IMG/VR virus record: IMGVR_UViG_3300025652_000157
Coordinates: 1 to 41,828 of that record
Origin: a virus
Strand: one strand, 5' to 3'
Length of the DNA stretch: 41,828 bases
The notes under the pieces were generated by a model that worked only from the letters and a program-made list of their open reading frames with translations, did no database searches and was not told the DNA's origin. Positions 1-41,828 of the stretch are shown piece by piece. The position numbers were made by a program, and so were the translations under genes. How positions within the stretch are numbered: position 1 is the first letter of the stretch; every line of letters starts with the position of its first letter.

Positions 1-114
1 GAGCAGGCATACAGTATCGGTTGTGACGTCAGCAGCGGGTTTGCCTTCAATGACTGCGCCGCCGACGTAAAGGAGCGCCAGCATGACCAGAATACGCAAG
101 GACGAGGTGCGTGA
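1..114 (+). CDS. 3' end of an upstream gene, unknown product (partial)
   Basis: An open frame runs in from the left edge and stops at 112-114, overlapping the next gene by 32 bp. I chose this frame because its codons (gac, gtc, agc, gcc, ttc, aag) match the C-ending codon preference of the neighbouring genes. A competing frame ending at 68-70, just before the Shine-Dalgarno of the next gene, cannot be excluded. The roughly 37 visible residues show no recognisable motif. Confidence 0.4.
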   Translation, partial: EQAYSIGCDVSSGFAFNDCAADVKERQHDQNTQGRGA

Positions 115-415
115 CTACGTAGATCGCCGCCTACCATTTCATATCAAAGACAGCACCTTATATTCGATGCTGTCAGGCAAAGGGAAGTATGTCGTCTACA
201 CTTACGGCTTCAACAACCCTCTGTATGTATACGACGACGATCTTGAGGTGTGGTTCGGTAATGCCGACACGTATGAGAACGCCCCCAAGTCACTCAAGAC
301 CGCAGCAATAGCATCCGACGTCAAGATCAACTGGCTAGACCATGAAGACATGCGGTCGCTGATTGATGCTGGATCGTATGGAGCGCACTGCGCTCGCAGA
401 ATTCTTAACCAATAA
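83..415 (+). CDS. Conserved small phage protein, paralogue A
   Basis: This 110-residue protein of unknown function is preceded by an AGGAG Shine-Dalgarno about 8 bp before the ATG. It is clearly related to the next gene. Both share EVRxYVDRR near the N-terminus, a central GKxxYxVYxYG...P...YD segment, WFGN, WLDHxxM and a C-terminal GSYxAxCAxRIL. There is no signal peptide or membrane segment. The aromatic, charged composition suggests a small soluble folded domain. I do not recognise a catalytic motif. Position at the head of the early region suggests a host-interaction or regulatory role, which is inference only. Confidence 0.8.
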   Translation: MTRIRKDEVRDYVDRRLPFHIKDSTLYSMLSGKGKYVVYTYGFNNPLYVYDDDLEVWFGNADTYENAPKSLKTAAIASDVKINWLDHEDMRSLIDAGSYGAHCARRILNQ

Positions 416-431
416 CACGAGGAGCATCACC

Positions 432-815
432 ATGCCTAGAATAAGCAACAGAGAAGTACGGTCGTATGTCGATCGGCGCGAGGAGTTCGTGACCAACAAC
501 GGCACGATCATTTCGGACACCACGTTTAGCGGTGATATTGACGATGCCACTGCGCTGCCCTCTGACAAGGGTAAAGGGTTCTACATCGTTTACTCGTACG
601 GCAAGCATTTCCCCATGTTTGCCTATGATGAGACAGCAGCCCAATGGTTCGGCAATGGCAGCAAGTATAGCCATACAACGACGCGCCACCAGAGCCACGC
701 TCGACCGTCAACCGACGACATATTGTGGCTAGACCATGACGGTATGCTCGACCTCCTTTGGGAGGGATCGTACGCCGCATACTGTGCCGCAAGGATACTC
801 AAGAAAGCATCATAA
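432..815 (+). CDS. Conserved small phage protein, paralogue B
   Basis: This 127-residue protein is a paralogue of the preceding gene. The frame is open back to 363, but I start at the ATG at 432: it follows a GAGGAG-type Shine-Dalgarno, lies 16 bp after the previous stop, and makes the N-terminus (MPRISNREVRSYVDRR) align with paralogue A (MTRIRKDEVRDYVDRR). It carries an insertion of about 20 residues after the YVDRR motif relative to A. The shared motifs WFGN, WLDHxGM and GSYAAYCAARIL are intact. No domain is recognised. The tandem arrangement implies a local duplication followed by divergence. Confidence 0.82.
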   Translation: MPRISNREVRSYVDRREEFVTNNGTIISDTTFSGDIDDATALPSDKGKGFYIVYSYGKHFPMFAYDETAAQWFGNGSKYSHTTTRHQSHARPSTDDILWLDHDGMLDLLWEGSYAAYCAARILKKAS

Positions 816-826
816 CCCTTAACCCG

Positions 827-855
827 TTGACACTTTACGTGTTTACATGTAATCA
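827..855 (+). promoter_or_regulatory. Candidate sigma70-type promoter before the AAA+ operon
   Basis: A perfect TTGACA (827-832) is followed after 17 bp by TAATCA (850-855), in the 85-bp gap before the AAA+ ATPase gene. A 10-bp palindrome, TTACATGTAA (843-852), overlaps the -10 position and could be a regulator site. The -10 match to TATAAT is poor, but the same TTGACA-17-TAATCW layout recurs at 11222-11250. Confidence 0.45.
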
Positions 856-900
856 TATCAATTCAACTGCGCCCACCTAAGGGCACACAGGAGAACCACA

Positions 901-1914
901 ATGGCTTCAATAAACGAGTGCAAGACCACCATCGCGGCAATGTTCCGCAAATCCCCCAAAGTAGTGCCAATGATCCACGGCGCACCTGGCATGGGCAAGT
1001 CAGATGCCTGCCTCCAGATAGCCGACGAGCTGGGCATACCTCACGACAGGGTGCTTGTGGTGCATATCAACAACCACGACGTCGTCGACTTCACCGGTGT
1101 GCCCTCAATTACTGACGGCATGACCGTGTTCAACCCCACCAAGATGTTCTACGACTACCGGGAAGGTTCTGGCCCCGGCATGATCGTCCTTGAGGAGCTG
1201 GCCCAGTCATCCCAGCAGCTCCAGACATGGGCAGCGGGTTTCGTGTTAGAACGACAGACCCCGGTGTTCAAAGTCGACCCAAGCGTGGTGATGATCGCCA
1301 CTGGTAACCGTGCCCAAGACCGTGCTGGTGCCAAGCCTCTGTTAGGCCACCTGAACGACCGTATGTATCACTTCGACGTAGACACGTCGCTCGACGATTG
1401 GTGTGAGTGGGCCATGAACAACGGTGTTGATGCCATGGGTATCGCCTTCCTTAGACTGCGACCCAACCTGCTCAACGATTACGACGCCAATAAGCGCAGC
1501 AATCCAACCCAACGATCGTGGACCAAGCTGTTCACCGAGGTACCACTAGAACTGCCCACCAACATGTACCTGACAGCAGCAGAGGGCAAAGTGGGCGAGG
1601 GGGCAGCAGCTGAGTGGGTTGCTGCGATGGACATGATGCACAAGATGCCGTCGATCGACCTCGTACGACTACACCCTGCCGATACTGAGGTGCCAGAAGA
1701 GCCAGCCGTCAAGTATGCCGTGTCGACTGCGCTGAGTATGACGGCAACGCCAGACACGTTCAGCAGGGACATGACCTATATGGACCGTATGCCTAAGGAA
1801 TTTCAGATGGTCTACGTCACAGACGCACTGCGCCTAACGCCACAGCTACAGCAGACCCGCGACTTCATCGGCTGGGCGATCAAGAACAAAGACATCTTTA
1901 TGGGAGGTAACTGA
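901..1914 (+). CDS. MoxR-type AAA+ ATPase
   Basis: This 337-residue AAA+ ATPase has Walker A GAPGMGKS at residues 27-34. A Walker B-like strand (MIVLEEL, 94-100) has Glu where Asp is usual. A sensor-1-type ATGN segment follows, then a C-terminal helical lid. This is the architecture of MoxR/RavA-like AAA+ proteins, which use ATP to remodel partners and are usually paired with a VWA-domain protein. Such a partner is encoded two genes downstream (3014-4162). The start has a GGAG-containing leader. The next gene begins 1 bp after the stop, so the set is probably co-translated. The substrate in phage biology is unknown. Confidence 0.88.
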   Translation: MASINECKTTIAAMFRKSPKVVPMIHGAPGMGKSDACLQIADELGIPHDRVLVVHINNHDVVDFTGVPSITDGMTVFNPTKMFYDYREGSGPGMIVLEELAQSSQQLQTWAAGFVLERQTPVFKVDPSVVMIATGNRAQDRAGAKPLLGHLNDRMYHFDVDTSLDDWCEWAMNNGVDAMGIAFLRLRPNLLNDYDANKRSNPTQRSWTKLFTEVPLELPTNMYLTAAEGKVGEGAAAEWVAAMDMMHKMPSIDLVRLHPADTEVPEEPAVKYAVSTALSMTATPDTFSRDMTYMDRMPKEFQMVYVTDALRLTPQLQQTRDFIGWAIKNKDIFMGGN

Positions 1915-1915
1915 T

Positions 1916-3004
1916 ATGACTATCAATGAAACACTCGCCGCCGCACTTGCTGCCGTTGAGCAATGGGAGAAAGACCAAGTCGACGACTCATTGACGTCGC
2001 CGGTTTCACAGATCGCTAATGTCATCGACGACATTGCCGTCGCCGTGCCTGCTAACACCAACGCGCGACTATTTGCAGTGCCGCCGAAGAGCGAGACTGT
2101 ACCAAGTGTTGAATCTGTTAACACGTTACCTCGTCAGTCGTTACAAATCAAGAACTTAGACGAGAAAGCCGTGCTAGTGCAGGTCAAGCGCCGGATGTAC
2201 TCACCCTACAAGCTCGACACCGAGGAAAGCCGAGCGTACGGCGCAGGTAATGTTAACAAGCATCTGTTCGAGGGGCGCAACAACCGCGTCAAAGAGGCGA
2301 TCAGCAAGTACACCGAGGTCTATACATACGCCAAAGACAACACGGTGCCGTGGACTACTGGTGTGGAGCTGCTCAACATCGACCACTACATGTTCTTTAC
2401 AGCAGGACTGCGCCAACTGATCGACAAGGCCAACGATGCGGTCGACGATCTTGTCCAGCATTGGGACCACGAGGTTACCGCAGACTTAGCACGCTTGGCC
2501 GACATAGCCTTTGCCAAGGGCAAGCCGAACCTTGCCAACCCCAACGACTACCCTGACGCCGCCGAGGTGCGTGCCAAGTTTAGTATCGAGGTGCGCTACA
2601 TGCCGGTGCCTACGACAGGTGACTTCCGTGTGGGTATCAGCGACGAGGACAAAGACAGTCTGCAACGCCAGCTCGACGATGCCAGTACCAATGCAAGCGC
2701 TCACGTCCTCAACCAGATGATCGAGCCAATGCAACGCGCTGTCAATAAATTGGCGGTGACCATCGGCGACGACGGACACATCTTTCGAGACAGTCTTATC
2801 GACAACATGGTCGAGGTTTCATCTCGTATGGCCAAGATCAACATCTCAGATGACCCAGAGATCACCGAGCGTATCAAAGACCTCCAGTCACTGGTCGGCA
2901 CCTACGCCAACAACAAAGACGTACTGCGCAACTCATCAACGGTACGTGAGAAAGCAGCCACCCAAATCGATGACCTTATGAGCAAGATGCAAGGTCTAGT
3001 ATAG
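1916..3004 (+). CDS. Helical protein between the AAA+ and VWA genes, unknown function
   Basis: This 362-residue protein lies between the AAA+ ATPase and the VWA/metallopeptidase gene, with a strong GGGAGGTAA Shine-Dalgarno overlapping the upstream gene end. It is acidic, predicted mostly alpha-helical, with long charged stretches in the C-terminal third (roughly 240-362) that could form coiled coils. There is no signal peptide, transmembrane segment or recognised catalytic motif. Its conserved-looking placement suggests it is the third component, adaptor or substrate of the AAA+/VWA module; this is inference from context. Confidence 0.85.
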   Translation: MTINETLAAALAAVEQWEKDQVDDSLTSPVSQIANVIDDIAVAVPANTNARLFAVPPKSETVPSVESVNTLPRQSLQIKNLDEKAVLVQVKRRMYSPYKLDTEESRAYGAGNVNKHLFEGRNNRVKEAISKYTEVYTYAKDNTVPWTTGVELLNIDHYMFFTAGLRQLIDKANDAVDDLVQHWDHEVTADLARLADIAFAKGKPNLANPNDYPDAAEVRAKFSIEVRYMPVPTTGDFRVGISDEDKDSLQRQLDDASTNASAHVLNQMIEPMQRAVNKLAVTIGDDGHIFRDSLIDNMVEVSSRMAKINISDDPEITERIKDLQSLVGTYANNKDVLRNSSTVREKAATQIDDLMSKMQGLV

Positions 3005-3013
3005 GAGAACACC

Positions 3014-4162
3014 ATGAGCGCCCAACTACAGCACACTGCACTCGACGACGTGCAACGCAAGGTAGGCAAGGCCAAGTCACTACTGATCTTGGATCACCCG
3101 TTCTTTGGGACCGCCTGCACCAAACGGCCTATCATCTACACCGACAAGATACCGACCGCCGGTATGTCAGCGACAGGTCAGATGTACATCAACCCAGACT
3201 TTGCCGAGCCACTGTCAGTTCGCAACATCATGTTCTTACTGGCTCACGAGGCGATGCACTACATGCTATGCCACGGTTTGCGCCGGGGACACCGAGATGC
3301 CAAGGCGTGGAATGTCGCTGCCGACAAAGTTATCAACGACACCCTGATCGACGCCAATGTCGGCGACTTCATCGACGGCGGAATTACGCTGGACGGCGCT
3401 CGCAACATGGCCGCCGAGTCTTTGTATGATGAGGCCGACGACGGCGAAGGGGAAGGCCCCGGCGGTCTCGGTAACGACATAGGCGACCCCGTCGACGACG
3501 ACGGCAAACCGCTCGACGACGCGCAGATCCACCAGCTCGAAGCGCAAGCCAAGATCGAGACCATACAATCTGCCAAGGCTGCCAAGGCAGTCGGCAAGCT
3601 GCCCGCAGGTATCGAGCGTCTGGTCGACGATCTCGTTAACGTGAAGACCCCTTGGTACGATATTCTTGAGCGCTTCATGGCAGGCAAGATCAAAGATGGC
3701 TACTCGTGGAACAGACCCAACCGCCGGTTTATCGCTCGCAACATCTACATCCCCGGCGTTGACTATCTACCTAAGATGGGGCCGGTTGTTATCGGTGTCG
3801 ATACGTCCTGCTCTGTTACCGACGACGACATCGCTATGTTCAACGGTCACATCAATCGCATCATCGACACGTGTAACCCTGAGGTTGTTCACGTTGTCTA
3901 CTGTGACCACGCCGTAGCAGGTGTTGACGAGTACACACCTGATGACTTTCCCGTCAGCATCCAAGCCTTGGGCGGCGGCGGCACATCGTTCAAGCCAGTG
4001 TTCGACTGGATCGACGACAACGCTATCGAGCCCGAGTGTGTTGTCTACCTGACTGATGGCTACGGCGATCAATCCCAATTCACGGCTAGCCACGAAACAG
4101 TGTGGCTCACGACAGGCACCACGGCATTCAGCTGGGGCACCGTAATAAAATTCGAGGACTAG
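3014..4162 (+). CDS. Putative metallopeptidase-fold / VWA-like (DUF2201) protein
   Basis: This 382-residue protein has two parts. The N-terminal half carries the zincin signature HEAMH (H78, E79, H82), followed by a WNVAADKVIN segment typical of the 'putative metallopeptidase' domain. The C-terminal part, from about residue 255, is a von Willebrand A-like domain with an intact MIDAS: D263-T-S265-C-S267, T324 in GGGGTS, and D348 in the TDG motif. An acidic Gly/Asp-rich linker (about 140-175) separates them. VWA proteins of this family work with MoxR-type AAA+ ATPases, which fits the gene at 901-1914. Start follows AGGAGA. The combination suggests a metal-dependent binding or proteolytic module. 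Whether it cleaves protein is untested. Confidence 0.88.
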   Translation: MSAQLQHTALDDVQRKVGKAKSLLILDHPFFGTACTKRPIIYTDKIPTAGMSATGQMYINPDFAEPLSVRNIMFLLAHEAMHYMLCHGLRRGHRDAKAWNVAADKVINDTLIDANVGDFIDGGITLDGARNMAAESLYDEADDGEGEGPGGLGNDIGDPVDDDGKPLDDAQIHQLEAQAKIETIQSAKAAKAVGKLPAGIERLVDDLVNVKTPWYDILERFMAGKIKDGYSWNRPNRRFIARNIYIPGVDYLPKMGPVVIGVDTSCSVTDDDIAMFNGHINRIIDTCNPEVVHVVYCDHAVAGVDEYTPDDFPVSIQALGGGGTSFKPVFDWIDDNAIEPECVVYLTDGYGDQSQFTASHETVWLTTGTTAFSWGTVIKFED

Positions 4163-4165
4163 ATT

Positions 4166-4852
4166 ATGTATGTACGTAAAACTGACACACTTATGAACCA
4201 GATGCTAGATTACGTAGAAACAATGCGCCAAGCTGCGATAAAAGCATATCCACCACGCACGATTGCATATGGCACCCCGTTGTTCGATTCAGCAAGGGAC
4301 GCAGTATGTAAGGCGTCATACAGAGACGCGCCGCATCTGGAGGGCAAGCTCCCAGCAACATGGCTAAAAGACCACCGACGTGTGGTGATTAGGTTCCCGC
4401 TTGACGGCTCAGACGTTCTTGACCGCGACCGCAATGTACACAAGCAAGACCTAGAGTTTCCAGAGCACGACACAGTATCACTGCCGTTTGCAACCAAGGA
4501 CCGCTACTACGGCGTGGAGGTAGACTTAAAACTTGATGACTGTGACGACCTACTCCGCAGCTTTTTTGATGTAGTCTCGGCACACAAAGACCACCTCCGA
4601 CGCATCAACACGCAGTTCAGGGATGTTGTTGACCAGATCCAGATATTTATGGCTGGTTACTCGTCTCTCAACGCTGCGATCAAGGCCATGCCCGAGATCG
4701 AGATGTACGTACCAGCGGCGTACATGGATAAATTACGCGAGCCAGCACCCAGTCGAGCGGCGAAGAACTCTTCCTTACTCCCGGAAAGCTTAGGCATCGA
4801 CCGCGACATGCTCGCATCACTGGCAATAGGCCACCGAATTACAAAACCATAA
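4166..4852 (+). CDS. Conserved hypothetical protein after the VWA gene
   Basis: This 228-residue protein is unrecognised. It starts 3 bp after the VWA gene with a GAGGA Shine-Dalgarno inside the upstream coding end, so it probably belongs to the same operon. It appears soluble: mixed alpha/beta in the first 130 residues and helical afterwards, with no signal peptide, Cys cluster or ATP-binding loop. It may be a fourth partner of the AAA+/VWA module or simply the next early gene. Confidence 0.8.
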   Translation: MYVRKTDTLMNQMLDYVETMRQAAIKAYPPRTIAYGTPLFDSARDAVCKASYRDAPHLEGKLPATWLKDHRRVVIRFPLDGSDVLDRDRNVHKQDLEFPEHDTVSLPFATKDRYYGVEVDLKLDDCDDLLRSFFDVVSAHKDHLRRINTQFRDVVDQIQIFMAGYSSLNAAIKAMPEIEMYVPAAYMDKLREPAPSRAAKNSSLLPESLGIDRDMLASLAIGHRITKP

Positions 4853-4865
4853 TAGGAGAACAACC

Positions 4866-5144
4866 ATGTCTAACACGTCAACCAATGTATCAGAACTAGC
4901 CCGTAAGAAAGGGCTGCACCCAAGCGTAGTACACAACCGCCTAGGCCGAGGGTGGTCGTTAGAAGATGCGCTCAACACCCCTGCGCGTTTAAAGCGAGGC
5001 CGCCCACGTAAGACCCGCATCAAGGATCAGCCGCCAGTAGCGGCGCTAAGCTTTACCGATAGGTTTTGTAAGAGATGCTTTGCCACGTCTGTCTCACTCT
5101 CTGTGATTGTCGTCTTCGTCTCGTGGTGGATGTCCAACCTATAA
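4866..5144 (+). CDS. Small AT-hook-like protein with hydrophobic C-terminus
   Basis: This 92-residue protein is preceded by a clear AGGAGAA Shine-Dalgarno. Residues about 8-40 (SELARKKGLHPSVVHNRL... WSLEDAL) resemble the helix-turn-helix-like repeats seen beside phage DNA-binding and nuclease domains. KRGRPRK follows and carries the Gly-Arg-Pro core of an AT-hook. The last 20 residues (SVSLSVIVVFVSWWMSNL) are strongly hydrophobic and could be a membrane anchor. DNA binding is inferred from the motifs. The pairing of a DNA-binding front with a hydrophobic tail is unusual. Confidence 0.7.
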   Translation: MSNTSTNVSELARKKGLHPSVVHNRLGRGWSLEDALNTPARLKRGRPRKTRIKDQPPVAALSFTDRFCKRCFATSVSLSVIVVFVSWWMSNL

Positions 5145-5161
5145 ATCTGCTAACTTTGCAC

Positions 5162-5178
5162 CCCCGCTTAGTGCGGGG
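5162..5178 (+). promoter_or_regulatory. GC-rich stem-loop in the leader of the DNA polymerase gene
   Basis: CCCCGC (5162-5167), loop TTAGT, GCGGGG (5173-5178) form a 6-bp all-GC stem ending about 13 bp before the polymerase ATG and immediately before its GGAGA Shine-Dalgarno. No U-run follows, so it is not a standard terminator. It could stabilise the mRNA, act as an RNA processing site or modulate translation. Confidence 0.45.
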
Positions 5179-5191
5179 AATGGAGACCTAA

Positions 5192-7111
5192 ATGAAAATA
5201 TGTACCGTAGATCTTGAGACCTACTGGAGCGTCACGCACTCCCTGTCCAAGATGTCCCCCATCGCTTACTGTATGCACCCTGACACAGAGATAATCTCTT
5301 GTGGGTTTAAGTTTGACGACGGCGAGACCGAGATTGTATTCGGCGAAGCGAACGTCATCGAGTATGCGTCCAAGGTCGACTGGTCACAGTATTGGGTAGT
5401 CGGGCACAACCTGTCCGGCTTTGACTCTATGATCCTAGCATGGCGTATGCACATCAAGCCCCGGCTATGGGGATGCACGCTGGCTATGTCTCGACCAATC
5501 CACGCCAAGGACGCTGGTGGTTCACTGGCCAAGCTCGTGGAGCATTACAAGATAGGCTACAAAGACCAGTCCGCGCTCATCGCCACGAAAGGCCGACGCT
5601 TGTCGGAGTTCACCAAGAAAGAGATTGCCGACATGGCTCTCTATAACAAGGACGACGTTGACCAGTGTTACGCGTTACTGAGACGACTCATACCGCAGAC
5701 ACGTAAAGACGAGGTGCGGCTTATCGACATGACGATCCGCATGTTAGTCGAGCCAAAGTTTGAGGCTAACAGTTCACTGTTGTACGACACGTTGGTCGAA
5801 GAAGGCATACGTAAGAAGAAGGTGCTGCTCGAAGCATCTAAAGAGATGAACGTTTACGACGCAGCGCACACCGACGAGGAGAACATAGAAGCGATCCTAA
5901 AGCTGCTATCGTCTGCTGCTAAGTTTGCAGCGTTCCTACGTACCGTGGGCGTGGAAGTTCCAACCAAGATTTCAGCACGAACGGGCAAAGAGATACCTGC
6001 GCTGGCAAAGACAGACGAAGAGTTCCTTGCGCTACAAGAACATGACAACCCGATAGTTGCTACAGCAGCAGCCGCTCGCTTAGACGCCAAGTCAACGATC
6101 CTACAGACGCGCATCAACGCGTTCCTAGACGCCTCTAACGCGCACCCTGACAAACGGGTGCCTATTCCGCTGAAGTACTACGGAGCGGACACTACGGGAC
6201 GCTGGAGCGGGTGGGGCTACAACCCACAGAACTTACCACGTGTTAATCCGTATGCACCCCGACCATCGGATGCACTGCGTAAGTCGTTGATCGCACCGGC
6301 AGGGTACAAGGTCGTCGTGGCGGATCTGTCCGGCATCGAGCTACGTGTTAACCACTTCTTATGGAAGGTGCCATCTAGTACGGCAATGTTCCAAGCCGAC
6401 CCAGAGAAAGCTGACCTATATAAAGACTTCGCCAGTAAGCTTTACGCCGTACCATACGACAACGTGACCAAGCAGCAACGACAGGTCGGCAAAGTTGCCC
6501 ACCTCGGGCTGGGTTTCGGGGCAGGATGGAAAACGTTTATGACCGTCGCCAAGCTGATGGGCGGTGTAGAGATTGATGAGTCTGAGAGCCAAGACATCGT
6601 GAACCAATGGCGGGACAGTTACTACGAGATCACCAGAGGATGGCGCACATGTCACAACGTACTGCCAACTATTATGCGTGGTGCGACGGGGGCTGCTCTC
6701 GACCCGTGGGGTATGGTTGTCCCAGTCCCTGAAGGGCTAAAGACACCTAAAGGCATCATCCGTTACCCAAGCCTGCGTACCGAGCGTAACGAGGCCGACG
6801 GACGTATGGAGTTTGTGTATGGGCACGGTCGCAACAAAGCCCGAATCTATGCAGGGAAGATCGACGAGAACATCGTTCAGCATCTTGCCCGGTGTGTAAT
6901 TGCTGACAACGCGTTAACAGTTCAAGATCTTACGGGCTTAAACCCTGCGTTAATGGTTCACGATGAGCTGGTTTACATCGTTCCTGAAAGCGAATCGCAG
7001 GACATGCTAGATCTAGTACAGAAAGTAATGCGCACGCCCCCTATATGGTGGCCTGAGCTGGTTACATGGAGTGAAGGTGACATCGGTGACACTTACGGTG
7101 ACGCAAAGTAA
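5192..7111 (+). CDS. polA: DNA polymerase I-type (family A), Leu-762 class
   Basis: This 639-residue replicative DNA polymerase has an N-terminal 3'-5' exonuclease: Exo I D7/E9 in VDLET, Exo II D78 in GHNLSGFD, Exo III Y151/D155 in YNKDD. The family A polymerase domain follows, with GRWSGWGYNPQNLPR, motif A DLSGIELR (D378), O-helix R430...K434...L438 and motif C VHDEL (D591). It is shorter than T7 gp5 and shows no obvious thioredoxin-binding insertion. The residue aligned with E. coli Pol I F762 is Leu (L438), a variant reported to be frequent in temperate phages; this agrees with the integrase here. It probably works with the primase-helicase and the ssDNA-binding protein encoded downstream. 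Confidence 0.96.
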   Translation: MKICTVDLETYWSVTHSLSKMSPIAYCMHPDTEIISCGFKFDDGETEIVFGEANVIEYASKVDWSQYWVVGHNLSGFDSMILAWRMHIKPRLWGCTLAMSRPIHAKDAGGSLAKLVEHYKIGYKDQSALIATKGRRLSEFTKKEIADMALYNKDDVDQCYALLRRLIPQTRKDEVRLIDMTIRMLVEPKFEANSSLLYDTLVEEGIRKKKVLLEASKEMNVYDAAHTDEENIEAILKLLSSAAKFAAFLRTVGVEVPTKISARTGKEIPALAKTDEEFLALQEHDNPIVATAAAARLDAKSTILQTRINAFLDASNAHPDKRVPIPLKYYGADTTGRWSGWGYNPQNLPRVNPYAPRPSDALRKSLIAPAGYKVVVADLSGIELRVNHFLWKVPSSTAMFQADPEKADLYKDFASKLYAVPYDNVTKQQRQVGKVAHLGLGFGAGWKTFMTVAKLMGGVEIDESESQDIVNQWRDSYYEITRGWRTCHNVLPTIMRGATGAALDPWGMVVPVPEGLKTPKGIIRYPSLRTERNEADGRMEFVYGHGRNKARIYAGKIDENIVQHLARCVIADNALTVQDLTGLNPALMVHDELVYIVPESESQDMLDLVQKVMRTPPIWWPELVTWSEGDIGDTYGDAK

Positions 7112-7141
7112 TATCCACGAACCACTTAAAAGGAGGCACGG

Positions 7142-7222
7142 ATGTCGATAGTAGGTGCATATAGTTGCAGGCTATGTTATATACATGTAAGTAAGTTTAG
7201 GGAGGAACACCTGTACCTGTAA
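7142..7222 (+). CDS. Possible 26-residue micropeptide gene
   Basis: In the 175-bp gap after the polymerase gene, AAAAGGAGG lies 5 bp before an ATG that opens a frame of 26 codons ending in TAA at 7220-7222. The predicted peptide contains a CRLC pair and a basic-then-acidic C-terminus. The Shine-Dalgarno is one of the best in the window, which argues for translation. No homologue is recognised. The region also contains TACATGTA (7182-7189) and TGTACCTGT (7212-7220), so it could instead be a regulatory leader. Confidence 0.4.
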   Translation: MSIVGAYSCRLCYIHVSKFREEHLYL

Positions 7223-7286
7223 CTTGCGGCACTAGATAACAGATAAGCCCGCAAGTAAGTAGGATAAGGTAAAATTGGGGTGACCA

Positions 7287-7853
7287 ATGGAAGTTAACAA
7301 AACGGAAGAACCAACAGCAGCTGTTACGGTACAGCTGCTAAGAAACCCAGACAAAGTGCGCGAGTGGCTCACGGTGGCTGATAGACACATGCAAAGTTAT
7401 GCTAACAACCCGGAGATCTTTTTACTCCCGAAAGCGCATGAGTTTCTCAACCCTTTGATCCGCGCGTTCGCGCACGACTTAGAAGGATTTGTAGGTTACC
7501 TAATGGAAGTACGAGATCAGTTCGACAGACGAAGCCAACAGTTTGTCGAAGTTCAAGCCATACACCGTCGAGTAAATGGGCGATTTGTCCAGCAGGCGCG
7601 CAGGGAGCGGATGGGAAGAGCCATCACCAAAGCCGAAGAGCTTTACGGCCAGATACCCTATACTAAGCGGATGCAATGGATGGCAGAACAAGAACATAAA
7701 TGGGCACAACGACGACTGGCGTTCTTAGAAATTCAGCGCAAACGGCTAAAGCAGGAGCGGCTGGAGACCGAACTGCGTACCGAACTGCTGCTAGAGTTCT
7801 GGGACATAATCGATACAGAAATATATGAAGGAAAACTACCACAGTGGAACTAA
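7287..7853 (+). CDS. Conserved hypothetical helical protein
   Basis: This 188-residue protein starts after GGGGTGA. It is almost entirely alpha-helical by composition, with many Arg, Gln and Glu residues in the second half (about 95-175), suggesting a coiled coil. No catalytic motif, Cys cluster or membrane segment is visible. Its last 10 bp overlap the GTG start of the PD-(D/E)XK nuclease gene, so the two are translationally coupled and may act together in DNA metabolism. Confidence 0.8.
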   Translation: MEVNKTEEPTAAVTVQLLRNPDKVREWLTVADRHMQSYANNPEIFLLPKAHEFLNPLIRAFAHDLEGFVGYLMEVRDQFDRRSQQFVEVQAIHRRVNGRFVQQARRERMGRAITKAEELYGQIPYTKRMQWMAEQEHKWAQRRLAFLEIQRKRLKQERLETELRTELLLEFWDIIDTEIYEGKLPQWN

Positions 7854-8509
7854 AAAAACCTTGGAGCTACTCGGCTCTCACAGCGTTTGAAACATGTCCG
7901 CGTCGCTTCGAGTTAACTAGAGTGACGCGTAAAGTCAAAGAACCCCAAACGGAGGCAACTAACTGGGGCAACGAAGTACACACGGCACTGGAGCTGTTCG
8001 CTAAGGACGGTAAGCCTTTGCCTAAGAGCATTGCGAAGTACGAGCGGTACGTCGACAAGATACTTTCCTATGAGGGCAAGCGTGTCATCGAAGAAAGTAT
8101 CGCACTCGACCGCAGCTTCCGGCCAACCGAATGGATGGCAGACGACGTATGGGTACGGGGCATCATCGACATCGGCGTCGTTGGTCCAGAGAAAGCGTAC
8201 CTGCTCGACTGGAAAACTGGCAAGCGTAAGCCTGACATGGACCAGCTGAAACTGTTCGCGGCCTTAGCGTTTGCTAAGTACCCTTGGATAGATAAGGTTA
8301 CGACGGGATTCATCTGGTTAAAGTCTGGTGAGTTCGATAAAGAGGTGTTCACGCGTCAGCAGCTTCCAGAAATCTGGAACGAGTTCATGCCACGGCTAAA
8401 GCGTTTAGCGATAGCCCACCATGACGACAAATGGACACCTAAGCCGTCCGGCCTCTGCAAGAACTGGTGCCCGGTAGGTAGACAAAACTGCGAGTTCTGC
8501 GGAGTATAA
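7844..8509 (+). CDS. PD-(D/E)XK nuclease, Cas4/RecB-like with Cys cluster
   Basis: This 221-residue protein starts at a GTG overlapping the previous gene by 10 bp; GAAGGAAAA supplies the Shine-Dalgarno. The nuclease core is visible: WSYSALTAFETCPRRF, H46 in NEVH, D109 in GIIDIG, D122-W-K124 in LLDWKTGK, and the QLKLFAALAF helix (Q134). C18 plus C205, C209, C216 and C219 resemble the iron-sulphur cluster layout of Cas4/AddB-type exonucleases. The likely role is DNA end processing during phage replication or recombination, in the cytoplasm. No cas1/cas2 genes are nearby, so there is no CRISPR link. Confidence 0.9.
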   Translation: MELKKPWSYSALTAFETCPRRFELTRVTRKVKEPQTEATNWGNEVHTALELFAKDGKPLPKSIAKYERYVDKILSYEGKRVIEESIALDRSFRPTEWMADDVWVRGIIDIGVVGPEKAYLLDWKTGKRKPDMDQLKLFAALAFAKYPWIDKVTTGFIWLKSGEFDKEVFTRQQLPEIWNEFMPRLKRLAIAHHDDKWTPKPSGLCKNWCPVGRQNCEFCGV

Positions 8510-8512
8510 ATA

Positions 8513-8686
8513 ATGACTGACGTACCACTGACGATTGAGCAGTTCTTAGAGCTTTCTAACGAAGATTTGTTAGCGCTAACGATTGACATGCCCAGCCTAA
8601 CTCCACTTGAGCTTGAACTGGCGCTAAGACTAGAGACTTACCTAGCGATGTACGGCGATTTCGTACCGTCCGTTAGTCTCCACTAA
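8513..8686 (+). CDS. Small acidic leucine-rich protein
   Basis: This 57-residue protein starts 3 bp after the nuclease stop and ends 12 bp before the VRR-NUC gene. It is acidic and very leucine-rich (LTIEQFLELSNEDLL ... ELELALRLETYL), predicted to form two amphipathic helices. It has no motif of known function. Tight spacing between two nuclease genes and codon use like the neighbours support it as a real gene. An inhibitor or accessory of the adjacent nucleases is possible but not shown. Confidence 0.75.
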   Translation: MTDVPLTIEQFLELSNEDLLALTIDMPSLTPLELELALRLETYLAMYGDFVPSVSLH

Positions 8687-8698
8687 GAGGTACTAAGA

Positions 8699-9013
8699 AT
8701 GGCTATGACCCCAGAGGGTAAAGTTAAGAAGAAAGTTAAAGAGTACCTTCAGTCTATTGGGGCGTGGTACTACATGCCTGTGTCTAACGGCATGGGACGT
8801 GTAGGCTGCCCTGATATACTTGTGTGCTACAAAGGTTTGTTCATGGCTTTCGAGACGAAGGCACCGGGCAAAATAAAGAATGTCACGGCTAACCAAGAGC
8901 GTGAATTGGCCGACATACAATCTGCTTACGGGTTAGCACTTGTAGTCGACGACGTTAAACAAGTTGAGGATGCGATCAGTGCCAAAATCATCGAAGCAGG
9001 AACTAGAGACTAA
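8699..9013 (+). CDS. VRR-NUC domain nuclease
   Basis: This 104-residue stand-alone VRR-NUC protein belongs to the PD-(D/E)XK superfamily. Visible signature: GRVGCPDILV with D39, FETKAPG with E52 and K54, and Q66 in the following helix. Phage VRR-NUC proteins are small, often dimeric nucleases proposed to cut branched DNA such as Holliday junctions. GAGG upstream of the ATG at 8699 supports the start. An in-frame ATG two codons later is an alternative. The next gene overlaps its 3' end. Confidence 0.9.
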   Translation: MAMTPEGKVKKKVKEYLQSIGAWYYMPVSNGMGRVGCPDILVCYKGLFMAFETKAPGKIKNVTANQERELADIQSAYGLALVVDDVKQVEDAISAKIIEAGTRD

Positions 9014-9251
9014 GGCCGCTTACAACAAGAAGCCTAGTGTCCAAAAGAAACGTGTTGCCCAAAACAAAGCACGCCGCGAAGCAATCGCTGACGGTCGTGC
9101 CGCAAAGGGTGACGGTAAAGATGTTCACCACGTGGACCCCCTAGACAAGGGCGGAAGCACCGACAAGTCGAACACAAAGGTTGTCAGCAAAAAAGAAAAC
9201 CGTGGCTGGCGTAAGAAGAACCCGGAGATGTACACCAAGGGGAGTAAGTAA
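8979..9251 (+). CDS. Small basic HNH-like protein
   Basis: About 90 residues and very basic. The core GDGKDVHHVDPLDKGG (H50, H51) followed by N65 and N74 resembles a widespread phage family usually labelled HNH endonuclease. Whether the active site is complete is uncertain. The frame is open back to a TTG at 8964. I prefer the GTG at 8979 because GAGG lies about 10 bp upstream; the ATG at 8970 is the alternative. All starts overlap the VRR-NUC gene. The stop shares a base with the next ATG (TAATG), indicating coupling. Confidence 0.8.
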   Translation: MPKSSKQELETKAAYNKKPSVQKKRVAQNKARREAIADGRAAKGDGKDVHHVDPLDKGGSTDKSNTKVVSKKENRGWRKKNPEMYTKGSK

Positions 9252-9670
9252 TGGACAACACCGACGAGAGAGTATGGGCCTACCTGCTGCGGCACCGCAC
9301 ACCTGCGGGCGTCTACGGCACCCAGTTAGATTGCGACATCTACGACATTGCGCTGAACTGTGACGTCACCACGGAGCAGGCGCAACAGTATATCGACAAG
9401 ATGAAGCCTCCACACCAGCAGGCGCTAGACCCAATCCGTGCGCACAACGTCGGTGAGTCAGACTATTCGCGACATGCGATCCAGCCTTGGGACATCTGGT
9501 TGGAGTACGGGTTGAACCCGTGGGACGCTGACATCGTGAAGCGTATCTTGCGCACCAAGGAGGGCCAACGACGGCTCGACTACGAAAAGATTAAACACAT
9601 ATGCGATGAGCGCATCCGACAGCTAGACGCCGAATTAGATAAGGATTTACCCCATGTTGATATGGCATGA
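9251..9670 (+). CDS. DUF3310-like protein (T7 gp1.7-related)
   Basis: This 139-residue protein has a C-terminal half, SRHAIQPWDIWLEYGLNPWDADIVKRILR (given here in parts: SRHAIQPWDIW, EYGLNPWDA, DIVKRILR), that matches the pattern of DUF3310: H-x-(I/V)-(E/Q)-P, a central W/G helix, and I-K-(Y/R)-I-x-R. T7 gp1.7 of this family is a nucleotide kinase acting on dTMP/dGMP. Activity of this distant relative is not established. It is coupled to its neighbours: TAATG with the gene before, and a 17-bp overlap with the helicase after. Context supports a nucleotide or DNA metabolism role. Confidence 0.72.
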   Translation: MDNTDERVWAYLLRHRTPAGVYGTQLDCDIYDIALNCDVTTEQAQQYIDKMKPPHQQALDPIRAHNVGESDYSRHAIQPWDIWLEYGLNPWDADIVKRILRTKEGQRRLDYEKIKHICDERIRQLDAELDKDLPHVDMA

Positions 9671-11225
9671 GAAGAAGGCGCTGGTACTTAAAAGCCGGGA
9701 GCCTGCCCGCATCACCAACATAATACCAACAGCGAAAGCGTTCACAGTTAAGGGCATCCCGTACGTGGCGGTGCCCCACAAGATCGCCGAGACTAAGGTA
9801 CTGCGCAACCTCGGCTTTGACGCACCAGCTCCTATCAGGGAGCATTATGATTGGCCCGGTCGCTACACACCCTTCGCCGCACAACGAGAAGCGGCGGCGT
9901 TTCTGTCTATGTATGATCGGGCGTTCAACCTTAGCGAGCTAGGGACTGGTAAGTCTCTGGCGTCTCTATGGGCCTACGACTACCTGCGCAGTATCGGTCA
10001 TCTGCACAAGGTCTTAATTGTTTCTCCACTGTCAACGCTAGAGCGTACATGGGCCGACGAAGTGTTTCAGCACTTTCCACACCTACAGTACGCCGTGTTG
10101 TACGGCTCGAAGCAGAAGCGTGAGAAGATGCTGAAGACTGACGTCGACGTGTACATCATCAACCACGACGGTTTGCAGATCATCGAGCCTTTGTTAGCAG
10201 ACCGCCCGGACATCGACTTGATCATCATCGACGAGATAGCACAGGCAGCACGCAACGCAGGGACCGACCGGTGGAAAGCGATCAACAAAGTAATCAACCG
10301 ACATAAGCCCACCCGTGCTTGCTGGGGTATGACTGGTACGCCAACACCAAACGCACCAACCGATGCTTGGGCACAATGCAGACTTATATCACCAAGCAAC
10401 GTACCGCCTTACTTCAATCGCTTTAAGGGCCAAGTAATGCGCCAGTTGTCGCAGTTCCAGTGGCTACCAAGACCTGATGCAACAGACATCGTACGTGAGG
10501 TTATGCAACCGTCTGTACGCTTTACTCGTGATGAATGCGTTGACCTGCCGCCACTTATGTATGAGACTCGACAAGTAGCGCTAACTAAAGAACAAAACAA
10601 AGCCTACAAAGAGATGGTCGCTAGGATGCGGACCGAAGCCGACAACGGCGAAATCACAGCAGTTAACGAAGCAGTAAAGATGGGCAAGCTTGTACAGATT
10701 GCCTGCGGCGTCGTCTACTCTAACGACAAGACAGAGCTGACTATCCCATCTTCGCCGCGCATAGAAGAGACCCGCGAGATCGTTCGCCAAGCTGAGGGCA
10801 AGGTCATCGTGTTTGTGCCGTATGTTAGCTCGGTCAACATGGTCGCCGACGAACTGAGAAAAGACTTCACCGTTGAAGTGATCCACGGGGGAGTTAAGAA
10901 AGAGGAACGTGACCGCATATTCGGGGCGTTCCAGAAATCAAAAGAACCAAGGGTCATCGTGGCGCAACCTGCCGCTATGTCCCACGGCTTAACACTGACG
11001 TCCGCTTCTACCATCATTTGGTACTCATGCGTAACGTCGAACGAGGTCTTTGAGCAGGCTAACGGTCGGATCAATCGACCGGGCCAGAAGATGAATAACT
11101 TCATCATCATGTTGGAAGGAACACCCGTCGAGAAGCGCATCTACTCTCGTCTTCGCAATAAGCAGAAGATGCAGGGCGCGTTACTAGACGAGGTCAAGGC
11201 ACATCGGGGTTCTGTCATGGCTTGA
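9654..11225 (+). CDS. SNF2-type DEAD/H helicase
   Basis: This 523-residue superfamily 2 helicase/translocase has motif I ELGTGKS (K100), motif Ia-like SPLSTLERTW, motif II DEIA (D193, E194) and motif III MTGTP. The C-terminal RecA-like lobe has VIHGGVKKEERD, AQPAAMSHGLTLTSA and the SNF2-like motif VI QANGRINRPGQ. The Q-N-R-x-x-R-P-G-Q end is characteristic of SNF2 proteins, which translocate on double-stranded DNA. In phage replication operons these proteins probably remodel replication or recombination intermediates. The start overlaps the preceding gene by 17 bp. Confidence 0.93.
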   Translation: MLIWHEKKALVLKSREPARITNIIPTAKAFTVKGIPYVAVPHKIAETKVLRNLGFDAPAPIREHYDWPGRYTPFAAQREAAAFLSMYDRAFNLSELGTGKSLASLWAYDYLRSIGHLHKVLIVSPLSTLERTWADEVFQHFPHLQYAVLYGSKQKREKMLKTDVDVYIINHDGLQIIEPLLADRPDIDLIIIDEIAQAARNAGTDRWKAINKVINRHKPTRACWGMTGTPTPNAPTDAWAQCRLISPSNVPPYFNRFKGQVMRQLSQFQWLPRPDATDIVREVMQPSVRFTRDECVDLPPLMYETRQVALTKEQNKAYKEMVARMRTEADNGEITAVNEAVKMGKLVQIACGVVYSNDKTELTIPSSPRIEETREIVRQAEGKVIVFVPYVSSVNMVADELRKDFTVEVIHGGVKKEERDRIFGAFQKSKEPRVIVAQPAAMSHGLTLTSASTIIWYSCVTSNEVFEQANGRINRPGQKMNNFIIMLEGTPVEKRIYSRLRNKQKMQGALLDEVKAHRGSVMA

Positions 11226-11250
11226 CAGGCGAACCTATATGTACTAATCT
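11222..11250 (+). promoter_or_regulatory. Candidate promoter before the AlpA-like gene
   Basis: TTGACA (11222-11227, overlapping the helicase stop codon), a 17-bp spacer and TAATCT (11245-11250) repeat the layout seen at 827-855. The segment TGTTAACAAGTAAA follows at once (11250-11263) and recurs exactly at 39745-39758. The 60-bp gap contains nothing else that I recognise. Confidence 0.45.
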
Positions 11251-11285
11251 GTTAACAAGTAAACACACATAGAGGCATAAAGCGT

Positions 11286-11489
11286 ATGAACTTGCTACGA
11301 CCAGAAGAGGTTTCTGAAAAATTGGGCATCACCAAAGCAGCATTACCAGCACTGCGGCGGCGAGAAATAAGCTTCCCCCAACCTATCAAGGTCTCGCAGA
11401 AAGTCCTGCGTTGGGATGAAGCAGATATTAACAGCTGGCTACACGGTAAAAAGGAGAAAACAAATGACGAAAATATCGGAGTTGGATGA
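11286..11489 (+). CDS. AlpA/excisionase-like helix-turn-helix protein
   Basis: This 67-residue protein has the MerR/AlpA-type winged helix-turn-helix pattern: LLRPEEVSEKLGITKAAL, then RRREISFPQPIKVS, then VLRWDEADINSWL. Proteins of this size and motif order act as DNA-bending regulators or excisionases in temperate elements, so it could direct integrase toward excision or regulate the downstream genes. The integrase gene is about 6.3 kb away. The C-terminus overlaps the next gene's start by 26 bp. Confidence 0.85.
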   Translation: MNLLRPEEVSEKLGITKAALPALRRREISFPQPIKVSQKVLRWDEADINSWLHGKKEKTNDENIGVG

Positions 11490-11865
11490 CGGTTCCTGCC
11501 TAAAACTGTTCATCGCCCTGCGAGATCGACGGGCACAACGCAAAGCTGCGTATGACGACGACGACTCAGGGGACAAGGCAAAGCAGAACAAGATCGAGGT
11601 CGAGTTTCTGCGACGGTTCCAAGACCGGGGAATAGACAACGTGTCTTCACGCGACATTGGAACTGCTTACAGGTCAACACGTTCTTCCGCCACTGTGGCA
11701 GATTGGGATGCGTTACTTGGGCACGTAAAGGAGAACGATGCTTGGGAGATGTTGGAACGGCGGGTAAACAAAACTGCTATCCAGCAATTCAAGGAAGCCG
11801 AGGGCGATTTGCCACCGGGTATCAATTGGTCAGAAACTCAAGTTGTCAATTTTAGGCGTAAGTAG
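11464..11865 (+). CDS. Conserved phage protein of the replication region
   Basis: 133 residues. The frame is open back to 11416, but AAAAGGAGAAAA directly precedes the ATG at 11464, which I take as the start. Residues 12-30 (LFIALRDRRAQRKAAYDDD) form a charged helix. The second half (IGTAYRSTRSSATVADWDALL, split here as IGTAYRSTRSS and ATVADWDALL; then WEMLERRVNKTAI and GDLPPGINW) matches a family I recall as common beside phage ssDNA-binding protein genes, with no assigned activity. It is probably an accessory to replication or recombination, judged from context. Confidence 0.82.
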   Translation: MTKISELDDGSCLKLFIALRDRRAQRKAAYDDDDSGDKAKQNKIEVEFLRRFQDRGIDNVSSRDIGTAYRSTRSSATVADWDALLGHVKENDAWEMLERRVNKTAIQQFKEAEGDLPPGINWSETQVVNFRRK

Positions 11866-12375
11866 ATGTTAACGATGGATGATCTGCCAGTAGAAGTCGT
11901 GGTACTACCACGGATTTACAAAGCTAGACACTACCGGTCACTTGAGGGTGAGCAGCTGTGTTCGTCTGATGACGGTGTAGTTCCGTCTGTTAATGCAACC
12001 GAACCCCAAGCGAAGAAGTGTTCTGTATGTACGAACAACACATGGGGTTCCCGAATTACGCCTAATGGCAAACTGGGAAAGGCTTGCGCGGAAAGCATAA
12101 AGCTTACGCTTCGCAAACCAAACTCGGACTATGCGGAAACGTTTCGCGTTCCTGCTGCGAGTGTCCGACCGTTTCGTGCTTACGAAGACCAAGTCATAGC
12201 ACGAGGCGAACAACTAACACACGTCGTAACAAAAATCGACGTTACCCGTGTAGATCAGCGAGCAACGTTGACGTTTAAAGTCACACGATTTTTAGACGAA
12301 GACGAACTCACTTCTATACATACGCCGGAGCAAGCGGATAGCCCGTTTGGTTCCACTGATGGCTACACATATTAA
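11866..12375 (+). CDS. Conserved Cys-containing phage protein, possible zinc binder
   Basis: This 169-residue protein starts directly after the previous stop. A second in-frame ATG three codons in is an alternative start. It has a CSVCTNNTWGSR segment and a downstream GKLGKACAES, a CxxC plus C layout that recurs in phage proteins encoded just upstream of ssDNA-binding proteins. This could be a small zinc site. The rest looks beta-rich and soluble, without a membrane segment. It probably belongs to the replication module, but no enzymatic activity can be named. Confidence 0.78.
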   Translation: MLTMDDLPVEVVVLPRIYKARHYRSLEGEQLCSSDDGVVPSVNATEPQAKKCSVCTNNTWGSRITPNGKLGKACAESIKLTLRKPNSDYAETFRVPAASVRPFRAYEDQVIARGEQLTHVVTKIDVTRVDQRATLTFKVTRFLDEDELTSIHTPEQADSPFGSTDGYTY

Positions 12376-12397
12376 CCAAACCCGAGAGGAATTTACC

Positions 12398-13123
12398 ATG
12401 GCTACAACTAACGCAATGCACATCCTGACTAACGTCGAAGCCCTGTACCCGCGTATCAACACGACGTACAAGTACGACACCAAGGCCAACAACGGCAAAG
12501 GGCAGAGCGTCCCGTGTGACCCGTTGGATGAGGGTGCAAAGTATGAGCTGAACTTTAAGCTCCAAAAAGAGCAGGCTGCCAATCTTTATAAAGACATGTC
12601 AGATGCGTACAACCAGCGTAAAGCTGCCAACTGGCCTGAGATGCCATCTGCGAAGGAGGTTTTCGAGCAGGTCGACGGCGGGTTCGTAGTAAAGTCGAGC
12701 TTGAAAGGTTCGTACAACAATGAGCTAACAAAGAAGCCACGTCAGTTTGACGCTCGAAACCAGCTCTTGCCGGAGGATTTCGAACTAACAACCGGCAGCA
12801 CGATCAACAGCCATCTGGCGTTGGTGCCGTACTCTTCTAACAACGGTAACGGCGTGTCTCTACGACTTCGTGCAGTTCAAGTTGTGAAGTTTAAAGAGCG
12901 AGAGCTGGCAAGCCCGTTTGGCGAAGTTGAAGGCTTTGACAGCACGGCAAACGTAGAAAGCTTCGGTGACGACTTCGATGAAGTACCAGCTCCAGCCCCT
13001 AAGCCCACCCCAGCGCCAGTTGCCGAAGTGGTAGAAGCCGCGCCTAAGAAAGCTAAACCTGCTAAAGTTGACGACTACGACAGCATCGACGCAGCGCTAG
13101 ACAATCTAGACTTCGACGACTAG
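12398..13123 (+). CDS. Single-stranded DNA-binding protein (gp2.5-like)
   Basis: 241 residues. The ATG at 12398 follows GAGAGGAATTTACC and is chosen over an in-frame ATG at 12347 that would overlap the previous gene. A beta-rich core (LYPRINTTYKYD, KYELNFKLQKE, GVSLRLRAVQVVKF) is followed by a Pro/Ala-rich linker (about 195-215) and an acidic C-terminal tail ending in DNLDFDD. An OB-type core with an acidic aromatic-ended tail is the hallmark of T7 gp2.5-like and bacterial SSB proteins, whose tail contacts polymerase and helicase. It would coat ssDNA during replication. A terminator follows. Confidence 0.8.
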   Translation: MATTNAMHILTNVEALYPRINTTYKYDTKANNGKGQSVPCDPLDEGAKYELNFKLQKEQAANLYKDMSDAYNQRKAANWPEMPSAKEVFEQVDGGFVVKSSLKGSYNNELTKKPRQFDARNQLLPEDFELTTGSTINSHLALVPYSSNNGNGVSLRLRAVQVVKFKERELASPFGEVEGFDSTANVESFGDDFDEVPAPAPKPTPAPVAEVVEAAPKKAKPAKVDDYDSIDAALDNLDFDD

Positions 13124-13138
13124 CACCGCTGCTCGCGA

Positions 13139-13162
13139 GTAACGGGGGTTCGCCCCCGTTAC
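13139..13162 (+). terminator. Rho-independent terminator-like hairpin after the SSB gene
   Basis: A perfect 10-bp stem GTAACGGGGG / CCCCCGTTAC closes a TTCG tetraloop, and TATTTGTT follows. The very stable UUCG-capped stem lies 16 bp after the SSB stop and about 35 bp before the next ATG. The U-tract is short, so termination may be partial and allow read-through into the primase-helicase gene. Confidence 0.85.
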
Positions 13163-13196
13163 TATTTGTTCACACGTCAACAGAATAGGTAACGGC

Positions 13197-16142
13197 ATGG
13201 GTACATTAGAGTTCCTAAAGCTAGTGCTTCCGTCACAGGGGCAGACTGTCCTTGGCCTCATGCAGGCGAAAGACGACGGCGGTTCTTGGTTCAAATGGAA
13301 GAACTACCCCAACGCCGAAGAGGCAGCTCAAGCAGCATTATTCTTCGATGGTAGAGGAGAAACAGTCTACTTCGGAGTTAACTCATTCGGCGATTGGTAC
13401 GATGACGAGAAGACCGGCAAGCGCCGCATCCGCACGCAGGAAAACGTGGTGGCATGTCGGTCACTTTTCGACGACTTCGATGTCGACGTATCCAAGAAGG
13501 ACGCGTACGACACAAAGGAGGAAGCGCTTGAAGGCGTGGTTCTCTTAGCTAAATCATTACGGTTATCCCCAACGATCGTTAACTCCGGCGGCGGGTACCA
13601 CAGCTACATCCACCTCAACGAAGACATAACGACCGAGGTGTGGGAAGAACTGTCCGCTATGAAGCGTGACGTCACAACGCACTTACAGATTAAAGCAGAC
13701 CGCGCCGTGGATAGTGACACGTCGCGTATTCTACGGCCCATAGGCGTTCACAACCGCAAGTACGAACCAGCGCGCCCCGTAGAGCTACTCAGGGAAGGTA
13801 AGGTCTACACAGTAGACAAAGTGCGATCAGCGTTATCGGATTTCATAACCAACAACAGCGTGCAACCTGCGCCGACCACTCGAAAGGCTGCGAATGTTAG
13901 CCCGTTTGCTGATACGCCGGTCGACTACCCTGACAGCGACGCGGAAGTAGTAGCCAAGAACTGTGCTGCTGTTCGTCAGTTTAAAGACAGTGGTGGCAAC
14001 ATACCGGAACCTCATTGGCACCGTGCCATCGGGGTCATCAAGTTTTGTAAGGATGGCGCAGATAAGATCCATGAGTGGAGCCAAGGGTACGAAGGCTACT
14101 CCATGGCGGAGACGCAAGAGAAGATCGACGAGTGGACTGTTGGTCCAACATCGTGCGTAGAAATGGATCGCCACGCCGGGTGCATGGCAGACTGTCCTTT
14201 TGCGGCGACTTGCAGGTTTCCAGTCACACTAGGCTTTACTGAAAAAGCAGAGTCTGTCGCTGAAGCCAGCATAGACGCTAACGCCGTCGCCACGAAAGCA
14301 GCCGCAGCAGCGGGACAGGTTATCGAAGGGCAGCACATCCCACACTGGCCCGCGGCAGGTTACCGTTGGAACGGTCAGACGTTATCGAAAGCCTACACAG
14401 ACGAAGAGGGCGTCGTCCACTGGACACCGTTCTGCCGCTCGTTCGTATACCCCATTAATCGCATCCAAGACAGCGAAGGAGTATGGAACATACATTGGAA
14501 AGCACTAGAGCAAAACGGTCGTTGGCGCGAATTCTTTATGCCTACGACAGAGTTAGCATCCCCAGACATGATGGCGAAGACGCTTGCATCGTACGAGGTG
14601 TTTCTCACACGCTCCAAAAACGCGAGAAATAATATGGTTGATTTTGCAGTAGAGTTAATCGACACGCTACAGAAATGGCGGGTCGAGACTAAGACGGTTG
14701 CCCAGTTCGGGTGGAACAAGGAGCGTACAGGCTTTGTAATAGGCACCAAGGAGCTGAGCCTCGACGGTGAGCACGATGTTCTCTGCGACCCAAGTATGCC
14801 ACAAGATATAGCCCTCGACTTTGGGCGCAGTGGTACGCTTGAAGAGTGGACCTCAAACATAGACAAGCTGTACAACCGCCCCGGCGCGGAACCATTCCAG
14901 TTCGCTCTCTGCCACTCTATGGGCTCAGCCCTTGTTGAGTTGATGGGGTCGAGTAACTGGCACGGCCTGCCTTTGGCGTTCACAGGTCACGGTGGCACAG
15001 GTAAGTCTACTGCCGCTAAGATCGCGTGCGGCTTCTATGGCAACCCACGGCACATGGAACGTCAGACTGGTGAGCAAGGATCTACGCTCAACGCAGCGAT
15101 CAAACGGATTGCGATCATGGGCTCTGTCCCAATGGTCCTCGACGAGTTCTCAGGACGATCTCCAGACGAGCTAACTCGTACCGGTTATGCGCTGGCTAAC
15201 GGTCGGGACAAGGAACGACTGGGCACCACGGGCAAGTTCAGTACCGTCGGCGGGCAGTGGTTTAAGAACAGCTTCATCACATCGAACGACTCGATCATGG
15301 AAAGCATTAGTAAGCTGCCAGCAGGTTATAGAGTTGAAGCTACGCAGCTACGTTTCTTTGAGGTGTCATTACCAGCGGACTACCGGAACAAGGTTTTCCC
15401 TGACATCACGCAGGAGTTCGTCGAGAACCACATGGACCACGTTTACGGTGAGGCTTGCCGCCCGTACATCCGGTTCATCATCGAGAACCAAGACTGGGTA
15501 CGTCGCCAGATTGTCTCGGCTCGTAGCAAGTTCAACCCGAAGTCGGAAGAAGACAACAAGGAACGGTTCTACCGAGACACCATTGTGACTGCGCTGGTGG
15601 CAGGTAAGATCGCACACAAACTGAATTTGGTTCAGTTTGACATGGACGCCATGAAAAAGTGGGCGCTAGGTCAGGTCCAGACCATGCGTGAGAGCCGTCG
15701 GGAAAACAACCTCGACATTAGTGAACAGCTTGCTGCGTTCATTGCTACTCTGCCGGGTCGTTTGATTATCACTAAGCACTTTGGTGATAACCGCTCCAAG
15801 GTCAAAGAACATCCGATGGAAACTATGCGCAACCCCGCAGTGGGCCGTGTATGTACCGAGGACAAGAAGGTCTACGTCACAGTCAAAGCAATCGCTGACT
15901 GGTGCAAGGAGCACGGCGTGGCACCTGCTGCCGTCAAGGAAGAGCTAGACCGTGCAGGTTACTTAGTGTTCCAAGCGGATGGCACGTTTAGCCCCCGCAT
16001 TACTTTGGGTTCTGGCACTACTGTCCCGAGTGGCCAGTCTCGTTGCTACGAACTTAACTTCACGAAGTTCTTCGACAGTAAAGCGCTGTCAATTGTGAAA
16101 ACTGAAGAAGGGGTTGCTACTGAATCCCAAGCGGGCGGATAA
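13197..16142 (+). CDS. Primase-helicase fusion (AEP-like primase plus ATPase)
   Basis: This 981-residue protein has an N-terminal part like archaeo-eukaryotic primases: DDFDVD (92-97) as the metal-binding acidic motif, VNSGGGYHSYIHL, and RILRPIGVHNRKYE as the third motif. A Cys-rich stretch (CVEMDRHAGCMADCPFAATC, about 319-338) could bind a metal. The C-terminal half is a DUF927-like helicase/ATPase with Walker A GHGGTGKS (597-604), Walker B MVLDEF (D649, E650) and a SNDSIMESISKLP sensor-like segment. It would unwind and prime DNA at the phage fork, pairing with the family A polymerase and the SSB. The start lies just beyond the hairpin at 13139-13162. Confidence 0.9.
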   Translation: MGTLEFLKLVLPSQGQTVLGLMQAKDDGGSWFKWKNYPNAEEAAQAALFFDGRGETVYFGVNSFGDWYDDEKTGKRRIRTQENVVACRSLFDDFDVDVSKKDAYDTKEEALEGVVLLAKSLRLSPTIVNSGGGYHSYIHLNEDITTEVWEELSAMKRDVTTHLQIKADRAVDSDTSRILRPIGVHNRKYEPARPVELLREGKVYTVDKVRSALSDFITNNSVQPAPTTRKAANVSPFADTPVDYPDSDAEVVAKNCAAVRQFKDSGGNIPEPHWHRAIGVIKFCKDGADKIHEWSQGYEGYSMAETQEKIDEWTVGPTSCVEMDRHAGCMADCPFAATCRFPVTLGFTEKAESVAEASIDANAVATKAAAAAGQVIEGQHIPHWPAAGYRWNGQTLSKAYTDEEGVVHWTPFCRSFVYPINRIQDSEGVWNIHWKALEQNGRWREFFMPTTELASPDMMAKTLASYEVFLTRSKNARNNMVDFAVELIDTLQKWRVETKTVAQFGWNKERTGFVIGTKELSLDGEHDVLCDPSMPQDIALDFGRSGTLEEWTSNIDKLYNRPGAEPFQFALCHSMGSALVELMGSSNWHGLPLAFTGHGGTGKSTAAKIACGFYGNPRHMERQTGEQGSTLNAAIKRIAIMGSVPMVLDEFSGRSPDELTRTGYALANGRDKERLGTTGKFSTVGGQWFKNSFITSNDSIMESISKLPAGYRVEATQLRFFEVSLPADYRNKVFPDITQEFVENHMDHVYGEACRPYIRFIIENQDWVRRQIVSARSKFNPKSEEDNKERFYRDTIVTALVAGKIAHKLNLVQFDMDAMKKWALGQVQTMRESRRENNLDISEQLAAFIATLPGRLIITKHFGDNRSKVKEHPMETMRNPAVGRVCTEDKKVYVTVKAIADWCKEHGVAPAAVKEELDRAGYLVFQADGTFSPRITLGSGTTVPSGQSRCYELNFTKFFDSKALSIVKTEEGVATESQAGG

Positions 16143-16144
16143 GA

Positions 16145-16429
16145 ATGGCAAGCAACATGACCACACTCGAAGCAATGATGATCGACGCAAAAAGCTGTAA
16201 CGCCAGAGCGCGTCGAGTGTGGGGCAACACAAAGTTCCGTGACATGGGTGCCAAAGCATTAGGGGGGCGTCCTAAAACAACCCCTCCGCGTCCTATGACG
16301 CCCCGGTCACGGTTAATAAACAAACTGTTGAAGCAAGGGATGGAAAGTATCGCCATCGCAGAACTTTTGGAGGCGTCCCCTAGTGCAGTAGGGGGGATGA
16401 TCCAGCGGTGGGGGCTCCCTAGGGATTAA
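16145..16429 (+). CDS. Small helix-turn-helix-like protein
   Basis: This 94-residue basic protein starts 2 bp after the primase-helicase stop, with GGCGGATAAG upstream. The C-terminal 40 residues (INKLLKQGMESIAIAELL, then EASPSAVGGMIQRWGL) have the spacing of a helix-turn-helix, similar to the DNA-recognition ends of resolvase or sigma-like proteins. A Pro/Arg-rich linker (about 40-55) precedes it. Probably DNA binding; the regulatory target is unknown. Confidence 0.72.
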   Translation: MASNMTTLEAMMIDAKSCNARARRVWGNTKFRDMGAKALGGRPKTTPPRPMTPRSRLINKLLKQGMESIAIAELLEASPSAVGGMIQRWGLPRD

Positions 16430-16435
16430 ACTAAA

Positions 16436-16546
16436 ATGGTCACTACAAAGAACATAACAGCGGAGAAAGGCACCCCCAAGAAGATCAAACGATTACGAAA
16501 CGGGAATCCCCGTATCGGGAGGAAGACCAATGAAAAAACTAATTGA
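16436..16546 (+). CDS. Possible 36-residue basic peptide gene
   Basis: An ATG 6 bp after the previous stop opens 36 codons rich in Lys, Arg and Asn, with no hydrophobic segment. It ends inside the start of the next gene (17-bp overlap). The Shine-Dalgarno (AGGG) is weak. It fills an otherwise empty 100-bp gap, which favours a real gene, but a leader for the next gene is also possible. Confidence 0.45.
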   Translation: MVTTKNITAEKGTPKKIKRLRNGNPRIGRKTNEKTN

Positions 16547-16721
16547 CGACATCAGCGGGTATACATTCACATACCGTGCTGGGATACCACACAGACACCA
16601 AGCCGTGGCATCTGCTGTACGGTACGACTGGTCGCGACCCAAGCTCTTAGAACCGCAGGCCAAAGCGATCTTCCACTTGATGGTGGGCGTCGACGTCCAA
16701 CCGATGATCTTGGAGAATTAA
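16530..16721 (+). CDS. Small hypothetical protein
   Basis: 63 residues, preceded by a strong GGGAGGAAG Shine-Dalgarno. It contains several aromatic residues and His (YTFTYRAGIPHRHQAVASAV) but no CxxC or other recognised motif. It is soluble and of mixed structure. It lies in a row of small genes between the primase-helicase and the dUTPase, 2 bp before the membrane protein gene. Function unknown. Confidence 0.7.
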   Translation: MKKLIDDISGYTFTYRAGIPHRHQAVASAVRYDWSRPKLLEPQAKAIFHLMVGVDVQPMILEN

Positions 16722-16723
16722 AC

Positions 16724-16921
16724 ATGACAATATTACAAATTATGATCATGCTGTCGGTAATGATGTTCTGTGGTCAGGTCGCCTTTAACATGCTGATCGA
16801 GGAAATGAAATGGTACTGGGCAGTCTATACCGCCTTGATGACTTACACCTTTGTTGTGTTATTGCTGGCAGTGCTGGCGAACATCGACACCATATTTCCT
16901 CAAGTTCTTCTCAAGGTGTAG
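16724..16921 (+). CDS. Small membrane protein with two transmembrane segments
   Basis: 65 residues with two hydrophobic segments: about 3-22 (ILQIMIMLSVMMFCGQVAF) and about 33-55 (VYTALMTYTFVVLLLAVLA). A charged loop, EEMKWYW, separates them. GGAGA precedes the start. It would sit in the host inner membrane. Its place among early genes, away from the lysis cassette, argues against it being the main holin; superinfection exclusion is a possibility from context only. Confidence 0.75.
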   Translation: MTILQIMIMLSVMMFCGQVAFNMLIEEMKWYWAVYTALMTYTFVVLLLAVLANIDTIFPQVLLKV

Positions 16922-16924
16922 ACG

Positions 16925-17353
16925 ATGATCAAGTTCAAACGTTTAACAGATACAGCAGTAATACCAAAACGTACCACCGCAGGAGCCGCAGGGTTCGACA
17001 TCTACTCAGACCAAGACCTCTCCCGAGTTCACTTCGGGCAAGTAGCGAGCATCAGTACTGGCATCGCAGTTGCCGTACCAGATGGGTTCGTTGGTCTGAT
17101 CAAACCACGCAGTGGACTGGCTGTTAGCCGAGGCGTGGACACCATGGCAGGTGTAATTGATTCAGATTACCGTGGCGAGATCCGCGTTGTGATGACGGTT
17201 CACAGTACAGACATCGTGCCGTTTAGAGTTGAGCGCGGTGAGCGTATCGCACAGTTAATTGTAGTGCCGGCAATGCTGGTCTCGACTGAGGTGAAGGAGC
17301 TGGACGACACCACACGGGGCAAGAAAGGTTTTGGTTCAACGGGGGTCAACTAA
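16925..17353 (+). CDS. dut: dUTP diphosphatase (dUTPase)
   Basis: This 142-residue trimeric-type dUTPase has all five motifs: 1 AGFDIYS (22-28), 2 PRSGLAVSRG (61-70), 3 GVIDSDYRGE (76-85), 4 RGERIAQLIV (104-113) and 5 RGKKGFGSTG (131-140). It hydrolyses dUTP to dUMP and pyrophosphate, keeping uracil out of phage DNA and feeding dTMP synthesis. The length is normal for the family and the glycine-rich C-terminal arm is complete. It starts 3 bp after the membrane protein gene. Its stop overlaps the next ATG (TAATG). Confidence 0.98.
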   Translation: MIKFKRLTDTAVIPKRTTAGAAGFDIYSDQDLSRVHFGQVASISTGIAVAVPDGFVGLIKPRSGLAVSRGVDTMAGVIDSDYRGEIRVVMTVHSTDIVPFRVERGERIAQLIVVPAMLVSTEVKELDDTTRGKKGFGSTGVN

Positions 17354-17556
17354 TGGCCCGAGCAGCCCCACTCAAAGCCCGGTGTTACAGCTGTGGCAAA
17401 ATCGTAGCAGCACCCCTGTACCTCAACCACAAAAGCGGCAAGCGCCACAGCAGCTGCATACCGTGCGAAGATAAGTACAGGCAGATCACAGCGTGCAGCG
17501 AAATAGACCGACCCGATTATTCGAAACTAAACTCACTATGGAGAGTAACAACATGA
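17353..17556 (+). CDS. Small putative zinc-finger protein
   Basis: 67 residues, coupled to dut by TAATG. CYSCGK (Cys 11 and 14) and CIPCED (Cys 35 and 38) form a two-CxxC zinc ribbon-like pair, with basic residues between them (HKSGKRHSSC). Small phage proteins of this kind often bind nucleic acid or host RNA polymerase; no specific partner can be named. The 3' end overlaps the next ATG by 4 bp. Confidence 0.75.
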   Translation: MARAAPLKARCYSCGKIVAAPLYLNHKSGKRHSSCIPCEDKYRQITACSEIDRPDYSKLNSLWRVTT

Positions 17557-17798
17557 ACTACGCAAAGGTAACACCTGATAGTTTACGGTCCGATGCAGAG
17601 AAAATGTACGCTCGTGCAGATGCGCTAGAGCAGAAGCTAAAGTTCTTCGATGGTAAAATCTGCGAACTGTGCGGTGGAACAAAGCGCCACACAAGAAGCG
17701 CACGTTGCGTGAATACCCGAGACCACATCGACAATTCTTTGCTTGTAGAAGATCTACGGCATCCCCGAACAGATCAGCTCAGCACGAGGAAGTGGTAG
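17553..17798 (+). CDS. Small Cys-containing protein at the end of the left arm
   Basis: 81 residues. The frame extends upstream, but the ATG at 17553 is preceded by GGAGAG and overlaps the previous gene by only 4 bp, so I choose it. An N-terminal helix (SLRSDAEKMYARADALEQKL) precedes a CELCGGTKRHTRSARC segment that could bind zinc with the CxxC plus a later Cys/His. It is the last plus-strand gene and converges on the integrase with 14 bp between stops. Function unknown. Confidence 0.72.
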   Translation: MNYAKVTPDSLRSDAEKMYARADALEQKLKFFDGKICELCGGTKRHTRSARCVNTRDHIDNSLLVEDLRHPRTDQLSTRKW

Positions 17799-17812
17799 CA
17801 TGACGCCGCTCC

Positions 17813-18817
17813 CTAGAGGTGAAGACTAGAAACCATGTCTGACATGTGGTTGGGCGCAAGATGCGCGTATTGCTCTGTTACGGCGATACTCTTGTGCCCC
17901 GCCAGTACCTGCACTGTGCGCAACGGAATGCCTTGCATCACTAAGTGACTAATGAATGTATGACGTAATTCGTGAGGCACTGCATCAAACCCCGCCTTAT
18001 CGCACGCCTTCTTAAAGTACCTCCTCAACGTAGTGATATTTACCCTCGGCAACACGTAACCGTCGTTGCGACCCCTCAACTCCGCCAACGCAGATCGACA
18101 TCCCGGTGATACTGGTATGTCCCGCCACTGGCGCGTCTTTGTCATATGTTCCTGACTCGATACAACCCTCACCCTCTCAGCATTAACCCTCGTCCATTTT
18201 AGGTTCATAGCTTCCCCGATCCGCATACCCGTGTTGGCCATTAGCTGCCAGATCGCAGCAGTCTCAGGGTCAGCGGTGTACAGCGCGTTTAGCTGTTCTT
18301 TCGTGAGGTACCCGCGTGCGTTAGCATCCAAGTTCTGGAACATTTTGACTGGAGCGATCGTGTTCCTAGGTATAACTCCCCACTCGACCGCTTTGTTTAC
18401 CAGCGCCTTGAGCTTCTTTAGCTCTGAGTTAACAGTGAGTCGTGTTCGTGGGCGCTTGGACAAGTGCCCCATAGATCCGTTGCGTTTGTGTTTCCACAGC
18501 TCTACCTGTTGGGGATCTAGGCTGGCGAGGCGCATGTGGCCGAACGAAGGTAGCAAGGTCGAGTCGAAGTAATAGCGCATTCCTTTCTCAGCCCACGGGT
18601 ACTCTCCACGGTGCCACAAAAGGTACTGTACGCTGAACTCTGCCACGGTGCAGTTAGACTGGGCGACGGACACACCGGTCCGCGTCTCCAGCTCTTTAGC
18701 TGACTTGGCTATCAGCGCTTCCTTCTTTACGGTGGTGCGCAGAGACTCATTGTGGCGTTCCCCGTCGAGGCTCCACTGAATCCAGTAGACTTTCCCGCGT
18801 CTGTATATACTCGCCAT
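17813..18817 (-). CDS. int: Tyrosine recombinase / phage integrase
   Basis: 334 residues. The N-terminal SAM-like DNA-binding region is about 1-160. The C-terminal catalytic domain has R199 (NTGMRIGEA), K227 (MTKTRQW), H282-x-x-R285 (HELRHTF), H308 (GHKSI) and the nucleophile Y317 (TEQYAHL). All residues needed for site-specific strand exchange are present, so it should be active in integrating phage DNA at an attachment site. It marks the phage as temperate or derived from one. Its upstream region (18818-19080) carries an operator-like palindrome and probably attP. Confidence 0.97.
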   Translation of the reverse strand: MASIYRRGKVYWIQWSLDGERHNESLRTTVKKEALIAKSAKELETRTGVSVAQSNCTVAEFSVQYLLWHRGEYPWAEKGMRYYFDSTLLPSFGHMRLASLDPQQVELWKHKRNGSMGHLSKRPRTRLTVNSELKKLKALVNKAVEWGVIPRNTIAPVKMFQNLDANARGYLTKEQLNALYTADPETAAIWQLMANTGMRIGEAMNLKWTRVNAERVRVVSSQEHMTKTRQWRDIPVSPGCRSALAELRGRNDGYVLPRVNITTLRRYFKKACDKAGFDAVPHELRHTFISHLVMQGIPLRTVQVLAGHKSIAVTEQYAHLAPNHMSDMVSSLHL

Positions 18818-18855
18818 AGCTAAAACCCGCCTGCATCAAACTGAAGTAAGATGTA

Positions 18856-18884
18856 GTCGTACAGGTACATACACCTGTGTTCAA
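18856..18884 (-). promoter_or_regulatory. Candidate integrase promoter with embedded operator palindrome
   Basis: On the minus strand, TTGAAC (18884-18879), a 17-bp spacer and TACGAC (18861-18856) form a weak promoter about 40 bp before the integrase ATG. The spacer is filled by the inverted repeat ACAGGT-N6-ACCTGT (18861-18878). A repressor bound there would block the promoter. The half-site TGTACCTGT recurs in two other intergenic regions. Confidence 0.4.
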
Positions 18885-18954
18885 GTAGTTTCACCTGAGA
18901 AAGCTACAGTTTGACTATCTGTTAACTAGCTAGAAATTAAACAGAAATTATTTG

Positions 18955-18990
18955 AAAAAAAAGCTGCTGCTTATCTCGCTGAGTTGCAGT
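18955..18990 (-). terminator. Weak terminator-like hairpin after the phosphoesterase gene
   Basis: On the minus strand, a short imperfect hairpin (CTGC...GCAG) within 18963-18990 is followed by eight T residues (18962-18955). It lies about 90 bp beyond the phosphoesterase stop. The stem is weak (4-5 bp), so the call rests mainly on the T-run. Confidence 0.35.
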
Positions 18991-19080
18991 GGGTATAAAT
19001 AGGTTAATTAAAACGGATACTTACCGAACCGCTATTTGGGAATGTAGTAAAACTGTAGTCAAAATAAATATTGTGCGCTC

Positions 19081-19860
19081 CTACCTGTAGTTCTTCAGAA
19101 GGTAGTCGAGAGACACAAAACAGGGGTCGTATTGCCCATCTTTCACCTCGTTCTTGACTACTACGCCGCGCCAGTGCTGTTTGTTACCTTGCAACCCCAT
19201 GAAGCCCTCGTCGTGCATATAGAACGCACCAGCTTGCAAACCATGCAGCCTGCGACCTGATCCGGTATAAGCTATGCCGTACTGGAGCATCTGGTTATGA
19301 CCATTCGAGAAGCTCTGCTTCATGTTGTTGAGCTTTGACTGAATGGTGCCACCCATTGGGTTGCCCATCGGGCTATTTGGATTCTTGTGATAGTGCGAGT
19401 ACAGCACGCCATCAATCTCGACATGATGCAAGAACGGGTGAACAGTCCAGCCATACTCTTCATAGCCGAGATCGCTCATGCTCATCAGACCCTCAAGTTT
19501 CACCGGGTCGTCATTAATTGTTCTCTGGATGCGATACTCGTGGTTGCCAAGCGTGAGGTCCATCCGCGGCTTGTACAGGGCTTTCTTGTTGCGCTTCTGC
19601 ATATTGTTGTAGCGAACCATGGGCTCTAGCAGTATTTCCATGCCAAGCCTTGAGGACTCGATGTCGTCTCGGTATCGCATGTTCTCGAAATATTTGGAGC
19701 CGGTCTTCTCGTAACTAGACAGCGACGGCATATCGGCATGGTCACCAATGTGGATAATCACATCTGGCTTTTTCTCTACTATGTAGTTGCCTAGCGCGCG
19801 GAGATGGTCGAGCGGCACGCCTTTCTTAACTTGAGTATCTGGAATAAACAAATGTCGCAT
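19081..19860 (-). CDS. Calcineurin-like metallophosphoesterase
   Basis: This 259-residue protein has the binuclear metallophosphoesterase motifs: PDTQ (D8), IGDHAD (D40, H41), GNHEYR (N106, H107) and SHYHKN (H156, H158). This family hydrolyses phosphoesters of nucleotides, nucleic acids or proteins with two metal ions. Phage members are often of unknown substrate. It sits alone after the late-operon terminator (19918-19951), so it either has its own promoter or relies on read-through. It is cytoplasmic, with no signal peptide. Confidence 0.88.
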   Translation of the reverse strand: MRHLFIPDTQVKKGVPLDHLRALGNYIVEKKPDVIIHIGDHADMPSLSSYEKTGSKYFENMRYRDDIESSRLGMEILLEPMVRYNNMQKRNKKALYKPRMDLTLGNHEYRIQRTINDDPVKLEGLMSMSDLGYEEYGWTVHPFLHHVEIDGVLYSHYHKNPNSPMGNPMGGTIQSKLNNMKQSFSNGHNQMLQYGIAYTGSGRRLHGLQAGAFYMHDEGFMGLQGNKQHWRGVVVKNEVKDGQYDPCFVSLDYLLKNYR

Positions 19861-19917
19861 TAGTCATACCCTGAGTGTGAATTTAGCTAACAACTTGATA
19901 CTACACGATTTTCGTAC

Positions 19918-19951
19918 AAAAAAAAGCCTAGCCCAATGGATAAGGCTAGGC
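19918..19951 (-). terminator. Rho-independent terminator of the late operon
   Basis: On the minus strand, GCCTAGCC (19951-19944), a 10-nt loop and GGCTAGGC (19933-19926) form a perfect 8-bp stem followed directly by eight T residues (19925-19918). It lies about 45 bp after the stop of the giant late gene, so it is placed to end the late transcript before the phosphoesterase gene. Confidence 0.9.
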
Positions 19952-19994
19952 GAAAGGGGCGCTAAGGGAATAAGTTAACGCCCGAGGAGAGACA

Positions 19995-22900
19995 TTACTC
20001 GAACCGGCTGGCAGCACCTCGCTCCCGCCGCCGCTGAGCGAAAGGCGCTTTGATTAGATCGGATATGGACTGGCGTCGCAGCGCTTTGCTGTCATTCCCG
20101 AAAGACCCCCGAAGTCTGTCCTTGTGACCCTGCAAGGTTCGCCACTCGCGTTTAAGTCTCAGCTTAGCCCTAGGGTCGCCAGACTGGTGAGCGTCTATGT
20201 ACTCACGTCGTATACGGCCCGTCTCAGTGCTAAAGTGCTGGCTGATTTCGTACTGCTGGCTCCGAGTGTACTTTATGTTTTCGACAAGGCTGACAGGAAT
20301 GCCCAGCGCGTTAACAAGCAGTGGAACCATACCTGACGCTCTCATTTCTTCTGGGGTAACCACGATGTCGCCGTTCTTAAACGACATGCCTTCGGTAGCA
20401 AGTCTGTAGGACTCCAGTGGCTTGCGTAAACCTTTTGGCACAAAGTGCTCGATGGCTTTTGACACATCCCCATTCGCTGCGTACTCGGCGGAGCGCAAGA
20501 AGTTCAGCATCGTGGTACCAGAGGGGCCAGCAGCTAGGTTAAAGACAATATCTTTAAGGGCATCTTCAGTTGGCTCGATTTCCGTGTACGGGAAAGGTTT
20601 GAAGATGTTGTCTTGGCTAAGTTTGGTAGACATGTCTATGCCGATCGCACTGAACCCACCTCGAGCAAGAACCTCGCCGAATTTCCCCGGAACGTTCTCG
20701 CGGATAAAACGCTCAAGATCTTGGGGCTCGTCTTCCTCAGGAGAGACCAGATTCGCCAGCCAAAAGTACGTCGCCGAAATACTCGATACCAACGGGATTC
20801 CCGTTAGACCCCCCATTATACCAGCGTGGGTGAGCATGTACCCTAGCGTTCGCTTACCCGCAGCCCTTACCTCGGGAGACTCACCTGTAAACGCCATCTG
20901 AAAACTCTTGACGTAGTTCGCCGCCATTAAGAACTGGTACTTTCGGTACTGAACTGTCAGCTTAGGAAGCTTCTTGAGCAGCAGTGGAGCGTCAAGCGCA
21001 CCAAAGTTACCCTGCGTGTCTTCCACGATCGCGGTCGCGTACTCCACTGGCGTCATGTCGAACCGTGCAGGGACTGAAGGTTTTGCCAGTGCCATGTCGT
21101 ACGCTGCAACGGCTGAGGATATACGGTTTTGAGCCTCTACGAAACGGGCTGTTTGGTACAACTTGTGGGTAATCTTGCCAGCAACATCTCCCGCGGCGTT
21201 AAGGCCCTCATAGCCTGTGTTGAACCGCTCGAACGAGGCCAAGTCTTCTTCCATACCTACGTCTAGAAGGCCCCGCAGTTGGAGTTCTTTCAGCAGCGCT
21301 CGGTACTTTTCAGGCGTTTTTTCGACGTCGATCTCAGTCTCGAGATCCTTCGTCATCCTAATGGCCCCATTTGCCACTGTGTAGCCGTCTAGCAAGCTTT
21401 TCCAAGCGCCAGAGTAGCTGTTAAAGTGCCCGGCAAGGAACGGGACCGTAACCGCGGCGGGCTGGGTAGCGTTCGTTACGTGGTAGCCAATGCTCGATGT
21501 CAGCATCCAGACAGAGTTCCCAGCCGCTATACGGTTTTGTATGCTCTGGAATGTCGACTGCTTGTAGACCAGCGAGTCTTTGTAGTGAGCAGCCATCATG
21601 TTGTACATGGGCATGAGTTCTGTTTCGTTTTTGCGAGCTGCCTTGAGGGTCGCCGCCAGAGCCATGTTGACTTCAGCACCGTGCTCCATAGTGGAGATCA
21701 TCGCCGATTCAGCGCTTGCGTGAGACAGGAACGAACGGATCATGTTCTTTTCGTAACCCGCGCGGTTCTTACGCTTGGCCCCGGACATTCGAGCGTCGCG
21801 CTGATCTAGCGAGTCAAAGTACATGTCGCGCACTAAGTCGGAAAAAGCTGCCTTAGACGCTGGGTCTATCTGAGATTTGTCCGCGGCGCTCAGAGCCCCA
21901 AGCACTTTCTGGAACACTTCAGCGTTTGGTGTGCGGTCTTCCATTACGTCGTTAGCACGCTGTGACGCGCTTGCGTACGCGTAGGTCTTAGCGTTCTCGT
22001 TCCTGAACTTCTTCGCCAATCCCATGGTGTCAAAGAAACTGACCACGTAGTTATCTCCGTCGGACTTTAACTCTTCCACCGTCTTGCGTGTCGCTGGGCT
22101 GGATTCAGCCGTGTCGAGCGCCTCTGCGTCAAGTAACGCTTGGGACTTCAGTACCGTAGCATACTTACCAAAACGCTTCAGTGGGGCATAGGGACCGTCA
22201 AGGGCCTCAGCACTAAAGAAGGTCTTTGGAATACCCATCTCTTTGGCGATTGCCAGCTTGCGCAGACGCATGTTTTCACCGTGCTGGAACATGTCCCGCA
22301 CCAACTTCTGCTCAACAGGTGCTAACCGGTTGTAGGCTCGCTCCATGATAGCGTCTGTTTTAATAACGCGCGGGTCTCCGTTCTTGTCAGTAAACTGAGG
22401 GTTGTAGCCCCACTTCTGGAAGTAGGTGGACTTACTGACAAAGTCGTTGACGACTACTAAGCGCTCACCCGTTAGGTTTCGAGCGTCGATCGCTATGGCC
22501 TCTACCTGACGACGGATGTCTTGGCGTGTCTTGTCTGACTCTTTAACAGCTTGGTACCACACCCCAGCTTCGGGCAACCGTCCTTTAATCCTACGGATAA
22601 ACTGGTGAACGAACTCTAGCGAACGAGCGGCTTTTGAAAAAAGCTCAGTAGAGTCATTCACAAACTGCTCAGCTTTAGGTCCAAACACCTCGCCTGCCTT
22701 TTGGGCGTAGCGCCCGGTGTTTGCGCGCCCCTCAGGTGTTGGCTCCATAGACCCCTTCATTGCGTCAGACTGGAGGTCGACGTTATCGTTAAGCGGGTCT
22801 CGCAGGGCAGCGCCTTTGACTTGGCTCAAGTAATTCACAAACTCGGATGACGGCAGGTACTTCTTGTTTGCCACCTTGGCGTAAAAGCTTTTCATGGCTT

Positions 22901-25900
22901 TGCCGAGGCGAGAGAAGAACTTCTCGACAACCGTTAGTGGAACCTTTTGCGTTGTTGCCCAACGTGATACTTGGTCGGCGTACCATTCGCTGAACGACTT
23001 CCAGTAGGGCTGCGCTTGGTGCGCCATAAGATCTTCACCGACCTTAGTGGTTTTACCCGTCTTCCGAGCGCGTAGAGCTTCAACCAAAGCTTTAGCGGTT
23101 CCGCCTTTCTGTTCTGCCAGCCAAGCCTTGTGCGCGTCGTAAAGTTCCCCCTTCAGGCTTGCTGGGGCAGAGTCAAACGCTTCCTTCTGGTGTATATGAC
23201 CCATCTCATGGGCGAGAGTCTCCAGTGTGGCAGCTTTGTCAGGTTGGTCGTCAAAGATAATGTAGTGAGTGCCGTCAGCCATACGACGCGTAGATCCACG
23301 CTCATTGCTGTCTAGCGTGCCAGAGCCAACGGCCCGTAGTGGACCTGTAAAGTTAAGCTTGTTGGCCTTCGCGTCGCTAAGGGTTGTGATGTACACCTCG
23401 GACTCAAGCCCGAGCAACTCTTTCCAACCGCGCGCGATACCCTGCAATTCGGGAGACGTATTCTCGGAGAATGCTAAGCCGTTCTCATAAGTGACAAACG
23501 GTGTTTCTGCGTGAACTCTCTGCGCTTCCGTTTCCACGGCGGTCTTAGCGGCTACAAGCTCCGCCTTTTGGCTAGGGGTAAAGACGTTGCCTGTGTAGCT
23601 CTCAACGTCCACTTTGGTGTACGTATCGTTTTTAGCGGCGGCGTATACTGGAGCCCCCGAGATGTTGCTGTACCCGCGAACAAGAGACAGCTCACCATTC
23701 TGGTAAACGACTTCACCACCCAACCGCTCTGCTATGGCGTCCGCGCTGTTAACTTGAGCGACTGACCCTTCTCGCTTCTTAGGTGCCTTGGCTTCCACAG
23801 TGGGAGTAGGCTCTACTTCCGCGGGGGTTGTTCTTTCGATTTTTAGTTGCTCGCTTGGCTCCCAGAAGATTTCTACGTTATGGGGCGCTTTACCTGTAAA
23901 CGTACCGCCGACGTGGCGGTATCCTTCGAACCCTGCGTTCTCTAGCGTTCTACGGAAGCTCTCCATACTATCTTGTATAGCATCTGCTGTTTCCATGTCG
24001 TCGGTCATAGTGCTGCGCAGGTAGTCTAAAGCGTCGCGCACTGTCGACGTTGCAGGTAAATCTTGCGCTTCATCCGCTTTAAATACTCTTGACTGACTGA
24101 ACCACCCGAGTACTTGGGGGGTCAAGGGCTGTTCTAAGTCAAACAGGTTAGCGTCTTTTAGCTTTGTAACTTTGTACACTACCGGCGATTTAGGCCCTTT
24201 TCCTCTGCCCGCGTTTGAGTACCCTGTAGCTATGTCAGCAGCGTCCGTTGTGTAAAACCCTTGCCCGTATATGTTCACCGGTCCGTAAGAGCTGTCATCT
24301 AGGGAAGTGACTTCTCTGGATGACCCATGGTACTGAGTACCTTGGCCGCGTGTGTCTCCAGCAGGTGTCTTGGCCTCCACAGTGGGAGTAGGCTTAGTGT
24401 CAACCACTGGAGCTGCCACTGTGGGTTTAACCACCCGGCGCTTCTTCTTCGTTGTAACTGCTACGCTGGCAGAGCGCTCCTTAAACTGTTCAGCGGTTAA
24501 CTGCGTGGGGTTCTCTTCCCCGTCAGCACGCTCTTCGCTTTGCTCAGGTCTAGCCCCTTCTTCTCGTACTCCTCCACTAACAGGAGCAGTCTCTTCCGGG
24601 TCTGCTTGGCCTGCAATTTGTCCGACTGGGTCGGGGCTTTGACGTTTGGCATTTTGTGTATCCTTTATAAAGTCGGCACGGATAAAGTCGTACTCTTGAC
24701 CTAAGGCGTCTAGGTCAAGGTCTCCTGAGTTATAGTCTGTGGTGAACGCGAACCACTCAAGGCGAGAGCCCGCATCCATAGACTCGAAGGGGACACGGTC
24801 CGCTTCATTTTCTACATCAGACTCAAACCCGTTGTTCCATAGGTCGACCGCAACTTTGTACTTACGGTCTTTCTTCATAGCCGCATCAAACTCAGCCCGA
24901 ATAGCAGCTCTCTGCGCCGCGGTCTGGGCAGTGGGAGCTGTCTCTTGTTTCTGCGTCCATGCTTTTGTTTCGTCGTCTACACCTTCGTAGGCCGAAGTTT
25001 TCGAGGTACTCATCTCACCGTCAGGCGCTAGGCTGTTCATATCTAGCGTAGCGTCATCGCCGTCACCTTCGCTGTCGTCCTCAGTCCCGTCATACTCTAT
25101 CGCATTTTGGATGCGCGTGTCAGCCAACTGCTGCTTAATAGCAGTAGGATCGCCCACCCCCTTGGTGTCAACAGACCCGTAGAACTTGGCGATCTTCTCC
25201 TTTATTCGTTTGATGTTCGTACTAGCGTGGTTTTCTTTGATACCAGTTAGCGCCGCAATTTTCTTACTTTCCCACGTGGTGGTCCTACCGTCGGGGGCCG
25301 TAGACGACACCGAGGCTTGGTCGTTGTCTCTGAATGCCTTGAGGATAACGTCGTAGACTTTCTCTTCGTTCCTAGACAGTCCTAGATCCGTAGCTAGGGG
25401 AAGACCCGGCACAGCAGGATCTACCGCGGTCGGCTCGGGCTCAACCACTGGGGCTGGTTGCGTTGGTGTGGCAGCCTGCTCGGTCTCAACCACGTCTGTC
25501 AGTACAGGAACATTGTCATCAACCACGTCTGTCAGTACAGGAACATTGTCATCAACCGCGGGGGCTGTGGAAGTCTCGGCCACAGCAGCTTCAACGCCTG
25601 CTTGGAACTCAAACAATGTGCCGTTGTATAACACAGCAGCCAACTCAGGCCGTTCGTTACGCCAGTTCGCTCCAAGTTGTTCGTTGGCGAAGGCTTCGGC
25701 TTGCCCGGTTAACCCTTTAGGGCCTTCAAGCTCCGCTTTGTCAGCTACGGTCTTGTCAAGCATTGTCTCGAAACGCGACTTCTTCCCTTTGCCACGGGAG
25801 GAGGTGCCTTTACCATCCGAAATCAGCGATGACAGCTCTGGGTTATCTATTTCCCACGTGGGGCCAAGTGCCGCTTCGGCTTTCGCGATGAGCTGCGCTT

Positions 25901-27506
25901 TCTTAGTAAGTGGCTTAGGTTTAGCAGCTACAACAGGGGCAGTTACAGCAGGGGCGGTCTCAGCTACAGGGGCAGGGTTTGCTGCGGCCCGCATGGTACC
26001 TATAACGCCAAATGCTTCAGGGTCTTGAGCTGCCAGTGACGCCAACGACTCATCATCCAGCGTCATGACATCAGGGTTAGCTGCAACAACCTGCTTCGCT
26101 CGGCCTACGATCTCGACGTGGGCATCCAAAGCGGTAAGGTAGTCTTGGTCAAGCTGGGTCGTATCGGCAGACTTCTCGTAACCTTTTTGGAACTTCACTG
26201 CTTCCGCGGCTACCTCGGTGGGGTCAAAGATGTTTTTCTCGTTGACGTGTTGCTCGAAAGCTTGCCCGAGTTCTGTTTCCGTGTTGCGAATGTCTTGCGC
26301 TGCGGCTGCTGAAGCCTCGGCCTTGCGCGCTTTAATGAACTCTGCACGTGGTACAAAAGTTTGTGCTGCGTCCCGACGAAGACGAGCCTGCTCTGTAATT
26401 TCAGCTTGCTGAGCTAGACCTACCTGCGTAGCCTCGGCTTCCTCTTGGGCGACCAGTGCGGCTTCTTCTTCCGCCAGTTGCGTAGCGGTCTCTGTGTCGA
26501 TCTGTGTTCCTTGGCGATTGGCGGGGCTTAGCGCTCCACCAACGGAGCCCATACCAGCGCCACCAAAAGCACCAGCCATCATGGACGTAGGGTCCATAAA
26601 GTTAGCTTCGCCAGCCGTGGCACCAGCACCCATGTCTTCCAGTCCGCTCTGAACACCTTCGGTTAGAGCCTCGACACCTGCGCCGGTTGTTCCACGCGTG
26701 GCAGCCTGTCGTGCCTTCCCGCCCTTGGCGAGCCCTTCCATTAGGTTTTTAGCAGGGCCGAACCGCGCTAAACCTAACGTGGCAATATCAGCTACCGACT
26801 CCAGTGTACCCGACAGAGCGCCGTAACCAACAACACGCCCTAGGTTTACATCCTCAAGCGACCCGCCTTCTGCAATAGCCCGCTCACCAGCCTGACCGTA
26901 TATGCCACCCGTGGCTTGACCGACGCCTTGGGCTAAAATACCCGTGGTAGAGCCGATAGCCGCGCTCGTTACGCGATCACCTAGTGCATCACCAACTAGG
27001 TCTTTGGCTTTGTCTTTGACAACGGCCTCAACGCCTTCGCTAATAGCCTTCTTGGCGATAGTAGAACCGATACCACCCGACAGAAGAGCCGCCGCCGCGT
27101 CTGGTACAGCACGCCCTAAATAGTACGCGCCCGCGTCCACAAAGTTACTGACCGAGCTTGTTGCACCGTCCCACGTGTAGGAATCACGAAACTCGGAGTC
27201 GACCTCCGCCATGTTGTCTTGGTAGCCTTTAAATCCCCAGTCGCGCAGACCCTCGCCTACACCAATGGTACGCTCAAGCCCGGCACCTGCTAAACCAACA
27301 AGCCCGTATGCGGTTCCCTGCATGGAGTCGATACCACCCGCAACACCGGCCACGAAATCAGAACCGTCGTCTTTAGATGTTGTGCTGTTGGTTCGACCAC
27401 CTCTGGCCTCATCTAGGATAGCCTGCTGCGCAGGCGTGAACTGGCTTACTCCTTCCGACCGAGCACGTTTGGATTCCTCTAGGATCGCTTTCTGGGCTGC
27501 GTTCAT
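19995..27506 (-). CDS. Giant polyvalent internal virion protein (ART-like, zincin-like, HTH regions)
   Basis: 2503 residues; the last and longest gene of the late operon, overlapping the previous one by ATGA. The N-terminus has two copies of a Q-x-AIL-(D/E)-E motif. Residues about 50-330 are Gly/Ala-rich and helical and may insert in membrane. About 708-775 looks like a helix-turn-helix. From Y1059 (YHGSS ... GQGFYTTD ... VEIFWEP) it resembles the ADP-ribosyltransferase-like domain of polyvalent proteins. HEMGH (H1433-H1437) with a later SEWYADQ gives a zincin motif. The remaining C-terminal 1000 residues are helical and end in a basic tail (RRRERG). Such proteins are packaged in the phage head and ejected with DNA to modify or protect against host factors; that role is inferred from the family. 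Confidence 0.88.
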   Translation of the reverse strand: MNAAQKAILEESKRARSEGVSQFTPAQQAILDEARGGRTNSTTSKDDGSDFVAGVAGGIDSMQGTAYGLVGLAGAGLERTIGVGEGLRDWGFKGYQDNMAEVDSEFRDSYTWDGATSSVSNFVDAGAYYLGRAVPDAAAALLSGGIGSTIAKKAISEGVEAVVKDKAKDLVGDALGDRVTSAAIGSTTGILAQGVGQATGGIYGQAGERAIAEGGSLEDVNLGRVVGYGALSGTLESVADIATLGLARFGPAKNLMEGLAKGGKARQAATRGTTGAGVEALTEGVQSGLEDMGAGATAGEANFMDPTSMMAGAFGGAGMGSVGGALSPANRQGTQIDTETATQLAEEEAALVAQEEAEATQVGLAQQAEITEQARLRRDAAQTFVPRAEFIKARKAEASAAAAQDIRNTETELGQAFEQHVNEKNIFDPTEVAAEAVKFQKGYEKSADTTQLDQDYLTALDAHVEIVGRAKQVVAANPDVMTLDDESLASLAAQDPEAFGVIGTMRAAANPAPVAETAPAVTAPVVAAKPKPLTKKAQLIAKAEAALGPTWEIDNPELSSLISDGKGTSSRGKGKKSRFETMLDKTVADKAELEGPKGLTGQAEAFANEQLGANWRNERPELAAVLYNGTLFEFQAGVEAAVAETSTAPAVDDNVPVLTDVVDDNVPVLTDVVETEQAATPTQPAPVVEPEPTAVDPAVPGLPLATDLGLSRNEEKVYDVILKAFRDNDQASVSSTAPDGRTTTWESKKIAALTGIKENHASTNIKRIKEKIAKFYGSVDTKGVGDPTAIKQQLADTRIQNAIEYDGTEDDSEGDGDDATLDMNSLAPDGEMSTSKTSAYEGVDDETKAWTQKQETAPTAQTAAQRAAIRAEFDAAMKKDRKYKVAVDLWNNGFESDVENEADRVPFESMDAGSRLEWFAFTTDYNSGDLDLDALGQEYDFIRADFIKDTQNAKRQSPDPVGQIAGQADPEETAPVSGGVREEGARPEQSEERADGEENPTQLTAEQFKERSASVAVTTKKKRRVVKPTVAAPVVDTKPTPTVEAKTPAGDTRGQGTQYHGSSREVTSLDDSSYGPVNIYGQGFYTTDAADIATGYSNAGRGKGPKSPVVYKVTKLKDANLFDLEQPLTPQVLGWFSQSRVFKADEAQDLPATSTVRDALDYLRSTMTDDMETADAIQDSMESFRRTLENAGFEGYRHVGGTFTGKAPHNVEIFWEPSEQLKIERTTPAEVEPTPTVEAKAPKKREGSVAQVNSADAIAERLGGEVVYQNGELSLVRGYSNISGAPVYAAAKNDTYTKVDVESYTGNVFTPSQKAELVAAKTAVETEAQRVHAETPFVTYENGLAFSENTSPELQGIARGWKELLGLESEVYITTLSDAKANKLNFTGPLRAVGSGTLDSNERGSTRRMADGTHYIIFDDQPDKAATLETLAHEMGHIHQKEAFDSAPASLKGELYDAHKAWLAEQKGGTAKALVEALRARKTGKTTKVGEDLMAHQAQPYWKSFSEWYADQVSRWATTQKVPLTVVEKFFSRLGKAMKSFYAKVANKKYLPSSEFVNYLSQVKGAALRDPLNDNVDLQSDAMKGSMEPTPEGRANTGRYAQKAGEVFGPKAEQFVNDSTELFSKAARSLEFVHQFIRRIKGRLPEAGVWYQAVKESDKTRQDIRRQVEAIAIDARNLTGERLVVVNDFVSKSTYFQKWGYNPQFTDKNGDPRVIKTDAIMERAYNRLAPVEQKLVRDMFQHGENMRLRKLAIAKEMGIPKTFFSAEALDGPYAPLKRFGKYATVLKSQALLDAEALDTAESSPATRKTVEELKSDGDNYVVSFFDTMGLAKKFRNENAKTYAYASASQRANDVMEDRTPNAEVFQKVLGALSAADKSQIDPASKAAFSDLVRDMYFDSLDQRDARMSGAKRKNRAGYEKNMIRSFLSHASAESAMISTMEHGAEVNMALAATLKAARKNETELMPMYNMMAAHYKDSLVYKQSTFQSIQNRIAAGNSVWMLTSSIGYHVTNATQPAAVTVPFLAGHFNSYSGAWKSLLDGYTVANGAIRMTKDLETEIDVEKTPEKYRALLKELQLRGLLDVGMEEDLASFERFNTGYEGLNAAGDVAGKITHKLYQTARFVEAQNRISSAVAAYDMALAKPSVPARFDMTPVEYATAIVEDTQGNFGALDAPLLLKKLPKLTVQYRKYQFLMAANYVKSFQMAFTGESPEVRAAGKRTLGYMLTHAGIMGGLTGIPLVSSISATYFWLANLVSPEEDEPQDLERFIRENVPGKFGEVLARGGFSAIGIDMSTKLSQDNIFKPFPYTEIEPTEDALKDIVFNLAAGPSGTTMLNFLRSAEYAANGDVSKAIEHFVPKGLRKPLESYRLATEGMSFKNGDIVVTPEEMRASGMVPLLVNALGIPVSLVENIKYTRSQQYEISQHFSTETGRIRREYIDAHQSGDPRAKLRLKREWRTLQGHKDRLRGSFGNDSKALRRQSISDLIKAPFAQRRRERGAASRFE
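25486..25551. repeat. 33-bp perfect tandem duplication inside the polyvalent gene
   Basis: Two identical 33-bp units (25486-25518 and 25519-25551) lie head to tail, in frame, duplicating the 11 residues DDNVPVLTDVV in a Pro/Thr/Val-rich linker. The perfect identity implies a recent duplication. Confidence 0.95.
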
Positions 27507-28885
27507 TGGCCTTGATCCCCTTCGGCTATGAATCTTTGTTTCATTTCGGCACTCAGATTAGCCCAGTCGCTCCCGGAAACGCCTTGAGGTGGAGCGTTTT
27601 TCATACCAACGGACTGCATGTAGCTACCAATCATGTCTAGCTGCTCGTCGGGTTCCATACCCATAAAGTAGTCTACCTGATGGAGCTTGATTAAACCGTC
27701 CATTTTGGTCTGTTCGGCAGCTGCTACTCCGCCATCTGCGATTTTGGCTAGGATTGCATCCGTTTGAGCCTCTAACAGAGCCGTTGCTGCGAAGGTTTTG
27801 CCCTGTTGTTGGAGTTCTGCGAACGTCTGTTGGTCGATTAAGCTCGTCGCTGAAATAATTCGATCTGTTTCCGCTACTGCCTGCGTAACCTGCTCTCCGA
27901 CAAGACTGACTCTCGCGTTGGACAAATTTGTATCTGCTTGCGTTTTGCCTGTAACTGCCTCCGTGTTATCTACATCCGCTACTTTCTTTGCAGCATCGAG
28001 GTTATCTACTACGGCGCTCATTAGGTTAGCGGGGTCTTTAACCTGCTGCATTAGGTAGTTCATGACCTGCTGCTTGCCCGTTTCGCCATCCGCGCTGTAC
28101 ATGACCTGCCTAGACTGGCCTTCGCCTTCGCCTGTAATCAGATAGGCCACGGTGGTGCCGTCTTCTTCTACGATGTCCAGCTGAGCGCCATCGGTGATTT
28201 CGTTGTTGTAGAACGCCTCAACCGCCTCAACCCCCTTTGGGATAGCTTTGCCCAACTTCGTGATGAGCCGGGCCGACTCCAAGCCGAGTTTTTCAGCCCC
28301 AAATTCGCCTAGCGCCCTGAGTCCCTCCGTTTGTTGAGCTATCGGCAGGTTCGAGTTTTGAAATTGGTCGACCATCCATGCGGTTTGCGCTTCGTCGCTC
28401 TCAAACTCTATAGCCCCGGCTCGCGCAAAAATGTCGGTCATCGTTGCGTCGTTATTAAGTTGGTTTTGCGCGGCTTGGTTAGACAGCCCCAGCCCCGTAG
28501 TCTGCGCGTTACTAGCAGCTGCGGCAGCGTTAGCCTGCCCTATTTGAGCCTGACGCAACTGAACACCTGCCGCAGATTCGTCTATCCGAGATTGTTCTGT
28601 TTCTTTCTTGACCCTAGTATCGCTCATCAAACCCTTGAGCGTTACGTTATCGGTACGCAGCTGTCTCGCGCCTGTGGTATCGCCGTACTTCTCCATAACG
28701 TTGGCTATGTCAGTCTGTTGCGCGTCAATCAGTGCGTCGCCCTCCAGCCGGGTCGTACCGTCTTCGCCGAAGTAGTCTTTCTTCTTAATCTTGCCCGTCT
28801 CGAACTTTGTAAACGCGCTGTTCAACGTTGAGTTCACGGAATTAAAGTTGTCAGAAAAATCTGCCCATGCTGATTTGCGAGCCAT
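27503..28885 (-). CDS. Internal virion / structural protein, helical
   Basis: 460 residues. The start shares a base with the upstream stop (TAATG) and the stop overlaps the giant gene's start. It is rich in Ala, Gln, Thr and Asp with long helices. The region about 95-145 (RIDESAAGVQLRQAQIGQANAAA region) and the region 290-400 look like coiled coils. It has no enzyme motif or signal peptide. By position just before the polyvalent protein, it is likely another internal head or ejection protein, comparable in place to the T7 gp14-gp16 set. Direct homology is not evident to me. Confidence 0.75.
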   Translation of the reverse strand: MARKSAWADFSDNFNSVNSTLNSAFTKFETGKIKKKDYFGEDGTTRLEGDALIDAQQTDIANVMEKYGDTTGARQLRTDNVTLKGLMSDTRVKKETEQSRIDESAAGVQLRQAQIGQANAAAAASNAQTTGLGLSNQAAQNQLNNDATMTDIFARAGAIEFESDEAQTAWMVDQFQNSNLPIAQQTEGLRALGEFGAEKLGLESARLITKLGKAIPKGVEAVEAFYNNEITDGAQLDIVEEDGTTVAYLITGEGEGQSRQVMYSADGETGKQQVMNYLMQQVKDPANLMSAVVDNLDAAKKVADVDNTEAVTGKTQADTNLSNARVSLVGEQVTQAVAETDRIISATSLIDQQTFAELQQQGKTFAATALLEAQTDAILAKIADGGVAAAEQTKMDGLIKLHQVDYFMGMEPDEQLDMIGSYMQSVGMKNAPPQGVSGSDWANLSAEMKQRFIAEGDQGQ

Positions 28886-29913
28886 TAGTTGACCTCCTTA
28901 AATTCAATGCCGAGAGCACCATAATTAACAGCCAAAATGCCACTGCTGGTTTCGATAACTGCGTCTGGGTAGCTCAGCTGTACTTCTTGAGCCATTACGC
29001 CACGGTAGCGTTTAGTGTGGTCACCGAAGCCTTCTTTGTAGTTAAACTCATAAAGGGTCAGGGCGGTGCGTTGGTCGACGCCAACCTCTTCGACGTTCTC
29101 TTTAATGCGGCTGTCTGAAAACGCTGTGTACAAAGACGCTACGCCACCAAGCGCTCCGCCGATGTTACCCATCGTGCTGTCTTGTGTGTTGATGTAAGCA
29201 GATGTCTGGTTGTTCAGTGCGTTGCCCAAGCCTGACAACTGCATGTTTTGACCGTTTCCGATCGTGCCTGCGCCCTGCGCCATACCCGACATGTAGTTCT
29301 GGCCCGCAGACTGAGCGTTAAGACCCGCTTGAGAACCTGCGTTACTGGCACCGCCGTAAGCTGCGGTAGATGCGCCTGCAAGACCTCGACCCAGACCCGC
29401 TGCGTCAAGTTTACGTGCATAACCCATCTGTTGAGCTTGGCTTCGAGCGCCAGTCATAGCCTGCGCCCGTGTAGCGGCTTGCTGCATTTGGGTCGCGGCA
29501 GTCATGCCAGCGAAACGACCCGAGTTTGGGTTCACACCCATGGAGGCCATAGCGCGTTGGTTCTGTTGTTGTGCCACACCAAAGGCTCTTCCCGCGTCTG
29601 CGGCTGCGTTATCCGACGCCTCTTGGCGATACGCTTCAGAGTTAAAGCGCTGGGCATCCTCTACGAGGCCCCGCTCCAACGGACGATAGGTGTCGACTTG
29701 GTAATCGTAGTAATCCTTTGCCTGCGCCATCTGCTGAGACTGTGCGGCCATCTGCTGGTTCGCGATGCCTTCAAGCATTGGGCGGGCCGTGTCGTACTGC
29801 TCACGGGCAAACGCTAATTGCTCCCGCCCCAGTTCGGCCTGAACTTCTGCCGCTTTATTACTGGCATTTTCCAAAGGAGTGTAATCTGGAGCTTCAGTAC
29901 TTTTCTTACCCAT
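28885..29913 (-). CDS. Virion protein with C-terminal S74-type chaperone/peptidase domain
   Basis: 342 residues. I start at the ATG at 29913 (8-bp overlap with the GNAT gene), giving MGKKSTEAPDY, rather than the longer frame back to 29952. The N-terminal 200 residues are Ala/Gln-rich helices like internal core or ejection proteins, followed by a Gly/Ala/Asn-rich region. From S266 the sequence SDSRIKENVEEVG starts a peptidase S74 domain, the intramolecular chaperone that trimerises fibres and cuts itself off at the Ser (S266, with D267 and K271). An S74 domain on an internal-protein-like front is unusual; it may be a fibre with helical stalk. Confidence 0.83.
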   Translation of the reverse strand: MGKKSTEAPDYTPLENASNKAAEVQAELGREQLAFAREQYDTARPMLEGIANQQMAAQSQQMAQAKDYYDYQVDTYRPLERGLVEDAQRFNSEAYRQEASDNAAADAGRAFGVAQQQNQRAMASMGVNPNSGRFAGMTAATQMQQAATRAQAMTGARSQAQQMGYARKLDAAGLGRGLAGASTAAYGGASNAGSQAGLNAQSAGQNYMSGMAQGAGTIGNGQNMQLSGLGNALNNQTSAYINTQDSTMGNIGGALGGVASLYTAFSDSRIKENVEEVGVDQRTALTLYEFNYKEGFGDHTKRYRGVMAQEVQLSYPDAVIETSSGILAVNYGALGIEFKEVN

Positions 29914-30334
29914 AATTTTTTCCTTTGCGGTAGTTCTCTGGCCACAGAACAAGGACGATCATGTCCTGCCCAGCTGACCCAGCCTGTTTCATAGCGCCTT
30001 CTTCTAGGAAGCCGATACGCTTAACGAATTTAAGTGATTTGGAGTTATCAGACTCGACGAGCACAGTAAGCCGTCTCAGCCCGCACGCCTCAAACGCATA
30101 CGTAAACGCATGGTCGAGTAGCTCCAAAAACAGTTTGTTGGGTTTGCTGAGCGCGATGTGTCCAGTGGCGTTACACTCGTTGAAGTTGTTAAAAACAACA
30201 CCACTCACAATTTGACCGTCGACTTCAGCGCCCATGGCGTAAAACGAACCCCACGTACAGGATTGAGTTACTTTGTCGGCTACCCACGCCCCAACTCGCT
30301 CTTTGTCATCAAAGATCAAACCCGTGTTGGACAT
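29906..30334 (-). CDS. GNAT-family acetyltransferase-like protein
   Basis: 142 residues. CAGGAG lies before the ATG. The GNAT pattern is seen: beta strands VSGVVFNNF and GHIALS, then a helix, LLDHAFTYAFEACGLRRLTVLVESDN, split as LLDHAFTYAFEACG and LRRLTVLVESDN, followed by NSKSLKFVKRIGFLEEG, the conserved end of the fold (N-x-x-S-x-x-x-x-x-x-x-x-G-F). T7 gp13 is also GNAT-like and is encoded among the structural genes, so a virion assembly role without acetylation is possible. The acetyl-CoA loop (Q/R-x-x-G-x-G/A) is not clear. Confidence 0.75.
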   Translation of the reverse strand: MSNTGLIFDDKERVGAWVADKVTQSCTWGSFYAMGAEVDGQIVSGVVFNNFNECNATGHIALSKPNKLFLELLDHAFTYAFEACGLRRLTVLVESDNSKSLKFVKRIGFLEEGAMKQAGSAGQDMIVLVLWPENYRKGKNYG

Positions 30335-30401
30335 GGATACTCCTGCTTACACGTTAACATATAAGGAGTGCCTAGCATACCCGATAGTTTCAGGAAAGTC
30401 A

Positions 30402-30764
30402 TTATTGCGGCGACCATGCAGGATCGGGGTTCTGGTAGTACGTGGTAAGCCCAAACTCCTCGTGGGAAGCCACTATTTGAGTGTACGAACGGTCGACTAT
30501 GGTCTCTCGTGTCTCGGGAGTAAGACCGCTGGTAACCCACTGCTCAAACATCGCGGTTGTAACATCCTCCACAGGGGTGAATGTGTCCAGCTCATACACG
30601 TCAGACGAGAAAGCCTTAGCAAACCCGTGGTACGCAGCCCCGTTAGGGTAGGAGTCATGCGTGATCTTCCAGTGGGCTCTAACCAGCGCAATCGCGTTCT
30701 CAAACCCGTGGATTTCGGCGTGCGTCAGTACTTGGTCTACGACAAATTCTGTTCTAAACGTCAT
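30402..30764 (-). CDS. Small tail-region protein, unknown
   Basis: 120 residues, starting 1 bp after the stop of the 459-residue tail protein. It is aromatic and acidic, with helices at the N-terminus (FVVDQVLTHAEIHGFENAIALV) and a YTQIVASHEEFG segment. No motif or membrane segment. Probably a virion component or chaperone because it sits within the tail operon; specific function unknown. Confidence 0.72.
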   Translation of the reverse strand: MTFRTEFVVDQVLTHAEIHGFENAIALVRAHWKITHDSYPNGAAYHGFAKAFSSDVYELDTFTPVEDVTTAMFEQWVTSGLTPETRETIVDRSYTQIVASHEEFGLTTYYQNPDPAWSPQ

Positions 30765-30765
30765 C

Positions 30766-32145
30766 TTAGTATCTTCCTACTCTGTGGTAATGGAGTACAA
30801 CGACGCCGAAGACGTCACGGGAGTCATCGACCTCGGGTTCGCGCACGTAGGTATAGCCGTCTGTGTGGGTGTAACTCGTCGCTGCGTTGGGGATGTTGTC
30901 CGATATAACTACGCCACCATAGGCCACTCCGGCGGAAACTCCGGTATTGACAGGTTTCATCCATATAGTGTTTACAAGGTATCCCACTAAGGGCGCGTAG
31001 TCCGCGACGTACGTGACGCTTACCCCGGTGGGGACACCGTCTCCGTCAATTCCGGTGCCGGCAACTGCGGAGCTGTCAATCCCATAGTAGGACGCGTCTG
31101 TGATCATCAGGTTGGTAGAGTTGGTCGTGTCGAGGGTCGTGTCTTCTTCGTAAGCCCGAAGGGACGGGGTAGAAGCTCCAAGCGCGGTTCCGACAACAAA
31201 CCCCACGGCTCCACTTACCGCGAGCAAGGCTAAGCTGGCACCGCCGGTGCCGACAGCCGCAATAACTGCCACGATCCCGAGTATGGCACCCAAAAAGCCC
31301 CCGACACCGCAACCGCCCGAATTCTCTTGGTGTATTTTACCCGCGAAGTCCCCGGTCCAACTGGCTACGTGCTCACTGGTGCCCACAGGGTGCCTAAGGC
31401 TACCCCGAAAAGAACTCCACGACTGGTAGCCCCAAGCGTAGTTCCTGTTGCCCAAGTTAAACAACCCGCAGTTCTTACGAAAGGTACCGCTGTTAGAGTA
31501 CGCCAGCCCGCCGTAGGCGGACGGTATGATTGCGTACAGCTTGCTGGTCCCGTTGTTAACGCTTCCGCTAACTGTGGAACTCTGGTCAGGTGTGAAATTC
31601 ACGTCGCAGGACGCGTCATTCCCGCAGGTACCCTTACTCCCTGTTCTGATCGAGCTGGGGTGGGTTATCGTAACAACGTCGTCTATCCGCAGGGGTGGCT
31701 TACTATCGGTAAATACAATTTCGCTGTCAGCGTTGTACACAGTCAGGCCGAAACTGTTTGGGGTAATGTTTGGAACATCTGAAATAGGCCCGAACAAAAA
31801 CAACCTCGGTTTAAGATTCGATGCGCCCGAGTAGACCACGTTAACTTTCCACGCGCCCGTCTCTTGCACGAGGTCCATGACACCCACGTCTTGGCCGTCA
31901 AAGGAGGGAAGGTAAAATGGGACAACGAAGTCCGCAGTGGTATCGAACGACACTTGGTACGTGAACCCGGTGCCGTAGTTAGAACTGATCGTAGCGGCTG
32001 ACAACGGTTTAGCGTTGTCCCCAGTGTATATGAAGCGGGTGGGCGCGACGCTTTGAGTCATCTCCCCTAGGTACACCAGCGAGGAGTAGTCGCTGTGCAG
32101 GTTCAGGTACCCGTCGTCCGAGAATGTCTTAATACCGTATGTCAT
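30766..32145 (-). CDS. Tail adhesin-like protein with glycine-rich hydrophobic segment
   Basis: 459 residues; overlaps the preceding small gene by 4 bp. The N-terminus (MTYGIKTFSDDGYLNLHSDY) is typical of phage tail-tip or fibre-associated proteins. The middle has a Cys pair (GTCGNDASC). Residues about 280-325 (GGCGVGGFLGAILGIVAVIAAV then GTGGASLALLAVSGAVGFVVG, in two parts) are long and hydrophobic and could form a membrane hairpin, unusual for a fibre protein. The C-terminus is beta-rich. It may attach to the tail tip and contact or penetrate the host membrane. Confidence 0.75.
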   Translation of the reverse strand: MTYGIKTFSDDGYLNLHSDYSSLVYLGEMTQSVAPTRFIYTGDNAKPLSAATISSNYGTGFTYQVSFDTTADFVVPFYLPSFDGQDVGVMDLVQETGAWKVNVVYSGASNLKPRLFLFGPISDVPNITPNSFGLTVYNADSEIVFTDSKPPLRIDDVVTITHPSSIRTGSKGTCGNDASCDVNFTPDQSSTVSGSVNNGTSKLYAIIPSAYGGLAYSNSGTFRKNCGLFNLGNRNYAWGYQSWSSFRGSLRHPVGTSEHVASWTGDFAGKIHQENSGGCGVGGFLGAILGIVAVIAAVGTGGASLALLAVSGAVGFVVGTALGASTPSLRAYEEDTTLDTTNSTNLMITDASYYGIDSSAVAGTGIDGDGVPTGVSVTYVADYAPLVGYLVNTIWMKPVNTGVSAGVAYGGVVISDNIPNAATSYTHTDGYTYVREPEVDDSRDVFGVVVLHYHRVGRY

Positions 32146-32414
32146 CGTCCAAGCACCAAATAGTTGTGGGGGCCTGCGTCATCAGGCGAGGTCAAGAGTA
32201 CCCCGTACACGGACTGGTTGAAGTAAGGGCGAACCTCGCCTGCGGTAATGTTCCGCACCCCGGTGGGGACGAACACCGCTCTAAAGTCGGATATATCGGG
32301 GTAAGCGCCCTTGTTAAAGTACACAGTCGTCCCAGCCGTTATAGTCCCCTTCTTGACCACGCTGAGCGCGCCGTAGGTAAAAGCAAAGCCGCCTATGGAA
32401 AGCCCGTAAGGCAT
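32142..32414 (-). CDS. Small tail protein
   Basis: 90 residues, overlapping its neighbours on both sides by 1-4 bp. Beta-rich, starting MPYGLSIGGFAFTYG, similar in opening to the next protein (MTYGIKTF), with no catalytic motif or membrane segment. Probably a minor tail component that packs against the larger adhesin-like protein downstream; inferred from position and shared N-terminal style. Confidence 0.72.
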   Translation of the reverse strand: MPYGLSIGGFAFTYGALSVVKKGTITAGTTVYFNKGAYPDISDFRAVFVPTGVRNITAGEVRPYFNQSVYGVLLTSPDDAGPHNYLVLGR

Positions 32415-35350
32415 TACAACTCTCCCAAGCGGACGCGCAGAGTACTACCTTGGTAAACCTCTATTCTGCTGTCTGTAATAACAAGGCGGCTACCGGTTCC
32501 CGCGTCGATGTCGAGTGTTCCACGGAACGTAGCGTTGTTCATATCCATAGCCCCGGTCTTGTCGATCTTCCACCCAGCGGGGCCACCGACTTCGGTAGCG
32601 GCTTTGTAGCTCGCCGACTGAATAGTGTTACCGATATACGCGTTCGTAATGGCCGCGCCTGCGATGTACGTAGATATGTTAGCTGCGGTGACCTTATCTA
32701 GCGTGGCAAATTTACCCTGACTTGAGATCGACGCGGCCACGTTATCGCCGGTTTTATCCGCTATAACCTGCCAGTCAGCACCTGAGTAAACAGCCGGAGA
32801 CACCTTACTCGCTTTGGCCCGGTACAGCCCCGTGGCTGAACCGCGGTCCCAGAGGTCGCCTTCGTCGTAAGGAACGGTGGGGGTGGCTATGAAAACTCGA
32901 CGCTTGTTATCGGCTGTGTCCTTCGCGGTTGACGCAAGAGAGTACGCATCTATCGCTGCCTGATCAGTAAGGGCTTCCCAAGAGTACACACTGTTCTCGT
33001 ACTTGTACCGACTGAGTTTGTTAACAACCTTTTCATCAGCGTTAGTAGCCTGCCACCACATGTCACCGAGGTGCGTGGCCCGTACGTCCACATCGTTATC
33101 GGCGTCCAACCACGGAGTGGAAGGGTCAGCGGTCTGAAACCAAGACTCCATTTTGCCGTCAATCGCCCCCGCCAGCCCGCTAGCGAGGTGTGCTTCTGTG
33201 ATTTCATTTAACCCGGCAAGATCACCGGCGTCGGTTATGTATGAAAGGCTAATATCGCTAAACGCGGCCAAGCTGCCCAGCCCCTCGATGTTGGAAATGT
33301 TCAAAGGAGAGCCCGCTGACAGAATAACGTTTCCGTCCGCGTCCTTAATAGAAAGCCCGCGGGAGTTGATCATCGCAGCGCTAATCGAACCTGCTTCAAT
33401 CCGTGCAGCGGCTATAAAGCCCGCAGTAATTTTGCCTGCGTCTAGGCTGGCTATCTTGGCGTCATCAATCGCAGCGTTGCCAATCTTAGCGTTTGAGATA
33501 GTACCGTTCGCGATGAAGGCGTCCGTCATGTAAACGCCCGCTGGAACCTCCACACCGTTTATCTCGGTAGGAGTGGTGCGCACTATGAACGGGGATACGA
33601 GTTGCCCGCCGGCGTCCAAGTCTGGGGCAGCAATGTTAAAACTATCGGCCCGAACGGAAAACTCACTGGAGGGAACGCCGTTTACCACGGAGCTGGCAAG
33701 CCCGTAGCCACTGACGTAGCCGTTCAAGTCTGTTTTTACCGTGTACTGCGCAAACAAGTCGCCAGTCTGGGTGGCGCGTGTCCCGGACTCCGTCGCCAGC
33801 GCCACAGTGTTCTCTCCAGTGGTGCTTTGGAGGGTTGTAATCTGGCCAGCGGTGGTCTCGAAGGCGTCGGACCGTGCCTTGGATTCCTCTTGGATAGCCG
33901 AAGACAAGGTGCCTACAGCCCCGGTAAAGGACGACGCCAGGGTGGTTAGGGCAGAAGCGGTGGAACTTATATCAGTAGTGTGCGTTGTCAGCGTCTGGTT
34001 TATACCCGCGATGTTTGCGCCAGTGACGGCGTCTAGGGTCGTGATCTGCGTAGCGAGAGCCGAGTCTTCAGTAACGCGCGCAGTTTTTTCTGAGCGAATG
34101 GCAGCGAACGAGTCGGCGAATCCGTAGTCAATTGCTTCGATCCAGTCTTCGCCGTCATAACGGTACATACGGTTTGAGCGAATAGCATAGTCTTCTTCCA
34201 AGTAGTCTTCGGCCAAGGTCATAGCCGTGTTGATCCACATGTCCCCCAAGAGGAGTGGGCTCTCTGTAGTACCCGCAGGTTGCGTTTCTTGGTAAAACAC
34301 TCGAGTTTTGGTGTTCGTAAACGCCGTCAGTGTTTCAACACTTGTTGCTATGGCGCTGTCAGCGGTAGCTCGGGCCTCCCGCTCTGAGTGGATAAGTCCT
34401 TGGGCTAGAACGGTAACGTCTTCGCCTGTGTAGTCCCCACGCATCTGTGCGGCTAACGTGTTTGTCTCTGTAGCCCTCGACGCAACATCAGTTACTAGGG
34501 TGTCAATCTGGGTTGAGTGCGCTGCAACAGCGCCCCCTATGGTAGAGAACTGCCCAATCTCGTCCCACGTGACCGCAGAAGTTCCCGGCACCACGTTGGT
34601 CGAGTCCGCCAAAGCGACGTACAAAAACCCTTCATGTACAATCTGAGCGCCCGTCGTGTACGCCGTTGTAGAGGCCCACGTAGGAAGGTTAAGCAGTTCG
34701 CCCACTTGGCTTTGCACGGCGAGCAGGCGGTTTGCCACAGACCCCTGAAGGCTGGACGCCCCGTCGATCAGATCTATCCGTTCGCTAAGCGCCGTTGTCA
34801 ACGCGCTCTCGGAAAGTTGCCCAGTCAGAAGATCGAGTAGGTACACAGGGTCTTGCCCAGTTTCCCCCACAATTCCTTCCGTGGATTGATAAGTCCCCGC
34901 AGAGCCCGCGAAGTTAACGAAGCGTACCCAGTACCACCGTTTGCCACCTGCGCCGATGTTGTGCGCAAAGAATGTACCCGGAGCCATGCCCACGAGAACC
35001 GCTTGGCCAATTGAAGGGTTTTCTGGGGGCGTTGCGTCTTCCTGAGCCTCGGTCTGTGCGGCTGCCCAAATCTCTGCAAACGCATGTCCTTGGTAGGCCG
35101 GTTTGTCCCACGTCACCATAATGTTGGCGAGCGCCCCAGCCGCTTCGACGTTCTTCGGGCGGGTAGGCTGCCCAGACGGTAGAGCAGGACCGAGGATGTT
35201 TCCGTTGTAGCTTGCAATACCCGCAGCCACGAGCTGGCGCGTCGTCACTGCACCCTCAGCCGAATTGCCATCCAAGGACTCTCTTACCCGGTCAACGAAC
35301 GTACGTAGGTCGCGTGGTATTTGGCTCGTAACCGTTGGTATTTTACCCAT
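32414..35350 (-). CDS. Tail tip/fibre protein with fibronectin III and DUF1983 (J-like) regions
   Basis: 978 residues. I start at 35350 (MGKIPTVTSQIPRD), giving an 8-bp overlap with the upstream gene, instead of the longer frame to 35428. Residues about 65-160 form a fibronectin III-like domain (PTRPKNVEAAG ... WYWVRFVNFAG). A long helical, Thr/Ala-rich stalk with repeated TTLxS patterns follows (about 300-570). Then comes EFSVRADSFNIA and ISAAMINSRGLSIKDADG, the DUF1983 pattern known from the C-terminus of lambda gpJ-type host-specificity proteins. It probably forms the central fibre or receptor-contacting tip. Confidence 0.83.
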   Translation of the reverse strand: MGKIPTVTSQIPRDLRTFVDRVRESLDGNSAEGAVTTRQLVAAGIASYNGNILGPALPSGQPTRPKNVEAAGALANIMVTWDKPAYQGHAFAEIWAAAQTEAQEDATPPENPSIGQAVLVGMAPGTFFAHNIGAGGKRWYWVRFVNFAGSAGTYQSTEGIVGETGQDPVYLLDLLTGQLSESALTTALSERIDLIDGASSLQGSVANRLLAVQSQVGELLNLPTWASTTAYTTGAQIVHEGFLYVALADSTNVVPGTSAVTWDEIGQFSTIGGAVAAHSTQIDTLVTDVASRATETNTLAAQMRGDYTGEDVTVLAQGLIHSEREARATADSAIATSVETLTAFTNTKTRVFYQETQPAGTTESPLLLGDMWINTAMTLAEDYLEEDYAIRSNRMYRYDGEDWIEAIDYGFADSFAAIRSEKTARVTEDSALATQITTLDAVTGANIAGINQTLTTHTTDISSTASALTTLASSFTGAVGTLSSAIQEESKARSDAFETTAGQITTLQSTTGENTVALATESGTRATQTGDLFAQYTVKTDLNGYVSGYGLASSVVNGVPSSEFSVRADSFNIAAPDLDAGGQLVSPFIVRTTPTEINGVEVPAGVYMTDAFIANGTISNAKIGNAAIDDAKIASLDAGKITAGFIAAARIEAGSISAAMINSRGLSIKDADGNVILSAGSPLNISNIEGLGSLAAFSDISLSYITDAGDLAGLNEITEAHLASGLAGAIDGKMESWFQTADPSTPWLDADNDVDVRATHLGDMWWQATNADEKVVNKLSRYKYENSVYSWEALTDQAAIDAYSLASTAKDTADNKRRVFIATPTVPYDEGDLWDRGSATGLYRAKASKVSPAVYSGADWQVIADKTGDNVAASISSQGKFATLDKVTAANISTYIAGAAITNAYIGNTIQSASYKAATEVGGPAGWKIDKTGAMDMNNATFRGTLDIDAGTGSRLVITDSRIEVYQGSTLRVRLGEL

Positions 35351-37970
35351 CTCGTAGCTCCGCAGAAGAGTGCGCCATCGCAAGTGAAAACACTTCGTGG
35401 TCACCGTCAATTTGCATTTCCCAGTCACGCCCGACCTTAGCGGGAAGGCGGAAAGGGTTTCTCGACGTTACCGTCTGTGTATGTACGGTCGTGCCATCAG
35501 CGGTAAATACAACGCTCATCGGGTAGTTCTCAGCTTCGAGCTGCCCCCAAGCGAAGCTCATCGGCTTAGGCATTGTGAACTTCTTAGACTTCCACCGATA
35601 GGTTTTAGTAGCACCCGCTGCCCAGACGCGAACAGTGCGGTCCGCGTAAGCTAAAAACAGTTTGTCACCTATGAGATCGTGGTAGCCAGTCTCCGCATAG
35701 ATGTCGTGTAGGATAACGTTTTGGCTCTTCATATCATAGATAAAGCCGCCTTTTGTCGTGCCATTATCGTAGAACGCAATGTACTGGTTATCGTGCTGGT
35801 ACGCGTGGATCGACTCGGGCTTAAACAGCTCTTGCCACTGCTTGAACCCAAACATCTTCTCGGTGACGATCCGCGAGCCGCCCGGTGACAGCATCATCAA
35901 GCCGTCGGGAGAAGCGTAGTATACCGCGCCGCCATGGTTCACGATGCTGCGTTTGGAAACACAGGCTTGCTCAATGTCTGACTTCACAACGACCATACTG
36001 GCGGGGTGGGAGCCTTGGATGAAGTACGGCGTTCCCTTCGTCAGTACGGCGAGGGTTGTGTCCATGCGCCCAAGGCCGACCACTTTGTAGTCCAGTGTCT
36101 GGATGTAGTGTTCTGGCCAAGCGTGGGGTTTGTACGGTTCGCTAAAGTAAATATCACGATCTACAAACCCAGCCATCATGCCGTTGGGCAAGTTGATAAG
36201 GCCCTTCAGATCTTGTGGCGGTTCGGCGTATGTCGCAGAAGGTAACTCCTCACCAAGGTCTTCGGATATTACATCGTCTAGGAAGGTGTTGTTGGCGGCG
36301 ATGACCTCTTTCACGAAAAGGAATACGCCGTTCACGGAACGGTAGATGCGGCGGTGGGTGACAATGTACCCGGTTGGGACGTCGAGTAAACCACTGAGGG
36401 ATACTGTTTGCCCAAAGCTGACTTGTACGGTGGCGGACGCGGGAGCAGGAGCGGACTCAAACTGAAACGACGACTCATGATTGACCCAAGTCCACGTGTA
36501 AACGCGGGTCTCGGGAGTTTCGTCTTCGTCGCTGTAGCCCGTAGCGGTCAGCAGCGCGAGTGTTGGTACCATCGGGTAGTCGCCTACACGCAGAGAAATA
36601 GCGGTGCCTGTACCCGTGGCGTTTGTACTGACTACCGCGAAAGGTTCTAGAGCACCGTAGACGACAACCGAGCCGCCGTACGCTCCAAGCCCAATTAAAC
36701 CCGACACGGTAGGATTTGCGGCTACAGGCACGATCCGTTCTTCACCGCCGTTGACGGAAAACGCCAAGTACTGGTTTGCCGCAGCATCTGCGGTCGCCTG
36801 CGTAATAACAATTCGTGCCGGTGCCGGATCTTCCGAACCGTTCTCGGTAAAGGTAGCAAAGACTTCGCGGACTTCTGGGACTGTTACACCGTTTCCGTCT
36901 ACCGTTTCTGCCGTTGTGACAACGTACCGGTCGTACTGAATAAAACCTGTAGCGCCACCACCCTCAGTGCTGGGCTTAACAAGCACATTGGTTCCGTAAG
37001 CAGCCGCTGTTACCTTGTTTCCCGCGTTTGTGTTTATGAGCTGTGCCAACTCTGCGGCGGTCATAACTGCTGAAGCTACTGAAAACGCTTGGCCGCTCTC
37101 GGTCGTAATACCGATCAGGTGCCCGGTGCCGATAGAGCCAATTTCAGAGTCCTCGATAACAAGCCACGCATCGGTATCGGCTGACCCCGTGGCAGAAAGA
37201 TTTGGGTTGGCTGCGTAGGTAAACGTACCGTCAGTGTCTTTAGTCGTGCCCGTCTGGAACGTAGCTAGAACCGTTGCATCTGTACCCGTAGCGACGGTCG
37301 TTATCGTCACCGCCCCATCGACAGTGGCAGCCGTAGCGGTCGCAGTACCAGCGGCGTCTACCATTGCTGCATTTATATTCTCCGCCAAGGAGGTCGCACT
37401 AACGGGACTGGTCACAGTTACCGCCGTGTAGTGTGCGTCTTCCGAGGGGGTGTTAATCAAGCTGAACTTTAGCCCGCTTGTCGAGGTTATCTGCGAAACG
37501 TGTGTAGGGCTTAAACGCAGCACCGCTGGATGCGCTTCGGGGACAAATGTATTTCCACTCGCAGTACATTCGGTGGCCGGCTGAGGCAGTCCTAACGGTC
37601 GAGACGCTGTGGGGTAATCACCCGTTGCCAGTGCTAGGGAGTTATAAGTAGCCTTTGGGCCACCCGAACCTGTAAAGAATGTCCATTCGGACGCATCTCC
37701 AGCTACTTGGCTGCGGCAAACGTCAACGTCTTTTGGCCAATGGAACCAGTACTGGGTCTCGGATTCTGTGTCCTGACCGTACTTGTAGATAGTCTTCGGT
37801 ACTGTAGTTTTGGACAGCGTGAGTACGGAAGCGCCCGGAGCGGCGAGCGGTTGAAGGCTCCCGTTCCACATGGGGCAGTTCAGGGCAATCTGCGCTTGGC
37901 TGTCCTTCAGGTACCGAGGAGGTACTTGCGGAGAAATGCCCCCGAAAGATGATATTTTAAGAACAGCCAT
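35343..37970 (-). CDS. Tail nozzle-like protein (T7 gp12-like, tail tubular B)
   Basis: This 875-residue protein has an N-terminus (FGGISPQVPPRYLKDSQAQ, ALNCPMWNGSLQPL) with the pattern typical of podovirus tail tubular protein B: F-x-G-x-x-P...P-R...A-Q-x-A-x-N...G-x-L-x-P. The rest is beta-rich with many Thr and Val repeats, plus YFSEPYKPHAWPEHY and QGSHPASM segments that are frequent in nozzle proteins. It would form the hexameric distal tail tube. Siphovirus relatives with this motif are not excluded, so the fold assignment is moderate. Confidence 0.65.
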   Translation of the reverse strand: MAVLKISSFGGISPQVPPRYLKDSQAQIALNCPMWNGSLQPLAAPGASVLTLSKTTVPKTIYKYGQDTESETQYWFHWPKDVDVCRSQVAGDASEWTFFTGSGGPKATYNSLALATGDYPTASRPLGLPQPATECTASGNTFVPEAHPAVLRLSPTHVSQITSTSGLKFSLINTPSEDAHYTAVTVTSPVSATSLAENINAAMVDAAGTATATAATVDGAVTITTVATGTDATVLATFQTGTTKDTDGTFTYAANPNLSATGSADTDAWLVIEDSEIGSIGTGHLIGITTESGQAFSVASAVMTAAELAQLINTNAGNKVTAAAYGTNVLVKPSTEGGGATGFIQYDRYVVTTAETVDGNGVTVPEVREVFATFTENGSEDPAPARIVITQATADAAANQYLAFSVNGGEERIVPVAANPTVSGLIGLGAYGGSVVVYGALEPFAVVSTNATGTGTAISLRVGDYPMVPTLALLTATGYSDEDETPETRVYTWTWVNHESSFQFESAPAPASATVQVSFGQTVSLSGLLDVPTGYIVTHRRIYRSVNGVFLFVKEVIAANNTFLDDVISEDLGEELPSATYAEPPQDLKGLINLPNGMMAGFVDRDIYFSEPYKPHAWPEHYIQTLDYKVVGLGRMDTTLAVLTKGTPYFIQGSHPASMVVVKSDIEQACVSKRSIVNHGGAVYYASPDGLMMLSPGGSRIVTEKMFGFKQWQELFKPESIHAYQHDNQYIAFYDNGTTKGGFIYDMKSQNVILHDIYAETGYHDLIGDKLFLAYADRTVRVWAAGATKTYRWKSKKFTMPKPMSFAWGQLEAENYPMSVVFTADGTTVHTQTVTSRNPFRLPAKVGRDWEMQIDGDHEVFSLAMAHSSAELRDG

Positions 37971-37989
37971 TTGTTAACTCCTAAGCAGA

Positions 37990-38838
37990 TCAGGCCAACA
38001 TTGCGGCGTAGGTTTTTGGACCTACAATACCGTCGGGCGTTAGATTATTTTTGCCCTGCCAACGCTTCACTGCACCTTCGGTCACTTTCCCAAAGATACC
38101 ATCTGCGTCTTGGCCTAGCGCGTGTTGGACTTTTTTAACATCGTCGCCGCGAGAACCTACTTTAAGTAGGATCGGCGTGGCCTTGGTCTCAGCCCAGTCG
38201 TTCATTATTTCAAGCGCTCGGTGGTAGTGGTGCGTACGGTCTTCTAGACCGTTATACCCGCCGTTTATGCGCTTCGTAGCGCCCCGGACATCTTGCTGAT
38301 CCGCGTACACATTAAGGTTGTTGCGTTGCCAGAACCAACAAGCGCTTTCGAGCGCGCCCGTCTTTGTCTGGAGGTACGCCAACGTGTCATCGAGTGACTT
38401 CCCAATACTAGCAGCAAACGCCGCGTGGTTAGCTTTTCCAGTAAGCTGGATCACGCCAAGCCCCCGGTGCTTCCACCCATCGCCGGAGCTAGAGTCGCCG
38501 TTGCCCATACGGTTAGCGTACACGACATTAGCAATGTGCTCAGGCAGGCGGTGAAACTCGTTTGCGTCTCTACCAGCGCGCCTAAAGTACTTAGGGAAAA
38601 CGGCGTTTAACCCCTTGGCGCTATAGTTGAGGTTCTCTTCTAAAACTTTGAAGTTGAGACTTTCGTGCCCACACTGCGCAAAGAACATGCCAATGCGTTC
38701 GGGGGTGTCTATCCCATACTTCGGGAGCAATGCTTGCACGGGGTCGACCCAAGAGGGCCAGTCGTCGTTACCCTTCAACAAGCGCTCAAGGTGTTTCACA
38801 GTTAGTTTGAGGCCAATACCCAGCAGCAACTGCAACAT
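37990..38838 (-). CDS. Endolysin: GH19 chitinase-like domain plus peptidoglycan-binding domain
   Basis: 282 residues. The catalytic part (about 35-205) follows the glycoside hydrolase 19 lysozyme layout: AQCGHESLNF with catalytic E59, ENLNYSAKGL, WKHRGLGVIQLTGKANH and RINGGYNGLEDR. The C-terminus (213-282: LLKVGSRGDDVKKVQHAL ... DGIVGPKTYAAMLA) is a peptidoglycan_binding_1 domain. It cuts the glycan backbone of host peptidoglycan at lysis. No clear signal peptide: the N-terminus (MLQLLLGIGLKL) is hydrophobic but short, so release probably depends on the holin-like proteins encoded upstream. Confidence 0.92.
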   Translation of the reverse strand: MLQLLLGIGLKLTVKHLERLLKGNDDWPSWVDPVQALLPKYGIDTPERIGMFFAQCGHESLNFKVLEENLNYSAKGLNAVFPKYFRRAGRDANEFHRLPEHIANVVYANRMGNGDSSSGDGWKHRGLGVIQLTGKANHAAFAASIGKSLDDTLAYLQTKTGALESACWFWQRNNLNVYADQQDVRGATKRINGGYNGLEDRTHHYHRALEIMNDWAETKATPILLKVGSRGDDVKKVQHALGQDADGIFGKVTEGAVKRWQGKNNLTPDGIVGPKTYAAMLA

Positions 38839-38869
38839 CAGTTTTTACCCATCTCGTACTCTCCCGCAG

Positions 38870-38977
38870 TCATTTCTTTTTACTCTTACCTAGGCAGCGC
38901 TTTGCAGCTTTACACTTCGCAGGGCTGCTACAGCCTTTGCAGGGTTTGAACGCGGTGGTGGTGGCGTATTTAGGCAT
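38870..38977 (-). CDS. 35-residue basic Cys-rich protein
   Basis: The start ATG shares a base with the stop of the preceding gene (TAATG), with GGAGAAA upstream. The product contains PCKGCSSPAKCKAAKRC, four Cys in 16 residues, and ends in a Lys-rich tail. It could bind a metal or form disulphides. I recall similar tiny proteins in marine phages next to lysis genes. Function unknown. Confidence 0.72.
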   Translation of the reverse strand: MPKYATTTAFKPCKGCSSPAKCKAAKRCLGKSKKK

Positions 38978-39270
38978 TACCATTTCTCCTTGTCGGCCCA
39001 GTAGGCCGCTGACATTTTACCTTTGGATATGTTCTTTCCGTGCCGCGCTTTAAACGAAGCACGTTTCTTCTTCATAGCGTCGGACTCGCCCGACTTGGGC
39101 TTGCCAGCGGTACTAGCGCCTTGCTCTCCAAACCGGATCGTTTTCACCTCGTCGCCTTGTTTTGCCACAACAACGTGTGACTTTGTGGCGTGGCTTGGTG
39201 TACGTTTCGGTTTGTTGAACCCAGACACTCCTGCTCGGGCCAGCCGTGGGTCTTTTTTACTTTCCGCCAT
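38977..39270 (-). CDS. Small basic protein, DUF6321-like
   Basis: 97 residues, very basic. The C-terminal segment (DAMKKKRASFKARHGKN, ISKGKMSAAYWADKEKW) matches from memory the DUF6321-type proteins common in aquatic phages. No membrane segment or enzyme motif. AGGAGG lies before the start. It is coupled to the Cys-rich gene at its 3' end. Likely a nucleic-acid-binding or virion-associated protein; not demonstrated. Confidence 0.75.
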   Translation of the reverse strand: MAESKKDPRLARAGVSGFNKPKRTPSHATKSHVVVAKQGDEVKTIRFGEQGASTAGKPKSGESDAMKKKRASFKARHGKNISKGKMSAAYWADKEKW

Positions 39271-39298
39271 GGTACCTCCTAGTCAGTTAATGGGTTAG

Positions 39299-39460
39299 CT
39301 ACTTGTCTCGATTGTTGTACAGTTCGTAGAGAACTTTGACCTTTTCCTTCAAAGTCTCGATGTCGGCGTAACTTTTGGCTAACCAAAAAATTAACCCCAC
39401 AAAGCCCACAGCAAGGGGCCAGATAGCAGGGATAATTTCCAGTAAACCAACACCGTTCAT
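39299..39460 (-). CDS. 53-residue single-TM protein of the lysis cassette
   Basis: The start is coupled to the upstream stop by TAATG. Residues about 5-28 (GLLEIIPAIWPLAVGFVGLIFW) form one transmembrane helix. The rest (DIETLKEKVKVLYELYNN) is a charged amphipathic helix. One TM followed by a short coiled coil fits a holin, antiholin or spanin-like role together with the 77-residue neighbour. Assignment is by topology and position only. Confidence 0.72.
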   Translation of the reverse strand: MNGVGLLEIIPAIWPLAVGFVGLIFWLAKSYADIETLKEKVKVLYELYNNRDK

Positions 39461-39693
39461 TACTGTGCCATGAGACGGTCTAGCTTCTCGTCCAGTCTTT
39501 GCAGGCGGTCGATTACGCGGTTGATGTCGTTATGGACTTCGGCTTTGGTTACATACTCTTTGGCAATCTCTTCTCGAGTGCGGTTGAGCAGGATCTGGAC
39601 GCGCTGGAGTTCGGTAACGTAGTTACGAAGGACAAACCCCAAAACTCCGATAACGGCAGTTAAACCGCTACTCCACAGCATTTCCATATTCAC
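39460..39693 (-). CDS. 77-residue TM plus coiled-coil protein, holin/spanin-like
   Basis: The N-terminal helix (LWSSGLTAVIGVLGFVLRNYV, residues about 5-25) could span the membrane. It is followed by a long coiled coil (VQILLNRTREEIAKEYV ... VIDRLQRLDEKLDRLMAQ). This topology is common in phage lysis regions among holin-associated or spanin-like proteins. It is translationally coupled to the next 53-residue membrane protein. No Cys lipobox is seen. Confidence 0.72.
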   Translation of the reverse strand: MNMEMLWSSGLTAVIGVLGFVLRNYVTELQRVQILLNRTREEIAKEYVTKAEVHNDINRVIDRLQRLDEKLDRLMAQ

Positions 39694-39813
39694 CTACCTA
39701 ATTCCGTTCGTTGTTTGGCATGGTTCTCACTGTACCTGTCAACGTGTTAACAAGTAAAGTGGGGGTTCAGGTTACCACGTAAAAGTGGCCATTACTTCTT
39801 CGCAAAGTGGCCA
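39694..39813. promoter_or_regulatory. Intergenic region in the lysis cassette with shared motifs
   Basis: This 120-bp gap has no gene. On the plus strand it holds TGTACCTGT (39731-39739), which also occurs at 7212-7220 and, inverted, at 18861-18869. It also holds TGTTAACAAGTAAA (39745-39758), identical to 11250-11263. On the minus strand TTGACA (39742-39737) is promoter-like, but no matching -10 is visible at 17 bp. Confidence 0.4.
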
Positions 39814-39825
39814 TTACTTCTTCGC
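39782..39825. repeat. 22-bp perfect tandem duplication at the end of the holin-like gene
   Basis: Two identical 22-bp units (39782-39803, 39804-39825) are head to tail. The right copy contains the last codons and stop of the 53-residue gene at 39814-39975. The left copy repeats them outside the gene. Perfect identity implies a recent event. Confidence 0.95.
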
Positions 39826-39975
39826 CTTGTTGTTAAGGAAAGCAAAGGTCTCCATGATTTTGTAGACTTTAGCCACGAAGGCGTCGTCTTTCGGCGTGTC
39901 GGTGTAGTTGGCGATGATCGAACAGACCGTCACTACGGACGTGGCCAGTACGTAGAATGTTGATAAAGGTTCCAT
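39814..39975 (-). CDS. 53-residue holin-like membrane protein
   Basis: The start follows a minus-strand AGGAGACACG leader. Residues about 5-22 (STFYVLATSVVTVCSIIA) form one hydrophobic helix. TDTPKDDAFVAKVYKIMETFAF follows, split as TDTPKDDAFVAK and VYKIMETFAF, a pattern I recall in small phage proteins encoded near lysis genes. One TM with a charged helical tail fits a T7 gp17.5-type (class II-like) holin or an accessory. First gene of the lysis cassette. Confidence 0.72.
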   Translation of the reverse strand: MEPLSTFYVLATSVVTVCSIIANYTDTPKDDAFVAKVYKIMETFAFLNNKAKK

Positions 39976-40032
39976 ATCGTGTCTCCTAGTTAAGGTTTAG
40001 TGGATAACGGCTGCAACCGTAGGGGTAGCATT

Positions 40033-40761
40033 TTACTCGTCACCCGTTGATTCATTATACAGCGAAATTACGTCTGCGGGGGTAGCGTCCACTGTTGCTT
40101 GCGCTTCAGCTCGTTCCGCAACATCTGCAACGATGAGCGGGTTGGTTACCGTCTCGGTAGTAGGCTTAGCTTCTGGGTCGTTAGGGTCGTAAGTAGTGAC
40201 CTCAACTGTAGCCTCTAAAGGCTCAACGGCTGCAACAACTACAACATCAGCCATCACATCGTCCATCTCGAAAGTTTCTTCATTATAGATCTTCTCGCCC
40301 GTTGCTTGGCTTTCGATTACTTCTTCGCGACCTACGGACAAGATGTACTGAGACAAACGTGCCTTGGCAGTTGCGTATGCGTAGGTTTGCTGACTGAAGA
40401 GCTTAGCAGCGGCAGCATCAAGTACATCCTGCGGGACATCACCAATAGTCGTTCCACCGGTAATAGTCTTAGGAAAGCGTGTTTTAACGTCTTCTACATG
40501 GGCTGCCTGTGTTCCGTCAGCGACCATACCAAGCTGTTCACCTGTGGAAGCGTAACCGTCTGCCCCTGTGCGAAGCGCAACGTAATCCGGCTCAACAACG
40601 TCCGGGCCTTCTGGTAGGTTCCCAGCGTTAATCCAGTCTAGGATCATCTGGTAATGACGATTAGCTGGGTCGTTAGGTACTGACATATTGCCGTTGACTA
40701 ACCAGTTAGACCCTTCCGTCTTGCAGGAGGTTATCCATGCTGTGTTACTTTCGATATTCAT
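40033..40761 (-). CDS. Tail fibre-associated protein, unknown
   Basis: 242 residues, encoded directly after the receptor-binding protein. The segments NRHYQMILDWINAGNLPEGP and YASTGEQLGMVADGT ... VKTRFPK follow patterns found in tail-fibre assembly or fibre-tip proteins. The C-terminal 80 residues are acidic with many Thr, Val and Glu. No signal peptide or enzyme motif. It may be a fibre chaperone or a minor fibre component; chosen because of the shared motifs and adjacency. Confidence 0.72.
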   Translation of the reverse strand: MNIESNTAWITSCKTEGSNWLVNGNMSVPNDPANRHYQMILDWINAGNLPEGPDVVEPDYVALRTGADGYASTGEQLGMVADGTQAAHVEDVKTRFPKTITGGTTIGDVPQDVLDAAAAKLFSQQTYAYATAKARLSQYILSVGREEVIESQATGEKIYNEETFEMDDVMADVVVVAAVEPLEATVEVTTYDPNDPEAKPTTETVTNPLIVADVAERAEAQATVDATPADVISLYNESTGDE

Positions 40762-40773
40762 GTAATTCCCCTG

Positions 40774-41772
40774 TTAGAGTTCTGCGTCTGCGACCCAAGA
40801 AAAATAATAATAACCGTTTTGCGAGGCTGAACTAGCCTGCAACCGTAGTTGGTACGAATCCGTGAAACCTTGGTGATTAGGGAAAAGTGACCAGCCAGAA
40901 GCTACGCCAACAGTATGGGAAAAGGTCACTGGCGATCTCTTGGTAAACTTATAGTTCACATAAGCAGTTGACCAAGCACCTGCGGTATACGACTGCTCTC
41001 TAAAATTTAAATTACCTGTTTCATAATACCGCTGACACAAAGCCAGCTCTTCGCCGTATGATCTGTGCTCGAAGGGGGTGGCTACTGAGCCTAGTTCTAG
41101 TTGTACTTGAGCAATCTCAAACCAATCTCCGCTACTCATTGAGCCACCCGCAGCCCAAATCTCAGCTAAGCCATGTGCGTGCGTGTTAGCATCAGACAAT
41201 GCTACGGTCCTAGAATGATACGTCCAAGACGTGGTGGCCTCGTAGATAAACCCGCTAGTTTGGCCTAATGTGTAGTATGAACCTCCTCCGCTATACCTTG
41301 AGTTGGCTACATTATTTACACGGGCTCCCATCATAATTCCGGGCTTACTAGTACGCATCCACCAGCTTATAGTTACGGTTTGCCCACGAAGAATCTTTCC
41401 AGCGTCCTCCATAATCCAGTTGAAATTAGGACAAGCATTACTGCTAGTATCCGCCGTGTAGCGCAAGGCCGAAACTTCCTGACCGCTTGGTAGCACTACA
41501 GACTGCTGAGCATATGTCCCACCGTAGTAAGTGGTCATGTGGTCTGGGCCAGTGTTTGAATAGGAATTGCTTTTAGTTTGGGTTGTTCCCTTTTGCCATA
41601 CCTGTACGGAACCATTAATCAGCAGGTTCTTACGACCCGCACCAATCAGGTTAAACTGCTCCTGTGGTGTCTCAGCCGCAAGCATCGCATTACCTGCGAT
41701 ACCACTTGGCTTGTTCAGCTCGTCTAGCGTACCTCTAATATCAATAGAGGGTCTTGAGACTTTAACTGTCAT
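40774..41772 (-). CDS. Receptor-binding tail fibre protein, carbohydrate-binding-like
   Basis: This 332-residue protein has an N-terminal connector (RGTLDELNKPSGIAGNAML). From about residue 47 it has a CBM-like beta-sandwich layout: KNLLINGSVQVWQKGT, ISWWMRTSKPG, then GDWFEIAQVQLELGS and ATPFEHRSYGEELALCQRYYE. That F-E-x-R-x-Y-G-E-E-L-x-L-C-Q-R-Y-Y ending is frequent in phage tail fibre proteins. The C-terminal 90 residues are probably the host-contact part. It likely binds host surface glycans. GAGGAA precedes the start. Confidence 0.8.
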   Translation of the reverse strand: MTVKVSRPSIDIRGTLDELNKPSGIAGNAMLAAETPQEQFNLIGAGRKNLLINGSVQVWQKGTTQTKSNSYSNTGPDHMTTYYGGTYAQQSVVLPSGQEVSALRYTADTSSNACPNFNWIMEDAGKILRGQTVTISWWMRTSKPGIMMGARVNNVANSRYSGGGSYYTLGQTSGFIYEATTSWTYHSRTVALSDANTHAHGLAEIWAAGGSMSSGDWFEIAQVQLELGSVATPFEHRSYGEELALCQRYYETGNLNFREQSYTAGAWSTAYVNYKFTKRSPVTFSHTVGVASGWSLFPNHQGFTDSYQLRLQASSASQNGYYYFSWVADAEL

Positions 41773-41775
41773 GTT

Positions 41776-41828
41776 TTATTCCTCTACTATTATTGAGTTA
41801 GACGCGCTGATCGACGTAGTGATCGCAT
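41776..41828 (-). CDS. 3' end of an upstream late gene (partial)
   Basis: On the minus strand, one frame runs in from the right edge and stops at 41778-41776, 3 bp before the tail fibre ATG, so its last codons hold the fibre gene's GAGGAA Shine-Dalgarno. The visible C-terminus is about 16 residues, ending SNSIIVEE. The other two frames also end in this stretch, so the choice rests on spacing. Product unknown, probably another virion protein. Confidence 0.45.
   Translation of the reverse strand, partial: AITTSISASNSIIVEE

What the first reader, a model, noticed from the sequence alone, without database searches (positions are those of the whole stretch)
19995..27506. 2503-residue polyvalent protein combining ADP-ribosyltransferase-like, HTH and zincin regions
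One late gene occupies 18% of the window. It carries an ART-like segment from Y1059, an HTH-like segment near 708-775, HEMGH at 1433-1437 and membrane-like Gly/Ala-rich N-terminal helices. Polyvalent phage proteins are thought to be injected with DNA and to disarm host defences. The particular domain order here may define a new combination, and more than 1000 C-terminal residues have no recognised fold.
Basis: partly seen in the sequence, partly recalled or inferred. Interest (0 to 1): 0.58.

Follow-up and report, generated by a model that had tools for sequence, protein, structure and literature searches.

The report
Phage ejection protein with optional enzyme
A giant protein that this virus of bacteria probably carries in its particle and pushes into the cell holds a swappable ADP-ribosyltransferase-like module, which a near-identical relative lacks, next to a metalloprotease-like module.

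Summary
The 2503-residue gene is real, on the minus strand (27506 to 19995). ART and zincin regions are at the named positions. The ART model (residues 1050-1222, pLDDT 86.7) has the ART fold; its one strong structural match is a domain of the solved pre-ejectosome of cyanophage A4 (Z 12.7). HEMGH (1433-1437) and Glu1507 are invariant in 22 aligned sequences; the zincin fold match is moderate. The HTH is weak. The C-terminal region is not unrecognised: residues 1810-2451 are a PLxRFG domain (E 6.5e-55). The gene lies in a virion operon, and ART relatives sit in the gp16 slot of T7-like gene orders, so I read it as a podoviral ejectosome-type polyvalent protein. The least expected result: the ART is an optional cassette. 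Conspecific contig L003 (about 98% identical) lacks it, as do three homologues at about 63% identity; it lies between 32-nt direct repeats, and its nearest kin are in otherwise unrelated gp16-like proteins. His1060 and Tyr1085 are invariant, but the third acidic residue is not conserved; His1209 and Val1211 are. ART activity and target are inferred, not shown. New variant of a known kind.

The parts
19995..27506 (-). 2503-aa ejectosome-type polyvalent protein gene
   Evidence: homologues over nearly the full length at 63% (best segment) in L005 and L006
26487..27359 (-). Gly/Ala-rich helical N-terminal module (residues 50-340); absent from homologue L048, which starts with other sequence
25486..25551 (-). 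perfect 33-nt tandem duplication in a linker, in frame (DDNVPVLTDVV twice)
25182..25385 (-). HTH-like region, residues 708-775 (weak)
   Evidence: conserved in L005, L006, L048
24363..24394 (-). upstream copy of the 32-nt direct repeat flanking the ART cassette
23841..24359 (-). ART domain, residues 1050-1222 (H1060, Y1085, Y1096, Y1111, D1161, H1209, V1211 invariant in 25 rows)
23781..23812 (-). downstream copy of the 32-nt direct repeat
22692..23801 (-). zincin-like metallopeptidase region, residues 1236-1605
23196..23210 (-). HEMGH motif, residues 1433-1437
22986..22988 (-). Glu1507, candidate third zinc ligand in FxEW
20154..22079 (-). PLxRFG domain (NF032893), residues 1810-2451; overlaps PHROG 10089 at 1760-2449
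27503..28885 (-). 460-aa gene just upstream (position of T7 gp15)
   Evidence: no clear family
28885..29952 (-). 355-aa virion/ejection-type protein with Peptidase_S74 C-terminus
   Evidence: PHROG 8003 E 3.9e-49, PHROG 4287 E 4.7e-11; PF13884
29906..30334 (-). 142-aa GNAT acetyltransferase (position of T7 gp13)
   Evidence: PHROG 4470 and 4177; PF00583
35343..37970 (-). internal virion protein
   Evidence: PHROG 511, E 9e-150

Best explanation
The gene encodes a podoviral ejectosome-type polyvalent protein: the counterpart, by gene position, of T7 gp16 and, by one domain, of the cyanophage A4 pre-ejectosome protein. It is made late, packed in the head, and ejected with or ahead of the DNA. 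The Gly/Ala-rich N-terminus and the PLxRFG C-terminal part are the chassis (packaging and passage through the envelope, inferred). The zincin-like domain cuts the chain or another protein during or after entry (inferred). The ART domain is an exchangeable effector cassette in a linker, gained or lost by recombination between short direct repeats; inside the cell it would use NAD+ to modify a host macromolecule in favour of infection (inferred). Shown here: the predicted fold of the ART, its invariant H-Y pair, the zincin motif, the virion-gene context and the presence/absence of the cassette. Not shown: catalysis, target, ejection, proteolysis.
For: ART fold: model pLDDT 86.7, pTM 0.83; the only PDB hit with E below 0.001 of 206 is 9k3a_B, cyanophage A4 pre-ejectosome, E 1.7e-4, and VIA-align gives Z 12.7, rmsd 2.9 over 149 of 173 residues, against 6.5 for the next rows, toxin-antitoxin structures NatRT and MbcT-MbcA. 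Gene order: operon with internal virion protein, ejection-type protein and GNAT upstream. In L012 the ART ORF follows a gene matching T7_gp14 (PF24072, E 4e-18), a gp13-like gene and a gp15-sized gene, and in 12 of 12 ART loci examined for order the ART ORF directly follows a 388-949 aa ORF (12 of the 34 loci outside the window species were examined). Stand-alone ART genes sit among terminase, portal and scaffold genes in L024, L028, L031 and directly after a terminase-like gene in L017 (read from its sequence). Cassette: L003 lacks it at 97.7% nt identity downstream and 94.3% upstream, while L001 and L002 (over 99%) carry it; homologues L005, L006 and L048 lack it; direct repeat 30/32 against 22-25 in 20 codon shuffles of the gene and at most 22 in 500 shuffles of the two linkers.
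Against: No sequence-level relation between this ART, zincin or C-terminus and the A4 proteins could be shown with my profiles. The third acidic ART position is not conserved (E1212 is E in 6 of 25 rows; the Pro-anchored alternative position is V in 25 of 25), so the domain could be inactive or act by another chemistry. The neighbours in the window itself do not match T7 gp14 or gp15. No terminase, portal or capsid gene was identified in the 18 ORFs scanned against PHROGs, so the record may be a fragment. Only one conspecific contig lacks the ART, against three (window included) that have it.
Confidence: 0.6

Rival explanations
1. The ART-fold domain is a structural or regulatory part of the ejection complex that no longer transfers ADP-ribose.
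For: The best structural match is a domain ordered within a virion assembly; the third acidic position is not conserved; near relatives do without the domain.
Against: H1060, Y1085, Y1096, Y1111, D1161 and H1209 are invariant in 25 of 25 rows although identity to the window is only about 31-51%, and stand-alone gene versions exist; a purely structural piece would hardly be optional.
Confidence: 0.22
2. The protein is injected as proposed, but the ART is an anti-defence factor: it modifies or blocks a host immune protein or consumes a signal, rather than acting on host transcription or metabolism. (A special case of the best explanation, differing in the target.)
For: Polyvalent proteins are proposed to counter restriction and CRISPR (PMC5512222 abstract); one VIA row is an anti-CRISPR structure, 6kyf, Z 6.0; presence/absence within a species fits a trait needed only in some hosts.
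Against: Z 6.0 is no better than many ART toxins in the same list; no target is known. PADLOC was not run.
Confidence: 0.3
3. The protein is not a virion protein but an early or lysogeny protein whose position near integrase and metallophosphoesterase genes is the relevant context.
For: Metallophosphoesterase and integrase genes lie directly downstream on the same strand.
Against: Upstream genes on the same strand are virion and lysis genes; ART relatives sit in gp16-like slots or among head genes.
Confidence: 0.08

Closest known systems
Polyvalent proteins (Iyer et al. 2017, PMC5512222; passages and section 8 read)
   Same: Multidomain phage protein with ART and zincin-like metallopeptidase, virion-gene context, phage-only LPD-type domains; ART-zincin fusion already described.
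   Different: The ART family described there has H-Y-D; this one has H-Y with no conserved acid and an invariant His1209. Cassette recombination was raised there as a possibility for kinase loci.
Cyanophage A4 pre-ejectosome protein (PDB 9k3a chain B; by its numbering probably A4L_27 of NC_024358; its paper is not held, seen only as a reference-list entry)
   Same: ART-fold domain, Z 12.7, in a large protein of the virion ejection complex.
   Different: No HExxH in A4L_27 and no match of my zincin or C-terminal profiles; its ART is near the C-terminus, not in the middle.
T7 gp16 internal virion protein (position only)
   Same: Same slot after gp13/gp14/gp15-like genes in ART relatives such as L012.
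   Different: No sequence or fold match to T7 gp16 was found; the slot argument is inference.
T4 Alt (virion-packaged ART; PMC5512222 passages)
   Same: Packaged ART delivered with DNA, as a model of action.
   Different: Alt is R-S-E; this one is H-Y. Not a member.
P1 DarB / PHROG 10089 'DarB-like antirestriction'
   Same: Matches the last part (3946-4583 of 4647) of that profile.
   Different: No methylase or helicase match in this protein, so the name should not be carried over.

Membership tests
Polyvalent protein | two or more unrelated catalytic or binding domains in one phage polypeptide | tested here: met
   ART plus zincin motif and moderate fold match
Polyvalent protein | linked to late/virion genes | tested here: met
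Polyvalent protein | injected into the host with DNA | not testable with these tools
   inferred from position and the A4 match
ART superfamily, H-Y-[EDQ] clade | ART fold | tested here: met
   predicted model and its matches
ART superfamily, H-Y-[EDQ] clade | His in strand 1 and Tyr in strand 2 | tested here: met
   H1060 and Y1085, 25 of 25 rows; the NIYGQGFY stretch and GQGTQYHG were among six search patterns, so this invariance is partly by selection
ART superfamily, H-Y-[EDQ] clade | conserved acid or Gln in strand 5 | tested here: not met
   1212: R 11, E 6, N 5, K 3; 1211: V 25; 1216: N 8, D 5, T 3, Y 3, E 2, F 2, H 1, S 1. So it is not filed in H-Y-[EDQ]; it is ART-fold, H-Y type, third position divergent
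Pfam ART-PolyVal PF18760 / DUF3990 PF13151 | score above the curated cut-off | tested here: not met
   20.5 against 31.2 and 25.6 against 32.2 bits
Zincin-like metallopeptidase | HExxH plus downstream Glu ligand | tested here: met
   HEMGH and E1507 invariant in 22 rows; the two fetching patterns covered both motifs, each locus needing only one
Zincin-like metallopeptidase | zincin fold | tested here: inconclusive
   lethal factor Z 8.2, rmsd 5.1 over 163; PPEP-3 Z 7.3, rmsd 4.0 over 145; best Foldseek E 0.41 for any chain
PLxRFG domain NF032893 | score above the curated cut-off | tested here: met
   186.8 against 100 bits
T7 gp16 ejectosome protein | sequence or fold homology to T7 gp16 | tested here: inconclusive
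   none seen; the long model is poor (pTM 0.36)
DarB antirestriction protein | adenine methylase and SF2 helicase | tested here: not met
   no such match in P0001

The most novel reading that the evidence does not exclude
Podoviral ejectosome proteins are a chassis for exchangeable effector cassettes: one divergent ART subfamily (H-Y with an invariant second His and no conserved acid) moves between unrelated gp16-like proteins, stand-alone head genes and prophage polyvalent proteins, by recombination at short repeats in linkers, so that members of one phage species differ in which enzyme they inject.
Probability: 0.45. Interest if true: 0.75.

Novelty: new variant of a known kind. Interest (0 to 1): 0.52.

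Why it matters
Polyvalent proteins were defined by computation and their delivery is mostly inferred. A domain of this kind now has its strongest structural match inside a solved virion ejection complex, and a natural pair of near-identical phages with and without it would let the role of an injected ART be tested directly: same phage, same chassis, one cassette different. It also suggests that the polymorphic-toxin-like cassette swapping proposed for such proteins can be seen at species level.

Tried and rejected
R-S-E (Alt-type) ART: not supported; the motif is H-Y. 'DarB-like antirestriction' as a function: rejected, only the shared C-terminal region matches. C-terminus without any recognised domain: rejected. 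One joint alignment of ART and zincin relatives for folding misaligned ART rows onto the zincin and was not used; ART (A6) and zincin plus C-terminus (A7) were folded apart. The long model has mean pLDDT 64.7 and pTM 0.36, so its whole-model PDB search (best E 0.41) says little; a helical match to phage E1004 core protein (9vvp_W, Z 7.5, rmsd 5.5 over 208) is below what helical models reach by chance and is not used; no T7 gp16 structure was among the rows listed. PDB sequence searches gave nothing convincing. My ART, zincin and C-terminal profiles do not find the A4 proteins. ART in INPHARED phages by tblastn: no match; genome contigs: 1 relative among 24 pattern matches (Delftia tsuruhatensis). 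An exact 26-base scan of the flank found 3 contigs, two with and one without the ART. L003 as an assembly collapse of the repeat: unlikely, because its junction differs from both window copies (extra letters), but reads were not seen. Tree of the ART: window groups with L010, L012, L013 at 91/90, not a starred branch; the wider placement is weak. HTH left unsettled. PADLOC, metagenome contigs and further genome-search runs were not used. Papers: no text on an ART in an ejectosome or on swapping of this cassette was found in searches (listings read; four papers opened in part); the A4 structure paper is not held.

Full report
What is there. The frame 27506 to 19995, minus strand, encodes 2503 residues. 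The window is the whole of one virus record. On its strand, upstream lie an internal virion protein (PHROG 511), a tail fibre, a GNAT protein, a 355-aa protein matching virion/ejection families and a 460-aa protein; downstream lie a metallophosphoesterase and an integrase. The plus-strand half holds replication genes.

Architecture. Residues 50-340 are Gly/Ala-rich (35% G+A) with at most modest hydropathy. Residues 708-775 have weak HTH hits of different models in the window and in homologues. Residues 1050-1222 are the ART domain. Residues 1236-1605 hold the zincin region with HEMGH and Glu1507. Residues 1810-2451 are the PLxRFG domain NF032893, above its cut-off.

ART test. Pfam's DUF3990 matched 10 of 10 ART segments scanned and ART-PolyVal 6 of 10 at E up to 1, all below the curated cut-offs: a divergent subfamily. 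The model made from 23 sequences has pLDDT 86.7 and pTM 0.83. In the PDB the only match with E below 0.001 (of 206) is chain B of the cyanophage A4 pre-ejectosome; VIA-align gives Z 12.7, rmsd 2.9 over 149 residues, chain residues 1420-1597; the next rows are toxin-antitoxin and toxin ARTs at 6.5 and below. In viral predicted structures the top hit is an ART-PolyVal-like protein, and Phormidium phage Pf-WMP3 gp26 is among the 38 matches with E below 0.001. The A4 record shows LYHGT and GSGTYFS in A4L_27 in that residue range, which is the basis for equating it with chain B (inference).

Active site. In 25 rows (window plus 24 relatives; 8 identical segments, the 2 truncated loci L042 and L043 and the near-identical L001, L002 and L009 dropped) H1060, Y1085, Y1096, Y1111, D1161, H1209 and V1211 are invariant. 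The six search patterns included GQGTQYHG, NIYGQGFY and HNVEIFWE, so conservation of H1060, Y1085, H1209 and V1211 is partly by selection; Y1096, Y1111 and D1161 are in no pattern that matched widely (YKVTKLKD begins at Y1111). Anchored by eye on the following Pro, canonical ART-PolyVal domains in L023 and L030 place the usual Glu at V1211. If the register is one residue off, it is E1212, which is E in 6 of 25 only. Either way no acid is conserved, so the family is not filed as H-Y-[EDQ]; whether H1209 replaces it is a hypothesis.

Zincin test. 22 rows aligned; both histidines, the Glu of HExxH and Glu1507 invariant. The model of 1310-2503 is good only in part (mean 64.7; first 210 residues mostly 66-92 per block of ten). 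VIA-align lists lethal factor (Z 8.2), Certhrax (8.1) and PPEP-3 (7.3) over this part, in line with the published link of polyvalent zincins to lethal factor (PMC5512222 passages), but the level is moderate.

The ART is optional. The homologues L005, L006 (58-59% overall) and L048 have the HTH-like region, zincin and C-terminus but no ART. Within the species, L001 and L002 (over 99% nt identity) carry it; L003, 94.3% identical over 754 bases upstream and 97.7% over 6191 bases downstream, lacks it. The cassette lies between two copies of a 32-nt repeat (30 of 32 identical) that encode PTPTVEAK; L003 has one. Codon-shuffled genes gave best matches of 22-25 of 32 (20 shuffles), and 500 shuffles of the two linkers reached at most 22. 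L003's junction contains extra letters absent from both copies, which speaks against a simple assembly collapse. Between L003 and the window the linker region 790-1039 has dN/dS 0.74, the zincin 0.10 and the C-terminus 0.31. The N-terminal module is also exchanged in L048.

Where the cassette comes from. One scan found 36 loci with relatives, 34 beyond the window species. Most are in ORFs of about 1400-3400 aa (some run off their contig); six loci have it as a 260-292 aa gene. Own profiles found the ART together with this zincin and this C-terminus only in the window species. In the tree the window row pairs with L010, L012 and L013 (support 91/90, not starred), which lack the zincin and C-terminal modules. 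In L012 the genes before the ART ORF match phrog_457 tail protein, a gp13-like family (PF11090 below its cut-off, PHROG 308) and T7_gp14 (PF24072, E 4e-18, above cut-off); in 12 of 12 loci examined for order the ART ORF directly follows a 388-949 aa ORF. Stand-alone ART genes lie between lysozyme and terminase (L028, L031; by PHROGs for L028, by sequence for L031), directly after a terminase-like gene (L017, by sequence), or between a terminase-like end and a portal gene (L024), and in L024 the next gene carries a HELEH motif (that protein has no PHROG or Pfam match). A Delftia genome carries a 2912-aa relative with ART and a HEALGHH motif.

How it most likely works. Shown: predicted fold, conserved residues, gene context, presence/absence. 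Inferred: packaging in the head, ejection with DNA, processing by the zincin, NAD+-dependent modification of a host target. T4 Alt is the published model of a virion ART (PMC5512222 passages; PMC9503650 passages); the present domain is of another class. The published reading of zincins in such proteins is mainly autoprocessing (PMC5512222 section 8).

Known and new. Polyvalent proteins with ART and zincin are known (PMC5512222). New here, as far as searches show: the divergent third active-site position, gp16-like ejection proteins as carriers of this ART, and the same-species presence/absence with flanking repeats. The library lacks most subscription papers, among them the A4 structure paper, which may already discuss the ART fold in that complex. 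Papers seen: PMC5512222 passages and section 8; PMC9503650, PMC12810830 and PMC10386132 passages; the rest as search listings.

Noticed in passing
L024:298-1131 and 1133-2014: A stand-alone ART gene directly followed by a 293-aa gene with a HELEH motif, between terminase and portal genes: ART and a zincin-like protein as separate neighbours.
   Followed up: partly
L048:2554-3663: Homologue with a quite different first 340 residues: the N-terminal module is also exchanged.
   Followed up: partly
L007:3-4118: The zincin is followed by another ART-like stretch (LYHRSS..GVGVYFS) and a different C-terminus: a different cassette after the zincin.
   Followed up: no
window 25486-25551: Perfect 33-nt in-frame tandem duplication in a linker of the same gene.
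   Followed up: no
window 28885-29952: Ejection-type protein ends in a Peptidase_S74 intramolecular chaperone domain, usual in tail spikes (recalled); odd for an ejection protein.
   Followed up: no
L006:8995-9801 and 9953-15934: The giant gene is split into two ORFs (268 and 1993 aa) in this contig.
   Followed up: no
window 39782-39825: Perfect 22-nt tandem duplication in a stretch without a listed long ORF.
   Followed up: no
L030 about residue 2397 and L023 about residue 1780 of the ART ORF: Second, canonical ART-PolyVal-like domains in the same proteins.
   Followed up: partly
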